DNA of 64,000 nt from an uncultured Kordiimonas sp. (GTDB taxonomy: Bacteria; Pseudomonadota; Alphaproteobacteria; Sphingomonadales; Kordiimonadaceae), in assembly GCA_947500295.1 (NCBI GenBank), contig CANMRM010000001.1:1302001-1366000 (forward strand), in the 5' to 3' direction. Below, in pieces: positions 1 to 64,000 of the stretch. The position numbers were made by a program, and so were the translations under genes. The notes under the pieces were generated by a model. It was not told the origin of the DNA. It did not search any database and worked only from the letters and a program-made list of their open reading frames with translations. Position 1 is the stretch's first letter. The number at the start of each line of letters is the position of its first letter.

Positions 1-33
1 GGAGCAGGCTGCGCTTGAAGCCAAAGCCGGCTT

Positions 34-1380
34 TTAGTTGCGTCCTATGATGTGCAGATTTGTTTGGCGGCCATCAATGTATGTGACTGAAGACCCATCA
101 AAGAACGCGTCTTCCTCCAGCATGATACGCACCTTCTGACCGCCCCACTCAGGAATGGGCACCATGGCCGATAACTCAATCGACCATGCCGTGTCCGGGA
201 CAACCGGATACTCGCCGCGCCCCGGTACGCCGTCTTGGCTGTCCCACAGGCCAATGGTCGCGCCTGCACCGTGACCGTGATAACCGATCGGGTGGGTGTA
301 GATGCTGGGCTCAATGCCCTCCGCAATTGCCTGCGTCCGGCTTGCTGCCAGCACAGCATCACCGCTGGCGCCCTCTTTATAATTTTCTGTGAGAATATCC
401 TGCAGCCGGTTGCCGATGGCGAGGGCAGCCCTGATGCCATCTGGCGCATCTGTTTCGCCCGCCCTCAGGACATATCCGTGATGCTGCGTGTCCGTGTTAA
501 GGCCCATATAGGTGATGCCAAAGTCAACATGGATAAGGTCCCCGCGCCGGATCACACTGTCTTTATCGGGGTCAAACAGTTCCGTCATTTTCTGGCCTTT
601 GTCATCCAGAGTCTGGCGCTGGATGGAGACAGTGGGGTGAAACCAGGCTGTTACGCCCCTGTCGCGGATTTTGTCACGAAACCACCACATCACATCAGCT
701 GTTGTGGTTTCCCCCGGCTTAATCACTGCGTCTGAAAAGCCTTGATGAATGATGGCATGGGCTAGCCCCACAATATGAGGATACATGGTCATCTCTTCGG
801 GGATGCGGCGTTCCAGCCAGCCTATGGCCATGGCTGGATCGTATACCACGCGGCCTTTCAGTTCATCAGGCAGCGCATTTAACAAGCCCTGGTGCTGGCT
901 TGCGCTCATGCCGTCGGCGAGAGCGAAAGTGCCTGATACATTGAGGGCAATTTTACCGGGGTTGCGCTCGGTAATAAGTTCCGAAACGCGTGCCCATTGG
1001 TCGGGCTGTTCTTCAGGGTTCCAGGCGGCGGGGAAAATGTCAGCCACCGCATAGCGACTGACCGCCAGCCTTTCGACCGTTTCGCCGTTATCATAAAACA
1101 TCAAAACAGTGCGTCGCCGGGCGGAAAGCCATGTCGCAGGCAGCATGGTTTTAACAACAGGGTCTTCATTATATTCCCGAGCGATCAATACCCACATGTC
1201 GATGCCGCGATCCCGCATGACGGAAGGCACAATTGTATCAAGCCGCTTTTTTAGCCACGCATCCTGGTGAGCCGCACGCTCCTGCATTGACAGCACGGCA
1301 GGATAGGTGCTGGTTTCCGATGTTATTGCTGTGGTGGAAGAGCAAAAAGCAAATGCCGCGAGCAGAATAAGATTTTTCAT
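34..1380 (-). CDS. Secreted M24-family metallopeptidase (X-Pro aminopeptidase-like)
   Basis: 448-residue protein with a hydrophobic N-terminal signal peptide (about residues 1-19), so probably periplasmic or exported. The C-terminal half is a pita-bread M24 domain with the expected metal ligands visible: D286 in HVDFG, D297 in LNTDT, the His of YHGHGAG (368-370), E402 in SIELS and E422/E423 in IMLEED. Family members cleave the bond before proline or release N-terminal residues using two metal ions. A GGGGGA-type ribosome site precedes the ATG. The neighbouring proline catabolism genes suggest, by inference, that it releases proline-containing peptides for putA. Substrate specificity cannot be read from the sequence; a creatinase-like role is less likely because of the signal peptide. 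Confidence 0.85.
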   Translation of the reverse strand: MKNLILLAAFAFCSSTTAITSETSTYPAVLSMQERAAHQDAWLKKRLDTIVPSVMRDRGIDMWVLIAREYNEDPVVKTMLPATWLSARRRTVLMFYDNGETVERLAVSRYAVADIFPAAWNPEEQPDQWARVSELITERNPGKIALNVSGTFALADGMSASQHQGLLNALPDELKGRVVYDPAMAIGWLERRIPEEMTMYPHIVGLAHAIIHQGFSDAVIKPGETTTADVMWWFRDKIRDRGVTAWFHPTVSIQRQTLDDKGQKMTELFDPDKDSVIRRGDLIHVDFGITYMGLNTDTQHHGYVLRAGETDAPDGIRAALAIGNRLQDILTENYKEGASGDAVLAASRTQAIAEGIEPSIYTHPIGYHGHGAGATIGLWDSQDGVPGRGEYPVVPDTAWSIELSAMVPIPEWGGQKVRIMLEEDAFFDGSSVTYIDGRQTNLHIIGRN

Positions 1381-1431
1381 GAAGTCCCCCGTTTGAGCCC
1401 GAACCCAGCCTAGGGCTTTGGCGTGCCCGGA

Positions 1432-1905
1432 TCAATCCTCGTAGCCGGTCTCCTTCACTGACTCCATGGCAACGAAGGTCGATGTGTGGGCGACGTGGGG
1501 CAATGTGGAAATCTGCTCCCCCAGCACCTGCCGGTAGCTTGCGATATTTTTAGTGCGCACCTTCAGAAGATAGTCGAACGAGCCTGCGATCAGGTGGCAT
1601 TGCTCAATTTCCGGAATGGCCAATACAGCCTTGTTGAAGGCGGTGAGCGCTGCTTCCCTGGTGTTATCGAGTTTAACCTCTGTAAAGGCAACATGTTGGC
1701 GTCCGAGCTTGGCGTTATTGAGGACCGCACGGAATCCAAGAATATATCCTTCCTGCTGCAGGCGTTTGAGGCGTACCTGGCAGGGACTTTTGGACAAGCC
1801 TACTTTTGCAGCCAGATCTGTCACCGGCATGCGTCCGTCAAAGCTCAGCCAACGAATGATATTTCGGTCGATGCGGTCAAGTTTCCCGTCATTGGACTTA
1901 TTCAT
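1432..1905 (-). CDS. Lrp/AsnC family regulator, probable putA activator (PutR-like)
   Basis: 157 residues, the normal Lrp length. An N-terminal winged helix-turn-helix (about residues 10-60, with LAAKVGLSKSPCQVRLKRL) is followed by the RAM ligand-binding domain. It is divergent from putA, with only about 130 bases between the two starts. Because the adjacent PutA has no ribbon-helix-helix DNA-binding domain, regulation by an Lrp-type protein, as for PutR of Agrobacterium and Rhodobacter, is the natural reading. The putative operator lies in the shared AT-rich intergenic region. Proline as the effector is inference. Confidence 0.9.
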   Translation of the reverse strand: MNKSNDGKLDRIDRNIIRWLSFDGRMPVTDLAAKVGLSKSPCQVRLKRLQQEGYILGFRAVLNNAKLGRQHVAFTEVKLDNTREAALTAFNKAVLAIPEIEQCHLIAGSFDYLLKVRTKNIASYRQVLGEQISTLPHVAHTSTFVAMESVKETGYED

Positions 1906-1919
1906 AAATATATGACCTG

Positions 1920-1958
1920 ATTATACGTAATAATAAAGGTTATATTACCTCATGTAAT
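1920..1958. promoter_or_regulatory. Candidate Lrp-type operator region between the regulator and putA
   Basis: The divergent gap is strongly AT-rich compared with its flanks. It holds ATTACCTCATGTAAT (1944-1958), a 5-bp inverted repeat with a 5-bp centre, and a related ATTA-N4-TAAT element at 1920-1931. Lrp-family proteins bind degenerate AT-rich palindromes of about 15 bp, often in phased sets. Assignment to this Lrp is inference from position. Confidence 0.4.
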
Positions 1959-2033
1959 CAATATACCGGAAAAAAGACTGACTGTATTCCCTTATCTTGG
2001 CTGTGGTCATTTTATGGTTATGAGGTGCAACGC

Positions 2034-5000
2034 ATGTCCAGTCTTCAGGGGTTACGGGAAAAAATTCGAGGTTTGCATCGTGCGCCGGAAAAGCAGGTTA
2101 TCAGCGACCTTATTGGTGAATGCGCGCCTGCGAAGCCCGTCCGGGATCAGATCAAGAGCCGGGCAATTGGTTTTGTAAAGGATTTGCGGCAAGAGCAGGA
2201 CCTCAGCCTGATGGAAGTCTTCCTTGCAGAGTATGGCCTGTCTACGGACGAAGGTGTTGCGCTGATGTGTCTTGCTGAAGCGCTTTTGCGGGTGCCGGAT
2301 CAGGATACCATCGACGCCCTTATCGAAGACAAGATTGTGCCCTCCAACTGGGCGGAGCATGTTGGGGATTCGTCTTCGACCCTCGTCAATACATCCACGC
2401 TGGCGCTGTTGCTGGTCGGTAAGGTGCTGGACCCGGCGCCGCCGTCGGGCGTACTGTCGGTCTTGCAGGGGGCGGTGAAGCGGCTTGGTGAACCGGTCAT
2501 TCGCGTGGCGATCGGTCGTGCCATGAAGATGCTCGGCAAGCAGTTTGTGCTGGGGCAGACAATTGAAGAAGCTGTCAGGCAGGGCCATACGGAAGAGAAA
2601 CGCGGGTTTAATTTTTCCTACGACATGCTTGGTGAGGCTGCGATGACAGCGGCTGATGCGCAGACCTATTATAATGCCTACACCTATGCGATCGAATATC
2701 TGGCGCAGAATAGTGTTGCTGCCGATAGCCGGGATAACCCTGGCATATCGATCAAGCTGTCTGCCCTTCATCCGCGGTATGAGTTGGCGAAACGAGACCG
2801 GATCATGGCGGAGCTTGTGCCGCGTGTGCGCGAGCTGGCTCTTGCGGCGCGTCAGGCCAACATGGGGCTGAACATCGATGCGGAAGAAGCTGACCGCCTC
2901 GATTTGTCGCTCGATATCATTGAGGCGATCTTGAGAGACCCCGCTTTTTCCGGATGGGACGGGTTTGGTGTTGTTGTACAGGCGTACGGCAAGCGTGCCG
3001 GGGCTGTTGTTGACTGGCTCCATGCGCTTGCAAGCGACCTGGACCGCAGCATCATGGTGCGTCTGGTAAAAGGGGCTTACTGGGACACGGAAGTCAAGCG
3101 CGCGCAGGTTGATGGCGTAGAAGACTATCCTGTTTTCACCCGCAAGGTTGCGACGGATGTTTCCTACATCTGCTGCGCGAACAAGCTGCTTGGCATGACG
3201 GACCGTATTTATCCTCAGTTTGCGACGCACAATGCGCACACGGTGGCGGCTATTCTCGAGCTTGCGGGGGATGAAAAGCCGTTTGAGTTCCAGCGGTTGC
3301 ATGGCATGGGAGAAAGCCTGCTCAACACAGTGATGAGCCAGGAGAATTGCAGGTGCCGGATCTATGCGCCGGTGGGTGCTCATCAGGATTTGCTGGCTTA
3401 TTTGGTGCGCCGTTTGCTTGAAAACGGGGCAAACTCCTCGTTCGTCAACCAGATTATTGACGAAAGCGTACCAGCAGAAACGGTGGCAGCCGACCCATTT
3501 GACAACATCGATGCCCGGCTCAATGAAGCCGGGCTGAATAGCCCGGTCGATCTGTATGGACCGACGCGGCGGAACGCTCGGGGCTGGGACCTGCGCAACA
3601 ATCTGGAGCTTGATGCCTATGAAGCGGCACGCGCGCCCTTTCTGTCAACAAACTGGCAAGCCACACCGCCGGATGCAGTTTGCCATGATACAGCATCGGG
3701 CGTGACCACACGAGAAATCATCAGCCCGGCAAACCTTGCGGATGTTGTGGGCAGCGTTGCTGAACTGGATGCTCGGGGCGCAGCAGCTGCCATCGAGCGG
3801 GCAGCCCCGTGGTCCGCACCCGTGGAGCAGCGGTCCAAAGTCTTGCTGAAGGCGGCTGATCTTTATGAGGCATACAGCGGTGAGATATTTGCGTTGCTTT
3901 CCCGGGAGGCCGGTAAAACACCGCTTGATGCAATTGCGGAGTTGCGGGAAGCAGTAGACTTCCTGCGCTATTATGCGGTGGAAGCCTTGAAGCTGGACGA
4001 CAGACAGGCTGCCGGGTTGTTTACCTGCATTTCTCCCTGGAATTTCCCGCTTGCTATTTTCACGGGGCAGATCGCCGCCGCGCTGGTAACCGGCAACGGT
4101 GTTCTGGCAAAACCTGCCGAAACAACGCCTCTCATTGCAGCGCTTGCTGTCCGCTTGTTACATCAGGCGGGCGTTCCCGGCGAGACATTACAGCTGGTAC
4201 CGGGAGAAGGAGCCGTTGTTGGCCATGCGCTGACAAGTGATCCGCGCATCGCCGGTGTATGCTTTACCGGATCAACTGCCACCGCGCAGCGGATCAACCG
4301 GACCATGGCTGAGCATCTGTCGCCGCACGCTCCGCTTATTGCGGAAACCGGGGGTATTAACGCCATGATTGTCGATTCGACCGCTCTCGCCGAGCAGGCG
4401 GTGCGGGATATTGTTGCGTCAGCCTTCCAGTCCGCGGGTCAGCGCTGTTCTGCACTGCGTATGCTGTATGTGCAGGAGGATGTAGCTGACGGTATGCTTG
4501 AGATGCTGTTTGGCGCGATGGATGAACTCCAGATTGGCGATCCATGGCAGCAATCCACGGATGTTGGACCGGTGATCGACCGGCAGGCAAAAGATGCCAT
4601 CAGCCAGTATATCAATGAGGCAGCCGGAGAAGGACGGCTTCTGAAGCAGCTTGAGGCGAGGGATGGTGGGCACTTTGTGGCGCCTGCGGTGCTTTCGGTT
4701 TCCGGGATAGAAGCTCTTGAAAGAGAAGTTTTTGGTCCGGTGTTGCATGTGGCGACGTTTGCCGCAGATGACATCGACGACATTGTCGATGCGGTAAACA
4801 ATTGTGGTTATGGATTGACCTTCGGCCTGCATACCCGGATCAACGAACGTGTTGATCACATACGAGGCCGCATCCGGGTTGGCAACATGTATGTGAACCG
4901 CAACCAGATTGGTGCGATTGTCGGTTCGCAACCCTTTGGCGGCGAAGGCCTTTCAGGGACTGGCCCCAAGGCAGGAGGGCCGCACTATCTGGCCCGTTTT

Positions 5001-5525
5001 TGCAAGGAGGATCCGGCTTCAGGTGAGGTGGTTGAGGGAGAAAACATCACGATACGGGAAGTGCAGCGAAAACTGTCGGCCATGAATGGCGTCTCTGGCT
5101 CTGCGTTGCATACCAAGTCCTTGCCGGGACCGACCGGCGAAAGAAACGAACTTTCGACCCATCCTCGCGGGTTGGTTTTGTGTCTGGGTCCAACAGCAGA
5201 GGCCGCCGCCGAGCAGGCGGCGCTAGCCGAAAGCAGGGGATGTACCGCGCTGCAGGTTGCACCTGGCGCGACCGGTGATGATGCCATAAGCGGGTATCTT
5301 GCCCGGGCGCAGTTAGAACATATCGACGGGTTTGCGGCTGTTGCACTGTGGAGCAGTGACGTGGATGCAAGCTGCGCGCGTCGGGCTCTTTCAGCCCGCG
5401 AAGGGCCGCTCATTCCGTTGCTGGCAACGCGGGAAATGGCGCGCTGGTGCGTGTTGGAGCGGCACATCTGCATCGATACGACAGCTGCTGGCGGTAACGC
5501 CTCTTTGTTGGCAGAAAATCTTTAG
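2034..5525 (+). CDS. putA: Bifunctional proline dehydrogenase / P5C (glutamate-semialdehyde) dehydrogenase PutA
   Basis: Oxidises proline to glutamate in two steps, passing electrons first through FAD to quinone and then to NAD. ATG 2034 is preferred over GTG 2025 because GAGGT lies 7 bases upstream of it; this gives 1163 residues. An N-terminal helical arm is followed by the proline dehydrogenase barrel (about 180-490) and the aldehyde dehydrogenase module (about 520-1030), with the SPWNFPL cofactor stretch, the catalytic Glu near 770 (ETGG) and the catalytic Cys near 805 (GQRCS). The last 130 residues form the extra C-terminal domain of long PutAs. There is no N-terminal ribbon-helix-helix domain, so it is not self-regulating like E. 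coli PutA. Its stop codon overlaps that of the convergent permease. Confidence 0.97.
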
Positions 5526-6910
5526 GAAACGGATTTCTTTGCTGGTTCAGCTGATTTTCGTGCATTCACATGCACGATGACTTCACCGATGACGAGCAAG
5601 GTCAGGGCACCCCAAAACACTTCCCACTGAATGCCGTCACCCGGCACATAAACAAACAGGGCAATGGTCAGCAGCAGAATGATGCCGCAAATGCCGGCCA
5701 GAAGCATGGGCAGGAAGGACGGTCCGCCGATTTTAAAGGGACGTTCGCGATCAGGCTCGGCGCGGCGCAGTTTCACATAGGCGAACATCATACCGACATA
5801 GGGAATGAGGAAGATGACGCCGCTGAAGGCAAACAGCGACCAGAAGAGCTCTTCATTGCTGCCTGCAAGTGTGCCGTAAAGGATCAGAATGACGGTGCTG
5901 GTGACGCCAAGCGCAACTGCTGCGCCCACGGGGGTGCCCCGGCTTTTGCTTTCTATGGCGAAGAAGGCAGGCAGTTCGCCCTCGATAGCGGCTTCTGCTG
6001 CTGCTCGGTTTGCCCCCAGCGCCCAGGTCGCACCGTTTGAAAAAAATGTGTAGAGTGCACCGACGGCAAGTACGGTCACGAACAGGCCTCCTGCGCCGCT
6101 GTCCCCAAAGAATAGCGTGAGGGTGTCAACAAGTCCTTCAACGAGGTTGATGTCCTGCACAGGAATGGCAGTCAGAACCGCGATGGTCGCAAGGATGTAG
6201 AAGATAATGATGATCAGGCCTGAGACCAGGACACCAACAGGCACGTTCTTTTTCGGGTTTTTGATTTCGTCAGCGCCAGCACAGATCAACTCAAACCCGA
6301 GCATGCCGTATATAATCACGGGCAGATACTGCAGACCGTCGCTGAAGCTGGGTTTGATGGCTTCAAACGATAGGTCATTCACGGCGCCGTTTTCCGCATA
6401 AAATTGCCCGGCACCAACGATAATTGCAGTGAATACGATCATCTTGATGATGGCTCCGACGTTTGGAATCCATTTGCCGATCTCAAGGGTAACGATATTG
6501 ACGAGCACAGTGAGCCATGAAAGCGCAACGCCGAGTGTTATTTGAGCTGCAAGCGACATGTCCGGCCAGAACAATTGTTTGAAGATGCCGGCGAACAGCA
6601 CGGAAAGCGACGGGAACCAGACCGCTACATTAACCCAGTAGGACCATGTAACGCGTGACGCCCAGCGCGGCCCGTAGGCGCGTTGAACCCAGGCGTAAAT
6701 ACCACCCTGATCAGGATAGGCACAGCCAAGTTCCGCTGAAATCAGGGAGAAGGGTATAAAAAAGACAATACCGAGGAATACCCACCAGAATATGCTCGAC
6801 GCACCGATGGCGGCACCGGCGGCAACCGTGTCGATCAGCAGGATGGCAGAAATGCAGAAAAGAATGATGTCTTTTTTGCCAATGACTTTCTGGTGCTCGA
6901 CGCCCGTCAT
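5522..6910 (-). CDS. APC superfamily amino acid permease
   Basis: About 462 residues with roughly 12 hydrophobic segments. The N-terminal part (KKDIILFCISAILLIDTVAA) and the following ELGCAYPDQGGIYAWVQRAYG stretch are typical of APC amino acid transporters. The start is taken at 6910, where AGGGGGACGT precedes the ATG; an upstream in-frame start at 6943 lacks this support. It converges on putA with overlapping stop codons, so it is not in that operon, but the proximity suggests uptake of an amino acid such as proline, glutamate or GABA. The substrate is inference. Confidence 0.88.
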   Translation of the reverse strand: MTGVEHQKVIGKKDIILFCISAILLIDTVAAGAAIGASSIFWWVFLGIVFFIPFSLISAELGCAYPDQGGIYAWVQRAYGPRWASRVTWSYWVNVAVWFPSLSVLFAGIFKQLFWPDMSLAAQITLGVALSWLTVLVNIVTLEIGKWIPNVGAIIKMIVFTAIIVGAGQFYAENGAVNDLSFEAIKPSFSDGLQYLPVIIYGMLGFELICAGADEIKNPKKNVPVGVLVSGLIIIIFYILATIAVLTAIPVQDINLVEGLVDTLTLFFGDSGAGGLFVTVLAVGALYTFFSNGATWALGANRAAAEAAIEGELPAFFAIESKSRGTPVGAAVALGVTSTVILILYGTLAGSNEELFWSLFAFSGVIFLIPYVGMMFAYVKLRRAEPDRERPFKIGGPSFLPMLLAGICGIILLLTIALFVYVPGDGIQWEVFWGALTLLVIGEVIVHVNARKSAEPAKKSVS

Positions 6911-6973
6911 ACGTCCCCCTTTTCTCAGCCCCACACACGTCATACTGGCGCAAGTGGAGGTTCAGGGGAATTG

Positions 6974-7864
6974 TTATCTTTTTGTCGTTGTTCGTTCAGC
7001 GGCCTGCCGGTCCCGTGCCAACCCCAGTTTCTCGGCTTCACGGCGGATGTAGTTGGCTGCATCAATTGCGAACAGGTTGCTACAGGCCATGTAGCGGGCA
7101 GGTAAATCGATGACAGGTAAGTCCCGGAGGAATTCTTCAATGCGCGGATGACCGGAGAGCGACCAGTTGGAGGGCGCGCGGGGTAAGTCGAAAAAACTGG
7201 TGACGATAACATCAGGCTGATTGCGGACGATTGCTTCCATGGGCAGCGCACCCCACCCGGATAGTCCGTAGGTTTTGGCCATGGTGTCCAGGCCCGCCCA
7301 CTGGATGATATTGTCGACCCCTGTTCCCTGTCCGGCAGTGAAGCCGCTCGGCGTTACATAAAGTGCCTTCAGGGGCAACTGCGGTGCTTCTTCAAGCCGG
7401 GAACGCATCCTGGTGCGCTTGTCGACAAAACTCCTTGCCTCGGCTTCGCGCCCTATATGCGCGCCAAACGCCACCAAACTGCTCAATTCATCTTCCGGCG
7501 TTAGTGTGAAGGGCAGGATGAAGGTTGCAATGCCTGCTTGCGCCAGCAGGGCGTCAACGGCAGCGCTGCCTTTCCACTGGCGCACCAGCAGGGTGGGAGC
7601 GAGTGTCAGGATTTCCTCTGCATTGCCCCGCAATTTTGGTAATCCGGCTGCTTTTTCGCCAAAAAAGGAATAAACGCTCGTGGCATCTATCGAAACGGCG
7701 GCAATGTCACTACCCGGTGATAGCGCCAGAACAAACTGGTCGGCGCAATAGTCCAGGGAAGCCAGTCGAGGGGCGGCGTCAGCGGCGATTGGTGCGGACA
7801 AGCCGCTGGCGACAGAAAGCATGGCGCCGCACAGCAAAAAGGATATGCGGCGCCAATTCTGCAT
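6974..7864 (-). CDS. btuF: Periplasmic cobalamin-binding protein of an ABC importer (BtuF-like)
   Basis: 296 residues with an N-terminal signal peptide (cleavage near residue 30), then a helical-backbone-type periplasmic binding fold (RLASLDYCADQFVLAL, and a second lobe from about residue 165). Family members deliver B12 or iron complexes to an inner-membrane ABC transporter. Its ATG overlaps the btuB stop (TGATG), so the two are translationally coupled and share the cobalamin riboswitch, which points to B12. No BtuC permease or BtuD ATPase gene follows; they must be elsewhere. A siderophore-binding role is less likely given the riboswitch. Confidence 0.85.
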   Translation of the reverse strand: MQNWRRISFLLCGAMLSVASGLSAPIAADAAPRLASLDYCADQFVLALSPGSDIAAVSIDATSVYSFFGEKAAGLPKLRGNAEEILTLAPTLLVRQWKGSAAVDALLAQAGIATFILPFTLTPEDELSSLVAFGAHIGREAEARSFVDKRTRMRSRLEEAPQLPLKALYVTPSGFTAGQGTGVDNIIQWAGLDTMAKTYGLSGWGALPMEAIVRNQPDVIVTSFFDLPRAPSNWSLSGHPRIEEFLRDLPVIDLPARYMACSNLFAIDAANYIRREAEKLGLARDRQAAERTTTKR

Positions 7865-9714
7865 CAGAAGCGAGCCCGAACGCCACCAAAGGCGGAAATG
7901 CCCGGCGTGCCGTATCCATTCACCTGCTGGTACTCTGCGTCAAACAGATTGTCGATCCGGCCATAAAGTTCAAACGTATCATCCAGCTGGTAGCTTGCGC
8001 GCAGGTCAAATCGCGCCCAGTCACCCACCGTTCCTGCCGTGTCGGCTTCTTCACCGTTGTAGGTGAAAACAAGATTGGTCCGGAGCCGGTCCGTCGGCCG
8101 CCATACCAATGACGCAAACGCCTGATGTTTCGGGCGCCTGATAAGGCGTGTGCCCGTGGTCCGGTCTTCAGCGTCTGTCAGGGTATAGTTCGCCTGCACT
8201 TGAACTGTGTCTGTCAGTTCGGCATCCAGAGTTACCTCGATACCCTTTGCAACGGCGCGGTCCACATTCTGGTATCCGCCTGTGAACGTGAAGATGATTA
8301 GGTCCCGGGTGCGTTGCTCAAAGTAGGTAACGCCAATCTCTGCCTTACCATCCGCAAAGGGCTGGTTAACGCCGATTTCAAATGCGTTTGCCCGCTCGGG
8401 GTCAAGGTTTGGATTAGGGTCAAACCCGCAGCAACTGAAGGTTAACTGGAAGATTGTCGGTGCTTTAAAGCCTTCGCTCCACGCGGCAGTCAAGCGCGTG
8501 CCGGAGCCTTCCATGGTGTAGGCGGCATTCACTTCCGCGTTGGTTGTGCCGCCGAAAGTTTCGTGGTCGTCATGGCGCAGGCCTGCCGAAAAAGCGAGAT
8601 TGTTTGCACTGTATGCCAGGCTGCCGAAAACGCTGGAAATCGAAATGGCTTCCGGATCCACTGTTTTGGCGTCCACCTCTTCATGTTGAGCACCGGCAAG
8701 CAGCGTCCAGTCGTCATCTATGGCAAATTCACCAAGATAGTCAAAATTGGTGCGATCAGCTTCAGCACCGTTGGAGAAGGTGCCGCCTGAGAAATTATTG
8801 CGTTCAATGGTCGAAAATTCAACGGACAGGGTGTTTTTAAACCGCCCCCCGAGCAGGTCAATGAAACCGCGCCCCGCAATCGAAAACTCCTCAGTCTCGC
8901 TCACATCGTCAGTATCGCCGAGGGCAAAAACGCCATTTGCAAAGACAAAACCATCGAACTCGCTTTCCGCGTCCACATAGTTGCTGCTGACTTCCAGGCG
9001 TACACTGTCACTAACTGTTGCCCTCAGCTTACCTCGAATGTTGAAACTTTCGTACCCGTCGGTTTCCGTGTTGCCATCTGCAGCATCAGCCGCCGAAATG
9101 CCGCCTTGGTCGGTGTAGCTTGCAGACAGGTTGAAACCAAGACCCTCACTGCCTCCCTGCGCAGACCCACCGGCCCTGAAGCTGTCAAATGCGCCGTATT
9201 CGGCAAAAGCGTCACCGCCAAATCCTTGTTGCCCGGACCGCGTGATAATGTTGATCACACCACCAATAGCGTCAGAGCCATAAAGAACGGCCTGAGGCCC
9301 TCTGAGGACTTCAATACGTTCGATCCCGTTAGGATCCAACCGGGCAAAATCAAAACCGCCACCAGGCGCAGAACCATCATTGACCTGGACGCCATCGATC
9401 AACACAACGGTCTGGTCGGTACTCGCGCCGCGCAGGCTGACAAAAGCGGTACCGCCAAAGCTACCATTCTGGTTAATGGATACACCGGGCAATGTCTGCA
9501 CAGCGTCCAGAAGGTACGTGTATTGGCCAAGCTGCAGGTCATCCGCCGTCAGAATGCTGACCGACTTGGCGATTTCATTGACAGGCTGAGCCCGCCGCCC
9601 GGCGGTAACAACGACTTCTTCGATGTCGCTGTCGTTTTCAGCTTGTGCAAAAGCAGGTGTTGTTAGCAGGGTGCTTGCTGCCAAAAAGACCTTCAAGGGT
9701 CGTAAATTTCTCAT
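7864..9714 (-). CDS. btuB: TonB-dependent outer-membrane cobalamin receptor BtuB
   Basis: 616 residues from the ATG at 9714, which has GGAG about 10 bases upstream; a longer in-frame extension to 9759 lacks a signal-peptide start. Signal peptide ending near AFA-QA, a TonB box (IEEVVVTA), a plug domain with VLIDGVQVND and VLRGPQAVLYGSDAIGGVINI, then a beta-barrel ending in the terminal Phe (VRARF). The length matches BtuB (about 600). It is the first gene behind the cobalamin riboswitch and is coupled to btuF, so B12 import across the outer membrane is well supported. Confidence 0.95.
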   Translation of the reverse strand: MRNLRPLKVFLAASTLLTTPAFAQAENDSDIEEVVVTAGRRAQPVNEIAKSVSILTADDLQLGQYTYLLDAVQTLPGVSINQNGSFGGTAFVSLRGASTDQTVVLIDGVQVNDGSAPGGGFDFARLDPNGIERIEVLRGPQAVLYGSDAIGGVINIITRSGQQGFGGDAFAEYGAFDSFRAGGSAQGGSEGLGFNLSASYTDQGGISAADAADGNTETDGYESFNIRGKLRATVSDSVRLEVSSNYVDAESEFDGFVFANGVFALGDTDDVSETEEFSIAGRGFIDLLGGRFKNTLSVEFSTIERNNFSGGTFSNGAEADRTNFDYLGEFAIDDDWTLLAGAQHEEVDAKTVDPEAISISSVFGSLAYSANNLAFSAGLRHDDHETFGGTTNAEVNAAYTMEGSGTRLTAAWSEGFKAPTIFQLTFSCCGFDPNPNLDPERANAFEIGVNQPFADGKAEIGVTYFEQRTRDLIIFTFTGGYQNVDRAVAKGIEVTLDAELTDTVQVQANYTLTDAEDRTTGTRLIRRPKHQAFASLVWRPTDRLRTNLVFTYNGEEADTAGTVGDWARFDLRASYQLDDTFELYGRIDNLFDAEYQQVNGYGTPGISAFGGVRARF

Positions 9715-9874
9715 GAATTTCAAACTCCATTCCGGTTCCCTTGGGGTCGCTTGGACCATGGAACCAATTCAACCAACCGTATGGAGTTTGTTTTTCTGGA
9801 AAACACCCCGCACACGGCAACTCAAACGTCGCCTGTACGGATGTCCGCTCTTGCTGGCTAACCCGGCCTCAAGA

Positions 9875-10053
9875 TGGGCGACCGGATGGCAGGTCTCCTG
9901 GCTCGTGGATCAGCGCCTTTCCCCTGCCTTCCCGACTTGCATGTGCAGCCAGTGGCATATCCGGGGTGGCTCCCCACTTACAGTTGCGGGCACAGCTGCG
10001 GATTAGTGAATTGTCGTGATCGACGGTTCACGCACCGCATTCCCTCTTCGCCT
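9875..10053 (-). ncRNA. Cobalamin (AdoCbl/B12) riboswitch upstream of btuB
   Basis: On the minus strand the B12 box AGCCAGGAGACCTGCC is present (9888-9903), together with the conserved GCCACTG core (9950-9956), CCCGCAACTGTAA (about 9972-9990) and GGGAATGCGGTGCG near the 5' end. A closing GGCGA/TCGCC helix can form between 10048-10052 and 9877-9881. About 160 bases of leader separate the B12 box from the btuB start; this would contain the expression platform. Established knowledge: B12 binding to this class represses btuB-type genes. No plus-strand gene occupies the region. Confidence 0.95.
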
Positions 10054-10318
10054 CCGACCGAATCCTCAAAAAAGGGCCGGAAGAACCATCACGGGTCTTG
10101 GGATAGAACCAATAGCGGGCTTTGGCAATCGAATTATCGGTCAAACTTCAGAGGAAATTGTGGTTCATCTGCCGCACGCGGCACAAAAGGGCCGAAAAAT
10201 TGCCCTGAAAACGATATTAGCGTGGCACAGCGTTAATTCTTCGTTTATTGGACTCAGATAAGGACGGCGCGCCAGAAAAATTGGCGTCGACAATAAAAAA
10301 GTAACGGGATCCAGAGTA

Positions 10319-11182
10319 ATGTGCCCAGCCATCGTTCCTGAGGGCCAGAAACGCGGGTATCTTGTCCCCATCGGCGGGGCCGAGGACAAAGAAACCAAAC
10401 CGACCATCTTGAAGAGATTTGCCGAGATCTGCGGCGGCAGAGACGCGCGGATTGTTGTCATTCCAACTGCATCAAGGCTGGATGATACCGGTAAACTGTA
10501 TCAAACGCTGTTCAAGCGGCTCGGCGCGGGTGAGGTGAATTATATTCCGATCACCAGCCGCGAAGACTGCGATAACCCCGAGTTTGCGCAGCTATGCGAG
10601 GAAGCCACGGGTATCTTTATCACCGGCGGAAACCAGCTGCGGCTCACGACCATATTGGGCGGGACTGCGGTTGCACAGGCTATCCGGCGCGGCAATGCCG
10701 CCGGAATTCATATCGCAGGCACCTCTGCCGGCGCCTCGATCATGGCGCAGCACATGATGGCTGGCGGCCCCGGTGATAGTGGTGCCCGGGAAGGCGGTGC
10801 GACACTCGCACCCGGTTTGGGGCTGACAAATTCGGCGATTATTGATCAGCATTTCTCTGAACGAAATCGCATCGGCCGGCTGCTGTCGGCAGTTGCCTAC
10901 AATCCGTTTCTGTTCGGAATCGGTGTGGATGAAGACACTGCGGCTTTTATCGACCCATACAATGTGGTTGAGGTGGTTGGAAGCGGCGGTGTCACCGTCG
11001 TGGACGGTTCTGGATTAAAATATTCATCGCTCAGCCAGGCTCGGCAGGGTGAGGCACTGGGGCTTCTTGGGCTGAAGCTGGATATCCTTCATGAGGGTTG
11101 TCACTATGACTTGAATACGCGTGAGGCATTTCCGCCTGCGCAGGATGGGCAAGGTCACTGTAATATTTCGGTGGGAGACTGA
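10319..11182 (+). CDS. cphB: Cyanophycinase (CphB)
   Basis: 287 residues, serine peptidase of family S51. It cleaves cyanophycin, the Asp-backbone polymer with Arg side chains, into beta-Asp-Arg dipeptides. The nucleophile motif GTSAGAS is at 134-140 with S136 as predicted catalytic Ser, preceded by the strand GIFITGGNQLRL, and the DQHFSERNR stretch supplies the conserved His. There is no clear signal peptide, so it is cytosolic, matching intracellular granules. It lies 67 bases upstream of cphA and is probably co-transcribed with it. The ribosome site is weak. Confidence rests on both the motif and the neighbour. Confidence 0.95.
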   Translation: MCPAIVPEGQKRGYLVPIGGAEDKETKPTILKRFAEICGGRDARIVVIPTASRLDDTGKLYQTLFKRLGAGEVNYIPITSREDCDNPEFAQLCEEATGIFITGGNQLRLTTILGGTAVAQAIRRGNAAGIHIAGTSAGASIMAQHMMAGGPGDSGAREGGATLAPGLGLTNSAIIDQHFSERNRIGRLLSAVAYNPFLFGIGVDEDTAAFIDPYNVVEVVGSGGVTVVDGSGLKYSSLSQARQGEALGLLGLKLDILHEGCHYDLNTREAFPPAQDGQGHCNISVGD

Positions 11183-11249
11183 TCGATATTGGTTGGCCGA
11201 ATGTAGCAGGCAGGTTTTTTTAACAGGGTTAATTGTCGGGGGACAATGA

Positions 11250-14051
11250 ATGAAAATTCTTAAAACCAATGTGTATGTGGGGCCAAACCTCTACGCCAAA
11301 TTCCGTGTCATTCGCCATGTGCTGGACTTGGGTGTTCTCGAAGAATGGCCATCCGTCAAGCTCGGCAAAGAATTCATAGATGGGCTTCTGGAAGCCTTGC
11401 CAGGCCTTGCAGAACATGGGTGCTCCTACAAAACTCCCGGCGGATTTGTCCGTCGCTTACGTGAAGATGAAGGCACATGGATGGGCCACATTATGGAGCA
11501 TGTGGCGATTGAACTGCAGTGTGTTGCCGGGAATGAAGTTACGTTTGGCCGCACCCGATCCACCAGCAATCCCGGCGAGTACAACATGGTATTTGCCTAC
11601 AAACACCGTGATGTCGGGCTTGCGTCCGCCAAGCTGGCAATCCGGCTTTTGATGCATCTTCTGCCGGGCGACGTGCAGAAGCAGGTCGATTATGAGATCG
11701 ATGACGACTTTGACTGGGACGAAGAACTGACCGCCTTCATTCGGCGCGCCCAGCGCCACGCCTTTGGACCGTCGACCGGATCATTGGTAGATGCAGCGGT
11801 GGCGCGCGGTATTCCGTTCCTGCGCCTCAACAGCCACAGCCTTGTTCAGTTCGGCCACGGCAAGTACCAAAAACGTATTCAGGCGACGATCACCGGTGAA
11901 ACCCGTCATATTGCGGTTGAGATATCGTGCGACAAGGAAGACACGCATCGGTTGCTGAACGATCTCGGCCTGCCCGTGCCGAAACAATATATGGTCTATA
12001 ACGAACGGGAAACTGTTCGCGCGGCGCATCGCATTGGCTACCCGGTTGTTGTTAAGCCTTTGAGTGCAAATCACGGCCGAGGCGTGACGATCAACATTAA
12101 CGAAGATGAGGAAGCCGCCAACGCCTTCTCGACAGCACGCGAGCAAGGGACCAGCCGGGCTGTATTGGTCGAAAGCTTTATCACAGGCATGGATCACCGC
12201 ATGCTTGTGGTGAACAACGAGCTTGTCGCGGTCGCAAAGCGCGTTCCCGGTCATGTGGTCGGTGACGGGAAAAAGACCATTGCCGAACTTGTTGATGAAG
12301 TAAACGAGGACCCACGCCGGGGTGTTGGCCACGAAAAAGTGCTGACACGACTGGAAATTGATCATCAGGCCAAGCGACTGATGGAAAAATCGGGCTTCAC
12401 GGAAGATACCGTGTTGCCGCAGGGCGAAGCTTTTTTCCTGCGCTCCACAGCAAACCTGTCTACAGGCGGTACCGCGGTTGATATGACTGACGTTGTACAC
12501 CCCGACAACAGGGAAATGGCGGTCAGGGCTGTTCAGGCCGTGGGCCTTGACGTTGGCGGGGTGGATTTTCTCACGGACGATATTACGCAGTCTTACCGGG
12601 ATATTGGCGGCGCCATCGTGGAAGTGAACGCCGCACCCGGGTTTCGCATGCATGTGGCACCAAGCGAGGGCCAACCGAGGGACGTGTCCGGCAAGGTCAT
12701 CGAGATGTTGTTCCCGGCTGATACGCCCAGCCGGATTCCGATTGCGGCGATCACCGGCACCAACGGTAAAACCACCACATCACGCATGCTGGCGCACATC
12801 ATGAAGGGGTGTGGCAACATTGTTGGCCTGACAACCACGGACGGCATTTATGTTGATGGCAAGCAAACTGTGAAGGGTGATACCACGGGGCCGCAGTCAG
12901 CTCAGATGGTTCTCAGGGACCCGACGGTCGATTTTGCGGTGCTTGAAACGGCGCGCGGCGGCCTTGTGCGCAGTGGCCTTGGTTACGAATCTACAAATGT
13001 ATCGGCTTGCCTCAACGTATCGTCCGACCATTTGGGGCAGGGGGGTGTCGACACTCTGGAAGAACTGGCCGCGGTGAAACGCATTGTCGTTGAAGCTGCA
13101 ACCGATAGTGTTGTTCTCAATGCGGATGACCGCAACTGCCTGTTGATGGCGGATTATACCGATGCTGAAAACATCGTATATATCACGATGTCGCACGAAC
13201 ATCCCCTTGTGAAACAGCATATCCGGGTCGGTGGGCGCGCTGTTGTGCTGGAAAAAGGCATGAACGGCGACATGATCACCATCTATGACAATGGGACCCA
13301 TATTCCACTCCTTTGGTCGCACCTCATACCGGCGACGTTGGAAGGCCGGGCAACCCATAATGTGCAAAATGCCATGTTTGCTGCGGCAATGGCCTATAGT
13401 TTCGACACGGACCTGGACAAAATCCGCGAAGGCCTTCGCACTTTCAATACCAGCTTCTTCCAGGCGCCGGGCCGCATGAATGTTTATGACGAGCATCCGT
13501 ACCGGGTTATTCTTGACTACGCTCACAACGCCGCTGCTTTCCGGGCCATGGCCAACCTGACCGACCAGCTGGAAGTGGCTGGAAAACGCATTGCGGTTAT
13601 TGCCTGCCCGGGCGACCGGCGCGATGAGGACATCGTTGAGAGCGCTTCAATGCTCGCGGGGCATTATGACCACTATATTTGTAAGGCCGATGACAACCGC
13701 CGCAATCGCGGTGTCGACGAGGTGCCACAGATGATGCGCAAGGCGCTGGTGGAGCACGGGGTTGATGATGCCAAAATCGACGTAATCCCGGATGAGCAGG
13801 AAGCCGTGAATGCCGGCCTTGCGATGGCACGGGAAGGCGATCTGGTTGTTGTGTTTGGCGACAATATCGTCAGGTGCTGGAAACAGATCATCTATTTCGG
13901 CGGTGAAAATGCCGAAGCTCAGGTGGGCTCCGGCGAAGTGAAGCCGATGGTAACGGAAGCCTACGAAGACCTGATCGATGATGAACAGAAATTGGTCAGT
14001 GATGGTCGAGGTGTGCGGCTGGCACGCGACGACATTGAAGACGGCGACTAG
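11250..14051 (+). CDS. cphA: Cyanophycin synthetase (CphA)
   Basis: 933 residues, close to the usual 870-900. It polymerises aspartate and arginine with ATP, non-ribosomally. Order of parts: an N-terminal domain (1-160), an ATP-grasp domain (about 215-480; KQYMVYNERETVRAAHRIGYPVVVKP begins near 245), then a Mur-ligase domain with the P-loop GTNGKTT near 502-508, ETARGGLVRSGLGY, NVSSDHLGQGG and DYAHN further on. Start chosen at ATG 11250 behind GGGGGA; the overlapping ATG at 11246 is out of frame. It sits between cphB and a Mur-ligase paralogue that begins 15 bases downstream, forming one operon. Confidence 0.97.
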   Translation: MKILKTNVYVGPNLYAKFRVIRHVLDLGVLEEWPSVKLGKEFIDGLLEALPGLAEHGCSYKTPGGFVRRLREDEGTWMGHIMEHVAIELQCVAGNEVTFGRTRSTSNPGEYNMVFAYKHRDVGLASAKLAIRLLMHLLPGDVQKQVDYEIDDDFDWDEELTAFIRRAQRHAFGPSTGSLVDAAVARGIPFLRLNSHSLVQFGHGKYQKRIQATITGETRHIAVEISCDKEDTHRLLNDLGLPVPKQYMVYNERETVRAAHRIGYPVVVKPLSANHGRGVTININEDEEAANAFSTAREQGTSRAVLVESFITGMDHRMLVVNNELVAVAKRVPGHVVGDGKKTIAELVDEVNEDPRRGVGHEKVLTRLEIDHQAKRLMEKSGFTEDTVLPQGEAFFLRSTANLSTGGTAVDMTDVVHPDNREMAVRAVQAVGLDVGGVDFLTDDITQSYRDIGGAIVEVNAAPGFRMHVAPSEGQPRDVSGKVIEMLFPADTPSRIPIAAITGTNGKTTTSRMLAHIMKGCGNIVGLTTTDGIYVDGKQTVKGDTTGPQSAQMVLRDPTVDFAVLETARGGLVRSGLGYESTNVSACLNVSSDHLGQGGVDTLEELAAVKRIVVEAATDSVVLNADDRNCLLMADYTDAENIVYITMSHEHPLVKQHIRVGGRAVVLEKGMNGDMITIYDNGTHIPLLWSHLIPATLEGRATHNVQNAMFAAAMAYSFDTDLDKIREGLRTFNTSFFQAPGRMNVYDEHPYRVILDYAHNAAAFRAMANLTDQLEVAGKRIAVIACPGDRRDEDIVESASMLAGHYDHYICKADDNRRNRGVDEVPQMMRKALVEHGVDDAKIDVIPDEQEAVNAGLAMAREGDLVVVFGDNIVRCWKQIIYFGGENAEAQVGSGEVKPMVTEAYEDLIDDEQKLVSDGRGVRLARDDIEDGD

Positions 14052-14066
14052 AGCGGGAGACGCATC

Positions 14067-15812
14067 ATGGTGATGACCGTTGAGGAGCTGGAAACTGCTC
14101 TATCCATTCCCGTGCCTGATGATCCACGGCTTGTTCTTGATGACTGCCGCAGGCTGACGGGCCCCGGCCTTTTGTGGAAGCACTATGGTGCGATCGCTGA
14201 TGTGCTGGTGTCCGGTTTTGATCTGGATGATGTCGAGGAAGCGTGGCGGTGCGAAGCGCGGCGCGTGCTGGAAGCTGTTGGCTGGAAGGCCGAAGACATC
14301 ACCGCCCGTCAGTTTGAGGACGGGCTTAACCTGGCGATCACGGCGCCTATCGATCAGCTTTACTCGGCAATTTTTGTGGCACAGATTGCCTGGCATTATA
14401 CCGCACACAAGTTGTTGGGATCAGCGCCGGATAATCTGGCAACCTTTGCTGCGGATGTAAAAGCCGTGATGGCAGAGGAAGCCAATCCAGAGTTGCTGGC
14501 GCTGCAAAAGGCTGCCGACGAACGAGCGATCGATTTCCTGAGCGACGATGATCATGTGTCGCTTGGCCACGGCGTTGGCTCTGCAACATGGCCGGTGCGC
14601 GAACTGCCGCCTGAGGAGAACATTCCCTGGGATACCCTCCATAATTTGCCTGTGGCCCTCATTACCGGGACCAATGGCAAGTCAACAAGTGTGCGCCTGT
14701 CTGCAGCGATTGGCGAAGCAGGCGGTATCGCATCCGGCACAACATCAACCGACTATGTAAAAATTGGTGATGACATTCTGGATTATGGTGATTATTCCGG
14801 TCCCGGCGGCGCGCGCATGCTTTTGCGCGACAAGCGTCTGGAGCTGGCGTTTCTGGAGGTGGCCCGGGGCGGTATATTGCGGCGCGGGTTGCCGTTGAGG
14901 CAGGCGCATGCAGCGCTGGTGACCAACATTGCCGCTGATCATCTTGGCCAATACGGTGTTAATACGGTGGAGGCACTTGCGGACGCAAAGTTTGCGGTTG
15001 CGCGCACACTCGCCAAAGACGGCATTCTGGTTTTGAACGCAGATGATCCCCTTGTGGTGCGCAACGGCCACCAGGCTGAGCGGCAGGTGTGCTGGTTTTC
15101 GCTTGATGCCGGCAACCCGGAAATTGTTGCGGCAAAGACTGGTGGGGGAGCGTGCTGCTGGCTGGAAGACGGCATGATCATCTATTTTGACGGCCGGAAT
15201 GCGCAACCCATGCTTGCTGCAGCCGATGCGCCTGTGACAATGGGCGGTGCGGCTAAATTCAATATCCGGAACGTCATGGGGGCCTTGTGTCTCGCGAAAG
15301 CGCTCGGGCTGTCGGATGAGGCAATCATCAAGGGCCTGACAACATTCGAAAGCAAGCCGGAAGACAACCCTGGTCGCTGTAACGAGTTTGACGTTAAGGG
15401 CGCACGGGTGTTTGTTGATTTTGCCCACAATCCACATTCGGTTGAGGCGGTTTCTGACGCGTTGGCGCATCTGCCATCAAAGCGCAAGTTCCTTTTGCTG
15501 GGCCATGCCGGAGACCGGTCGGATCAGGATATCCATGACCTGACGGTGGCAGCGCTGGCGTTTGCGCCTCACCGGATTGTTGCCGTGGAGCTTGAAGAGT
15601 ATTTGAGAGGCCGTGCGCTTGGTGAAGTCAGTGAATTGATTGAAAAGGCCTGCCTTGAAAACGGTGTTCAGCCAGTCGCAATCCGCAAGGCAGAAAGTCC
15701 ACCCGCGGGCACGGAGCTCATCATCAACGAACTGCATGAGGGCGACCTTGCCCTGTTGCTGGTTCTTGACGAGCGCGACAAGGTATTTGCACTTCTGGAA
15801 GCTGCTTCCTAG
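14067..15812 (+). CDS. Mur-ligase-family CphA paralogue lacking the ATP-grasp domain
   Basis: 581 residues. The C-terminal two thirds align by eye with the Mur-ligase half of the adjacent CphA: P-loop GTNGKST (about 201-207), LEVARGGILRRGLPL, TNIAADHLGQYGVNT, DFAHNPHSVEAV and GHAGDRSDQDIHDL all have counterparts there. The ATP-grasp domain is absent. In its place is a helical stretch of about 180 residues that I do not recognise (residues 1-185). All visible ligase motifs look intact, so it is probably active on an acyl-phosphate-type ligation. The ribosome site GGGAGA sits before the ATG, and spacing to cphA is 15 bases. Its function in cyanophycin metabolism is unknown to me: accessory ligase, primer maker or side-chain modifier are all possible. 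Confidence 0.85.
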   Translation: MVMTVEELETALSIPVPDDPRLVLDDCRRLTGPGLLWKHYGAIADVLVSGFDLDDVEEAWRCEARRVLEAVGWKAEDITARQFEDGLNLAITAPIDQLYSAIFVAQIAWHYTAHKLLGSAPDNLATFAADVKAVMAEEANPELLALQKAADERAIDFLSDDDHVSLGHGVGSATWPVRELPPEENIPWDTLHNLPVALITGTNGKSTSVRLSAAIGEAGGIASGTTSTDYVKIGDDILDYGDYSGPGGARMLLRDKRLELAFLEVARGGILRRGLPLRQAHAALVTNIAADHLGQYGVNTVEALADAKFAVARTLAKDGILVLNADDPLVVRNGHQAERQVCWFSLDAGNPEIVAAKTGGGACCWLEDGMIIYFDGRNAQPMLAAADAPVTMGGAAKFNIRNVMGALCLAKALGLSDEAIIKGLTTFESKPEDNPGRCNEFDVKGARVFVDFAHNPHSVEAVSDALAHLPSKRKFLLLGHAGDRSDQDIHDLTVAALAFAPHRIVAVELEEYLRGRALGEVSELIEKACLENGVQPVAIRKAESPPAGTELIINELHEGDLALLLVLDERDKVFALLEAAS

Positions 15813-16708
15813 CGACAGGGCGCAAATGTTGTGGCCGTGACGGGCGTTTCAGATGAAACGCTCGCGCGTTTCATGCCATCTGAATTGTAGGCCATGACGA
15901 TGTCACCGGCTTTGTTAACAGCAATCACGCCACCGTCACCGTTCAGGCTTTTGACGTCATCCAGGAGCCGCCACACAGCCTTTTCCAGGCTGTCGCCGGC
16001 CAGTTTCACGCCACCTGCAACCATGCTGGCACCGCCCGATAGAATGAAATACTCGCCGACACCCGTGCAGGAGATAGCAACTTCACCATCAGCCCAGTTT
16101 CCGATACCGTTAATCGGGGTGTCGCCGAGGCGGCCTTCAGGTTTGCCAAACACGCCGCCGGTGGACGTTGCAGCGGCAAGCCCGCCGTAGGTATCCAGAG
16201 CCACCGCACCGACCGTGCCGTGCGCAAGCGTCTCGGTCTGCGTGTCTTCGGCTGTGGTGCCGTCCGGTAGCGTGTAATACTCGTCAGGGTCTTCAACTGT
16301 TTCCAGTCCGTGCTTGGCGGCAAACTTGGTTGCTCCGTCACCCGCCAGCATCACGTAGGGAGTTTTGTCCATCAAGGCACGCGCTGCGCTGATTGGGTGC
16401 TTCACGTCCCTGATGGCGGCAACCGCTCCGGCGTTTCGGCCAGTACCGTCCATGATCGCGGCATCCAGTTCCACATACCCGGCGCTATTGGCTGCCGAGC
16501 CACGCCCGGCGACATATAGGCCTGAAGCCTCCATCTCGCACACCATTTTTTCAACCACGTCAACGGCACTGGCCCCTGCCGCGAGCATCCGCTCGCCTTC
16601 CTCGGCGAGAGTTTTGAGGTGGGCCTCAGCGCGCGCGTACGAACGGCCACTTTGAGCTCCCGCGCCACCATGTAGGGCAAGGGCGAATTTTGTCGTGCGA
16701 TCTGTCAT
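15809..16708 (-). CDS. iaaA: Isoaspartyl peptidase / plant-type L-asparaginase (IaaA-like)
   Basis: 299-residue N-terminal-nucleophile hydrolase. The self-cleavage site HGTVGAVALD places the nucleophile at T165, with the TSTGG (181-185) and GRLGDTPINGIG stretches expected for the beta-subunit active site. The start HGGAGAQ motif (13-19) is also typical. Family members hydrolyse isoaspartyl dipeptides, and some act on beta-Asp-Arg, the product of cyanophycinase. The gene converges on the cyanophycin operon, the two TAG stops sharing the palindrome CTAG (15809-15812). Finishing cyanophycin degradation to Asp and Arg is the likely role, by context. Confidence 0.92.
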   Translation of the reverse strand: MTDRTTKFALALHGGAGAQSGRSYARAEAHLKTLAEEGERMLAAGASAVDVVEKMVCEMEASGLYVAGRGSAANSAGYVELDAAIMDGTGRNAGAVAAIRDVKHPISAARALMDKTPYVMLAGDGATKFAAKHGLETVEDPDEYYTLPDGTTAEDTQTETLAHGTVGAVALDTYGGLAAATSTGGVFGKPEGRLGDTPINGIGNWADGEVAISCTGVGEYFILSGGASMVAGGVKLAGDSLEKAVWRLLDDVKSLNGDGGVIAVNKAGDIVMAYNSDGMKRASVSSETPVTATTFAPCR

Positions 16709-16836
16709 TGTATGCAGGCCTGCTTGAATCCGGGTAAAATCTGGCGTTTCTTTAGCGTGCGTTTGTGCGAATTTAAAGTCACAAATTGATCCGGGCGGTG
16801 CATGTTGCCGTTTAAAAGATCACAAGGAGACGATTA

Positions 16837-17265
16837 ATGAAACCTTTTGCCCGTGCTTATATCTTTGCCCTGCTTGCTTTTGCGGTCATGGATGGTGTCT
16901 GGCTCGCCGTCGTCGCCAGTGATTTTTACGCGGAAACCCTCGGTTACATCATGCGCGATCAAATCATCTGGGCGTCAGCTTTGGTTTTCTACGCGCTCTA
17001 TATCGCAGGGGTCGTGTATTTTGCCAGCGTTCCGGCAGCCAAAGCCGATAGCTGGAAAAAAGCGCTTATCAACGGCGCCTTCCTGGGTCTGGTGGCTTAC
17101 GGAACCTATGACCTGACCAACCATGCCACGCTGCAGGGCTGGCCCTTCATCGTTGTGCTTGTCGATATGGCATGGGGTGCGACCGTGACCAGCGTGATGG
17201 CGATTGCCGGTTTTTACGGTGCACGGAGCGCACAGGACAGTGCGCCTATGGAAAAGGCGGCCTGA
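16837..17265 (+). CDS. DUF2177 family membrane protein
   Basis: 142 residues with four hydrophobic segments (about 8-28, 45-65, 75-95, 103-128). The N-terminal AVMDGVWLAVVASDFYAETLGYIMRDQ pattern and the GTYDLTNHATLQGWP stretch are those of the DUF2177 family, small inner-membrane proteins of unknown function. AAGGAGACG is a strong ribosome site just before the ATG. It is transcribed alone, divergent from iaaA, and ended by its own terminator whose loop contains the stop codon. Confidence 0.85.
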   Translation: MKPFARAYIFALLAFAVMDGVWLAVVASDFYAETLGYIMRDQIIWASALVFYALYIAGVVYFASVPAAKADSWKKALINGAFLGLVAYGTYDLTNHATLQGWPFIVVLVDMAWGATVTSVMAIAGFYGARSAQDSAPMEKAA

Positions 17266-17276
17266 GCCGCCTTTTT
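17252..17276 (+). terminator. Rho-independent terminator of the DUF2177 gene
   Basis: AAAAGGCGGC, a CTGA loop, then GCCGCCTTTTT: a 10-bp stem with a run of T. The TGA stop codon of the gene lies in the loop, so the terminator starts inside the reading frame. The A-rich left arm could also end weak antisense transcription. Confidence 0.85.
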
Positions 17277-17306
17277 GGTCAAAAGCTAGGTCTGCGTATT
17301 AGCCAG

Positions 17307-19337
17307 CTATTCTTTTTTCCATTCCTTGAACCATTTGTCGAGAATGGCGATGGTTCTAAGCATGTTGGACGGAATACTTGTTGTTCCGTGATATTCTCCG
17401 TGAATGGAAATCAGCTTCGTTGGCGTGCCCAGCACTTTCAGCGCCGTGTACATCTCTTCAGCCTGAGCCAGCGGCGTGCGCAAGTCCTTGTCGCCGGTCA
17501 TGAAGAGAGTTGGCGTTTTGATGTACGGTGCGCGCATCAGCGGGCTGTGCTTCAACCAAAGGCTGGGGTCTTCCCACCAGGGTGTGCGGAAGCGCTTGTT
17601 GCCCCAGGCGACAATGTCGGCTGTGCCTGCAAAGCTGATCCAGTTAATCACGGGGCATAGGGCTGCTGCACCTGCGAAACGGTCCGTATTGCCGACCACC
17701 CAGGTGGTCAGAACGCCGCCGCCAGAGCACCCGGCCACATACATCTCGTTTTCGTTGATGTAGCCTCGGGATACAACTGTATCGACGCCTGCCATCAGGT
17801 CGTCAAAATCACGCCGGCCGGGATAGCGATTGTCGATCGCATTGGCGAAATCGGAGCCATAGCCCACAGAGCCGCGCGGATTTGTATAGACGACCACATA
17901 ACCCTTGGCGGCCAACGCTTGCCACATGAAGTTGAAGTTCACGCCGTACATACCGTGCGGTCCGCCGTGGATATAGAGGAGCAGCGGGTACTTCTTGCTG
18001 GCGTCAAAGTCAGGCGGGGTCATTACCCAGCCCTGAACACGCGTATCGTCGCTGCTGTCGTACCAAATTTCTTCCAGCGCACCAACGTCAACACCAGCCA
18101 TGATATCGGCGTTGAGGTCCGTCAGCTGCGTCAGGTCACCATCCGAAACGTCGCCGACAACAAGGTTGAAGTCTGTGTCCGGGTCGCGGTAGCGGCCCAC
18201 AAACTTGCCCGCAGCTGTCATGCTATCCAGAGACACCTGATGCATGCCTTCTGTGATAGCCTCCATTCTGCCGTTCATGCGCAACCGCATGACCTGCGCA
18301 TCGCCTTCCGTGCGCACCGAGAAATACACCCGGTCGCTGCGGCGGCTGAACATGAAACCACCAGCACCTGCCGGCAGGTCATTATTGATCATGCGCTCGT
18401 TTGTGCCGTCGATGTTGATCGCCCGCACTTCATCGGTGCCATATGTGGTTATGACATCGGATTTACCGGAATAGACGATGGTCGAGCCATCCGGGCTAAC
18501 GGCCGGCGCGGACCAGTATCCGGGTTCCGAGGTGAGCTGTGTAATTTCCCCGGTGGCGATCGTCAGTTTGTGGATTTGCGAATTGTATTTGGTTTCTTCC
18601 ACGTCGCCTGCGGGACCATTGCCATCAAAGATGATTGATGCGCCGTCCGGCGTGAAGGCAAACGCGGCGTTGCCGACCATGCCGGAGAACCGCGAGACGG
18701 TGTGCCATTTGCCCTCGGTGAGCTGGCGGGCCGTGCCGCCTTCAGCGGGAACCATGAACAGATGGTCGTGGCCTGAAATCGCACCAACACGGTCCTGACG
18801 GTAATGCAGGGTGTCGATCACGGTGGCATTTTTCTGCCATTTGGCACCTTTGGGCGGTGCGGCAATCTCGATTGTCCAGTCGCTTTTGGACGGGACCCGT
18901 GCGCGGTAGGCGATGCTGTTGCCATCCGGTGCCCAGCGGATCATGCGCGGTGCCTGTTGCACATGGGTTATCTGGCTGACTGCTCCTTCATCATCCATCC
19001 AGCGCACAAACACCTGGCGGGTTTTGTCGTCAGCTTCGGCGATGTAGGCAATGCGGTCGCCATTTGGTGACCAGCGCATGCCTGAACCTTTAACCAGAAA
19101 CCGGTTCTTGCTGCCGTCCGCGTTCATCAGCCAGATTTCAGATGACCAGCGGTCGTTCATTTCGTCGACACGTGACCGGACATAGGCAATCCGGTTGCCG
19201 TCCGGCGAGAGCTGGCTTCCCGTCACCCGCTCCCAGTTCATATACATTTCAGGTTTGATGACCTCTGCCGCATGCCCAATGCTAGCAAAGCTGATAGTGA
19301 AAAACACGGCGCAAACCGCGCTAAATAGCTGTTTCAT
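17307..19337 (-). CDS. Secreted S9-family (prolyl oligopeptidase-type) peptidase
   Basis: 676 residues with a signal peptide cut near GHA-AE (residue 24). The middle is a WD40/TolB-like propeller (LSPDGNRIAYVRS, WSPNGDRIAYIAE, WAPDGNSIAYRA, VSPDGSTIVYSG repeats), and the C-terminal alpha/beta-hydrolase domain carries the nucleophile elbow GCSGGG near residue 538, with TGDKDLRTPL (Asp) and HGEYHGTT (His) completing the triad. Such enzymes cleave short peptides after proline, or acylated or dipeptide ends. It stands alone between glycogen and cyanophycin genes. A GACCCT/AGGGTC pairing (19340-19365) could fold over its ribosome site. Exact specificity is not readable. Confidence 0.92.
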   Translation of the reverse strand: MKQLFSAVCAVFFTISFASIGHAAEVIKPEMYMNWERVTGSQLSPDGNRIAYVRSRVDEMNDRWSSEIWLMNADGSKNRFLVKGSGMRWSPNGDRIAYIAEADDKTRQVFVRWMDDEGAVSQITHVQQAPRMIRWAPDGNSIAYRARVPSKSDWTIEIAAPPKGAKWQKNATVIDTLHYRQDRVGAISGHDHLFMVPAEGGTARQLTEGKWHTVSRFSGMVGNAAFAFTPDGASIIFDGNGPAGDVEETKYNSQIHKLTIATGEITQLTSEPGYWSAPAVSPDGSTIVYSGKSDVITTYGTDEVRAINIDGTNERMINNDLPAGAGGFMFSRRSDRVYFSVRTEGDAQVMRLRMNGRMEAITEGMHQVSLDSMTAAGKFVGRYRDPDTDFNLVVGDVSDGDLTQLTDLNADIMAGVDVGALEEIWYDSSDDTRVQGWVMTPPDFDASKKYPLLLYIHGGPHGMYGVNFNFMWQALAAKGYVVVYTNPRGSVGYGSDFANAIDNRYPGRRDFDDLMAGVDTVVSRGYINENEMYVAGCSGGGVLTTWVVGNTDRFAGAAALCPVINWISFAGTADIVAWGNKRFRTPWWEDPSLWLKHSPLMRAPYIKTPTLFMTGDKDLRTPLAQAEEMYTALKVLGTPTKLISIHGEYHGTTSIPSNMLRTIAILDKWFKEWKKE

Positions 19338-19405
19338 AAGACCCTCCCAATTCTTTTGCAGGGTCCACTATAGTTTAAATTGTGCGGCTTGTCAGGGGCA
19401 GTGCG

Positions 19406-21049
<1,644 letters not shown>

Positions 21050-24000
21050 CTAACCGGTCCGACGAGCATCATGCAGTGCCTGCATGTGCCGGACAATGCT
21101 CTTGTTTTCTGACAATTCGTTTACTGCAACCGGAATTTTTCTCCGCCAGTTGGGCTGTTCGTGTTTGGTGCCCGGCACATTAGGTTGACCATGAAGGCCG
21201 AGCAGGTCCTCCAGCTGGCAGGCGGCAACCAGTGATCGCGTGCGCCCCAACAGCTCGTGCAGGGCAATTGACAATTCTTCGGTCATCTCTTCCGGCGGAT
21301 TGTCGGGGTCAAGGCCGACGGGTAACAGGTCGTGATCTTGCAACATTGCCATCAACCTGCACTTGTCGGCAAAGCGTTTGCCTTCATCAATGGCAAGTTG
21401 CTCGGGGTTGTCGCCAATGCCCAGCTCCCGCCGCCAGGCAAAGTCCCTGCCGGACCAGTATCCGGCAAGAGTGGGGAAGTCATGGTTGCTGATGGAGGCC
21501 AGTGTGCTGGCTCGATAGTCTGCTGGAGCAAGGAAATGGCCGTTTTCATCCTGCTCGAAATACATGAGCGCGCAACCGAAAATGTTGGCGCCGTTTAGTT
21601 TTGGTCTCAGGCCGTCCGGTACGGTGCCAAGGTCCTCCCCGATAACAGCGCATCCCGCGCGCTGACTTTCAAGAGCAATGATAGCAATCAGGTCATCGAG
21701 TGGATAATTCACATACGCACCGGGTGTGGCGCGATCTTCAGGTACCCAGAAGCTGCGATTGATGCCCAGAATATGATCAATCCGCACCAGGCCTGACTGG
21801 CCCATGATCGAGCGTATGGTCGTTACAAAATGGCGGTATCCGGTTTCGGCCAGCCTGTGCGGGTTTAGGGGCGCAAGGTCCCAAACCTGCCCGGCGGGGC
21901 TTGCGGCATCCGGCGGTGCGCCGAGGCTAACGCCGTTTGCAACCGTTTTGAAGCCGCCCCATGTTTCTGCGCCCCCGGGAACCATGCCGACCGCGAGGTC
22001 AAGATAGATGCCGATGCTCATGCCAGCCGCCTTGGCTCTTGATTGCGCAAGTGTTAGCTGTGTGTCGGCGACCCACTGCAGATACATATAGAAGCGGATG
22101 TGATCGCTATGGTCTTCAGCAAATGCGGCGACTTCATCGGACGAATGATCCCGGTAGGCTTCTGGCCATTGCTGCCACAGGATCAGCTCGGGGTCTTTGT
22201 CCAGAAAATGTTCTGACAGAGCGTCGAATAGAGCGTGCTTTTTGAGTGGCTCGCCTTTGTCATCGCAGAAAGAGGCAAAAGCGAGTTTGCGGAGGTGATT
22301 GTCCGGAAGGGCATCAAATATACGGAAGGCGCCCATACAGGCTTCAAATTTCAGCTTGATCGAGGCTTCATAGTCGACAAACTCGGCGTTCCGAGCCGCT
22401 ACGGCGTCGTCACTGTCTATAAGTTTCTTCAAAAAGGCCTTGCCGTTTTCGCCGTCCGTGAGCTCCGGGACGAGATGCGGTGCGATGTGCAAAACATTTA
22501 GAAACGTGCGGCTTGATGGGGAATAGGGACTTCGGTTGTCAGGTGATTTTGGAAACAATGCATGAACCGGGTTAAGCCCGACAAAATCAGCACCTTGGCT
22601 GGCCGCGAATTCAGCAGCGGTTGCAAGGTCATCAAAGTCACCAATGCCAAGGTTTTGGTCGGACTTCAGACCATAAAGAGGCACCATCAGGCCCCATTGT
22701 TTGCCGGCGTGCCGGAGCGATTCGGCCCTTTCAGGTGCAACAATCAGGTGGCAGTCCGCCTCGATAGGCGTTTTCAGGATAAATCGGTGATATCCAAGCG
22801 GTAGATCAGGCGGCAATGTGCAGGTATAGCTGCGGAAAAGGTTGCTGCCTCGACCATGCACAGCCCCTGCTGGAACCAGGGCGGCAGACCCTTTGCGCCG
22901 CTCTCCGCTTTCCAGCAGGATCATCCAGTTTGCTTCCAACGCGACATCAGTTGCCGGAAGCTGAATGGGCATCACCGTATCGCCTCCCTTGACCAGAACC
23001 ATGGTAGGCGGAAGGATTGCGGTTTCTTCCGAATGCTTGGCCGCGAGGGCGCTATTCAGCCCGTCTACGGTTTTGAGATGCAATCCCATCGCCTCAAGAA
23101 GCGCGCGCTTCGTATCCTGGCTGGCGATATGGTTTTGGCCAGACAGGTCATAAAAGCCGTCAACGACACCATAGTGAGCCGCGAGTTCGCTTACACCGTC
23201 CGCAACGCGAGTACGGCTGACGCCGGTGCCGTCACAGGCGAGTATCAGTGCGCTTTCACCCGGTATCAGCAGCGAGCCGTGGACCAATTGCGAAGCAAAA
23301 GGCTGATCAGCTGCGGTGTTGAGAAGGGTTGTCCAGTCCCCTTCAAGTGGCAGATGGAAGTCGACGTCGGAAAACCCGTTGTTGAAAACAATCAGGAGGG
23401 TGTCGCCGCCGAGTGATGCGCCTTCCTGGTCAAGGTAATTTCCAGCATCGCCACACAGCATCATGCCAAGGGTGTGCCGGTGTTCGTGATGCCATTCATC
23501 GGGTTGCAGCTCGTTGCCGGTCTCCGCGATCCAGGTGATATCCTTGAGACCTTGCCCGGAGCGTTCTTGCCCGTGCAAAAAGCGAGGCCGCCGAAGCACT
23601 GGGTGGTGTTTTCTCAGCCTGGCCAGACCGGCGACAAACTCCATCAAAGTTTCGTCAGCGTTTTTCCAATCCAGCCAGGAAATCTCGTTGTCCTGGCAGT
23701 AGGCATTGTTGTTGCCTTGCTGGCTGTTGCCGAACTCATCGCCCGCGAGCAGCATGGGTGTTCCCTGGCTGACCATCACCGTTGTCAACAGGTTCCGCAT
23801 ACGTTTTGCGCGGCGGGCAAGGACCCCTACATTTTTGCTCTCGCCTTCCGCACCACAGTTGTCGCTCAGGTTGTGGCTGTGGCCGTCCCTGTTGTCCTCA
23901 CCGTTGGCCCAGTTGTGCCGGTCGTTGTAGGACACCAGGTCGTTCAGGGTGAAGCCATCGTGGGAGGCCACATAATTGATCGAACGAAAGCTTTCGCGGC

Positions 24001-25321
24001 TGTTATGCTCAAATGTTCCGGCAGACCCGAGAAGTGCGTCGGCGAGCGCGGGCAGTACAAAGCGCTCCCCTTTCCAGAAGCGGCGCACTGTGTCTCTGTA
24101 TTTGTCGTTCCATTCGCCGAAGAATGACGGAAAGGCGCCCAGTTGGTAGCCGCCGTGGCCTATGTCCCAGGGTTCCGCGATGAGCTTGACCCGCGAAAGG
24201 AGTGGGTCCTGCTGCAGGGCACGAAGGAAACTGCTGTTGCTATCAAAATGACCATCACTGCGGGCGAGGGTCGTGGCGAGATCAAACCGGAAGCCATCCA
24301 CTTCCATTTCATCAACCCAGTAGCGTAGTGAATCCATGACCAGCTTCAACACATGCGGCTGGTCCATATTCAGCACATTGCCACAGCCGGTTTCATTCGA
24401 GTAATAACGCTTGTCTTCAGCGAGCCGGTAGTAGCTGGCGTTGTCAATCCCGCGAAAAGACAGAGTAGGCCCCAGCTCCCAGCTTTCCGCCGTGTGGTTG
24501 AAAACGACATCCAGAATAACTTCGATGCCGGCCTTGTGGAATGCGCGCACCATTTTGCGGAATGACTGGACCCCGGCAGGCCCTATGAAGGCTGCATTCG
24601 GCGCAAAGAAGGAGATGCTATTGTATCCCCAGTAGTTGTTCAGGCGCATTTCCGTCAGCCGCGGTTCACTAAAGCTGGCATGAACCGGCATCAGTTCAAC
24701 CGCCGTCACTCCCATTTTCTGCATGTGTGCGATCATTTTGGCGGATGACAGGCCTTCGAAAGTGCCTTTCAGTTTTTTGGTCACTCCAGAGTGTTGAACT
24801 GTCGCTCCCTTCACGTGTGCTTCGTAAAGCACTGTGTCGGTCCAGGGTGTGTTTGGTTTTGCAGGCTCCGCGCCTGATTTTGGGACAGCGCCCACCACAC
24901 ATTTGGGCATGAAAGGGGCGCTATCGCGCGCATCGAAAGACATGTCACCGCTGTGATGTTTGCGATCGAAGCCGAACAGGGCTTCGTCGAAAGTGAAATC
25001 GCCTGAAAGTTGCAGGGCATAGGGGTCTATGAGCAGTTTGTTGGCGTTGAAACGATGTCCCTGTTCTGGTGCATAGGGACCGTGAACGCGGTAGCCATAG
25101 AGCTGCCCGGGTTTTAGGTCAGGAACAAACCCGTGCCAGATGTCGCCAGTGCGTGCGGGCAGGCGCAGGCGCGCCACTTCCTGCTCGCCATCACTTGAAA
25201 AAAGGCACAGTTCAATGGCTTCGGCATGGGCGCTGAATATCGCGAAATTGGTGCCGTCCACTTGTGCGTGATTGCCAAGAGGGGAGGGAGATCCGGGCCA
25301 AATTACATAGTCTTCAGGCAT
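21050..25321 (-). CDS. GlgX-MalQ fusion: glycogen debranching enzyme plus 4-alpha-glucanotransferase
   Basis: A single 1423-residue reading frame. Residues 1 to about 700 are a complete GlgX: CBM48-like start (SPLGNHAQVDGTNFAIFSAHA), DVVFNH (271-276), nucleophile D347 in GFRFDLA, acid/base E383 in AEPWD and NYVASHDGFTLNDLVSYND. From about 705 to the end it is a MalQ-type amylomaltase: GLMVPLYGLKSDQNLGIGDFDDL, VRIDH (nucleophile Asp), GEDLGTVP and SNHDFPTL. It would trim branches left by phosphorylase and disproportionate the released oligomers in one polypeptide. Both active sites look intact. It lies 21 bases after glgA. No internal stop or frameshift is seen, so this is a true fusion, not adjacent genes. 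Confidence 0.95.
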   Translation of the reverse strand: MPEDYVIWPGSPSPLGNHAQVDGTNFAIFSAHAEAIELCLFSSDGEQEVARLRLPARTGDIWHGFVPDLKPGQLYGYRVHGPYAPEQGHRFNANKLLIDPYALQLSGDFTFDEALFGFDRKHHSGDMSFDARDSAPFMPKCVVGAVPKSGAEPAKPNTPWTDTVLYEAHVKGATVQHSGVTKKLKGTFEGLSSAKMIAHMQKMGVTAVELMPVHASFSEPRLTEMRLNNYWGYNSISFFAPNAAFIGPAGVQSFRKMVRAFHKAGIEVILDVVFNHTAESWELGPTLSFRGIDNASYYRLAEDKRYYSNETGCGNVLNMDQPHVLKLVMDSLRYWVDEMEVDGFRFDLATTLARSDGHFDSNSSFLRALQQDPLLSRVKLIAEPWDIGHGGYQLGAFPSFFGEWNDKYRDTVRRFWKGERFVLPALADALLGSAGTFEHNSRESFRSINYVASHDGFTLNDLVSYNDRHNWANGEDNRDGHSHNLSDNCGAEGESKNVGVLARRAKRMRNLLTTVMVSQGTPMLLAGDEFGNSQQGNNNAYCQDNEISWLDWKNADETLMEFVAGLARLRKHHPVLRRPRFLHGQERSGQGLKDITWIAETGNELQPDEWHHEHRHTLGMMLCGDAGNYLDQEGASLGGDTLLIVFNNGFSDVDFHLPLEGDWTTLLNTAADQPFASQLVHGSLLIPGESALILACDGTGVSRTRVADGVSELAAHYGVVDGFYDLSGQNHIASQDTKRALLEAMGLHLKTVDGLNSALAAKHSEETAILPPTMVLVKGGDTVMPIQLPATDVALEANWMILLESGERRKGSAALVPAGAVHGRGSNLFRSYTCTLPPDLPLGYHRFILKTPIEADCHLIVAPERAESLRHAGKQWGLMVPLYGLKSDQNLGIGDFDDLATAAEFAASQGADFVGLNPVHALFPKSPDNRSPYSPSSRTFLNVLHIAPHLVPELTDGENGKAFLKKLIDSDDAVAARNAEFVDYEASIKLKFEACMGAFRIFDALPDNHLRKLAFASFCDDKGEPLKKHALFDALSEHFLDKDPELILWQQWPEAYRDHSSDEVAAFAEDHSDHIRFYMYLQWVADTQLTLAQSRAKAAGMSIGIYLDLAVGMVPGGAETWGGFKTVANGVSLGAPPDAASPAGQVWDLAPLNPHRLAETGYRHFVTTIRSIMGQSGLVRIDHILGINRSFWVPEDRATPGAYVNYPLDDLIAIIALESQRAGCAVIGEDLGTVPDGLRPKLNGANIFGCALMYFEQDENGHFLAPADYRASTLASISNHDFPTLAGYWSGRDFAWRRELGIGDNPEQLAIDEGKRFADKCRLMAMLQDHDLLPVGLDPDNPPEEMTEELSIALHELLGRTRSLVAACQLEDLLGLHGQPNVPGTKHEQPNWRRKIPVAVNELSENKSIVRHMQALHDARRTG

Positions 25322-25342
25322 AAAGGTCTCAAATCTATACAG

Positions 25343-26782
25343 TTACTGGTACAACGAATGATAAGCTGCCGCGGGCTGTGCCCAGCTGACATCCTCCTTC
25401 ATGCCGTTGCGACGGATTTGGACCCATGTCTTTTCAGTTTGATAGAGGGACATCGCGCGGTCAAGTGCCGTAATCAGTTGATCGAAACCCACCGGCGAAA
25501 ACTGAATGCCGGTTCCCTGTCCATGCTTCAGTGCGGCTGCGCTGGCGTCGATCACCGTGTCTGCAAGTCCGCCAACTCGTGCGACAAGCGGAATACTGCC
25601 ATATCGCATCGCGCACAGTTGAGTAAGTCCGCAGGGTTCGAACCTTGAGGGTACGAGAATGACATCAGATCCAGCCTGAACCTGATGAGCCAGTGTCTCG
25701 TCATAGCCTATGAAAGTTCCAACAATGCCCGGGTGTTGCTTTGCCGAATCCATAAACGCCTGTTCGAGGTTCTTGTCGCCCGACCCGAGCACAACAAGCT
25801 GGGCGTCGTTGCCGACGATATGAGGTAGTGCGCCAGCGACCAGATCCAGTCCCTTCTGATCGGTCAGGCGGCTGATAACGCCGAAAAGTGGTCCCTTTGA
25901 CGCTGGGTCCAGCCCGAACCGTTCCTGCAGCGCTTTTTTTGCAGCTTTCTTTCCTGCGACCCTGCGAGCACTATACGGCTCAGGTAGTGCGGGATCAGAA
26001 AACGGATCCCATGTCTCCGTATCTATGCCGTTTGCAATACCGTGCAGTTTGTGATTGAGCTTTTTCAAGAGCCCGCCAAGGCCCATACCGCCTTCGTCGG
26101 TCTGGATTTCGCGCGCGTAGGTGGGGCTCACGGTTGTCACGACATCGCTGTAGACGATCCCGGCTTTCAGGAAGCTGATCTTGTCCCAATATTCCAGCCC
26201 GTCTTGCGAAAACATGTGCTCCGGCAGGCCAATTGACGACAGCAATCTCTTCGGAAACAACCCCTGGAACGCCAGATTGTGAATGGTGAAAACGGTGCGT
26301 GGCTTTTTGCCTTTAGCAAGAGAGAGGTAAGCGGCGGTGAGGCCTGCCTGCCAGTCATGGGCGTGAACAACGTCGGCTTTCCACTTGAAGGCCAGTCCCT
26401 GCGCAACATCGGCGGCGATCTTGGCAAATGCGGCGTAGCGCGGGCCATTGTCTTTGCGGTCTTCGCCCCGGGCATCCAGGTAGGGGTTGCCCTCGAAATC
26501 AAAAAGGTGGGGCGCGTCAGCAACTAGGATTTCCTGGCCCGTCGAGCTGGTGCCCTTCATCAAAGTGACGTTGCCGCCAGCAATTGCAGGCAGCGTGCCG
26601 ACCTTTTTTGCTGATTTTAGGCCTTTTTTAATAGCGGGAAAGCCGGGCAGGAGCGTGAGGACATCCACATCATAGGATTCAAGCGCAAGCGGCAGGGCCC
26701 CCATCACATCGGCGAGGCCGCCGGTTTTGATGAGAGGAAAACATTCGGAGCCGACAAACAGGATGCGGTTGTTGCCGGACAC
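25343..26782 (-). CDS. glgA: Bacterial glycogen synthase (ADP-glucose type)
   Basis: 479 residues, the standard GlgA length. It transfers glucose from ADP-glucose to growing alpha-1,4 chains. The ADP-glucose-binding KTGGLADV motif is at 19-26, followed by HAHDWQAGL, and the C-terminal half shows a second Rossmann lobe (LFGVISRLTDQKGLDLV, PSRFEPCGLTQLCAMRYG). The start is one base after the glgC stop, so the two are translationally coupled. Confidence 0.97.
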   Translation of the reverse strand: MSGNNRILFVGSECFPLIKTGGLADVMGALPLALESYDVDVLTLLPGFPAIKKGLKSAKKVGTLPAIAGGNVTLMKGTSSTGQEILVADAPHLFDFEGNPYLDARGEDRKDNGPRYAAFAKIAADVAQGLAFKWKADVVHAHDWQAGLTAAYLSLAKGKKPRTVFTIHNLAFQGLFPKRLLSSIGLPEHMFSQDGLEYWDKISFLKAGIVYSDVVTTVSPTYAREIQTDEGGMGLGGLLKKLNHKLHGIANGIDTETWDPFSDPALPEPYSARRVAGKKAAKKALQERFGLDPASKGPLFGVISRLTDQKGLDLVAGALPHIVGNDAQLVVLGSGDKNLEQAFMDSAKQHPGIVGTFIGYDETLAHQVQAGSDVILVPSRFEPCGLTQLCAMRYGSIPLVARVGGLADTVIDASAAALKHGQGTGIQFSPVGFDQLITALDRAMSLYQTEKTWVQIRRNGMKEDVSWAQPAAAYHSLYQ

Positions 26783-26783
26783 C

Positions 26784-28046
26784 TCAATCCTCCAGCCGGT
26801 CGATCATCGGCTGGGTAATCAGGCATATACCCTTGTCAGTGCGATGGAAGCGACGTGCATCGTCTTTTGGGTCTTCGCCAACGACCAGATCGCGCGGAAT
26901 TTTCACGCCCCGGTCAACAACGACATTCTTGAGATGTGCCCCTCGGTCTATGCTGGCATAGGGCAGGATCACGGCATTTTCCAGATGGCTGTAGCTATGG
27001 GCATGCACACGGGTGAACAGCAGGCAGTTTTCCACATGAGCACCCGACACGATACAGCCGCCGGACACCAGGGAACTGATCGCTTCGCCGCGCCTGCCAT
27101 CCTGATCATGCACAAACTTGGCGGGCGGCGTAATCTCGCTATAGGTCCAGATTGGCCAATCCTGATCATACAGGTTGAGTGCCGGCTCAATGGAGGTCAG
27201 ATCCAGATTGGCTTCCCAATAGCTGTCAACGGTTCCGACATCGCGCCAGTAGGCTTCGTGACCAGCGATGGCGCGGACGCAGGAGCGGGTGAAATGATGG
27301 GCGTGAGCATATCCGTTCTGGACTACATAGGGAATGATGTCTTTGCCGAAATCGCGCGATGAGTTTGGATCTTCTGCATCCCGCTCCAGCAGCTCGAAAA
27401 GGAACTCGGTATTGAAAACATAAATACCCATAGAAGCGAGCGACTTGTTGGGTTTGCCCGGAATGGTTGGCGGGTCTTCGGGTTTTTCAAGAAAGTCAGC
27501 GATGCGATCGTGTTCGTCGACACCCATTACCCCAAACGCTTTGGCTTCGTCCTGGCTGACTTCCAGGCATCCGATCGTCACATCGGCACCGGAATTCACA
27601 TGCTCTTCAAGCATGAGCTCATAGTCCATTTTGTAGACGTGATCGCCGGCCAGGATGACCATATATTTGGGAGCATAGGATGCGATGATGTCCATGTTTT
27701 GATACACGGCGTCGGCAGTGCCTTCATACCACTGAGTTTCAGAGACCCGCTGACTTGCCGGTAAAATATCGAAACTTTCGTTTCGTTCAGCACGGTAGAA
27801 GTTCCAGCCCCGCTGAAGGTGGCGAATAAGACTGTGCGCTTTGTATTGTGTTGCAACGCCAATGCGCCGGATGCCTGAATTCATTGCGTTCGACAGGGCG
27901 AAATCGATGATCCGGCTCTTGCCGCCAAAGTAAACGGCGGGCTTTGCCCGCTTGTCCGTGAGTTCCTTGAGGCGGCTGCCCCGACCGCCGGCTAGAACAT
28001 ATGCCATTGTGTGCCGTGCAAACGGTTGAGCTGGAACCTGTGTCAT
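26784..28046 (-). CDS. glgC: Glucose-1-phosphate adenylyltransferase
   Basis: Makes ADP-glucose, the committed step of glycogen synthesis. The start is taken at ATG 28046 (about 420 residues), which has a GGGGG ribosome site 10 bases upstream; an in-frame GTG at 28085 would add 13 residues of low similarity. The N-terminal nucleotide-binding loop [24 protein letters not shown], the [11 protein letters not shown] and [12 protein letters not shown] stretches and a left-handed beta-helix C-terminus are seen. It is the first gene of the glgC-glgA-glgX/malQ-pgm operon and divergent from glgP. Confidence 0.97.
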
Positions 28047-28255
28047 AATGCTGCTGCCCCCTTCGAGAATGTCGGTATTGAACACCGAATATCCTTTAGT
28101 CTTGCCGAATCAGGGCTGCGCACGCAAGCGATGTTTGTGTTACAAATAGACCAGCCACTGCGGCTCACGCTCTTTTCTCCCTGATTTATGCGCCAACCGC
28201 GCCACCTTCTTCACTGGTTTTTTCCTCTGGTATTGGCCGTGAAGGTTTTCACGTA

Positions 28256-28480
28256 GTGGTGGGCGCGGACGGCTCCCTGTTTTCTACTCCTATCAAGGTG
28301 ACAAGCCTGCTCGTTTGGGGCGATCTGACAGGTCAGGCGCGACCCCGAATTCGCTGGTCGGCACCCAACGGAGATGCCTATTTTGTCCGGTTCAGCCATG
28401 ACGGGGACGCACTTCTTCTGTCACATGGAGACTGGGGTTCTTTTCGTATTGCACGTGTCCCGATCACCGAACTTGATTAA
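28256..28480 (+). CDS. Small hypothetical protein in the glgC-glgP gap
   Basis: 74 residues from a GTG start, with GAAGG ten bases upstream. The same frame is open for about 100 bases further upstream but offers no ATG or GTG. The composition (aromatic residues alternating with Gly and Asp, PNGDAYFVRFSHDGDALLLSHGDWGSF) and the GC-rich third positions look like real coding sequence for a small beta-rich domain. I do not recognise the family. It is oriented with glgP but separated from it by about 210 bases and a possible terminator hairpin. The start is uncertain. Confidence 0.4.
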   Translation: MVGADGSLFSTPIKVTSLLVWGDLTGQARPRIRWSAPNGDAYFVRFSHDGDALLLSHGDWGSFRIARVPITELD

Positions 28481-28524
28481 CCAGTAGCTCGCGCCATCAT
28501 CCATCTTGCAGGCCAAAGCCCCAT

Positions 28525-28548
28525 AAACCCCTGAACTTTCGGGGGTTT
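28525..28548 (+). terminator. Possible terminator after the small protein
   Basis: AAACCCC and GGGGTTT form a 7-bp stem around a 10-base loop, followed by GTAGTTTTGGGTTTT, a broken T run. It is placed 45 bases after the small reading frame and before the glgP promoter region, so position supports a terminator but the tail is imperfect. Confidence 0.35.
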
Positions 28549-28578
28549 GTAGTTTTGGGTTTTGTTGCCAGAAATTCA

Positions 28579-28592
28579 TGCAAAATTTTGCA
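28579..28592. promoter_or_regulatory. Perfect 14-bp palindrome upstream of glgP
   Basis: TGCAAAATTTTGCA is perfectly self-complementary and sits 101 bases before the glgP start. A TTGACA hexamer follows at 28628-28633, a possible -35 box, although no good -10 is obvious at the right spacing. The palindrome has the size of a dimeric repressor site and resembles the TGCAAA elements around the LacI-family locus at 53-56 kb. Function is inference. Confidence 0.45.
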
Positions 28593-28692
28593 ACAGCCTA
28601 TTCGATAAAAAAGCTTGATTTCTGCGCTTGACAACGCTGTCTTTCGGAAGGCACCCTACATGCTGAATTGTATGCAGTAGGGCGGAAAAGTC

Positions 28693-31140
28693 ATGACAAA
28701 AATCCAGGTGAGCTCGGCTTCTGAACTGAAAACAGAAAAAGGAGCCCTCGGGGACGCAGTGCTTCGGCATCTTGTCTATTCTGTGGGCAAAGATCAATCC
28801 CATGCTGTCAAACGTGACTGGTGCGCCGCGCTGTCTCTAGCAATTCGTGACCGTATGGTTGACGGCTGGATGGATACAACGCGCCGTATATACAAGTCTA
28901 AACAGAAGCGTGTTTACTACCTGTCCATGGAGTTCATGATCGGCCGTCTGCTTGAAGATGCGATTGCCAATATGGGCCTTACAGAAGAGGCGCGTGAGTT
29001 TTTTGGGTCGCTGGGCATAGACTTGTCAGCCATCCTCAAGGCGGAACCCGATCCCGCGCTTGGCAATGGAGGTCTCGGCCGCCTCGCCGCCTGTTTTATG
29101 GACTCAATGGCTACAGTCGGTGTGGCCGGCATTGGCTACGGCATTCGTTATGAACACGGTATCTTCCGCCAGAGTTTTCAGGATGGATGGCAGCTTGAGG
29201 AACCTGAAGATTGGCTGATATTCGGCAACAGTTGGGAGTTCCAACGGCCGGAGGTTGAATATTCGATCGAATTTGGCGGATCAGTTTCCCAAGGCCATGA
29301 CGGCAAGATGGTCTGGACGCCAAGTGAGCGTATCCTTGCAGGGGCGTTCGACACGCCGATTGCAGGCTGGGGCGGCAAGCACGTTAATACGCTCAGACTC
29401 TGGTCGGCGCGGTCTGCGGAAGTGCTGAACCTGCATCAGTTTAACCAGGGTGAGTTCATTGCAGCTGCTCGTAGTCAGGTCCTGGCTGAGTCGATCACAA
29501 AGGTGCTTTACCCCGGTGACCATACGCCAGAAGGACGCGAGCTGAGGCTCAAGCAGGAAGTGTTTTTCACATCCGCTTCCCTTCAGGACATCCTGCATCG
29601 GTATCTTCTGGACCATGATGATCTTTCAGGCCTGCCGGCAGCGGCGGCTGTGCAACTCAACGACACACACCCGGCGATTGCAGTGCCGGAACTCATTCGC
29701 CTTTTGGTCGACAAGCACGGCATGGAATTTGTGAAAAGCTTCGAGATCGCGCGTGCGACATTGCATTATACTAACCATACACTTTTGCCGGAAGCGCTGG
29801 AGAAATGGCCGCTTGAGCTTATTGAGCGTTGCCTGCCGCGTCATCTGCAGATCATCCGGGAAGTAGACAATCTTTTTGCTGCTGAAGTGCGTGCAAAATT
29901 TGATGACAAAGACCCTGCTCCGATGCAGGCGATTGATCATCATGATGGCGGCTGGGTGCGTATGGGTAATCTGGCTTTTATCGGTTCAAGTCACGTGAAT
30001 GGTGTCTCGGCCCTGCATACGGATCTGATGAAGCAAACGGTGTTCAAGGACCTTCACGAGATATATCCGGACCGTATTCTCAATCAGACCAATGGTATCA
30101 CGCCCCGGCGCTGGCTATATGAAAGCAACCCCCGGCTGGCTGGTCTGATCACGAAAACTATCGGCGACGGCTGGGTTGATGATCTGGAACAGTTGACGGC
30201 TTTGGGGCCTTATGCCGATGATGCCTCGTTTCGCGATGAGTTCGCTTCGGTCAAGGCAGCCAACAAAATAGATCTTGCCTCTTTCATCAAGGCTCAGACC
30301 GGCATCGAAATCGATCCGGCTGCCATGTTCGACATTCAGATCAAACGCATTCACGAATACAAACGCCAATTGATGAATGCGCTGGAAACCATGGCGCTCT
30401 ATAATGCGATCAAGGCAGACCCAAACGCCGCGTGGCAGCCGCGCGTCAAAATATTTGCGGGCAAAGCGGCACCGAGCTACTCGCTTGCAAAGCTGATCAT
30501 CAAAATGATCAATGATGTTGCGGACAAGGTGAACAATGATCCCGAAGTCGGCGACTTGCTCAAGGTTGTTTTCCTGCCGAACTACAATGTCTCGGCGGCG
30601 GAAGAACTAATTCCGGCGGCTGACCTTTCGGAACAGATTTCTACGGCCGGGTTTGAAGCATCAGGCACCGGAAACATGAAGTTTGCGCTCAATGGCGCGC
30701 TGACGATCGGTACGCTCGATGGTGCCAATGTCGAGATTATGGAGCATGTGGGAGAAGACAATATCTTCATCTTTGGCATGAAGGCCCATGAAGTTGCCGA
30801 GCGGCAACGGAGCCATGCTCAGCCCTGGGTTACAGTGTCAGAAACTCCGCGGTTGCAGGAGGTGGTGACCCAGCTGTCGAGCGGTTTTTATTCGCATGGG
30901 GACACAGAGCGATTTGCCGGCATTGTCGACAATATTCTGGCGCACGACTATTTCCAGGTGACACCTGACTTCGATAGCTACTGGCAAATGCAACGGCATG
31001 TTGATAGCGTGTTTGCGGACAAGGACACGTGGCACAAGAAAGCGATCCTGAATACCGCCAACATGGGCTGGTTCTCGGCTGACCGCACGATCCGAAGTTA
31101 TGCCGAGCAAATCTGGAACGCTTTGCCAGCTGAAGGGTAG
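28693..31140 (+). CDS. glgP: Glycogen phosphorylase
   Basis: 815 residues. It releases glucose 1-phosphate from glycogen ends using pyridoxal phosphate. Seen: RRIYKSKQKRVYYLSMEFMIGRLLEDA near the N-terminus, VQLNDTHPAIAVPELIRLL in the middle, KRIHEYKRQLMNAL, and the cofactor-lysine region EASGTGNMKFALNGALTIGTLDGANVEI with the lysine near residue 662. Length and motifs are complete. It starts the plus-strand glycogen arm, with glgB ten bases downstream. Confidence 0.98.
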   Translation: MTKIQVSSASELKTEKGALGDAVLRHLVYSVGKDQSHAVKRDWCAALSLAIRDRMVDGWMDTTRRIYKSKQKRVYYLSMEFMIGRLLEDAIANMGLTEEAREFFGSLGIDLSAILKAEPDPALGNGGLGRLAACFMDSMATVGVAGIGYGIRYEHGIFRQSFQDGWQLEEPEDWLIFGNSWEFQRPEVEYSIEFGGSVSQGHDGKMVWTPSERILAGAFDTPIAGWGGKHVNTLRLWSARSAEVLNLHQFNQGEFIAAARSQVLAESITKVLYPGDHTPEGRELRLKQEVFFTSASLQDILHRYLLDHDDLSGLPAAAAVQLNDTHPAIAVPELIRLLVDKHGMEFVKSFEIARATLHYTNHTLLPEALEKWPLELIERCLPRHLQIIREVDNLFAAEVRAKFDDKDPAPMQAIDHHDGGWVRMGNLAFIGSSHVNGVSALHTDLMKQTVFKDLHEIYPDRILNQTNGITPRRWLYESNPRLAGLITKTIGDGWVDDLEQLTALGPYADDASFRDEFASVKAANKIDLASFIKAQTGIEIDPAAMFDIQIKRIHEYKRQLMNALETMALYNAIKADPNAAWQPRVKIFAGKAAPSYSLAKLIIKMINDVADKVNNDPEVGDLLKVVFLPNYNVSAAEELIPAADLSEQISTAGFEASGTGNMKFALNGALTIGTLDGANVEIMEHVGEDNIFIFGMKAHEVAERQRSHAQPWVTVSETPRLQEVVTQLSSGFYSHGDTERFAGIVDNILAHDYFQVTPDFDSYWQMQRHVDSVFADKDTWHKKAILNTANMGWFSADRTIRSYAEQIWNALPAEG

Positions 31141-31149
31141 GGCAACCAA

Positions 31150-33351
31150 ATGGCAGCGACACTTGACGCGCAGGAAACCCATGCGCTGGCCACTGGCACG
31201 CACGGTGACCCCTTTGCGCGCCTGGGGCGGCACCCTGATGGCAAGTCCACAATCGTTCGGACGTTGGCTCCTGGGGCGGACCGCGTTGAAGTGCTGACCC
31301 TCAAGGGGTCAAAGTCGATTGCTGTTTTAACGGCTGTTGGTGAAGACGGCGTTTTTGAAGGCAGGCTCGCAGGATCAAAAGCTAAGACAGGATACAGGCT
31401 TCGTGCCCATCAGGGAGCGAATTCATGGGAATATCATGACGCTTACTGCTTTGGGCCAAGCCTCACTGACCTCGATATTCACCTGCTGGCGGAAGGCACG
31501 CATGAACGCGCTTACAGGTGTTTTGGCGCCCATGTGATGGATCTGGATGGCGTTGCAGGTGTTCGGTTTGCCGTATGGGCACCCAATGCCAGCCGGGTCG
31601 CCGTGGTGGGAGAATTCAACCACTGGAATAACGCTCAGCACATGATGCGCAATCGAGGCGCAAGTGGCATTTGGGAGCTATTCATCCCCGGCGTGCCGGA
31701 AGGTGCGCACTATAAATACTGCGTGTTTGATGCTGGCGGCGCGCAGCTGCCTTTGAAGGCGGACCCTTATGCGTTTGGCGCGGAGTTTCGCCCCAATACA
31801 GCATCTGTTGTTCGGCAAATCGATGACCATTCATGGTCGGATGCCGATTGGGTTGACACAAGAGGCGGTCGCCAGCATCGAGCGGCGCCCATCTCAATCT
31901 ACGAGGTGCATCTTGGTTCCTGGCAACGCACAGATGATGACGGTCAGCCATTTCTTGATTATGGAGAGATTGCCCGCCGATTGATCCCATACGTGAGAGA
32001 TCTTGGCTTCACGCATCTTGAATTGCTGCCGATCACAGAGCATCCGTTTGATGGCTCATGGGGGTATCAACCGGTAGGGCTTTATGCCCCAACCCGGCGG
32101 TTTGGCACCCCTTCAGATTTCAAGGCTTTTGTCGATGCCTGCCATGCAGCCGAAATTGGTGTGATTCTGGACTGGGTGCCCGGTCACTTTCCATCCGACG
32201 AACATGGTCTCGCTCATTTTGATGGCACTCATCTTTACGAGCATGCAGACCGCCGGCGCGGGTTTCATCCCGACTGGAATACACTCATTTTCAATTTTGG
32301 TCGCCGCGAAGTGCAAAACTATCTGGTGAGCAACGCCCATTTCTGGCTTGAGGAATATCATCTGGACGGTCTGCGTGTGGATGCGGTGGCCTCAATGCTT
32401 TACCTGGACTATAGCCGGGAAGACGGCGAATGGCTGCCAAACGAGCACGGTGGTAACCAGAATTATGAAGCCATCGGCATGATGCAGCGCATGAATGAAC
32501 GCGCTTACGCCCTCAATGATGGCATCATCACTATTGCCGAAGAATCGACCGCCTGGCCTGGGGTTTCTGCGCCAACCGACACCGGCGGGCTTGGTTTCGG
32601 CTTCAAATGGAACATGGGCTGGATGAATGACACGCTCGACTATATGAGCAAAGAGCCCGTGCACCGCAAACATCACCATCATCAGATGACATTCGGCATC
32701 GATTATGCCTTTTCCGAAAACTATGTCCTGCCGCTCAGCCATGATGAAGTGGTGCATGGCAAGGGCTCGCTGTTGGACCGCATGCCCGGCGACCGTTGGC
32801 AGAAGTTTGCAAACCTGCGCGCCTATTTTGGCTTTATGTGGACACACCCCGGCAAAAAACTCTTGTTTATGGGAGGCGAGTTTGCGCAGGCGCGCGAATG
32901 GAACGCGGACGCAGGCCTTGACTGGCATTTGATGGATGACCCTGACCACCGGAACATTCACACGGTCATCAAAGACTTGAACCGGCTTTATGCTGAAAAT
33001 CCTTCTCTTTATGAGCGGGACTGTGAGCCTTCAGGGTTTGAATGGGTTGACGGCGGGGCGGCTGATGACAATATCCTGTCTTACATGCGGTGGGGAAATG
33101 GTAGCAGTAAGCCGTGTCTGGTCGTCTGCAATTTCTCGCCGGAACCGCGTCATGGATACCGTATCGGTGTGCCCTATGGAGGGTACTGGCGCGAGATTAT
33201 GAATACGGACTCGCATTTCTATGGTGGATCAGGTGTTGGCAATCATGGTGGCATCGATGCTGAAGCTTTACCCTGGCACATCAAACCCTATTCATTGAAG
33301 CTGACGATACCGCCTTTGGCGACGGTGGTCTTCACCCATTCACCTACCTAA
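31150..33351 (+). CDS. glgB: 1,4-alpha-glucan branching enzyme
   Basis: 733 residues, full length with the N1 and CBM48 domains (GVRFAVWAPNASRVAVVGEFNHWN, about 137-160). The GH13 core has DWVPGHFPSD, the nucleophile in GLRVDAVASMLYLDYSR (near residue 407), the acid/base in IAEEST (near 461) and LSHDEVVHGKGS. It creates alpha-1,6 branches. It is co-transcribed with glgP, so a degradation enzyme and a synthesis enzyme share one transcript, opposite the glgC arm. Confidence 0.98.
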   Translation: MAATLDAQETHALATGTHGDPFARLGRHPDGKSTIVRTLAPGADRVEVLTLKGSKSIAVLTAVGEDGVFEGRLAGSKAKTGYRLRAHQGANSWEYHDAYCFGPSLTDLDIHLLAEGTHERAYRCFGAHVMDLDGVAGVRFAVWAPNASRVAVVGEFNHWNNAQHMMRNRGASGIWELFIPGVPEGAHYKYCVFDAGGAQLPLKADPYAFGAEFRPNTASVVRQIDDHSWSDADWVDTRGGRQHRAAPISIYEVHLGSWQRTDDDGQPFLDYGEIARRLIPYVRDLGFTHLELLPITEHPFDGSWGYQPVGLYAPTRRFGTPSDFKAFVDACHAAEIGVILDWVPGHFPSDEHGLAHFDGTHLYEHADRRRGFHPDWNTLIFNFGRREVQNYLVSNAHFWLEEYHLDGLRVDAVASMLYLDYSREDGEWLPNEHGGNQNYEAIGMMQRMNERAYALNDGIITIAEESTAWPGVSAPTDTGGLGFGFKWNMGWMNDTLDYMSKEPVHRKHHHHQMTFGIDYAFSENYVLPLSHDEVVHGKGSLLDRMPGDRWQKFANLRAYFGFMWTHPGKKLLFMGGEFAQAREWNADAGLDWHLMDDPDHRNIHTVIKDLNRLYAENPSLYERDCEPSGFEWVDGGAADDNILSYMRWGNGSSKPCLVVCNFSPEPRHGYRIGVPYGGYWREIMNTDSHFYGGSGVGNHGGIDAEALPWHIKPYSLKLTIPPLATVVFTHSPT

Positions 33352-33352
33352 T

Positions 33353-33376
33353 AAAAAAGGCCCGGCGAACCGGGCC
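33353..33376 (-). terminator. Rho-independent terminator of ompW (minus strand)
   Basis: On the minus strand GGCCCGG, TTCG loop, CCGGGCC, then six T: a compact GC-rich stem 28 bases past the ompW stop. It abuts the glgB stop on the other strand, where it lacks a T run, so it mainly serves ompW. Confidence 0.85.
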
Positions 33377-33403
33377 CTCCCACATAGGACAGGTGGGTTT
33401 TGA

Positions 33404-34018
33404 CTAGAAACGTTTGCCGAAACCGACGCCGAACACCCAAGGGTTCAGATCCACGTCGGCGGTCACACCGCCACCGTTAATTTCAACGTCCGTATTGAGC
33501 CAGATACGTTTGGCATCGACGTTGAAAAACCAGTCGTCGTTGACTTGAAAATCAATACCGGCCTGCAGTGCGAAGCCAAACCCGTCTTCATACTTGATTG
33601 AGCCAACATCACCAGGATCATCACCATAAAAGATGGTGTAGTTGACACCTGCGCCAAGGTACGGGCGCACCTGACCGCCCGGATTTACATGATACTGGAA
33701 CGTAAGAGTTGGTGGCAGTACCCACACATCGCCGAGGCTGAGGTCACCGAGGCTGGTTCCGCTCACGCTCATATTGTGCTTTGTGGTTGCCAAAATAAGT
33801 TCAGTCGCGAAATGCTCGCTCCAGAAATAGGTGATATCCAGCTCAGGCATGATGGCGGAATCAGCCCCGACTTCACCGCCAATTGAAACCGTGCTGCTTT
33901 CATCAGGAACAACGTCGATTGCGCGCACCCGAATTTGCCAGGGACCGTCTTGTGCCGTTGCTGTCGCGGAGGCGCCCAGAAGCGCAGCCGCGCATAAAAT
34001 ACCTCTCATAAGTGTCAT
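33404..34018 (-). CDS. ompW: OmpW-family outer membrane protein
   Basis: 204 residues with a signal peptide ending near ATA-QD (residue 22). The rest alternates polar and hydrophobic residues as expected for an eight-stranded barrel, with PELDITYFWSEHFATELI and PYLGAGVNYTIFY as the recognisable OmpW pieces and a C-terminal Phe (GFGKRF). Family members form a narrow hydrophobic channel. It is a single gene, divergent from the amidohydrolase at 34.2 kb, with its own terminator. Confidence 0.92.
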   Translation of the reverse strand: MTLMRGILCAAALLGASATATAQDGPWQIRVRAIDVVPDESSTVSIGGEVGADSAIMPELDITYFWSEHFATELILATTKHNMSVSGTSLGDLSLGDVWVLPPTLTFQYHVNPGGQVRPYLGAGVNYTIFYGDDPGDVGSIKYEDGFGFALQAGIDFQVNDDWFFNVDAKRIWLNTDVEINGGGVTADVDLNPWVFGVGFGKRF

Positions 34019-34230
34019 GTCATTTCCTCATCCGTTGAGACAAGTGGTTTTTAGGAAATGCCGGTTGAGGTGCGCTTGATAATGGTCAAGAATTCTAACG
34101 ACTGACTGACATGCGACATTTTGTCCTAATATTGGGCTCTTGAGGCGTTTGAGACTTCTTCTTGAGTGCGGCGGCTCTGCCGACTAAGGTTTAACGGTCG
34201 GATCAAGTTGTTCAATCGAAGGGGTAAAGC

Positions 34231-35949
34231 ATGAAACGCTACATGGTGGCTGCGGTGGTGGGGTTGGCAGTAGCAGCTCTGATTGTTTACTCCTATCTGG
34301 GCGTCAGCCCGCCGGTGACCTATGACGTCATTATTGAAAATGGCATTGTCTACGATGGATCGGGCGGCCAGGCACGGGAAGTTGACATTGGTATTGTCGG
34401 TGACCGTATCCAGACGATCGGTGACCTGAGCGCCGCGCCCGCTGTTAACGTGATTGATGCAGGAGGCAAAGCCGTCACACCCGGTTTTATCAATGTGCTC
34501 AGCTGGGCCACCGAATCTCTGCTGGTGGATGGTAAAGGTGAGAGCGACATTCGTCAGGGCGTAACAACAGAAGTATTTGGCGAGGGCTGGTCGATGGGGC
34601 CTGTAAGCGCCACCATGAAACAGACCATGCTGGAACGGCAGGGGGACCTGAAATTCGATGTACCTTGGACCAGCCTTGGTGACTATCTCATGCATCTTGA
34701 AACAAAAGGCGTTTCTCCAAATGTTGCGTCTTTTGTCGGTGCGACAACTGTCCGCATTCATACCCTGGGCTATGAGGACCGGCATGCCAGCACAGCTGAA
34801 CTCAGCCGCATGCAGGAGCTGGTGGCCGAAGCTATGGAGGAAGGCGCGCTCGGTGTCGGTTCGTCACTCATTTATGCTCCCGCATCTTACGCCAACACCG
34901 AAGAGCTGATTGCACTAATGCAGACCGCTTCCGAATATGGTGGCATGTATATTTCTCACATGCGCAGCGAAGGCGACAGGTTCGAGGAAGCGGTTGATGA
35001 ACTTATCGCCATTGCCCGCGAGAGCGACGCGCCGGCGGAAATCTATCACCTGAAGGCTGCAGGCACTGAAAACTGGCCGAAAATGGAACGCGTGATTGAT
35101 AAAATAGAAGCTGCGCGCGCTGAAGGCCTGCACATATCCGCTGACATGTATACCTATACAGCAGGGGCCACTGGCCTTGACGCGATGATGCCTCCGTGGG
35201 TGCAGGAAGGGGGCTATGAAGCCTGGGCCGAACGCCTCAAAGACCCGATTATTCGCGAGCGGTTAATTGTCGAGATTGCAACGCCGCAGGATTGGGAAAA
35301 TCTCTATCTCGCCGCAGGCGGACCGGACAAGCTCTTGCTGATCGGTTTCAAGAATGAAGCACTCAAGCCACTAACCGGCAAATCACTTGCCGAAGTGGCG
35401 GCGATGCGCGGCAAGGGACCGATTGAAACGGCACTGGACCTGGTGATCGAGGACGGCAGCCGCGTCGGTACCGCCTACTTCATCATGTCGGAAGACAATA
35501 TCAGGAAAAAGATCAGCCAGCCGTGGATGAGTTTTGGCTCTGATGCTGGGGCATTGGCGCCGCAGCCACCTTTCACCCTAAGTGGTGCGCATCCACGGGC
35601 TTATGGCAACTTCGCACGTGTGTATGCGAAATATGTGCGCGAGGACGGCGTGCTATCTCTCAGCGAAGCTGTGCGCAAGATGACGTCGCTGCCGGCCGAA
35701 AATCTCAAGCTCAGGAACCGGGGACACCTAAAAGAAGGCTATTTCGCCGATATCGTTATCTTTGACCCTGAAACCATACAGGATCATTCGACTTTCGATG
35801 ATCCACATCAATATTCGACCGGCGTAAATGATGTAATAATCAATGGCATTCAGGTCCTCAAGGATGGGGCACACACGGGCGCGAAGCCCGGGCGTGCTCT
35901 TCGTGGGCCCGGATGGCTTGGCTGGAAGGAGACTGCCGCAGCGCAGTGA
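34231..35949 (+). CDS. Membrane-anchored amidohydrolase of the D-aminoacylase family, atypical metal site
   Basis: 572 residues. A hydrophobic N-terminal segment (5-24) without a clear cleavage site suggests a periplasmic enzyme anchored in the inner membrane. The TIM-barrel signatures of N-acyl-D-amino-acid deacylases are present (YDVIIENGIVYDGSG, the YISHMRSEGDRFEEAVDE and IYHLKAAG histidines H243 and H273, SFGSDAGA). The usual DxHxH of strand 1 is replaced by N88-V-L90-S-W92, and the bridging Cys position reads Glu118 (VFGEGWS). Thus only the beta-metal site looks able to bind metal. GGGGTAAAGC precedes the ATG. It is first in a plus-strand cluster of exported proteins. Substrate unknown. 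Confidence 0.85.
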   Translation: MKRYMVAAVVGLAVAALIVYSYLGVSPPVTYDVIIENGIVYDGSGGQAREVDIGIVGDRIQTIGDLSAAPAVNVIDAGGKAVTPGFINVLSWATESLLVDGKGESDIRQGVTTEVFGEGWSMGPVSATMKQTMLERQGDLKFDVPWTSLGDYLMHLETKGVSPNVASFVGATTVRIHTLGYEDRHASTAELSRMQELVAEAMEEGALGVGSSLIYAPASYANTEELIALMQTASEYGGMYISHMRSEGDRFEEAVDELIAIARESDAPAEIYHLKAAGTENWPKMERVIDKIEAARAEGLHISADMYTYTAGATGLDAMMPPWVQEGGYEAWAERLKDPIIRERLIVEIATPQDWENLYLAAGGPDKLLLIGFKNEALKPLTGKSLAEVAAMRGKGPIETALDLVIEDGSRVGTAYFIMSEDNIRKKISQPWMSFGSDAGALAPQPPFTLSGAHPRAYGNFARVYAKYVREDGVLSLSEAVRKMTSLPAENLKLRNRGHLKEGYFADIVIFDPETIQDHSTFDDPHQYSTGVNDVIINGIQVLKDGAHTGAKPGRALRGPGWLGWKETAAAQ

Positions 35950-35982
35950 GACGCTTCCCGCCGCTATTGAGGGGGAAGCATC

Positions 35983-36885
35983 ATGAAAAACCTATTCACG
36001 GCCGGTTTGCTTCTGGCAACCGTTTCGATGACGTGTTCACAATCGGCGCTGGCGCAAGGTCAGGACTCAACACCGGGTGAACGCAATTTGCTTGTGTTGT
36101 CCGAGTTGTTGCCCGGCATATACAGCAGCGCCAATCAGGCACTTTTTGACGCACGGCGCGGCATCGCAGAAACCGAGCGTCACGCACGAGAAGAATTTCG
36201 AATCATCCGGCGTGAGGGAGCCCATCAGTTTTCTCTTAGCGGTACAGTGGCTGGTCAGGACGTGTCATATGGACTGTCGCTCGTTGGTGGCCCATCCGCA
36301 CAGGAACTGACAGCAAAACTGTCGCGCAAGAACGACGATGACTGGATCAGTGTCGAAGACTGCGAATTGCGGTTCAAGCGCCGTGCCGAACACTATGACG
36401 GCACAGCCGTGGGAAGTGATTGCTCAGATATTGGTTTTACCGGCATGCAAGTGTCGCGAAAGGAGGTGTGGGTTGAAGTAGCCTCCAAGTCTGAACCCTA
36501 CTGGTATGAGCGCGCGCGCGAGTTTCATTGCTACGCCGACCTGCCGGGGGTGAGCGGTGGGCGCGACATTCCCTATGAGCGCTACGACAATATCGTCCTG
36601 CACGACAAAGGTGCAACCCACTGGTTCACCACAAGAGATGAAGAAAGGCGCGAGATTGGCCTGACGTTGCAGGCAATCACATGGCATGTGCTCAACGAAA
36701 ACAATGGCAACTTTAACCGCAATTCTTTGGTCCTGTACGCCTCCGAGCGCATGAAGGACGGAAGCACCAAGTCGCATCCCTATACCTTCACAGAGCCAAG
36801 CGCGACACGCATTGGCTACAACCTGCGCTGGATGCTGGTGAATTGCGCCATCACGCCGAGAGACAAGGCCCGGCCTGAAATGTAG
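35983..36885 (+). CDS. Exported protein with CpcT/CpeT-like features
   Basis: 300 residues with a signal peptide (cut near ALA-QG, residue 25). The order LLPGIYSSANQ, then a two-stranded core, VEDCELRFKRRAEHYDGTAVGSDC and a late Trp/Tyr-rich stretch recalls the CpcT/CpeT fold, a small barrel first described as a bilin lyase and also common as periplasmic proteins of unknown role in non-phototrophs. The two Cys of ELR..SDC could form a disulfide. It lies 33 bases after the amidohydrolase behind GGGGGAAGC, in the same operon. Family assignment is by eye and tentative. Confidence 0.6.
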   Translation: MKNLFTAGLLLATVSMTCSQSALAQGQDSTPGERNLLVLSELLPGIYSSANQALFDARRGIAETERHAREEFRIIRREGAHQFSLSGTVAGQDVSYGLSLVGGPSAQELTAKLSRKNDDDWISVEDCELRFKRRAEHYDGTAVGSDCSDIGFTGMQVSRKEVWVEVASKSEPYWYERAREFHCYADLPGVSGGRDIPYERYDNIVLHDKGATHWFTTRDEERREIGLTLQAITWHVLNENNGNFNRNSLVLYASERMKDGSTKSHPYTFTEPSATRIGYNLRWMLVNCAITPRDKARPEM

Positions 36886-36939
36886 GCCGGATGACTGACT
36901 TAGAGGAATTGAAGACGGAACTGACGAGAGGGGAAAACC

Positions 36940-37839
36940 ATGAAAAAAATACTCTGCGGCGCGCTGCTTTTGGGCAGTATGGCCGCTTTGCCGACTGTAA
37001 CCACAGCACAGGACAGGCTCGACCTGAATGTGCCCGAAGACGCGCTGGAAGTGCAGCGAAAATTCATCTGCTCACGCACTGAAGGCGATGCAACGTACGG
37101 CTATTTCCAGGGAAAAATGTACTCACGCGTTGAAGGTGAGCGTGACCGGATCCTGTTCAATCTGGTCGGCGTCAATGTGCGCCAATGCAAAAACCTGAGC
37201 GACCCGGAACGGGGTCCTGGGTTCAGAAGCGTTAGTCGGGAAGTCATGCTGTACCTTGACCCCGAAACAAACGAGGTTCTCAAAACCTGGGAAAACCCCT
37301 GGACTGGTGAAACACTCAACGTCATCCATGTGGCCAACGATCCGGTCAATATGCGTAATCCGATGTATGCATACCGCGAGGACGGCACGCCTATAAAGTT
37401 CAACGGCATGTTCAAGAATGGCCGGGTGTTCAGTTCTTTCAATGTGCCACTTTTTTACAAGAACCCGTTGGGTGGTGATTATCAGGAGTATGTTGGAGGC
37501 ACCTACCATGCGATGGAAATGTTCAATGACTATGCCTACGAAGATGAGGTTCTTGACCGAGACAACATGAAGCTTTCGCGCCTGAGCTACAGCTGGACGC
37601 GCGTAGCAGACTGGCTGCCCTGGATGAAGATGGGGGACCGGATCGGCATCATGTTTACCTCGGTCATCGGTGCCCGGGTCAATACAGTTGAGGATATTCC
37701 GGAGCCGCTCCTGAGCGAATTGAAAGCCAACTATCCAAAATTTCTGACACCGCCGCCGCTGGACGATGACCGCCCCAACGAGACCAGTTGGGTGCTGACA
37801 AAGGCCGCCATCGATGCAGAACGGGAGAATGAGCAATGA
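36940..37839 (+). CDS. DUF1838 family exported protein (first copy)
   Basis: 299 residues with a signal peptide (cut near TTA-QD, residue 24). The DUF1838 hallmarks are clear: LNVPEDALEVQRKFICSRTEGDATYGYFQGKMYSRVEGE, NVRQC, SVSREVMLYLDPETNEVLKTWENPWTGE and VANDPVN. The function of the family is not established. It is closely similar along its length to the next gene, indicating tandem duplication. GAGGGGAAAACC lies before the ATG, and the stop overlaps the next start. Confidence 0.88.
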   Translation: MKKILCGALLLGSMAALPTVTTAQDRLDLNVPEDALEVQRKFICSRTEGDATYGYFQGKMYSRVEGERDRILFNLVGVNVRQCKNLSDPERGPGFRSVSREVMLYLDPETNEVLKTWENPWTGETLNVIHVANDPVNMRNPMYAYREDGTPIKFNGMFKNGRVFSSFNVPLFYKNPLGGDYQEYVGGTYHAMEMFNDYAYEDEVLDRDNMKLSRLSYSWTRVADWLPWMKMGDRIGIMFTSVIGARVNTVEDIPEPLLSELKANYPKFLTPPPLDDDRPNETSWVLTKAAIDAERENEQ

Positions 37840-38759
37840 GCAAGTATTCACTTATCAAAGGCGCGGTTGCCGCAGGCCTGTTGGCAACGGGCGCTTCGGC
37901 ACAACAGTTCGATGTGTCCGACCCTGATCAGGCCCTGATGGCAGGCAACAAGATTTTCTGCGCTAATGAGCCCGGCGAGGTTGCGTTATATTGGTGGCAG
38001 GGAGAGGTCTACAGCCGTATTCCCGGTGAGAAAGACAAACATATCTTCAACGTTCAGGGCATGAATGCACGCCAATGCGGTCGTATGGAAGATGATACCC
38101 GCGGTCTGGGGTTTCGCAGCGTAAGCCGGGAAATGATGATTTATCTCGACCCGGAAACCAACGAGGTCCTGCGCACATGGAACAACCCGTGGACCGGAGA
38201 AGATGTTGAAGTCCTGCATGTTAACAACGATCCGGTAAACAGCCGGGGACCAAGTTGGGCTCGGGATGAGGAGGGCAACCCAAGAGCAAAATTTGAGCCA
38301 GACCTTGTGATCAATGGGACCGTGCTTCGGGGTGGCAGTGCCGCGCGCCTGTTCTACAACAACCCGCTCACTGGTGATTATCAGGACTATGAAGGCGGCA
38401 AATATCACGCAGCCGAGTTTCTGACAGCGGCATACCCGCTGGCTGACGCGCTCGACAGCAGCAAAACTGCGATCCAGGACGCAGTGATCAGCTGGGGCCG
38501 AATTTCCGGTTGGCTGCCGTGGATGAAGATGCGGGGTCGCTCCGGCCTGATGGTTCATTATACGCACGGCATGCGCTTGCATAAATGGGAAGACCTGCCG
38601 GATGTACTGAGGGTCGAGATAGAGACCAACTGGCCGAAGTATCAGTCGCCGCCTCCGACGGATGATGCCCGGCCAAACGACACGACCTGGACTGTCTTCA
38701 AGCGTTGGATCGACGAAAAGCGTGAGCGCGGGGAAGTGCCGAAACAAGGCCCGCGCTAA
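37836..38759 (+). CDS. DUF1838 family exported protein (second copy)
   Basis: 307 residues with a short signal peptide (cut near ASA-QQ, residue 22). It shares with the upstream copy the NARQC, SVSREMMIYLDPETNEVLRTWNNPWTGE, NDPVN, YNNPLTGDYQDYEGGKYHAAE and GWLPWMKM stretches. Its ATG overlaps the previous stop (ATGA), so the two are translationally coupled and probably made in equal amounts. It ends the operon, followed by a strong terminator. Function not known. Confidence 0.88.
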   Translation: MSKYSLIKGAVAAGLLATGASAQQFDVSDPDQALMAGNKIFCANEPGEVALYWWQGEVYSRIPGEKDKHIFNVQGMNARQCGRMEDDTRGLGFRSVSREMMIYLDPETNEVLRTWNNPWTGEDVEVLHVNNDPVNSRGPSWARDEEGNPRAKFEPDLVINGTVLRGGSAARLFYNNPLTGDYQDYEGGKYHAAEFLTAAYPLADALDSSKTAIQDAVISWGRISGWLPWMKMRGRSGLMVHYTHGMRLHKWEDLPDVLRVEIETNWPKYQSPPPTDDARPNDTTWTVFKRWIDEKRERGEVPKQGPR

Positions 38760-38774
38760 TCAAGCCCAGCCAAG

Positions 38775-38812
38775 AAAAAGCCCGCCGGAAACAACCAGCG
38801 GGCTTTTTTTTT
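38775..38812. terminator. Bidirectional rho-independent terminator
   Basis: AAGCCCGC (38779-38786) pairs with GCGGGCTT (38798-38805) and is followed by nine T on the plus strand. The A run before the left arm gives a T run on the minus strand too. It ends the DUF1838 operon and probably also the convergent PepSY gene. Confidence 0.9.
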
Positions 38813-38829
38813 GGCATTCAGTTTAGTTC

Positions 38830-40356
38830 CTAGAGCCACTTTTTCCTCAGCCAGATGATGGGCCCAGAGAGCGCGAGCAGGATGGCCAGCACGGTGATCA
38901 CGTCGTTGAACCAGCCCCACTGGTCATGGAAAATGACACCGGCATGTATGTCGGCGGCGAAAAGATAAAACGGCGTGCCCAATGCAGCGTTTCTGAAGCT
39001 AACACCTGAGTCGGTCATGGCTGCAGCGCCGTCCGCGAAACTACCTCTGAAGATCGCTTTACTGTTCTTGACGTACCATATGTCGCCGGTTGCTCTGGTT
39101 GCTGCCGTGATAGCGCGCTGGGGTCCTTCAATTTTTGTCCAGGTTTCCTCCGTGTCCCGGCGCCAGAAATTGCGCCCGCCACTGAAAGCGGCAAATACCC
39201 GGTCGCCGACACGGAACAGACCGCCACCGGTCATGTTCATGGAGGGCGGCAGCGGCAGCGATGTTTCCACCTTCCAGCTTTGTCCCCCGTCGCGGCTTTC
39301 AAGAATACCAAAACGGGTTGTCATCTGTAGTCGGTCAGGGTTGCCCGGAAACGCGACGGCTCCTCGGATCGTGTGACCAAAGGATGTTGCCTGGTAGGCA
39401 GGTGGCAAGGAGGCACGCTCCACCTCCATGCCGCGCGACCAGGGAATGAAATCCAGAATGTGGTTCATTGGAATCGCTGTCGTGGTGACGATCAGGATCG
39501 GGACCAGCGCAACAAAGCCTATGATCGGCGCGTGACCACGAAAGAGCCAGCGATAGACTTTCTGCCTGCGGCTGCCGGGTGTTTTGTTCTTCTTCCATCG
39601 TTTGGGTAACCACCAGCTCAGTACGCCGGTTATCCCGAGAATGATCATGGCAAAACCAGCAATGTCATTCAGCCACAGCGAACCCGCTCCCGGCAAAGTG
39701 CCATGGCCGAAGTGCAGGTCCATCATCACACGATAAAAAGGTAATTTTTCCGATAGGCCATCGACGTTGGCGCGAATGTCGATTGGTTCAAACGTGCCTG
39801 TTGCCACATCCAGTGTGATGAGTTTGCTCTCGCTCAGGACGGCGAGCAGCGTACCGGGCGCAGACCCTTCTGAAATGGATGAAACGAATTCGCCCTCCAG
39901 CCCCACGCGTTCGGCCCGTATGCCGTTTTCCGTCACTCTCCAAACGCCGTCATCTGTTGCAATCATGAGATCGTTCAGATTGCCGGAGTGGGAGCCAATC
40001 ATGCGTTTCACCTGCGGCGTTCCACTGACCCCGGAGAAGTCAATGTCATTCCAGGTTACGCCTTTGTCATCGCTAAACCAAAAGCCTCGCTCCGACGCGC
40101 CGACAAACCGGCTTTCGTCTGCGTTGACGGCGATATAGCGCATGATTGTAGCGGGTGAAATTCGGGCCACGCGGGTTGAAGACCATTCCGCGGGCGTTGC
40201 CGTTTGCGCGGACCAGCGCCATTCCGGATGATCCAGAATGATGCCTGTTGCACTCAATAGCGTTAGCCAGACCACCGCGCCAAGACCGGCCCATCGGTGA
40301 ATCTTGAGGAAGAATTGATAGGGTTTCAGTTTAATCCATGGTTTTTTGACGGCCAT
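38830..40356 (-). CDS. PepSY-associated membrane protein with Asp-box (BNR-like) periplasmic repeats
   Basis: About 508 residues from ATG 40356, which follows GGGGGTACGCAA; an in-frame start 26 codons upstream has no such support. Four hydrophobic segments are seen (near 18-42, about 200-225, about 250-275 and the last 25), with His residues in IHRW, FGHG, GHAP and MNHIL at membrane edges, as in PepSY-TM iron reductases. The periplasmic loops are unusual: they contain SDDKGVTW and SRDGGQSW, two perfect S-x-D-x-G-x-x-W Asp-boxes, in sequence that reads like beta-propeller blades. The gene follows the TonB receptor, whose stop lies about 100 bases upstream, so a part in reducing or releasing the imported metal complex is likely. 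Confidence 0.8.
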   Translation of the reverse strand: MAVKKPWIKLKPYQFFLKIHRWAGLGAVVWLTLLSATGIILDHPEWRWSAQTATPAEWSSTRVARISPATIMRYIAVNADESRFVGASERGFWFSDDKGVTWNDIDFSGVSGTPQVKRMIGSHSGNLNDLMIATDDGVWRVTENGIRAERVGLEGEFVSSISEGSAPGTLLAVLSESKLITLDVATGTFEPIDIRANVDGLSEKLPFYRVMMDLHFGHGTLPGAGSLWLNDIAGFAMIILGITGVLSWWLPKRWKKNKTPGSRRQKVYRWLFRGHAPIIGFVALVPILIVTTTAIPMNHILDFIPWSRGMEVERASLPPAYQATSFGHTIRGAVAFPGNPDRLQMTTRFGILESRDGGQSWKVETSLPLPPSMNMTGGGLFRVGDRVFAAFSGGRNFWRRDTEETWTKIEGPQRAITAATRATGDIWYVKNSKAIFRGSFADGAAAMTDSGVSFRNAALGTPFYLFAADIHAGVIFHDQWGWFNDVITVLAILLALSGPIIWLRKKWL

Positions 40357-40458
40357 TTGCGTACCCCCGCATCGTGCTGCTGCCTGAATAAAGCTGCTTT
40401 CTGAATAAAAATGGGCGGGGAGACCCCCACCCATACATTTTACTGTTTTTCAGCCGAA

Positions 40459-42984
40459 CTAGAAGTCGTAGCTCAGAGAAACACCAAACTCACGCTGGCG
40501 TGGCGGCGTCACGGCAAAGTCGCGGGCAAAGGTGCCCCGGCCAAAGCCTGATGTCCGAACCTGGCTTGGGATAAAGAAGAACTGTCGGAAGTCCGCGAGG
40601 CGGGTAACCACTTCCGGCGTGTCTTCTTTGGTCAGGTTTTTCGCGTAGAAAGTGACGCGCAGGTCATCCAACGTGAAGCCGACATTGGCGTTGATCTTGT
40701 TTGTGCCGCCAACAAACGCAAGGTTCGCTGCCTGAACGAAACGCTTGCTCTCATACGTATAATCGACATTCATGAACAGGTTCATGCGATCATTAACCTC
40801 GTATGTGAAGTTCGGCGAGATTGTCAGCATATGCTTTGGTGTTTGTGGCAACTGGTTGCCGGCAACCTGACCGTCGGGGTCAACAGTATCAACAAGGTCA
40901 ACACGGCCATCAGCACGCGTGCCAACAATCAATACGCCCGGCGCGCCATCGACAACACCGTCGTTATCCGCGTCAGGGGCTTTGCTGACTTCCGCAGGAC
41001 CGGTGAAGAAACCGTTGGTGTCTTGCAGGTCGCGGAAGTTCTCGTCGACATAGTCATCGAACTCCGCGTCGGAGTAGGCGTAGGTTACACGAAGGTCAAA
41101 GCCTTGCGTCACCGCAGCACTGACTTCTATCTCGAAGCCTTTGACCTCTGACGTACCCGCATTGACAATCGGTGCGACAGTTGACTGAGATGTCAGGCCT
41201 TCACGCCGCAGTGCTTCTGATGTGGTCAAAGGCTGAGCGGTCCAGTCCAGATAGTAAACCGATGCGTCATAGCGCACGCGTCCGTCAAACAACGCCCCTT
41301 TTGACCCGAGCTCGTATGACCAGACCTTGGATTCGGCAAAAGTGCCCTTGCCGTCGTTCAGGAAGTTGGCCCGGTCTTCCACTGCAAAAGTCGCGTCGAA
41401 GAAGGAGGAGTTAAATCCGCCGGGTTTGTTGCCGCGAGCAGCCGACGCGTAGAAATTTATTTCGTCGCTGACGTCATAGCGCAAGGCAAAGCGCGGGAGA
41501 GTGGCGTCAAACACCAGGTCGTCAGGCGCGTCCAGCGCCGCTGCTGTCAGCGGGTTATCAATACCTTCGCCTGCCAGATGAAGTGTTTCTTCCTGCCAGC
41601 GAATTTCGGCGGACAGCACCAGGTTTTCCATGATGTCATAATCGACACTGCCGAACACAGCGACGTTGCGAATGAAGCTGTCATTGCTCAGAAGCACTAC
41701 ATCACTGTCAACTGGTGCGGGATCAACCAAAGGGTCCCAGGAGGTGCCAAAATCGTCACCGTCTGAGTCCTTGAAATAGTACCCGCCGATCAGCCAGCGC
41801 AGTCGTTCATCGTCGGGACTGGCCAGGCGCACTTCTTCTGAAAAATACTTCTGGCTGCCACGGCTGAAGGAAGCAAAACCACCCGGGTTGACGGCGCCAA
41901 AGGCGTTCTGGAAATCGAAATCCGTATAACCCGTCAAGGACGTCAGCGTGTAGCCGTTGATGTCATAGTCGACAACCGCCGTAAGACGGAAGCTGTCCCG
42001 GCGAACACCATCTACTGTTTCACCGTTGGTGCCGCTCAGGTCATAATAGTAGCTGCTGAAGCTATCGATTTCGCCGCAATAATAGCCGCGGCTGCGGGTT
42101 TGACCGAGGAAGCCAAACAACAGCGAAGGTTCGAAGCAGTTGATCTGGTTTTCACCTTGAATGCTTTCGTCGTCGTCACCGCCATTCCAAAGGCCATAGG
42201 CGAAACCGCGATCCCGGTCTTCGGAGTAGGCCATGTCGACGTAAACACTGAGATTGTCAGTTGGTGTCCAGTTGATTTTGGCGCCAATCATCTTGGTTTC
42301 TTCGTCGCCCAGCTCTTTCCTGCCGTTTACATTGTTGATGAAGTCACCGCCAAACGTGTAGTACGACCCGCTGACCTCAACGGCGAGCTTATCTTCCACG
42401 ATCGGGGCTTGAATAAAGCCGCGCAGTTCATAGTGATCATGATCGCCGGCCTCTGCGGCAACCCGACCTCTGAATTCATTGCCGGGCCGCGATGTGATGA
42501 AGTTGATGGCACCGGAGAATGTCCCGCGGCCGAACAAAGCCGACTGAGGGCCACGAACAACTTCCACACGCTGTACGTTGTTCAGGTCATAGGACGTAAT
42601 CGGCCCTGACACATAAACACCATCCACGAAAAACGAGGCGTTGGGTGATCCCAGAATGTTGGACATACCGCGGATAGATGGACGGTTATTGGCACCGCCG
42701 GTTGCTCGTCCAAAACCTTCGCGGAACGAAAAGCCCGGCGTTAGGAGAGCGAGATCCTGGACATCCTGGATTTGTGAACGCTGGATCGCGTCCGCAGTAA
42801 AAGCGGTGATGGCAAGTGGCACATCCCGCAGGTTTTCAGACCGTTTCCGGGCTGTAACAATGATTTCCTCCAGCGAAAGCTCGTCGTCGTCCGCCGCTGC
42901 ATCCTGCGCATTTGCCGACCAACTGGCAGCGGTCGCTGCCAAGCTCAGCACTGCCGTCGTCGACATCAGTTTTTTGATAAGCAT
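40459..42984 (-). CDS. TonB-dependent receptor (probably siderophore or iron-complex)
   Basis: 841 residues behind a strong GGGAGGA ribosome site. Signal peptide (cut near ANA-QD), TonB box LEEIIVTARKR, plug domain with FFVDGVYVSGP and VEVVRGPQSALFGRGTFSGAINF, then a 22-strand-type barrel ending GVSLSYDF. The 'RSENLRDVPLAITAFTADAIQ' type of plug start is common to alphaproteobacterial receptors of wide specificity. Pairing with a PepSY-TM protein downstream favours an iron or metal chelate; this is inference, and no local siderophore gene is seen. Confidence 0.92.
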   Translation of the reverse strand: MLIKKLMSTTAVLSLAATAASWSANAQDAAADDDELSLEEIIVTARKRSENLRDVPLAITAFTADAIQRSQIQDVQDLALLTPGFSFREGFGRATGGANNRPSIRGMSNILGSPNASFFVDGVYVSGPITSYDLNNVQRVEVVRGPQSALFGRGTFSGAINFITSRPGNEFRGRVAAEAGDHDHYELRGFIQAPIVEDKLAVEVSGSYYTFGGDFINNVNGRKELGDEETKMIGAKINWTPTDNLSVYVDMAYSEDRDRGFAYGLWNGGDDDESIQGENQINCFEPSLLFGFLGQTRSRGYYCGEIDSFSSYYYDLSGTNGETVDGVRRDSFRLTAVVDYDINGYTLTSLTGYTDFDFQNAFGAVNPGGFASFSRGSQKYFSEEVRLASPDDERLRWLIGGYYFKDSDGDDFGTSWDPLVDPAPVDSDVVLLSNDSFIRNVAVFGSVDYDIMENLVLSAEIRWQEETLHLAGEGIDNPLTAAALDAPDDLVFDATLPRFALRYDVSDEINFYASAARGNKPGGFNSSFFDATFAVEDRANFLNDGKGTFAESKVWSYELGSKGALFDGRVRYDASVYYLDWTAQPLTTSEALRREGLTSQSTVAPIVNAGTSEVKGFEIEVSAAVTQGFDLRVTYAYSDAEFDDYVDENFRDLQDTNGFFTGPAEVSKAPDADNDGVVDGAPGVLIVGTRADGRVDLVDTVDPDGQVAGNQLPQTPKHMLTISPNFTYEVNDRMNLFMNVDYTYESKRFVQAANLAFVGGTNKINANVGFTLDDLRVTFYAKNLTKEDTPEVVTRLADFRQFFFIPSQVRTSGFGRGTFARDFAVTPPRQREFGVSLSYDF

Positions 42985-43323
42985 GGTTCCTCCCTGCTAT
43001 CATCGCGCTTCGCAAGGCATGGATAGGATGACGGGCCGGACAATAGCCCTGCCTCACCAGAAACGCTTAATTTACCCCAATTGCATCCACCCCTATTAGG
43101 GCGCGAAGCAGGGCCTTAGTCAACTGTATGATATATCAATAATACAACTTACACTGGATACAGGGCACGGGAGCCTTGTGGAGACTATGAAAATCAACGA
43201 CTTAGCATGTACGTCGGTGAAGAAAATGTTACAGTACTGTTGCAAAAATGTCGCGTTTTAAAGTCGCGACATTTTGTAATGGTTTGCTAATTATGGACGA
43301 ATCAACCGATGCTACAGCCTAGT
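42985..43323. other. Intergenic region between the TonB receptor and pirin
   Basis: About 340 bases without a gene. It must hold the promoter of the receptor (minus strand) and contains the terminator hairpin after pirin. The middle (43120-43240) is AT-rich. I see no convincing small gene, tRNA or Fur-type box in it. Confidence 0.6.
43244..43275 (-). terminator. Probable rho-independent terminator of the pirin gene
   Basis: A perfect 11-bp inverted repeat (43245-43255 and 43265-43275, AAAATGTCGCG and its complement) around a 9-base loop. On the minus strand it ends in five T, 49 bases past the pirin stop. The A/T-rich outer stem makes it nearly symmetrical, so it could also be a protein site. 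Confidence 0.6.
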
Positions 43324-44238
43324 TTAGCGGGTTGGAAGCGGAATAAATTCTTCGTCTCCTTCAACCATGTCAAAGCCACCGGATGTCCAGCGTTCTTTTG
43401 CTGCCTCAATCATGGCGACATCGGTGTGGGCAAAGTTCCACCACAGTTTGCGTGCACGCTTAAGCTTGTCACCGCCAATGAGAGCAAGGTGGGCTCCATT
43501 TGGCGCTTGCACCGGCACGGTTTCGCCTTCTTGAAGGACTACCATGGTTGCTTCTCCAAAGACTTCGTCGCCCAATTGCACCGAACCTGACACTACATAG
43601 ATTGCGCGTTCTTCATGCTCGGGTGGCACGTTCAGGGTGGCACCGGTATCAAGGCGCACATCCGCATACAGGGTACGGCTATGGACAGAAACCTGGGACG
43701 ACGCTCCCCACGCGTCCCCGGCGACAATCATGACTTTGGCGCCTTCCAGTTCAACGGTTGGAATGTCATCAGCCACATAGTGCTGAAAAGAAGGATCGGC
43801 TTCCTGGAAATCAGATGGTAACGCCATCCAGACCTGGAGGCCAAGCAGGCTGTGGCCTGCCGCCCGTACATCGTCAGGCGTGCGCTCCGAATGGACAATT
43901 CCGCTGCCCGCAGTCATCCAGTTTACTTCGCCGGGCCGGATCGGTTGCGTGTACCCCAAGCTGTCGCGGTGCATAATTTCACCTTCAATCAACCAGGTAA
44001 GCGTTGAAAGACCAATGTGAGGATGTGGCCGAACATCAATGCCTGTACCGGGTGCGAAGGTGGCGGGTCCCATCTGGTCAAAGAAGATGAAAGGGCCCAC
44101 TGTGCGCGCTTCTATGGATGGCAACGCCCGGCGTACTTCAAAACCGCCTATATCCTTTGCCTTTGGACGGATTATGGTTTTGATGCCTGAGCAGGTCTTG
44201 TGTTCGCAGTCAGCGGTCGTTGAATCATGGTAACTCAT
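43324..44238 (-). CDS. Pirin family protein
   Basis: 304 residues, bicupin. The N-terminal cupin has the pirin metal motif [18 protein letters not shown] with later HSERTP, and [11 protein letters not shown] precedes it. Bacterial pirins are non-haem iron proteins; some are quercetinases, others act as redox-dependent regulators. It is a single gene with its own terminator, divergent from the molybdenum hydroxylase pair. No functional link to these can be shown from the sequence alone. Confidence 0.92.
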
Positions 44239-44368
44239 GTCTGTCTCCCTCGTCCTTCATACGGTCAGGGTGCTGCCTCCCGATCACATTTTAATGACAG
44301 TAGGCTGCATAGCCCTATATACTGATAAATGGATCAATAGGGCTGGCCAAAACCGGGAGAGTATTGGC

Positions 44369-44833
44369 ATGAAATATTCACTGAAAGTCAACGGAGAGAT
44401 ACGGGACGTCGACGTTGAGCCGGATACACCGCTTTTGTGGGTGCTTCGAGACGAACTGGGCTTCAAGGGCGTGAAGTTCGGGTGTGGCGTTGCGGCCTGC
44501 GGTGCCTGCACCGTGCACATGGATGGCACAGCCACCCGAACCTGTATTTATCCTGTAGAGGCTGCCGAGGACATCGATATCACGACAATCGAGGGCTTGG
44601 CCGACGAGGGCATGTATACCGATGTCCAGCAAGCCTGGATCGATGAGCAGGTACCACAGTGCGGCTATTGCCAATCGGGTATGATCATGGCGGTCAGTGC
44701 TCTACTGGAAGAAAATTCCGCGCCCACTGATCAGGATATTGATGACGCGATCACCAACGTTTGCCGGTGCGGCAGCTATCCACGTATTCGCAAGGCAATC
44801 CGGAAAGTCATCAGTGAAAGGGGAGCGGCATAA
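44369..44833 (+). CDS. [2Fe-2S] subunit of a molybdenum hydroxylase (IorA-like)
   Basis: 154 residues from ATG 44369, with GGGAGA upstream; the longer frame back to 44237 adds an unrelated leader. A plant-type ferredoxin domain has Cys 39, 44, 47 and 59, and a second four-helix domain has Cys 98, 101, 132 and 134, giving two [2Fe-2S] clusters. Small subunits of this size pair with a large molybdopterin subunit in isoquinoline 1-oxidoreductase and related aldehyde or N-heterocycle oxidising enzymes. The stop overlaps the next start (TAATG). Confidence 0.93.
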
Positions 44834-47040
44834 TGGCTGAGAAAAAGAAAAAACTCACCCGCCGCAAGTTCCTGATCGGCACTGGCGCAGTTGTCGGTGG
44901 TGGTCTCGTGCTCGGTTATGCAGCTCTGCCCAATCAGATGAAAGACATTGCTGCTCGCCATAAGGGCGAAGGGCAAATCCTTTCCGGATGGATCAAGATC
45001 ACGCCGGATAACAAAGTCACCGTTATCGTGCCGCATGCGGAAATGGGGCAGGGCACTCATACTGCGCTTCCCATGATGGCAGCGGAGGAACTGGATGCAG
45101 ATTGGGACCTGGTGCAGATGGAAGAAGCGCCCGGGTTACCGGAGTTCGCCAATCAGCCGCTTGGCGAAGGTTTCATTGTCGGTGACAGCTTGCCCGATAT
45201 TCTGGCACCGCTGATCAACAAAGCATTTTATTCGATTGCCCAGGCCATGGATCTCCAGATAACCGGCGGCTCCACATCTGTCCGGTTCACCGGGCAGTAC
45301 GGTATGCGGGTCGCTGGAGCAGCGGCACGTGAAATGCTGATGAAAGCGGCGGCGGAAGAGTGGGACGTATCGGTTAGCGACCTCTCCACTGAAAAGAGTT
45401 TTGTGCATCACAAGGCGTCCGGCCGGTCGGCAAGCTATGGTTCTTTGGCTGAGGCTGCCAGCAGCTTTGACCCGAGCCCGACGCCGACACTGAAGCCGAA
45501 AGCGGCACACACCATTGTCGGTACCCGGACAATCAAACGTTTTGACATCCCCGGCAAAGTCAATGGCTCCGCAAAATACGGCATTGATGCCGAAGTGGAC
45601 GGCATGCTCTATGCCGCCATCGCGCGAGTTCCGGTACACGGTGGTACCATCACGTCGATCGAAGACAGCGCGGCGCTTGCCATGCCAGGCGTCAGGAAGG
45701 TGTGCAACCTTGGCTATGCTTATGCTGTTGTTGCGGACAAATACTGGCGCGCCAGAACAGCGCTGGATGCCGTAGAGATTGCATTTGATGCAGGTGGCAA
45801 TGAACTGGTTGATTCAGACGCGATCTTCGCGCGCTTTAGCGAGGATCTGGCGACGCATGAACTCGAATATGACATCGATGAGGGCGATGTGGACGGTGCC
45901 GAAGGCAGGCTTGTTGAGGCCGATTATGCAGTGCCGTATCTCGCGCACGCCTGTATGGAGCCGATGAACTGCACGGCGTGGGTGCGCGACGGTGTCTGCG
46001 ACATCTGGACCGGTACCCAGGCGCCATTGATGGCGCGTACTGCTGCCGCTGTTGCCGCCGGGCTGGAACCGGAGAAGGTTACTGTGCACAACCATATGCT
46101 TGGTGGCGGTTTTGGTCGACGTATCCATGCGGAAAACGATTATGTCGCGCCAGCGGTTGAAATCGCGAAGATGGCAGGCGCCCCGGTTAAAACCATCTGG
46201 ACCCGCGAAGAAGACATGAGGTTCGATGAATATCGTCCTGCAGTGGTGAGCCGATTTGCTGCCAAACTGGGTGAAGACGGCAAGCCGGTTGCCTGGAAAA
46301 ACCGTTTTTCCGACAAAAGAGAGCCGGCGGAAGCACCGCTTATTCCTTACGGCGTTGTTAATCAGTCGATCGGCTATGTGCGCAGTCAAAGTCACCTGAA
46401 GCTCGGACCCTGGCGCAGCGTTGATCATTCGCAGCACGCTTTCTTCACCGAGAGTTTCGTGGATGAATTGGCGCACGAAGCAGGTGCCGATCCGCTGGAA
46501 TACCGCCTGTCCATGCTGGCGGATGCGCCGCGTCACGCCCATGTGCTGAAAACGGCCGCAGAGAAAGCCGGTTGGTACGCAGGCGTCCGCGATGGCCGTG
46601 CGATGGGGATAGCGGTGCACGAAAGCTTCGGCACTATCGTTGCGCATGCCGCCGAGGTTTCTATTGGCGATGATGGCATGCCACGTGTGCATAAAGTGAC
46701 GTGTGCCGTGGACTGCGGTGAGGCCATCAACCCTGACAATATTGAGTCGCAAATCGAAAGCGCCATTATCTACGGCATGACCGGCGCATTCTTTGGTGAA
46801 ATAACAGTGCAAGACGGCCAGGTTGTCGAAGGCAATTTCCCAGAGTATGAGATGGTTCGCCTGGCTGATGTGCCTGAAATAGAGGTTTACATCATCGAAT
46901 CTGGTGCCCCGATGGGTGGCATTGGCGAGCCCGGGTTGCCGCCAACAGCTCCGGCGATTACCAACGCTGTATATGCGCTCACCGGACAGCGTGTGCGCAA
47001 GTTGCCGCTCAGGAACTATGATTTCTCGGCAAGTGCCTGA
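44833..47040 (+). CDS. Molybdopterin-binding subunit of a xanthine dehydrogenase-family enzyme (IorB-like)
   Basis: 735 residues with a twin-arginine signal (RRKFLIG at 10-16 and a hydrophobic stretch to about 32), so the folded enzyme is exported to the periplasm with its small partner. Duplicated aldehyde-oxidase/xanthine-dehydrogenase modules are seen; [19 protein letters not shown] and [23 protein letters not shown] are typical, and [16 protein letters not shown] carries the catalytic Glu near residue 700. Substrates of the family range from aldehydes to N-heterocycles. No cytochrome c subunit or XdhC-type maturation gene is adjacent. Confidence 0.93.
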
Positions 47041-47057
47041 TGCACCGATTTCAAGCC

Positions 47058-48584
47058 TCAGGTGCCTATCGGGCGTCCGAGGCTTTGTGACAGAAAATCT
47101 GCATGTTTGGGGAGCCGGCTTTTGCCGGCTTCCACAATATTACGCACATCGGCCGGAATGACCGGCGGCGTTTGCTCACTGCCGGGCAGGACACCATCTG
47201 CGACCTGAAAATCCATGCCATAAAGAATGTATTCATAGCTCTGGTGGCTGAAGAGCCTGAGTTGATCGTCAAAGTCTGAATGGGTTGGCGGCTTGAAACG
47301 CCAGAAGTCAAATTTGGCCTTCAAGCTGTCGGTGATGTGTTCGTCCTTCTGGACTTCCCGCCAGAAGTCAGTGTCGGTACGCTTGCTCAGGCAATAGTGC
47401 ATATTGATGAAATCAAGGATTTCGCTGTAGCGACTGCCCATAATTTCATTGAAACGCTTGGACAGGGGCCGGGTGATCTCACCAAACGGGAAATGCTCAC
47501 ACAATGTAATCGCCGCGAATTCGATAAGATAAAGGCCTGTGGATTCTAGAGGCTCGATAAAGCCGCCGGACAGGCCAATCGCCACACAGTTTTTTGTCCA
47601 TGGTGTGGGACGCATACCAACACGGAATTTAAGGCGGCGGGCGTCAATACCCTCTGAATGAGCGCCTTCGTGCGCACGCAGCTGTGTTTCAGCGTCATCG
47701 TCGGACAGAAACTGACTTGAATAAACATAGCCGATACCGCGCCGGTCTGAGAGGCCAATGTCCCATTTCCAGCCGTAGCTGAGCGCAGTTGCGGTCGTGT
47801 ATGGTTTCACCTCTCCCGGGTAGTGAACGGAATAGGGTACACGCATGGCAACTGCCCGGTCACACAACAACCATTTGCTATAGTCCATGAAATCGGTTCC
47901 AAGGGTTTTGCCAGACAGAAGGCTCGCGAACCCTGTGCAATCGATGAAAAGGTCAGCGCTCAGCGATAGACCCCCCTTGGTTTTTACCTCTGCGATGTCT
48001 CCATCTTCTGTCTGGGTGACTTCGGTAACATCGTCAATGTGATGGGTTACGCCACGGGTAACCGAAATGTCACGCAGATAGTCGGCAAATTTTTCGGCGT
48101 CCATATGGTATGCATAAGGAAAGGGTGAGCCAAAATCCTTGCTGCCGGCCATGCGTGGGCTCAGGCCCATGTCACAGAAGGCTGGCTGCACAGAGACGGT
48201 TTCCGCGTATGGAGTTGTGCGGTCGCTCATCAGCCAGTCTGCACCGGCCCGGTCGATCCGTGCCATCGGGCGGCGCTGGAACGGATGATAGTAGCCACCG
48301 TCGCCAACATGGAGCCAATCGTCGAAGCGGATCGCCTGCTTGAAGCTGGCGTCGGTCTTTTTCATAAACTCGGCTTCGCTGATGCCAACCGATTGCAGAA
48401 CCTGCCGGATGGTTGGTACTGTCGCTTCGCCTACGCCGATACGGCCGATGGAAGCCGATTCAACAAGCGTTATGTCAACCATGGTTTTGCGCGCGTTCAG
48501 GGCTGCATTCATGTAGGCGGCCGTAATCCAGCCCGCCGAGCCACCACCAACAATCAGGACTTTTTTAATCGGAGCCATGGTCAT
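47058..48584 (-). CDS. Flavin-dependent tryptophan-halogenase-family protein (second of pair)
   Basis: 508 residues. FAD-binding GGGSAGWITAAYMN (13-26), the conserved Lys of the halogenase tunnel at K82 (ASFKQAIRF), YYHPFQRRP, and GWKWDIGLSDRRGIGYVYSS, where the classical WxWxIP reads WxWDIG. Families like this use reduced flavin and halide to chlorinate or brominate indoles or other arenes. It overlaps the upstream homologue by 4 bases and was probably produced by tandem duplication. No flavin reductase is seen nearby. Real substrate unknown; it is not near tryptophan or antibiotic genes. Confidence 0.9.
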   Translation of the reverse strand: MTMAPIKKVLIVGGGSAGWITAAYMNAALNARKTMVDITLVESASIGRIGVGEATVPTIRQVLQSVGISEAEFMKKTDASFKQAIRFDDWLHVGDGGYYHPFQRRPMARIDRAGADWLMSDRTTPYAETVSVQPAFCDMGLSPRMAGSKDFGSPFPYAYHMDAEKFADYLRDISVTRGVTHHIDDVTEVTQTEDGDIAEVKTKGGLSLSADLFIDCTGFASLLSGKTLGTDFMDYSKWLLCDRAVAMRVPYSVHYPGEVKPYTTATALSYGWKWDIGLSDRRGIGYVYSSQFLSDDDAETQLRAHEGAHSEGIDARRLKFRVGMRPTPWTKNCVAIGLSGGFIEPLESTGLYLIEFAAITLCEHFPFGEITRPLSKRFNEIMGSRYSEILDFINMHYCLSKRTDTDFWREVQKDEHITDSLKAKFDFWRFKPPTHSDFDDQLRLFSHQSYEYILYGMDFQVADGVLPGSEQTPPVIPADVRNIVEAGKSRLPKHADFLSQSLGRPIGT

Positions 48585-50098
48585 CCGGCTCGCTCATACT
48601 GCGTACCAAATTTTGCTTCAAGCCAGGCGTCATGGGTAGGGAATGAGCCCCGGGCTTTGGTAACGGCCTCTTCAATCTCGCGCGGTATTGCGGTCGGGGG
48701 TACACGCCGCCCTGCGATCTTCTCGCGCTGGAAATCCATGCCATACATGACATACTCGTATGTGTGGTGGGAGAAGAGCTGCAGATTGTTGGTAAAGTCC
48801 GACAGCGACGGTGACTTATATTTGTATATCTCGAGCCATTCTTTGAGGCTGTCCGTAATTCGTTCCGATTTTTGCACTTCTTTCCAGAAATCAGTGTCGG
48901 TGCGTTTGCTCAGGCAATAGTGCAACACGATAAAGTCGAGTGTTTCCTCGTAGCGATCCTGCATGACCTTGTTGAACTTGGTCGCCAGCCCGCTCATGTT
49001 GTCGGTCATCGGGAAGTATTCGCAAATGGTTGCGGCTGCCAGTTCCACAAGGAAAAGGCCTGTCGATTCAAGAGGTTCAATGAAGCCGGAGGCCAGGCCG
49101 ATAGAGACACAGTTTTTGGCCCAGAACTGGTCGCGGCGGCCGACCTTGAACTTCAACACGCGCGCGGTCACATCGTCAGCGTGCTCACCTTCATAGGCGC
49201 GCAGTTCGGCTTCTGCGGCATCATCATCGATGAAATCGCTTGAGTAGACATAGCCGACGCCCCGCCGGTTGGCGAGGCCGATATCCCATATCCAGCCGTT
49301 TGAAACTGCTGTCGACAGGGTGTAGGGCTTTCTTGTGCCCGGATAGTAAGTGTCGAACGGCACACGCATGGCAACCGCACGGTCACACAATAGCCACTGG
49401 GAATAATCTACGTGCGGCACGCCGAGCGCGCCTTCAATAAGCAGCGCGCGGAAGCCTGTGCAATCAATGAAAAGATCGGCTTCAAGCCGCTTGCCGGTTT
49501 GGGTTTTGACGGCCGCAATGCGACCATCCGGGTGCATCTCCGCCTCGACCATCAGGTCCTGCACATGATTGACACCGCGTTTGGTCGCGAGGTTACAGAG
49601 ATAGTCAGCCGTGCGCTCTGCATCCATATGATAGGCGTAAGAGACCGGCGCTTCATAGTCGGGGCTGTCCATCAACTTGGGGCTCAGGCCGTCTTCGCAC
49701 ATCCACGGTTGTGGTGACACGGTCGCGGCGAAAGGCGTGGAGCGATCAGAGGAAAGCCAGCGCAGGCCGGCGCGGTCCAGTCTGCCGGCGGGGCGGCGGT
49801 CAAATGGATGATAATAGCTGTCGTCGCCATTCAACCAGTTCACAAACTTGATCGCCTGCTTGAAAGTGGCGTCTGCGGCCGTCATGAATTCCTGCTCGGG
49901 CACGCCGATGGTGCGCATGGTATCGCGCACGCTCGGAACCGTTGCCTCGCCGACACCGATGCGGCCGATGTCTGGGCTTTCAAGAACAGTGATATCAATG
50001 ATCTTTTTGGTTTGGCCGTTAAGGACTGCGTCCATGTAAGCGGCTGTGATCCAGCCTGCGGAGCCGCCACCAACTATCAGAACTTTTCTGAGCGCCAT
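48581..50098 (-). CDS. Flavin-dependent tryptophan-halogenase-family protein (first of pair)
   Basis: 505 residues and clearly a paralogue of the next gene. GGGSAGWITAAYMD (10-23), K80 in ATFKQAIKF, YYHPFDRRP, GWIWDIGLANRRGVGYVYSS and CTGFRALLIEGALG are seen. The Pro of WxWxIP is Gly here too, the Trp pair being kept. It follows the 53-kb TonB receptor after about 240 bases containing a hairpin and a terminator-like stem, so its expression is probably partial read-through or from its own promoter. The last codons overlap the second halogenase (ATGA), ensuring coupled translation. Confidence 0.9.
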   Translation of the reverse strand: MALRKVLIVGGGSAGWITAAYMDAVLNGQTKKIIDITVLESPDIGRIGVGEATVPSVRDTMRTIGVPEQEFMTAADATFKQAIKFVNWLNGDDSYYHPFDRRPAGRLDRAGLRWLSSDRSTPFAATVSPQPWMCEDGLSPKLMDSPDYEAPVSYAYHMDAERTADYLCNLATKRGVNHVQDLMVEAEMHPDGRIAAVKTQTGKRLEADLFIDCTGFRALLIEGALGVPHVDYSQWLLCDRAVAMRVPFDTYYPGTRKPYTLSTAVSNGWIWDIGLANRRGVGYVYSSDFIDDDAAEAELRAYEGEHADDVTARVLKFKVGRRDQFWAKNCVSIGLASGFIEPLESTGLFLVELAAATICEYFPMTDNMSGLATKFNKVMQDRYEETLDFIVLHYCLSKRTDTDFWKEVQKSERITDSLKEWLEIYKYKSPSLSDFTNNLQLFSHHTYEYVMYGMDFQREKIAGRRVPPTAIPREIEEAVTKARGSFPTHDAWLEAKFGTQYERAG

Positions 50099-50146
50099 CT
50101 ATCGAACCTCCCCGTCATACAAGTTACGAGCGCCTGTGAGGCAAAG

Positions 50147-50177
50147 AAAAAGCCGCTGCTACAGATATAACAGCGGC
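50147..50177 (-). terminator. Terminator-like stem between the TonB receptor and the halogenase pair
   Basis: On the minus strand GCCGCTG, a 12-base loop and CAGCGGC are followed by five T. It lies 158 bases after the TonB receptor stop and 49 bases before the first halogenase start, so it would separate or attenuate the two parts of the locus. Confidence 0.65.
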
Positions 50178-50286
50178 GGTGAGTTGAAAGCCAGAAGCGA
50201 ATGATTTTAAAGGAAAGATTAAACATCCACAGTTAAGAGGGAGTACTCGAAACAAGGTATCACAGCCCTCCGGCTTTCGCCTCGGT

Positions 50287-50319
50287 TGGCGGCGGCAAGG
50301 GTCCAGGTTGCCACCGCCA
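50287..50319. repeat. GC-rich hairpin just after the TonB receptor
   Basis: TGGCGGCGGCAA and TTGCCACCGCCA form a 12-bp stem with one mismatch around a 9-base loop, starting 16 bases past the receptor stop. No T run follows, so it is more like an mRNA-stabilising or processing stem than a terminator. Confidence 0.4.
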
Positions 50320-50334
50320 GCCATTTCTGGGTTC

Positions 50335-53079
50335 CTAGAAGCGTGTGCGGAACCGTACGCCGTAAATGCGCGGCGAGTTCAGGTATCGGATATTCACGGA
50401 ACCGTTGATGAAGCCTTTGGGCGTAAAGGCCTGCTCGAACACGTTTTCCATGTAGAAGTCGAGACGATGCTGCTCGTCATCACCCATGTTGATCCCGGCG
50501 TTAAAGTTAACAAGCCAGAAGCTGTCCACGGTGTCCTGGAAGAAACCAATGCCAGCCGGGCCGCCGATGCCTGACAACGCGCCGTTGTTGTTTGGCACGA
50601 AGCGGTCAGGATCCGGGAACTCGTTGTTGAACTGGGTGAGGAAGAAACTGCTGCGGAACAGCGTGCTGATTGTCCAGTCGAACGACTTCACGATGTCACC
50701 ATCGAGCTGATAGTTCTGCGACAGGCGCATGTTGATGTTCCACTTGGACGTGTTCTCGAGGCGGTTGCCGCGAACGTCCGTTAGCGGATCACCGTTCGTC
50801 ACACGCGGATCAAACAGCACGTTTTCGGCATCATCGCTGAACTCGGTATCGAGATAGGCAAGGTTAAAGCCGAAGTTGAAGCCCTGTGGCAAGTCGAAGT
50901 TACCGTCGATTTCCACACCAAACACAGTGGCACCGCCCACGTTGTCAGAAACAACACGTTCTGTGGTAGCATTCGGGTTGGTCGGGGTTGGACTTGGTAC
51001 CGTCACCAGGTTCTGAACCACGCGGTCCGAATAGTCATAATAGAAGGCTGCGGCGTTCAAAACAGCGCGGCGGCCGTTCAGGTCGAACACATTCTTCGAA
51101 CCGATTTCATAGACAACCAGTTTTTCTGGGTCCCAGGTTGTTGCTTGGGTTACCCCGGTCTGGGAAACAATTGGCCGGTTGATGCCGCCAGAGCGGTGAC
51201 CGGTCGAAACTGTACCATACAGAAGCTGAGTATCGCTGAGATCATATTCGAAACCTACACGCCAATCGACAAAACTGTCTTTCACGCGAGTGGTTTCCGT
51301 GAGCTCCAGAACGTCTGCTGTCGTCGGATCATCAAAGTCCGTGTCGGTTACGATGATCTGGCAGTTTTCAGGGGCACCCTGGCAGGATTGCAGCACATCG
51401 TCCCAGTTGTCGCGTACGCCGAAGCTTGAGAAACCATCAAGGAACAACTGCGTTGCATCACCGCCAACAGCGATGGTGTCGCCCCCTGCTCGTTCGCCAG
51501 GAGCTGCCAAACGCAGTCCTTCAGATCCGATTACCAGGTCGCTTGGCTCGTTGATGCCAGGCTGGCTGAAGAAGAAGTCGGAATTGAAGGTGAACTGATA
51601 CCGCGCACTAAAGTCGTTTTGGGTTTTCTCGTCTTCTGTCCAGCGGATACCACCTTTGATGCGCAGGCGATCGCTGATTTCATATGTGGCGTCACCGTAG
51701 AAGGCGATGGATTCAACTTCGCTGTCGTCGCCACGGCTTTCACCGCCCAGACCGTTCTGCCAACAGCTGATTGTCTCCGGACCAAGCGGCGCTTCGAAGC
51801 CAAAGAAGTTGCTGTTTCCGCAGAAGCCGTTGCCGATGTCCCAGGAAACAAAGTCATAGGTTTCCTTGAAGTAGAACCCGCCAGCGGTCCACTGCAGCGG
51901 GCCATCATCGGTTGAGAAGAAGCGCAGTTCCTGAATGATTGATTCACTGCGTTCGCCCTGCGAGAAAGTATCGTTGACGTTCAGGTTCCGCTGTGGGTTG
52001 GCACCTGAAGCAATAAAGTCCGCCTCGAGCTCGGAGCCAGGGTAAACCATACCCAGTTGCCATTCGCGCGATGCGTTCTGGTTATAGGCATCAAGATCAG
52101 TCAGGGACGCATTATATTCGACGCCGAACTGGTCAAAATCATAAACGACGGTTGCCTGATACATCTGGATTTCCTGGTCGAAACGACCTTCCGTTCGGAA
52201 ATACTGGTTCCATGGATCGTCCAGGTCATCAATGTCAAAACCAGCTGAAAGTGCCCGGCCCGAGAAGGTGCCCGGGTCACCGCTGGATTGCACATCAGAG
52301 TATGTTGCAAACAGGTCAACAGTCAGGCGATCGCTGGGCTCCCAACGCAGCGACAAGCGGCCCGCGATATCGTCCTGAGCACTCGGTGTTGTGAAGTCAG
52401 TCACACCAAGGTCTTCGATGAATTCGTTGCTATAGAGGCCGTCATGCGCCTTGTGCCAACCGGCTGCGCGGATCGCAAGCGTGTCCGAAAGCGGTACGTT
52501 CAATACGGCCTCCAGCTCACGGCCATTGAAATTGCCGACACCCGCCATGACCGCGCCGGAAAACTCCTGCGTATCGGGGCGATTTGAAATGATATTGATC
52601 GTGCCGCCGGTTGCGTTCCGTCCGCGAACTGTGCCCTGAGGGCCCTTGTTAACCTCTACACGCTGCGTATCAAAAAACAGCGGGCCGATGCCGCGCGGGC
52701 GGGGCAGGTAAACACCGTTGAAATGAGTGGCCACCGATGGGTCGCTCGAAAAGTCACTGTCCGCGGAACCGATTCCGCGCAGGAACACTTCGAACTTGCC
52801 TTCCTGTTTAGCAATTTGCAGACCTGGCACGGCATATTGCAAATTTGCAAATTCGGAATTAACCCCGATCCGCTGCAGCTCCAGGCCATCAAATGCCTGA
52901 ACTGTGCCCGCAACATCCTGAATGCTCTCTTCGCGCCGGTTAACCGTCACGATGATCTCTTCAAAAACTTCTTCTTCCGCGTCGGCATTTTGTGCGTTTA
53001 CGGCGGTTCCTGCCATCATCAAGGCCGGTACCGAAGCAAAGCACATCAGCTTCGACTTGGTATATTTTGAGGTACGCAT
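50335..53079 (-). CDS. TonB-dependent receptor of the halogenase/LacI locus
   Basis: About 914 residues from ATG 53079 behind GGGAGAGGGGT; an in-frame start 20 codons upstream has no signal-peptide logic. Signal peptide (cut near VNA-QN), TonB box FEEIIVTVNRREESIQDVAG, plug motifs GPLFFDTQRVEVNKGPQGTVRGRNATGGTINIISNRPD and a long barrel ending in FRTRF. Size and the GRNATGGTINI variant match the large receptors that alphaproteobacteria pair with LacI regulators and MFS sugar transporters. The ligand is therefore more likely an oligosaccharide or conjugated aromatic than iron; this is inference. Confidence 0.92.
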   Translation of the reverse strand: MRTSKYTKSKLMCFASVPALMMAGTAVNAQNADAEEEVFEEIIVTVNRREESIQDVAGTVQAFDGLELQRIGVNSEFANLQYAVPGLQIAKQEGKFEVFLRGIGSADSDFSSDPSVATHFNGVYLPRPRGIGPLFFDTQRVEVNKGPQGTVRGRNATGGTINIISNRPDTQEFSGAVMAGVGNFNGRELEAVLNVPLSDTLAIRAAGWHKAHDGLYSNEFIEDLGVTDFTTPSAQDDIAGRLSLRWEPSDRLTVDLFATYSDVQSSGDPGTFSGRALSAGFDIDDLDDPWNQYFRTEGRFDQEIQMYQATVVYDFDQFGVEYNASLTDLDAYNQNASREWQLGMVYPGSELEADFIASGANPQRNLNVNDTFSQGERSESIIQELRFFSTDDGPLQWTAGGFYFKETYDFVSWDIGNGFCGNSNFFGFEAPLGPETISCWQNGLGGESRGDDSEVESIAFYGDATYEISDRLRIKGGIRWTEDEKTQNDFSARYQFTFNSDFFFSQPGINEPSDLVIGSEGLRLAAPGERAGGDTIAVGGDATQLFLDGFSSFGVRDNWDDVLQSCQGAPENCQIIVTDTDFDDPTTADVLELTETTRVKDSFVDWRVGFEYDLSDTQLLYGTVSTGHRSGGINRPIVSQTGVTQATTWDPEKLVVYEIGSKNVFDLNGRRAVLNAAAFYYDYSDRVVQNLVTVPSPTPTNPNATTERVVSDNVGGATVFGVEIDGNFDLPQGFNFGFNLAYLDTEFSDDAENVLFDPRVTNGDPLTDVRGNRLENTSKWNINMRLSQNYQLDGDIVKSFDWTISTLFRSSFFLTQFNNEFPDPDRFVPNNNGALSGIGGPAGIGFFQDTVDSFWLVNFNAGINMGDDEQHRLDFYMENVFEQAFTPKGFINGSVNIRYLNSPRIYGVRFRTRF

Positions 53080-53187
53080 ACCCCTCTCCCTTCCATATCT
53101 ACCCTGCACTGAGTATTTCAAATGGGGGGACAGGTGCACACTATCGGCGCGCGAACGCGTCTATATCTCTCCCCTCATTTTTGACTA

Positions 53188-53373
53188 TGCAAAAAAGCAG
53201 GATCAATTGCAAACATTTCATTAAATTACGCAAAAATTACAAATATTAGTGTGATAAATTTACCTCATGAGAATAATTGGTCTTTTAATGCTTTGAAAAA
53301 TATCAATAAAAATATAATTGCAAAAATATGCAAAAATGAAAAAGACTGCAAAAACCCACAGTTTTGCAAAAAT
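53188..53373. repeat. AT-rich promoter region with repeated TGCAAAAA half-sites
   Basis: The 314 bases between the TonB receptor start and the lacI stop hold no gene. TGCAAAAA occurs at 53188, 53319, 53329, 53347 and 53365, a CGCAAAAA variant at 53229 and a TTGCAAAC at 53207. Four copies are spaced 10, 18 and 18 bases, close to whole helical turns for the first pair, and TGCAAAA (53347) with TTTTGCA (53362) forms an inverted pair. This is the expected place for operators of the adjacent LacI protein, and for the receptor promoter. Confidence 0.5.
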
Positions 53374-53393
53374 GCTGGTGTTTGAGTGTAAAT

Positions 53394-54440
53394 TCAGGCG
53401 CCGCAGGACTCGCGAACGATCAGGTCAGTTGGCAGCAGCTCAGAGCGAACCTGATCGCCTTCTCTGATGCGCAGCAGCTTGCCGATGAGCCGGCGGCCGG
53501 CGCGGCTCACATCCTGACGCACGGTGGTGAGCGCAGGACTTGTGTAGGACGCCATGCGGATATCATCGTAGCCAACGATGGATACGTCGTCTGGAATTTT
53601 GATACCACGCTGCGTCAGTGCGCGGATGGCTCCCATGGCAATCAGGTCACTGGCGGCAAAAATACCATCCGGAAGGATACCGGCTTCCAGCAGTGTCTCA
53701 ACGGCTTCCGCCCCAGATTCGAACTGAAAATCAGCGGGGCGCACGAGAGTGGTGTCCACATCCATGCCCGCGCGCTCCAGCGCCTTTCTATACCCTTGGT
53801 ACCGCAGCATGGCTTCGGGGGCATCAACATTGCCCAGAAAAACAATGCGTTTACGTCCAAGCCGGATCAGATGATCGGTCGCCCGCTGTCCGCCCTGCAG
53901 GTTGTCGGACCCAACAGAGCAATATTGCTGGTCAGGCTGCATGGCACCCCAGACCACAAACGGGACCGATTTTTGCACAAGCTTGTTAAGATGTTCGTGC
54001 AATGTGCTCTGCCCCAGAAAAATAAGTCCTTCGGAATGACTCGGCAGGTCGAGTTTTGCAATTGTCGAACTGTCTGATGGCATGACATGAGACAGCATGA
54101 TGTCGCAGCCTTTTTCCTGGCCGGCATCAGCAAGTCCACCAATGAGCTCAAGCAGAAAAGGGTCACTGATCCGTCGGTCGCGCCCCTGCGGGCTTGGCAC
54201 CACCATCGAAAGCAATGGCGAACTGGAAGAACCGGACGACAGCCCCATGGTGCGGCCTTCATACTGACTGTCGCGCGCCAGCTTCCGAATTTTCACTTTG
54301 GTCCGGTCACTGACCAGCGGGCTGTTCCTCAGTGCGCGTGACACTGTCGCAATCGACACACCAGCCATTTCAGCCAAATCCTGCAAACGGCGCGGTGACG
54401 TTTCCTCTTGGTCGCCGCTATCGTCTTTCAGTTTGCTCAT
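53394..54440 (-). CDS. LacI-family transcriptional regulator
   Basis: 348 residues. Helix-turn-helix at about 19-40 (LQDLAEMAGVSIATVSRALRNSPLVS) followed by the hinge helix region (VKIRKLARD), then a periplasmic-binding-like effector domain (DPFLLELIGGLADAGQEKGCDIML, ending VIGYDDIRMASYTSPALTTVRQDV-like). It is flanked by the TonB receptor and the MFS transporter on the same strand, so it probably controls both. The effector is likely the transported compound or its breakdown product. Confidence 0.95.
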   Translation of the reverse strand: MSKLKDDSGDQEETSPRRLQDLAEMAGVSIATVSRALRNSPLVSDRTKVKIRKLARDSQYEGRTMGLSSGSSSSPLLSMVVPSPQGRDRRISDPFLLELIGGLADAGQEKGCDIMLSHVMPSDSSTIAKLDLPSHSEGLIFLGQSTLHEHLNKLVQKSVPFVVWGAMQPDQQYCSVGSDNLQGGQRATDHLIRLGRKRIVFLGNVDAPEAMLRYQGYRKALERAGMDVDTTLVRPADFQFESGAEAVETLLEAGILPDGIFAASDLIAMGAIRALTQRGIKIPDDVSIVGYDDIRMASYTSPALTTVRQDVSRAGRRLIGKLLRIREGDQVRSELLPTDLIVRESCGA

Positions 54441-54524
54441 AAAATCATTCCCCTGGTCTTCCCCGATAATTTGTCATGTGCCTCTGATTTCCCAAACTAT
54501 CTGCACCATACTATTTCCGGGTTC

Positions 54525-56048
54525 CTAAAACTCTGACTTGTCTTCCACGCGCAATGTCAGAAGTGCCGCTACAATCATTCCAGCCCCGCCCAGCACCAGT
54601 GCATATATTGCTTCACCTTCAAACAGATATTTTACCATCACCCCCAAAATGCTTGCAGCCAAGAGCTGGGGGATCACGATGAAGAAATTGAAGATGCCCA
54701 TATATATTCCCATCTTGCGATAAGGCAGGGCGCCAGACAGGATGGAATAGGGCACCGACAGAATTGATGCCCATGCGATGCCTACTCCGATCATGGATAG
54801 CCACAAGCTTGTAGGGTCTTTTATCCAGATAAAGGACATCAGGCCCAATGCGCCGGCTAACAGGCAGATCATGTGAGCGGTCTTGCGGCTTGTTCTTGCG
54901 GCAAGTACGGGAATCGCAAAAGCTGCCAGGGCTGCAAAGCCGTTGTAGGCAGCAAACAAAACGCCCACCCAGTCCGCACCGTCCTGATAGGCAGCAGAGG
55001 TTGGATCAACAGCGCCGTAGTGAAAGGCGGTTACACCGGCTGTAGAGTATATCCACATGGCAAACAGGCCGAACCAGGAAAAAAACTGCACAACGGCAAG
55101 CTGCTTCATGGTTGGTGGCATGTTAAAAAGATCATCCATGATTTCCATGTAACCATGAGTGAAGCCAGATCGTTCAACCACCCGTGACCGGATGCCGGAG
55201 GCAAGGAATTGCAGTAAACCAAAAGTCGTTAGACCAAGGCCGATCAGATACAACTCTTTTTCCAGTGAGGCGGCGTAAACGGCGGCCGTTGCTGAGAGGC
55301 CGACAAGCAAACTCAGGGTCCCCGAGCGTGAATAGTCAGGGATGACGTGTTTGTTTTCGGGTTCGTTGTTAGAGGCCTTGTCCAAGGCTCTTTCAAAAGC
55401 TTCAAGTTGCTCTGGTGAATATTCTTTGGTGGAGGCAACGGTCCACATAACAGCCAGAAACACGCCAACCCCACCGACGTAGAAAGCATACATTACCGAG
55501 TCCGGAATAATCCCGGCAGGTGCAGTATTGCTGACATCAAACCAGTTGGCCATCATCCAGGGCAGCGCCGAGGCCAATACGGCACCTGTCCCGATGAAAA
55601 AGGACTGCATGGCAAACCCTGTGGTGCGTTGTTCGTCCGGTAACATGTCCCCTACAAAGGCGCGGAAAGGCTCCATGGTTATGTTGATTGAGGCATCCAT
55701 GATCCATAGTGTGCCGACGGCGACCCATAGTGCCGGAGAATTGGGCATGATAAACAGTGCGAGCGTGGTCAGAATTGCACCGTAGAAAAAGTAAGGGCGC
55801 CTGCGCCCGAGCCGGTTCCAGGTGTTGTCGCTCATGTAGCCAATGATGGGTTGCACCAGCAAACCCGTAAGGGGTGCGGCTATCCAGAGGATGGGCAACT
55901 CCTCAACCTCTGCGCCGAGCGTCTGAAAAATGCGGCTGACATTGGCATTCTGCAAGGCAAAGCCAACCTGAATTCCAAAGAAGCCAAAGCACATGTTCCA
56001 GATTTGCCAAACAGAAAGTCTGGGTTTTTGCGCCGCCTGTTCCGACAT
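54525..56048 (-). CDS. MFS (GPH/SLC45-type) sugar:cation symporter
   Basis: 507 residues with about 12 membrane spans. QIWNMCFGFFGIQVGFALQNANVSRIFQTLGA and IGYMSDNTWNRLGRRRPYFFYG are the signature of the alphaproteobacterial SLC45-like maltose/sucrose transporter group. A cytosolic Glu/Lys-rich loop of about 45 residues (TKEYSPEQLEAFERALDKASNNEPENKHV) sits between spans 6 and 7. GGGGAGGGACC precedes the ATG, and it is transcribed ahead of lacI on the same strand. It likely brings the ligand of the locus across the inner membrane. Confidence 0.9.
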   Translation of the reverse strand: MSEQAAQKPRLSVWQIWNMCFGFFGIQVGFALQNANVSRIFQTLGAEVEELPILWIAAPLTGLLVQPIIGYMSDNTWNRLGRRRPYFFYGAILTTLALFIMPNSPALWVAVGTLWIMDASINITMEPFRAFVGDMLPDEQRTTGFAMQSFFIGTGAVLASALPWMMANWFDVSNTAPAGIIPDSVMYAFYVGGVGVFLAVMWTVASTKEYSPEQLEAFERALDKASNNEPENKHVIPDYSRSGTLSLLVGLSATAAVYAASLEKELYLIGLGLTTFGLLQFLASGIRSRVVERSGFTHGYMEIMDDLFNMPPTMKQLAVVQFFSWFGLFAMWIYSTAGVTAFHYGAVDPTSAAYQDGADWVGVLFAAYNGFAALAAFAIPVLAARTSRKTAHMICLLAGALGLMSFIWIKDPTSLWLSMIGVGIAWASILSVPYSILSGALPYRKMGIYMGIFNFFIVIPQLLAASILGVMVKYLFEGEAIYALVLGGAGMIVAALLTLRVEDKSEF

Positions 56049-56098
56049 ACTGGTCCCTCCCCGACTTCACCTAACGGGCATTTACAAAAGCAGTCAAG

Positions 56099-56142
56099 TG
56101 CAAATTTGCAAAGAAAACTGCAAAAAAATTGAATTTTTGCAG
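56099..56142. promoter_or_regulatory. TGCAAA palindromes upstream of the MFS transporter
   Basis: Two elements in the 95-base gap between the MFS start and the upstream gene: the perfect 12-bp palindrome TGCAAATTTGCA (56099-56110), and CTGCAAAAA with TTTTTGCAG (56118-56126 and 56134-56142). They repeat the half-sites seen at 53.2-53.4 kb and lie 50-95 bases before the transporter start, the right place for LacI-type operators. Confidence 0.45.
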
Positions 56143-56143
56143 A

Positions 56144-56743
56144 TCAGGCACGCTGGCGATCGAGAGGGCTGGTTATCAGAGTTTTTGAGTGAGTGTTTGT
56201 AACGATGAGCAAGCTCTTCTTTTGAAGGGCAGCCAACTCCCGGCTTGCCGGACTGATGGGTGGAGAGTGCGTGTTTTCCGGCTGTTCCAGCCTGATCATT
56301 CGCTGAAGCCACGAAACAAGCGGGTGGTCTGGTGTGAGGGCGGCCCGGCGCGGGATCAGCCAGCTGGCGCTGCAAAGGTCGGCAAGACCGGGTTCATTAC
56401 CCTGCAGGAAGTCACGGCCATCTGAAATTTGACGGGCCACAAGTTCGGCATTGGATTGAATGATGTCCGTGTCGGCTGGGCTGGTGTTCATCATGCTGGA
56501 CCGCCAATGCAGCAAGGCGAGCGGCATGCCAATGTTACCGTTTGGGAACAGACTGGGGGTTGGTGCGCTGGCTTCGAGAACCAGCAAAGCCGCCGCCATG
56601 CCGTCTGCTTGCCCGTCCTGCCAGACAAGTGTCGGTTCACGAGGCCCGATGGTCTCCTCATGAAAAACCGGGATATGTTTCAGACTGCACGCAAAAGTCA
56701 GCAGCAGCCGATCCTCTTCGGTTGACGTTTTCAGTGTGATCAT
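56144..56743 (-). CDS. Glutathione S-transferase-like protein
   Basis: About 199 residues from ATG 56743; a TTG five codons upstream (56758) is possible. The C-terminal half has the GST helical-domain pattern DGRDFLQGNEPGLADLCSASWLI, and the N-terminal part is short and diverged, with no obvious thiol-site Ser, Tyr or Cys. It is transcribed towards the MFS gene. Catalytic activity is doubtful; it may be a GST-fold protein of other use. No neighbour suggests a substrate. Confidence 0.6.
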   Translation of the reverse strand: MITLKTSTEEDRLLLTFACSLKHIPVFHEETIGPREPTLVWQDGQADGMAAALLVLEASAPTPSLFPNGNIGMPLALLHWRSSMMNTSPADTDIIQSNAELVARQISDGRDFLQGNEPGLADLCSASWLIPRRAALTPDHPLVSWLQRMIRLEQPENTHSPPISPASRELAALQKKSLLIVTNTHSKTLITSPLDRQRA

Positions 56744-56818
56744 AGGCCAGGTTTCCAAGCTTGGAAAACCAGCCTAGCGTGTGAAAGAGGTTGCGACAAG
56801 CAGAGCTGAAGTCACCAA

Positions 56819-58174
56819 TCAGGCGACCTGAGCGTGTTGTGCCGGCGCCGGTGCGAGGTAGGCGTCAAACGCTGCGCAAACAAGCCTTACGGCCTGGCTG
56901 GCACCGGTGGCCACGCTGATCCTGGACCCTTTGATGGTAACCAGGTCGTCCTTGGCCAGTATCAACAGGTCGTCAAATGCTGTTGCAAACATATTGGCTT
57001 TTACATTGTGGCCGGCACAATGGGTGTCCAGATCGATTTCACCGTAACACATCAACTCTTCGATGATGGAGCGTCTCAACCTGTCTTCCTGACTAAGCGC
57101 CTTACCTTTGGCTACCGGTAGAATGTCCTCGTCGATCATGCGGAAATATGATCGGGTGTCAGCGTAGTTTTGATAGTAGCCTTGGTTCAGCGCGCTTATG
57201 GCGGAAACGCCCAGGCCAAGCAGGTTGCTCGCTTTGTCGGTTGTATATCCCTGGAAGTTGCGACGCAGCGTATGGTTTTCCAGTGCCGCAAGCATCGGGT
57301 CTTCGGGCTTCACAAAGTGGTCCAGCCCCACTGGCTGATACCCGTGTATCGCCAACTGTTCAGCACCGGCATCAAATTGTTCTAGGCGTTCGCGCGGACC
57401 CGGAAGCGCTGTTTCGTCGATCAAGCGCATGTGTTTTTTCATCCACGGGACGTGTGCATATCCAAATAGTGTGACGCGTGTTGGCTCCAGCGCCTGCGCA
57501 AAATTAACGTTGGCCTTTATTTTTTCTGCGGTTTGGTGTGGCAATCCGTACAGGAGGTCAAGATTGATAGTGTCGATACCATATGTGCGCACCAGTTTGA
57601 TGGCATCATAAACTTTGTAAAACGGCTGCCGACGATTGACGGCGCATTGCACGTCTTCATGGAAATCCTGAATACCAAAACTGACACGGTTGACGCCCGC
57701 CTTTGCGTACGCGGCGACTTTGGCCTCGGTCAACTCACGGGGGTCAATCTCGATCGCAATTTCTGCGGTGGCGCTGACGGTGAAGCGCGCGCGTGCCGCC
57801 TGCATGATGCGATCAAAGTCTTGCGGCGACAGCATGCTGGGAGAGCCACCTCCAAAGTGAATGTGGCTTACAACTTTCTTTTGACCAATTGCAGCGGCGG
57901 TCAGTTTCAATTCGCGCAGCAGGTACTCCATATAATGGCTTACTGGCGAATATTTGCGTGTTGCTCGGGTGTTGCATCCACAATACCAGCACATTTTCCG
58001 GCAATAGGGGATATGGATATAAAGCGACAGGTCCTCATCATCGCCGAGCCCAGCCAGCCAGCCACCGGTTGTTTCGGCAGTAACGGCATCGCTGAAGTGC
58101 GGTGCTGTTGGATAGCTTGTATATCGCGGCGTGTTTCGGTTGTGGCGCAGCAGGGCGTTATGGATCGGGTTCAT
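56819..58174 (-). CDS. hemN: Oxygen-independent coproporphyrinogen III oxidase (HemN)
   Basis: 451 residues from ATG 58174 behind GGAG; an in-frame extension ten codons longer is less supported. Radical-SAM motif C58-x3-C62-x2-C65 in YCRKMCWYC, then HFGGGSPSML, EIDPRELT and INLDLLYGLPHQT, and the C-terminal HemN domain. It decarboxylates coproporphyrinogen III for haem synthesis without oxygen. A perfect FNR-type site lies 63 bases upstream, and an Fnr-type regulator is nearby, so induction at low oxygen is very likely. Confidence 0.97.
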   Translation of the reverse strand: MNPIHNALLRHNRNTPRYTSYPTAPHFSDAVTAETTGGWLAGLGDDEDLSLYIHIPYCRKMCWYCGCNTRATRKYSPVSHYMEYLLRELKLTAAAIGQKKVVSHIHFGGGSPSMLSPQDFDRIMQAARARFTVSATAEIAIEIDPRELTEAKVAAYAKAGVNRVSFGIQDFHEDVQCAVNRRQPFYKVYDAIKLVRTYGIDTINLDLLYGLPHQTAEKIKANVNFAQALEPTRVTLFGYAHVPWMKKHMRLIDETALPGPRERLEQFDAGAEQLAIHGYQPVGLDHFVKPEDPMLAALENHTLRRNFQGYTTDKASNLLGLGVSAISALNQGYYQNYADTRSYFRMIDEDILPVAKGKALSQEDRLRRSIIEELMCYGEIDLDTHCAGHNVKANMFATAFDDLLILAKDDLVTIKGSRISVATGASQAVRLVCAAFDAYLAPAPAQHAQVA

Positions 58175-58236
58175 CGGGTCGCTCCAGCGGTGAATCGGCA
58201 ACATCCCAAACTACGTTGAAATTAACTCGGGCATAC

Positions 58237-58250
58237 TTGACCAAAGTCAA
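58237..58250. promoter_or_regulatory. FNR-type box between hemN and the small unknown gene
   Basis: TTGACCAAAGTCAA, a perfect TTGAC-N4-GTCAA palindrome and a one-base variant per arm of the FNR consensus TTGAT-N4-ATCAA. Its centre is about 70 bases from both the hemN and the 58316 start, so a class II arrangement (centre at -41.5) would give leaders of about 30 bases in either direction. The regulator at 59.5 kb carries the ExxSR recognition residues for such sites. Confidence 0.82.
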
Positions 58251-58315
58251 CATTGGGCGGACGGGCTTGCGTCAGTATGGCAAAATTGTTGTTGGGGAAG
58301 TTGGGAGCGGCCAGA

Positions 58316-58750
58316 ATGGTGCTGCCGGAAGATAGTAAGACAGACGAGAATTCGCAGGGCTGGGCAACCGCCCGGACCGGCACGCCAAAAGAAAGCCAAA
58401 AACCCTACAGAGACATTTTATTGCGCTACGTTGACGTGTGCAACAAAGTGATGTCTGCCAATCGCCAGCGTTTCCCATATCGGCAAATTTGGTCTGCTGG
58501 AGAACATGCCCTGTCCGGTCGAAGTGTTGTGCTGGCTTTGCATGATGATGGCACGCTTGCCCGCTGTGTTGTGGCGATGGGGGAAGCGTCAATCAGTGTG
58601 GAAATGGTGAACCCTTCACAGTCACCATGTCAATGCCAACAGCTGACTGTTTATCCCGTAAAACTCGGCTATGTTCTTGAAGTAATCACCGAACCCGATC
58701 GTTACATCGCTGACCCTTCGCTCATCAACTGGGACTGGCTACAGGACTGA
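58316..58750 (+). CDS. Conserved-looking small protein of unknown function beside hemN and fnr
   Basis: 144 residues from ATG 58316, with GGGAG ten bases upstream; two earlier in-frame starts (58253 TTG, 58277 ATG) lack a site. The N-terminal 30 residues are polar, then RDILLRYVDVCNKVMSANRQRFPYRQIWSAGEHAL and RSVVLALHDDGTLARCVVAMGE suggest a small alpha/beta domain, and CQCQQLTVYPVKLGYVLEVITEPDRYIADP the end. I do not recognise the family. It shares the FNR box with hemN, divergently, and converges on the Fnr-type gene, so a low-oxygen role is plausible. Confidence 0.65.
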   Translation: MVLPEDSKTDENSQGWATARTGTPKESQKPYRDILLRYVDVCNKVMSANRQRFPYRQIWSAGEHALSGRSVVLALHDDGTLARCVVAMGEASISVEMVNPSQSPCQCQQLTVYPVKLGYVLEVITEPDRYIADPSLINWDWLQD

Positions 58751-58761
58751 GCAGATCGTAT

Positions 58762-59514
58762 TCATTTGTTCGTTTGCAGGTCCGAGCATGGGAATTCGTT
58801 CGAGCAGGCACTGCAGGAATAGGTGGAAATCACGCCGATGCTCGGGATTTGCACGACGGAGCCTTTGACTTCGATGTTGGTTTCTTCCCGCAGCTTGTTG
58901 AGCGCACGCGAAAAAGTCTCTGATTTCATGCCCAGGCGGGCGGCAATCAGGGATTTGTCATAAGGCAGTTTCAGGTCTACGGCGTCAATTTCCAACTGGT
59001 TACAGTGGCGTAACAAAAAACAGCCGATACGCTGTGATGCGTTCTGCAGTGTCAGGCTTTCGATTTCCCGGCTTTGACGCTTGCGGTGACGCGACATAGA
59101 CGCGAGCAAGGCGAGAGCAACCGGCTGTTCGTCGTTCACTGCTTTCTTGAGCAGACTTGATGGCAGGCGCAAAACCTCGACCTTTTCCGCCGCTGCTGCG
59201 CAGTAAGAATGCAGCCCATCTTCAAAAATCGCAGTTTCACCCACAAGTTCCCCGCGGGTTGCCATGTCAATCACCGCTTCGGCGCCGTCCATGGTTTCGC
59301 GGAAAAGCTTCACCCAGCCCGACAGCATCACATAAAACCATTCTGCGGGATCTTCCTGCATGAACAGGGCTTCGCCCTTGCTCAGGTTTACGAATTGCCC
59401 TGCTGCGGCGATGGATGCGATGGTTTCCTCGCTGGCTCCTTTGAAAAGGGACAGGCGCGCGACTATACCGGGCGCGTTTTGTTGCTCGAAATTAACGGCG
59501 GTGACAGACCCCAT
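58762..59514 (-). CDS. Crp/Fnr-family regulator with a C-terminal cysteine cluster
   Basis: 250 residues from ATG 59514 behind GAGGGG; an in-frame start nine codons upstream is weaker. Cyclic-nucleotide-like effector domain (about 20-130), dimer helix, then helix-turn-helix (about 186-208) with E199-T-F-S202-R203, the FNR-type ExxSR recognition set. The N-terminal Cys cluster of classical FNR is absent. Instead C234-x2-C237-x5-C243 lies at the very C-terminus, with C105, C165 and C171 elsewhere. An iron-sulphur or thiol oxygen sensor is possible. It probably controls hemN and the small gene next to it. Confidence 0.93.
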   Translation of the reverse strand: MGSVTAVNFEQQNAPGIVARLSLFKGASEETIASIAAAGQFVNLSKGEALFMQEDPAEWFYVMLSGWVKLFRETMDGAEAVIDMATRGELVGETAIFEDGLHSYCAAAAEKVEVLRLPSSLLKKAVNDEQPVALALLASMSRHRKRQSREIESLTLQNASQRIGCFLLRHCNQLEIDAVDLKLPYDKSLIAARLGMKSETFSRALNKLREETNIEVKGSVVQIPSIGVISTYSCSACSNEFPCSDLQTNK

Positions 59515-59733
59515 GTTCCCCTCACATTCTTCCCTAGCCAATATCTGTCACGTAGATATCAGTATGCATAGTTTCCATAGGGCAAAATAGCGCACCCGTG
59601 CTGTGTGCACCTTCATACGCTGCCCTGACTCAACTTTACGCTTAATCTATGCCATTTTTGGTGTTTTCTCTACATTTTTCGCGCGGTTTTTTACGGTTTC
59701 ACTGATTTGGCTAATAAGATTTTCCCATTTGAT

Positions 59734-62700
59734 TTAGTGAAAATCTCGACTTTTGGGTATGAGGCCCCGTACATTTCTCGGGTGCATGGAGGACTTGAAC
59801 GGCGGTAGTCGTCGGTCACCGGCGACCGGGTGCTTGGCTTCATCCGCCGGGGTTGTCGGAAGAGGTAGATCCTCAGCGCTTTCCGACAGGCGCAGCAACT
59901 CATGCGATGCGTCATAAAGTCGGCGGGCAACCAGGTGTGTAACACCATCCTCGCGCTGCAGCTGTCCTTCGACAATCAACAGGCGCCCGCCCATTAAAAT
60001 TGCCCGGTGAGCGTCAAAAACCTTACTCCATACAACGATGTTGGCAACGCCGCTTTCGTCCTCAAGCGTCAGGAATATAACGCCTTTTGCACTGCCCGGC
60101 CGCTGGCGTACCAGCACCAGGCCAGCGATGGAGGCGCGGTCGCCGTCTTGTTTGGTGTCAAGCCCCCGGCAGGTCATAATGCCGCGCGCAGCAAGGTCAT
60201 CACGCAGGAAGGAAAGCGGGTGAGCCTTCAGCGATAATCGCAGTGTCTGATAGTCATTCACCACATGCTCGGCGAGAGGCATAACCGGCAGGCTTGCCTC
60301 TGCTTCGGGGCCAACATCATCCGCGTCAGCATGCTTGAAAAGAGGTAGGTCAGGTGTGTCTGTAAGGCCGCGCACCTGCCATAAAGCCTGTCGTCGGTCG
60401 AGGCCGCAGGACCGGAATGCATCGGCCTCCGCCAGTTTCTCCAGTTGCGCCACCATCATCCGCGTCCGGTCGTGCAGGTCGAAGGCGCCCGTGTAGGGCT
60501 TCAGGCGTGCTGTCAACAGGGCTTCTGCTGCATCGTCTCGCACACCCTTGACTTGCCGCATGCCAAGGCGCAGTGCCCACCCCCAGCGGTTTTTGGGGGC
60601 CGGTTCCAGCGTGCTGTCCCAATGGCTGTGGTTTATGTCCACCGGCCTGACCTCTACACCGTGTTCGCGTGCATCGCGCACAATCTGGGCCGGGGCATAA
60701 AAGCCCATGGGCTGGGCATTGAGGAGGGCGCAGGCAAACACTTCCGGGTGATGGCATTTGACCCAGGACGACGCATAAACCAGAAGGGCGAAGCTTGCGG
60801 CATGGCTTTCCGGAAAGCCATAGTCGGCAAACCCTTCGATCTGACGAAAACAGCGTTCCGCAAAGTCTTGTGAATAGCCGCGGTCCGTCATGCCCTGGAT
60901 GAATTTTTGCTCAAACGCACCAACCGTGCCGCTGTTGCGGAAGGTCGCCATAGCACGCCTGAGGCCGTCTGCCTCACCAGGCGTGAACCCGGCGGCGACA
61001 ATGGCGATCTTCATGGCCTGTTCCTGAAACAGGGGCACGCCGTAGGTGCGGACCAGCACTTGTTCAAGCTCGTCTGCTGGCCCGAAGGCCGGATCCGGTG
61101 CCGGGTAGTCAACCTGCTCCTTGCCTTGGCGTCGCCGAAGGTAGGGATGAACCATGTCACCCTGAATAGGGCCGGGCCGCACAATCGCCACCTGCACGAC
61201 AAGGTCATAATAATTCTTCGGTTTCAGGCGGGGCAGCATGCTCATCTGTGCCCGGCTTTCGACCTGAAATACCCCGATGCTGTCTGCCCGCTGCAGCATG
61301 CCGTATGTTTCAGGGTCCTCGTTTGGCAGGGTAGCCAAAGTATAACTGGGTCCGTGATGCATGCGAATAAGATCAAAGGCCTTCCTGAGACAGCTGAGCA
61401 TGCCCAGCGCCAGCACATCCACCTTCAGAATGTTAAGCGTGTCCAGGTCATCTTTGTTCCACTCAATAACCGTGCGGTCTTTCATCGCCGCATTCTGGAT
61501 CGGTACAATGTGATGCAGGGGGCTTTCTGTCAGCACAAAGCCTCCGACATGCTGTGACAGGTGGCGCGGAAACCCAACGATCTCATGGGCAAGGGCAAGT
61601 GTGCGCATCAGGCCTGTGTCGCTGGGGTCGAAACCTGCTTCAATGACCTGAGTATCGGGAATTTCGCTGCCATAATGACCCCATACAGTGCCTGCAAGCG
61701 CGCCGATGGTGTCTTCAGAAAGCCCCATCACCTTGCCGACCTCGCGGATGGCGCTTCTGGCGCGGTATGTAATGAGCGTGGCAGCAAGCCCTGCCCGGTG
61801 CCGACCGTATCGTGCATAGATATACTGGATCACTTCTTCGCGGCGTTCATGCTCGAAATCCACATCAATATCCGGCGGCTCGCCGCGCTCTTTGGAAACA
61901 AAGCGCTCAAACAGCAGATCCACCTTTGCCGGGTTCACGTCTGTCACACCCAGCATGTAGCAGATCACGGAATTGGCTGCTGAACCGCGCCCCTGGCATA
62001 GGATGCCATTAGCTTTGGCAAACGCGACTATATCGTGCACGGTCAGGAAATAGGGTGCATAGCCAAGCTCTTCCACAAGATCGAGCTCGCGCGTCAGAAT
62101 GCCCCGTACTTTTTCAGGTAACCCGTCAGGGTAGCGCCAGCGCGCGCCTGCGTACGACAAATCTGCCAGATGCTGCTGTGGCGTCTTGCCTTCCGGTACA
62201 GGCTCATGCGGGTAATTGTAGGAAAGCTCATCCAGCGAAAAATGGCATGCCTCTTTGATTTTGAGTGTATTTTGTATGGCGTCTGGATGGTCGGCGAACA
62301 AACGCAGCATTTCTTCTGGCGGTTTGATGAAGCGCTCGGCGTTTGCTGCAAGAAGATAGCCTGCGTCTTCGATGCGTTTGTGTTCCCGGATACAGGTGAC
62401 CACATCCGCGAGCACACGGCGATCGGGCGCATGGAACATTATATCGCCGGTGGCGACAAGAGGTGTTCCTGCGCGCATGGCACACTTGGCGAGTGCACCG
62501 ATCCGTCGTTTATCTTCTCCCTGGTAGGTGTAGCTGGCTGCCAGAAAGAGGGGCCTATTGAGCTGTTCACGCAGGCCCCCAAGCATTTGCACATGGTCGT
62601 CGGCGAGGATGCGATGCATGTCTGTTTCTTCCGGTAACAGGACAAACATCAACCCTGTGCTGAAAGCAATCACGTCATTCATGGAAAGATGACACTCCCC

Positions 62701-63000
62701 CTTGGGAGCACGTCGATTGCCAACCGTCAGCAGCTCTGTCAGTCGGGCATATGCACACCGGTCGGTTGGATAGGCGAGCAGGGAAGGCGCATCCTGCAGG
62801 TCAAGGCGACAGGCTGGCAGAAAAGCCAGTTCCTGTTCTTTAGCCGCTTTGTGGGCGCGCACTACGCCCGCCAGGCTGTTGCGATCCGTAATCGCCAAGG
62901 CTTCAAGTTTTCTCAGCTTGGCCATGATGACCAGTTCTTCCGGGTGTGAGGCTCCGCGCAGAAAACTGAAATTGCTGGTGCATTGTAATTCGGCGTACAT
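59734..63000 (-). CDS. dnaE2: Error-prone DNA polymerase DnaE2 (ImuC)
   Basis: 1088 residues. N-terminal PHP domain in its ImuC form (MYAELQCTSNFSFLRGASHPEELV, metal His replaced by Gln), then the PolC-type palm with GRGSAANSVICYMLGVTDVNP and PPDIDVDFEHERREEVIQYIY (catalytic Asp pair), a helix-hairpin region (RLGMRQVKGVRDD) and a C-terminal OB fold (ASIAGLVLVRQRPGSAKGVIFLTLEDE), ending SRDFH as usual. It carries out mutagenic lesion bypass in the SOS response together with ImuA and ImuB. It begins 11 bases after imuB. Confidence 0.97.
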   Translation of the reverse strand: MYAELQCTSNFSFLRGASHPEELVIMAKLRKLEALAITDRNSLAGVVRAHKAAKEQELAFLPACRLDLQDAPSLLAYPTDRCAYARLTELLTVGNRRAPKGECHLSMNDVIAFSTGLMFVLLPEETDMHRILADDHVQMLGGLREQLNRPLFLAASYTYQGEDKRRIGALAKCAMRAGTPLVATGDIMFHAPDRRVLADVVTCIREHKRIEDAGYLLAANAERFIKPPEEMLRLFADHPDAIQNTLKIKEACHFSLDELSYNYPHEPVPEGKTPQQHLADLSYAGARWRYPDGLPEKVRGILTRELDLVEELGYAPYFLTVHDIVAFAKANGILCQGRGSAANSVICYMLGVTDVNPAKVDLLFERFVSKERGEPPDIDVDFEHERREEVIQYIYARYGRHRAGLAATLITYRARSAIREVGKVMGLSEDTIGALAGTVWGHYGSEIPDTQVIEAGFDPSDTGLMRTLALAHEIVGFPRHLSQHVGGFVLTESPLHHIVPIQNAAMKDRTVIEWNKDDLDTLNILKVDVLALGMLSCLRKAFDLIRMHHGPSYTLATLPNEDPETYGMLQRADSIGVFQVESRAQMSMLPRLKPKNYYDLVVQVAIVRPGPIQGDMVHPYLRRRQGKEQVDYPAPDPAFGPADELEQVLVRTYGVPLFQEQAMKIAIVAAGFTPGEADGLRRAMATFRNSGTVGAFEQKFIQGMTDRGYSQDFAERCFRQIEGFADYGFPESHAASFALLVYASSWVKCHHPEVFACALLNAQPMGFYAPAQIVRDAREHGVEVRPVDINHSHWDSTLEPAPKNRWGWALRLGMRQVKGVRDDAAEALLTARLKPYTGAFDLHDRTRMMVAQLEKLAEADAFRSCGLDRRQALWQVRGLTDTPDLPLFKHADADDVGPEAEASLPVMPLAEHVVNDYQTLRLSLKAHPLSFLRDDLAARGIMTCRGLDTKQDGDRASIAGLVLVRQRPGSAKGVIFLTLEDESGVANIVVWSKVFDAHRAILMGGRLLIVEGQLQREDGVTHLVARRLYDASHELLRLSESAEDLPLPTTPADEAKHPVAGDRRLPPFKSSMHPRNVRGLIPKSRDFH

Positions 63001-63011
63001 CAGGCGGCTCC

Positions 63012-64000
63012 TCAGGCAAAAAAGCCGTGCATGAACCAGCGCGGGCCATTGCCGTTGAGAGGGTCCTGTATCTGGTCACCAGCACGCACACCCGGTACGC
63101 CGTATAGGCCGCGACGGAACACCCAGAAGCGGGCGCCTTCTTCAACCTCTATGCGGTAATAATCGCGGGCCAGGGTTTCCGGGTCATCAGGTTCCAGTGC
63201 GTGCCACCATTCGGCGGCGATACGTTCCGGCCCCTCAGCATGGGCAACCTTATGATCAACCCGGCGCCACCGAAACCGGCGCGGTGCACCTTCCGGAACT
63301 TCAGCCATTACCTCCATGGCTTCAGGACGCATCAGAAGCCTGAGCGGCCGCGGTGCATGTGTTGTGGGCAGGCTGTGCCAGTCAAGTTTGTCGGAAAAGA
63401 GCGGGCTATAGGATTGTGCCCGTTCAGGGATATGACTGTGACGGTGTTTGAGTTGGGTTACAGCGCCAGCGCCTAGTCGCGCACTTAATCGGTCGAGAAC
63501 CTGGGCGGTTGCTTCTGCCTGCGCATCTTTCACTGTTGTGATCTGGCTGGGCGGCAGTTTTTCGCTTTCGCTGACGGACAGCATCAGAAGGTCAAAACCA
63601 AACCCGGACTGCAGGGTGTCGAGTTTTTCTGAAAACAACCGCATCAGGTGTGCAGCGTCCCGGCTGGGTCGGCTGGTGCCTATCCGGATATGCTGAACGC
63701 TGCCATCAACCCGGAAGGCACTGAGTGTCAGTCGCCTCACCCCCATGTCGGCACGGGCAAGTATGCTGATCATTCCTTCAATCAAGTCAGGTAACACGGC
63801 CTCGATTGCAGCCAGATGCTGTATGGGTTCGCTGAAAGCATGTCGAAGCCGCCAGAGAGGCAGGGGTTGCAGGGGTTCGATGGGTTCAGGTTTGAGCCCA
63901 AGTGCCTGATCAAGACGCATGAGCAGGTCACTAACATCTTTTGCGGGTTTACCACGAAACCTGCGGGCAAGAGCTGGTCGTGGCAGAACAAGGACATCGC
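63012..64000 (-). CDS. imuB: ImuB, Y-family polymerase-like protein (C-terminal part, cut by the window edge)
   Basis: The frame is open to the end of the window, so the N-terminus lies beyond it; about 329 residues are visible. ALARRF, then LLMRLDQALGLKPEPIEPLQPLPLWRLRHAF, matches the ImuB region after the palm domain. The rest is the long C-terminal tail that binds the beta clamp and DnaE2 (RPLRLLMRPEAMEVMAEVPEGAPRRFRWRR, and a final DYYRIEVEEGARFWVFRRGLYG). ImuB is catalytically dead and acts as the hub of the mutasome. The Met at 63920 is internal, not a start. Confidence 0.88.
   Translation of the reverse strand, partial: DVLVLPRPALARRFRGKPAKDVSDLLMRLDQALGLKPEPIEPLQPLPLWRLRHAFSEPIQHLAAIEAVLPDLIEGMISILARADMGVRRLTLSAFRVDGSVQHIRIGTSRPSRDAAHLMRLFSEKLDTLQSGFGFDLLMLSVSESEKLPPSQITTVKDAQAEATAQVLDRLSARLGAGAVTQLKHRHSHIPERAQSYSPLFSDKLDWHSLPTTHAPRPLRLLMRPEAMEVMAEVPEGAPRRFRWRRVDHKVAHAEGPERIAAEWWHALEPDDPETLARDYYRIEVEEGARFWVFRRGLYGVPGVRAGDQIQDPLNGNGPRWFMHGFFA

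Follow-up and report, generated by a model that had tools for sequence, protein, structure and literature searches.

Paired flavin-dependent halogenase-like genes beside a TonB-dependent receptor in an uncultured Kordiimonas

The window, a 64,000-nt stretch from an uncultured Kordiimonas sp. (GCA_947500295.1, CANMRM010000001.1, positions 1,302,001-1,366,000 of the forward strand), carries two adjacent genes for flavin-dependent halogenase-like proteins, here called halA and halB, together with genes for a TonB-dependent receptor, a LacI-family regulator and an MFS transporter (Table 1). ORFs and profile matches place all five on the same strand, in the TonB/LacI/MFS setting described by the initial annotation, and together they supply the receptor, regulator and inner-membrane sugar transporter expected of a carbohydrate locus. 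The MFS protein is matched by GPH and sucrose symporter models, with scores below their cut-off. Beyond halB lie genes for a molybdenum hydroxylase, past it a pirin, and a second TonB receptor; pirin is a bicupin. The partners described as absent are indeed missing from the locus: the two SapC genes of this genome sit elsewhere, and no Cupin_8 gene was found among the scanned neighbours. No glycosidase gene stands beside halA and halB; glycogen/maltodextrin genes lie further off in the window (19.4-33.4 kb), at a distance of some 14 kb or more from the locus. The genome has two flavin reductase genes of PF01613, both on other contigs, and either is a candidate source of FADH2 for the pair.

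Table 1. Genes and putative regulatory elements of the halA-halB locus (window coordinates)
Feature	Position	Strand	Description
halB	47058..48584	-	508 aa from first ATG; PF04820 flavin-dependent halogenase-like protein
halA	48581..50098	-	505 aa; PF04820 flavin-dependent halogenase-like protein
Hairpin with T tail	50152..50177	-	terminator- or attenuator-like; between TonB gene and halA
TonB-dependent receptor	50335..53139	-	PF00593 + PF07715; 934 aa from first start
Operator-like region	53188..53372	-	LacI-TonB spacer; five copies of TTTTTGCA
LacI-family regulator	53394..54440	-	348 aa
MFS transporter	54525..56048	-	507 aa
Inverted repeat CTGCAAAAA..TTTTTGCAG	56118..56142	-	candidate LacI operator; upstream of MFS gene

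The two halogenase ORFs had been described as overlapping by 4 bases. When halB is taken from its first ATG they do share 4 bases (ATGA), but this depends on the choice of start codon: in the loci of two congeners (L041 and L042) the junction reads halA-TGA-CC/TC-ATG-halB, a gap of 2 bases, and the window also has TGA-CC-ATG, so the conserved start of halB is probably the ATG at 48578, giving a protein of 506 aa, and the overlap is probably the product of an extra, non-conserved ATG. As a conserved feature, the overlap was rejected. The halA start is preceded by a ribosome-site-like GGGGAGG, and no ribosome site is obvious before either halB start. The tight pairing, the TGA-NN-ATG junction and the want of an obvious ribosome site would all suit an obligate HalA-HalB heterodimer with one catalytic and one binding or regulatory subunit, as would the pairs from different subclades that recur in SapC-type loci. 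All tested catalytic residues are present in both copies, however, and within the stretches examined only a B copy is seen in Maricaulis (L046) and only an A copy in Spongiibacteraceae (L049), while in Parvularcula (L045) the A and B genes lie on opposite strands; we regard such a heterodimer as unlikely. Among the regulatory elements, TTTTTGCA occurs 15 times in the 64 kb (4.86 expected, sd 1.97), five of these in the LacI-TonB spacer, and the 8-mer of the CTGCAAAAA..TTTTTGCAG repeat has two further copies upstream of the MFS gene. The hairpin before halA is present in both congeners too; the hairpin scan as a whole was at chance level (11 found, against a mean of 9.9).

Both proteins cover nearly the whole PF04820 profile (451 and 461 bits, cut-off 21), and they share 57% identity across 499 aligned columns. 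They are paralogues that keep the FAD site, the tunnel lysine and both tryptophans, as first reported: a GxGxxG motif reading GGGSAGW, FKQAIKF/FKQAIRF with K80/K82, and WIWDIG/WKWDIG with W269 and W271 in halA and W272 and W274 in halB. The catalytic glutamate (E344/E347), the S-x-G halide site (S345-T346-G347 and S348-T349-G350, reading ESTG within IEPLESTG) and a histidine (H393/H396) are likewise present, and K80, W269, W271, E344 and H393 are invariant among 27 aligned members. In place of WxWxIP stands WxWDIG, with both Trp and the Ile kept and Pro replaced by Gly. The motif had been singled out, and it does occur in both copies, but it is no oddity, since 2pyx and many relatives have it as well; it was thus rejected as the mark of a dead or unusual enzyme and is, judging from the alignment, a clade signature.

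The lost proline bears on another reading, in which halA and halB encode flavin monooxygenases or oxidases that have given up halogenation and instead hydroxylate some aromatic, either a residue or a compound, in the way QhpG acts on peptidyl Trp. WxWxIP has been suggested to prevent monooxygenase action (PMC5945002, in the part available), WDIG, WDIA and similar stand in its place in many relatives, QhpG is described as dihydroxylating a protein Trp, and the NCBIfam models of QhpG and LodB give weak matches to the pair. Those to QhpG reach only 28-32 bits against a cut-off of 240, however, and with the tunnel Lys, the catalytic Glu and the STG halide site all retained, loss of halogenation seems quite improbable. 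No signal peptide is obvious at the N-terminus of either protein, whereas the receptor functions at the outer membrane, which counts against the reading preferred below. Structure models from 15-row alignments have a mean pLDDT of 66.7 for halA and 60.2 for halB, with pocket segments below 50; a structure search with the halA model, which is poor at the pocket, listed 50 matches, all of them Trp-halogenase-type entries.

By sequence, the nearest solved relatives (E 8e-107 and 6e-104 for the best) are the putative Trp halogenases 2pyx of Shewanella frigidimarina, 9ltb of Altererythrobacter and 9lu2 of Pseudoalteromonas L11-2. They belong to the same large clade as halA and halB, 2pyx reading WDIG and the other two WDIA, but to separate subclades, and their halide sites differ (EASA in 2pyx and 9ltb, EATG in 9lu2, against ESTG). 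The 2pyx structure is cited as unpublished in the text available; no functional report on the three was found in the open-licence PMC literature, where the codes 9ltb, 9lu2 and 9luq brought up only unrelated papers. BrvH (PDB 6frl, from Brevundimonas BAL3) is likewise of PF04820 type and, according to the available part of PMC5945002, has a short substrate loop without the Trp-holding residues of RebH and a second halogenase gene, 42.7% identical, directly upstream. Unlike halA and halB, it has WxWxIP, has STS at the halide site, and groups with Xcc4156 outside the WDI clade. Both BrvH and Xcc4156 are reported to halogenate indole in vitro, their natural substrates being stated as unknown (for BrvH, in the same part of PMC5945002).

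In RebH, residues Y454, Y455 and E461 are described as holding the amino and carboxy groups of Trp. Neither an adjacent Tyr pair nor a Glu is found in the substrate loop of halA (426-441) or halB (429-444), in an alignment that did not include RebH itself, and as residues like these were not seen, the substrate is presumably not free Trp. Compared with BrvH, this loop has 3 extra residues, and the other loop, an extended one in C5 Trp halogenases, is short in halA and halB; on the opposite side, the C-terminal loop of the Trp 5-halogenase PyrH equals that of halA in length. A precedent for a larger substrate is MibH (PDB 5uao), described as halogenating a Trp inside a peptide in NAI-107 biosynthesis; it shares the superfamily with halA and halB, but the similarity is distant (E 4e-60 and 1e-57).

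The phylogenetic comparison proposed with the initial annotation placed the pair outside both the BrvH-like and the PrnA-like enzymes: BrvH and Xcc4156 fall on one side of a branch (support 100/100) without halA and halB, and the pair is likewise not part of the branch that holds PrnA, PyrH and 8fov, the three references standing for the Trp halogenase clade. Both trees exclude proteins shorter than 480 aa; the first kept the divergent L064_7, L065_7 and L066_5, and the second left them out. The A group (7 rows) and the B group (13 rows) are each one side of a branch (98/96), and each contains rows from Kordiimonas, Halieaceae and Parvularcula. A recent local duplication was rejected on that ground, and from their separate clades A and B are an old retained duplication, the split of which would predate the spread of the locus across five families.

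Seven positions distinguish the two groups (T60/V62, R62/Q64, V391/N394, Q440/R443, H445/Q448, T446/S449 and M451/L454 in halA/halB). Three of them fall within a 21-residue segment, with p about 0.002 for a segment picked after seeing the sites, and five are at or beside the predicted substrate pocket, which, together with the early split, suggests that A and B would be a non-redundant pair acting on different sites or substrates. T446/S449 aligns with BrvH S447 (RebH N470), a position described as touching the indole ring. A difference at this ring-contact position would also be in keeping with HalA and HalB successively halogenating a free aromatic metabolite (indole, a phenol or a signal molecule), the TonB linkage then amounting to carbon-source co-regulation; KtzQ and KtzR are described as working in tandem on Trp, and the indole that BrvH and Xcc4156 accept is free indole, not Trp. 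Against this, the conserved portion of the locus showed no biosynthetic genes, related genes accompany TonB receptors at loci that serve many sugars, and the indole activity of BrvH is low, its authors doubting, in the part of PMC5945002 available, that indole is the substrate; a free metabolite is in our view somewhat unlikely.

The receptor-halA-halB arrangement with LacI and MFS genes upstream is also found in both congeners, with receptor, LacI, halA and halB in unchanged order at 84-92% identity and a dN/dS for halA and halB of 0.02-0.04 (dS saturated), which argues against a chance arrangement. The molybdenum hydroxylase, pirin and second TonB receptor genes are likewise in place there, so that within-genus gene order proves little alone, and distant loci count for more. 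A receptor orthologue adjoins the halogenase, or is one gene away from it, in seven of the nine loci compared; L047 is cut at the receptor position, and L048 has none among its scanned ORFs. GH13 and/or GH97 genes occur in six orthologous loci from four other families (L043-L047 and L049): GH13 in L043, L045, L046, L047 and L049, and GH97 in L044 and L047, with GH77 and glucokinase genes in L043 as well. Pairing of halogenases is itself common, 60 of 123 near-full-length relatives lying within 600 bp of another (the 123 being what was left of 138 rows once 15 short partial ones had been removed manually).

The initial annotation had such genes recurring next to TonB receptors, frequently with SapC or cupin partners, and in other loci this was seen, the partners being SapC or Cupin_8. 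This genome and four relatives chosen for few contigs together have 19 halogenase clusters with 28 genes; 16 of the clusters, with 25 of the genes, have a TonB-receptor plug domain no more than 6 kb away, compared with 10-19% of random positions in the same five genomes. The count excludes a weak partial PF04820 match on contig C3 of this genome, and the binomial value calculated for it assumes 0.18 in every genome and takes no account of relatedness. The glycosidases near the clusters vary by locus, SapC-type loci having GH20 or GH3. In annotated plasmid records a TonB receptor is near in nine of ten, with differing sugar genes (the ten hand-picked among 40 listed of 80, none from Streptomyces); the S. 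parapaucimobilis plasmid record has no TonB receptor within 8 kb of the halogenase. Since the clusters keep to plug domains while the glycosidases vary, it is, by these neighbourhoods, the receptor and not the sugar that is the steadier partner of the halogenases, with exceptions: no receptor was seen among the scanned ORFs of L052, or near the lone halogenase group of L009, L061 and L084. Our own TonB model missed receptors later shown by Pfam, and the ORF maps, which are greedy longest-ORF picks, hide one halogenase each in L055 and L056, plus that of L048.

The MalA/XCC2469-type maltodextrin loci of Caulobacter and Xanthomonas (PMC1790865, in the part available) combine a TonB receptor, a regulator, a sugar transporter and alpha-glucan enzymes, the last of which are not found beside the window genes. 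The word halogenase is absent from the main text of that paper, as far as available, and the word TonB from the main text of the halogenase papers checked, including PMC5945002; among the best matches listed in open-licence PMC (titles and abstracts), no paper linking halogenases to TonB, SapC or maltodextrin was found.

The alpha-glucan enzymes of the orthologous loci, the symporter matches of the MFS protein and the glycogen/maltodextrin genes of the window point to a non-aromatic sugar as the probable imported ligand, and GH13 and/or GH97 in six loci from four other families make this probably maltodextrin. Action of the pair on the imported ligand, as first proposed, is not borne out: that ligand, probably a sugar, would offer no aromatic ring, and relatives stand beside receptors with many other glycosidases. 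The imported sugar was rejected as substrate because receptor-linked halogenases accompany so many different glycosidases, and maltodextrin is an unlikely halogenation target.

The reading we prefer, to which the sequence evidence gives about an even chance, is that HalA and HalB are intact cytoplasmic two-component halogenases, co-regulated with alpha-glucan uptake, that act on a bulky or peptide aromatic rather than on free Trp, perhaps with a preference for bromide by analogy with BrvH. A maltodextrin-like sugar would relieve LacI repression so that the MFS transporter and TonB receptor are made, and read-through past the hairpin would express halA-halB. FADH2 would come from a general flavin reductase encoded elsewhere in the genome, and from O2 and halide hypohalous acid would form and pass through the tunnel to K80/K82 and E344/E347, as the conserved residues suggest. 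The substrate would be neither free Trp nor the sugar but an aromatic of greater size, with Trp or Tyr residues of some peptide or protein connected with sugar uptake through the receptor as the most plausible candidates.

With the receptor as partner, the candidates shrink from aromatic metabolites at large to substrates connected with sugar uptake through the receptor, though the linkage may be co-regulation only. A more speculative and distinctly doubtful possibility is that TonB-linked pairs in general, together with any SapC and Cupin_8 partners, form a set of cytoplasmic protein-modifying enzymes: bromination or oxidation would fall on aromatic residues of the partner receptor or of another envelope protein in the sugar-uptake system, with one site per paralogue, and the window locus, having only receptor and pair, would be the minimal form. 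Halogenation of an envelope protein, if true, would amount to a novel type of protein modification in bacteria; if no envelope protein is halogenated, a whole class of hypotheses falls.

Of 385 genomes sampled from the class, one other had relatives at E <= 1e-130, and of 398 sampled from the phylum, none other did, each genome in these two samples being scored through its 3 best candidates; in the family, 3 of 28 other genomes had them. Two more genomes of the same order (G042 and G051) also have relatives, and from these few genomes the halA/halB subclade looks sparse.

halA and halB, the last two genes of the series listed below, encode proteins 57% identical to each other, and in the profile search both match nearly the whole of PF04820 (461 and 451 bits; cut-off 21); by family they are members of an already known type. 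The FAD motif, tunnel Lys (K80, K82) and both Trp reported in the initial annotation are indeed present, as is the catalytic Glu (E344, E347); an alignment of 27 members shows no variation at the two Trp, the Lys or the Glu. Because these catalytic residues are conserved, working halogenases are favoured over a pair that has lost halogenation. The halide site reads ESTG in both, as against ESTS in BrvH and ESTN in Xcc4156, while WxWDIG is shared with the putative Trp halogenase structure 2pyx; 9ltb and 9lu2 have WDIA.

Features of the halA-halB locus, in transcription order
Feature	Position	Strand	Remark
MFS transporter gene	56048-54525	-	first in transcription order
LacI regulator gene	54440-53394	-	second
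TonB-dependent receptor gene	53139-50335	-	third
hairpin with T tail	50177-50152	-	TonB-halA spacer, present in both congeners
halA	50098-48581	-	halogenase-like, PF04820, 3' of TonB receptor gene
halB	48584-47058 as called	-	halogenase-like, PF04820, last in series

The 4-base overlap first described between the two genes holds for the ORFs as called, though not at the probable conserved start: both Kordiimonas congeners (L041, L042) read TGA-CC-ATG or TGA-TC-ATG here, and the window too has TGA-CC-ATG, 6 bases inside the called halB start. Since congeners and window have TGA-NN-ATG in common, the conserved halB start is probably at 48578. No obvious ribosome site was read before halB, unlike halA with its ribosome-site-like GGGGAGG, which makes coupled re-initiation at the junction plausible. 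The window contains 15 copies of the 8-mer TTTTTGCA, where 4.86 (sd 1.97) would be expected. Five of them are in the spacer between LacI and the TonB receptor gene, and upstream of the MFS gene a pair makes up an inverted repeat; these are read as candidate LacI operators. The TonB-halA spacer holds the hairpin and no copy of the 8-mer, so expression of halA and halB probably relies on transcripts that start at the TonB promoter and read through. An extra copy (43241-43248) lies upstream of a second TonB receptor gene (40459-42984, minus strand), a possible further member of this LacI regulon. The spans 44237-47040 and 43324-44238 hold a molybdenum hydroxylase encoded by two genes (2Fe-2S and MoCo subunits) and, divergent from it, a pirin gene; the hydroxylase is on the strand opposite to halB, and 17 bases separate the ends of the two.

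The order LacI, TonB receptor, halA, halB is the same in both congeners (84-92% identity). The MFS gene is in the same place in L042 (79%); L041 has one of 58% identity, with a sodium:solute symporter gene between it and LacI. The flanking molybdenum hydroxylase (89-93%), pirin and second receptor are likewise conserved in both (76-93% overall), so shared ancestry alone accounts for part of this synteny. Among the more distant loci, GH13, GH77 and glucokinase genes are found in Halieaceae L043, GH97 in L044, GH97 and GH13 in L047, GH13 and ABC permeases in Parvularcula L045, and two GH13 genes each in Maricaulis L046 and Spongiibacteraceae L049. GH97 is not specific to alpha-glucans, and the window's MFS protein matches the sucrose/GPH symporter models below cut-off; a maltodextrin-like imported ligand is the best guess from the gene content. 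Elsewhere in the window (19406-33351) lie glycogen/alpha-glucan genes, with Glg names assigned from Pfam domains: phosphoglucomutase, GlgC-like nucleotidyl transferase, glycogen phosphorylase, branching enzyme and a 1423-aa GlgX-MalQ-like fusion (CBM48, GH13 and MalQ (GH77) domains).

The TonB receptor is a steadier partner than the sugar enzymes, and this context is what the present analysis adds. A receptor 56-92% identical to the window's adjoins the halogenase, or lies one gene off, in seven of nine loci (L041-L046, L049); L047, counted outside the seven, is cut off at the receptor side, in L048, with a more distant halogenase (48% identical, outside the tree), no receptor is among the four largest ORFs besides the halogenase. 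The recurrence beside TonB receptors noted initially is borne out more widely: across the five genomes whose receptor lists are complete, the window's own plus four relatives, a plug domain is found no more than 6 kb from 25 of 28 halogenase genes and from 16 of 19 clusters, as against 10-19% of random positions, and nine of ten annotated plasmid records have a receptor near the halogenase, the tenth having none within 8 kb. The link did not come up among the matches listed by searches of open-licence PubMed Central papers, and may be described elsewhere. The three clusters with no plug domain in that range form one group: L009 of the window's genome, L061 (protein 89% identical to that of L009) and L084 (62%). 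This lone halogenase (L009 7753-9315, C5:77909; L061 7499-9055; L084 9277-7748) belongs to another subclade and is retained by three Kordiimonas genomes; next to it is a DUF885 gene in L009 and L084, but none was found there in L061. L052, whose scanned large ORFs include no receptor, counts against the pattern, as does L048; in L051 the receptor is about 4.5 kb away. Sugar genes vary among the plasmid records (GH68; GH43, beta-xylosidase and fucosidase; GH2; GH9, GH43 and GH3; beta-glucosidase; alpha- and beta-galactosidase in two; GH3 and GH2), and one has a 2,5-didehydro-3-deoxy-L-galactonate reductase, an enzyme of the agar pathway. SapC-type loci of Kordiimonadaceae have GH20 (L055, L057, L058, L059, L062), GH3 (L060), Cupin_8 (L063) or both of the latter (L008). 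The absence of SapC first noted here also stands: the window's genome has two SapC genes, one accompanying its second halogenase pair (L008) and one on C6, neither of them close to this locus.

In a 65-protein tree, the halA clade (A, 7 rows) and the halB clade (B, 13 rows) each form one side of a branch with support 98/96. An obligate HalA/HalB heterodimer would be a rival reading of the pair; both clades occur in Kordiimonas, Halieaceae and Parvularcula, while in the available stretch of each locus Maricaulis has B only and Spongiibacteraceae A only. L050 has three B-type genes in a row (7106-12095), with an amidase gene alongside and a TonB receptor nearby. A and B have different fixed residues at seven positions, five of them in or beside the predicted substrate pocket, its segment having been picked after the sites were known. 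One, T446/S449, aligns with BrvH S447, given in the BrvH paper (PMC5945002) as the counterpart of RebH N470, an indole-ring contact.

In an alignment without RebH itself, halA and halB have no counterparts of the residues by which RebH binds free Trp at its amino and carboxy groups. Both substrate loops fall short of those in the Trp halogenases that have long ones, much as in BrvH and Xcc4156, for which the authors suggested a peptide substrate by analogy with MibH. Against a non-Trp reading, PyrH, a Trp user, has a C-terminal loop equal in length to halA's. We infer that halA and halB halogenate a larger, probably peptide-borne aromatic tied to sugar uptake through the receptor, and that A and B act on different sites; a free small aromatic substrate is a rival reading. 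The genes, their residues, the phylogeny and the receptor linkage are observations, and regulation, activity and substrate are deduced from them.

Pairing is common in the family: among 123 near-full-length relatives, 60 have another within 600 bp, 54 of them on the same strand. Different subclades are paired, Xcc4156-like with 2pyx-like (L008, L060, L063, L067), 9lu2-like with the WAWQI type (L054, L057, L058, L059, L062), and A with B. Divergent PF04820-like proteins sharing 23-25% identity with the window's lie beside intact halogenases in same-order genomes (L064 10040-11527, L065 8480-10213, L066 7993-9480); they match none of the FAD, Lys and Trp motif patterns, though L066 retains IEPLE, and are possibly non-catalytic partners.
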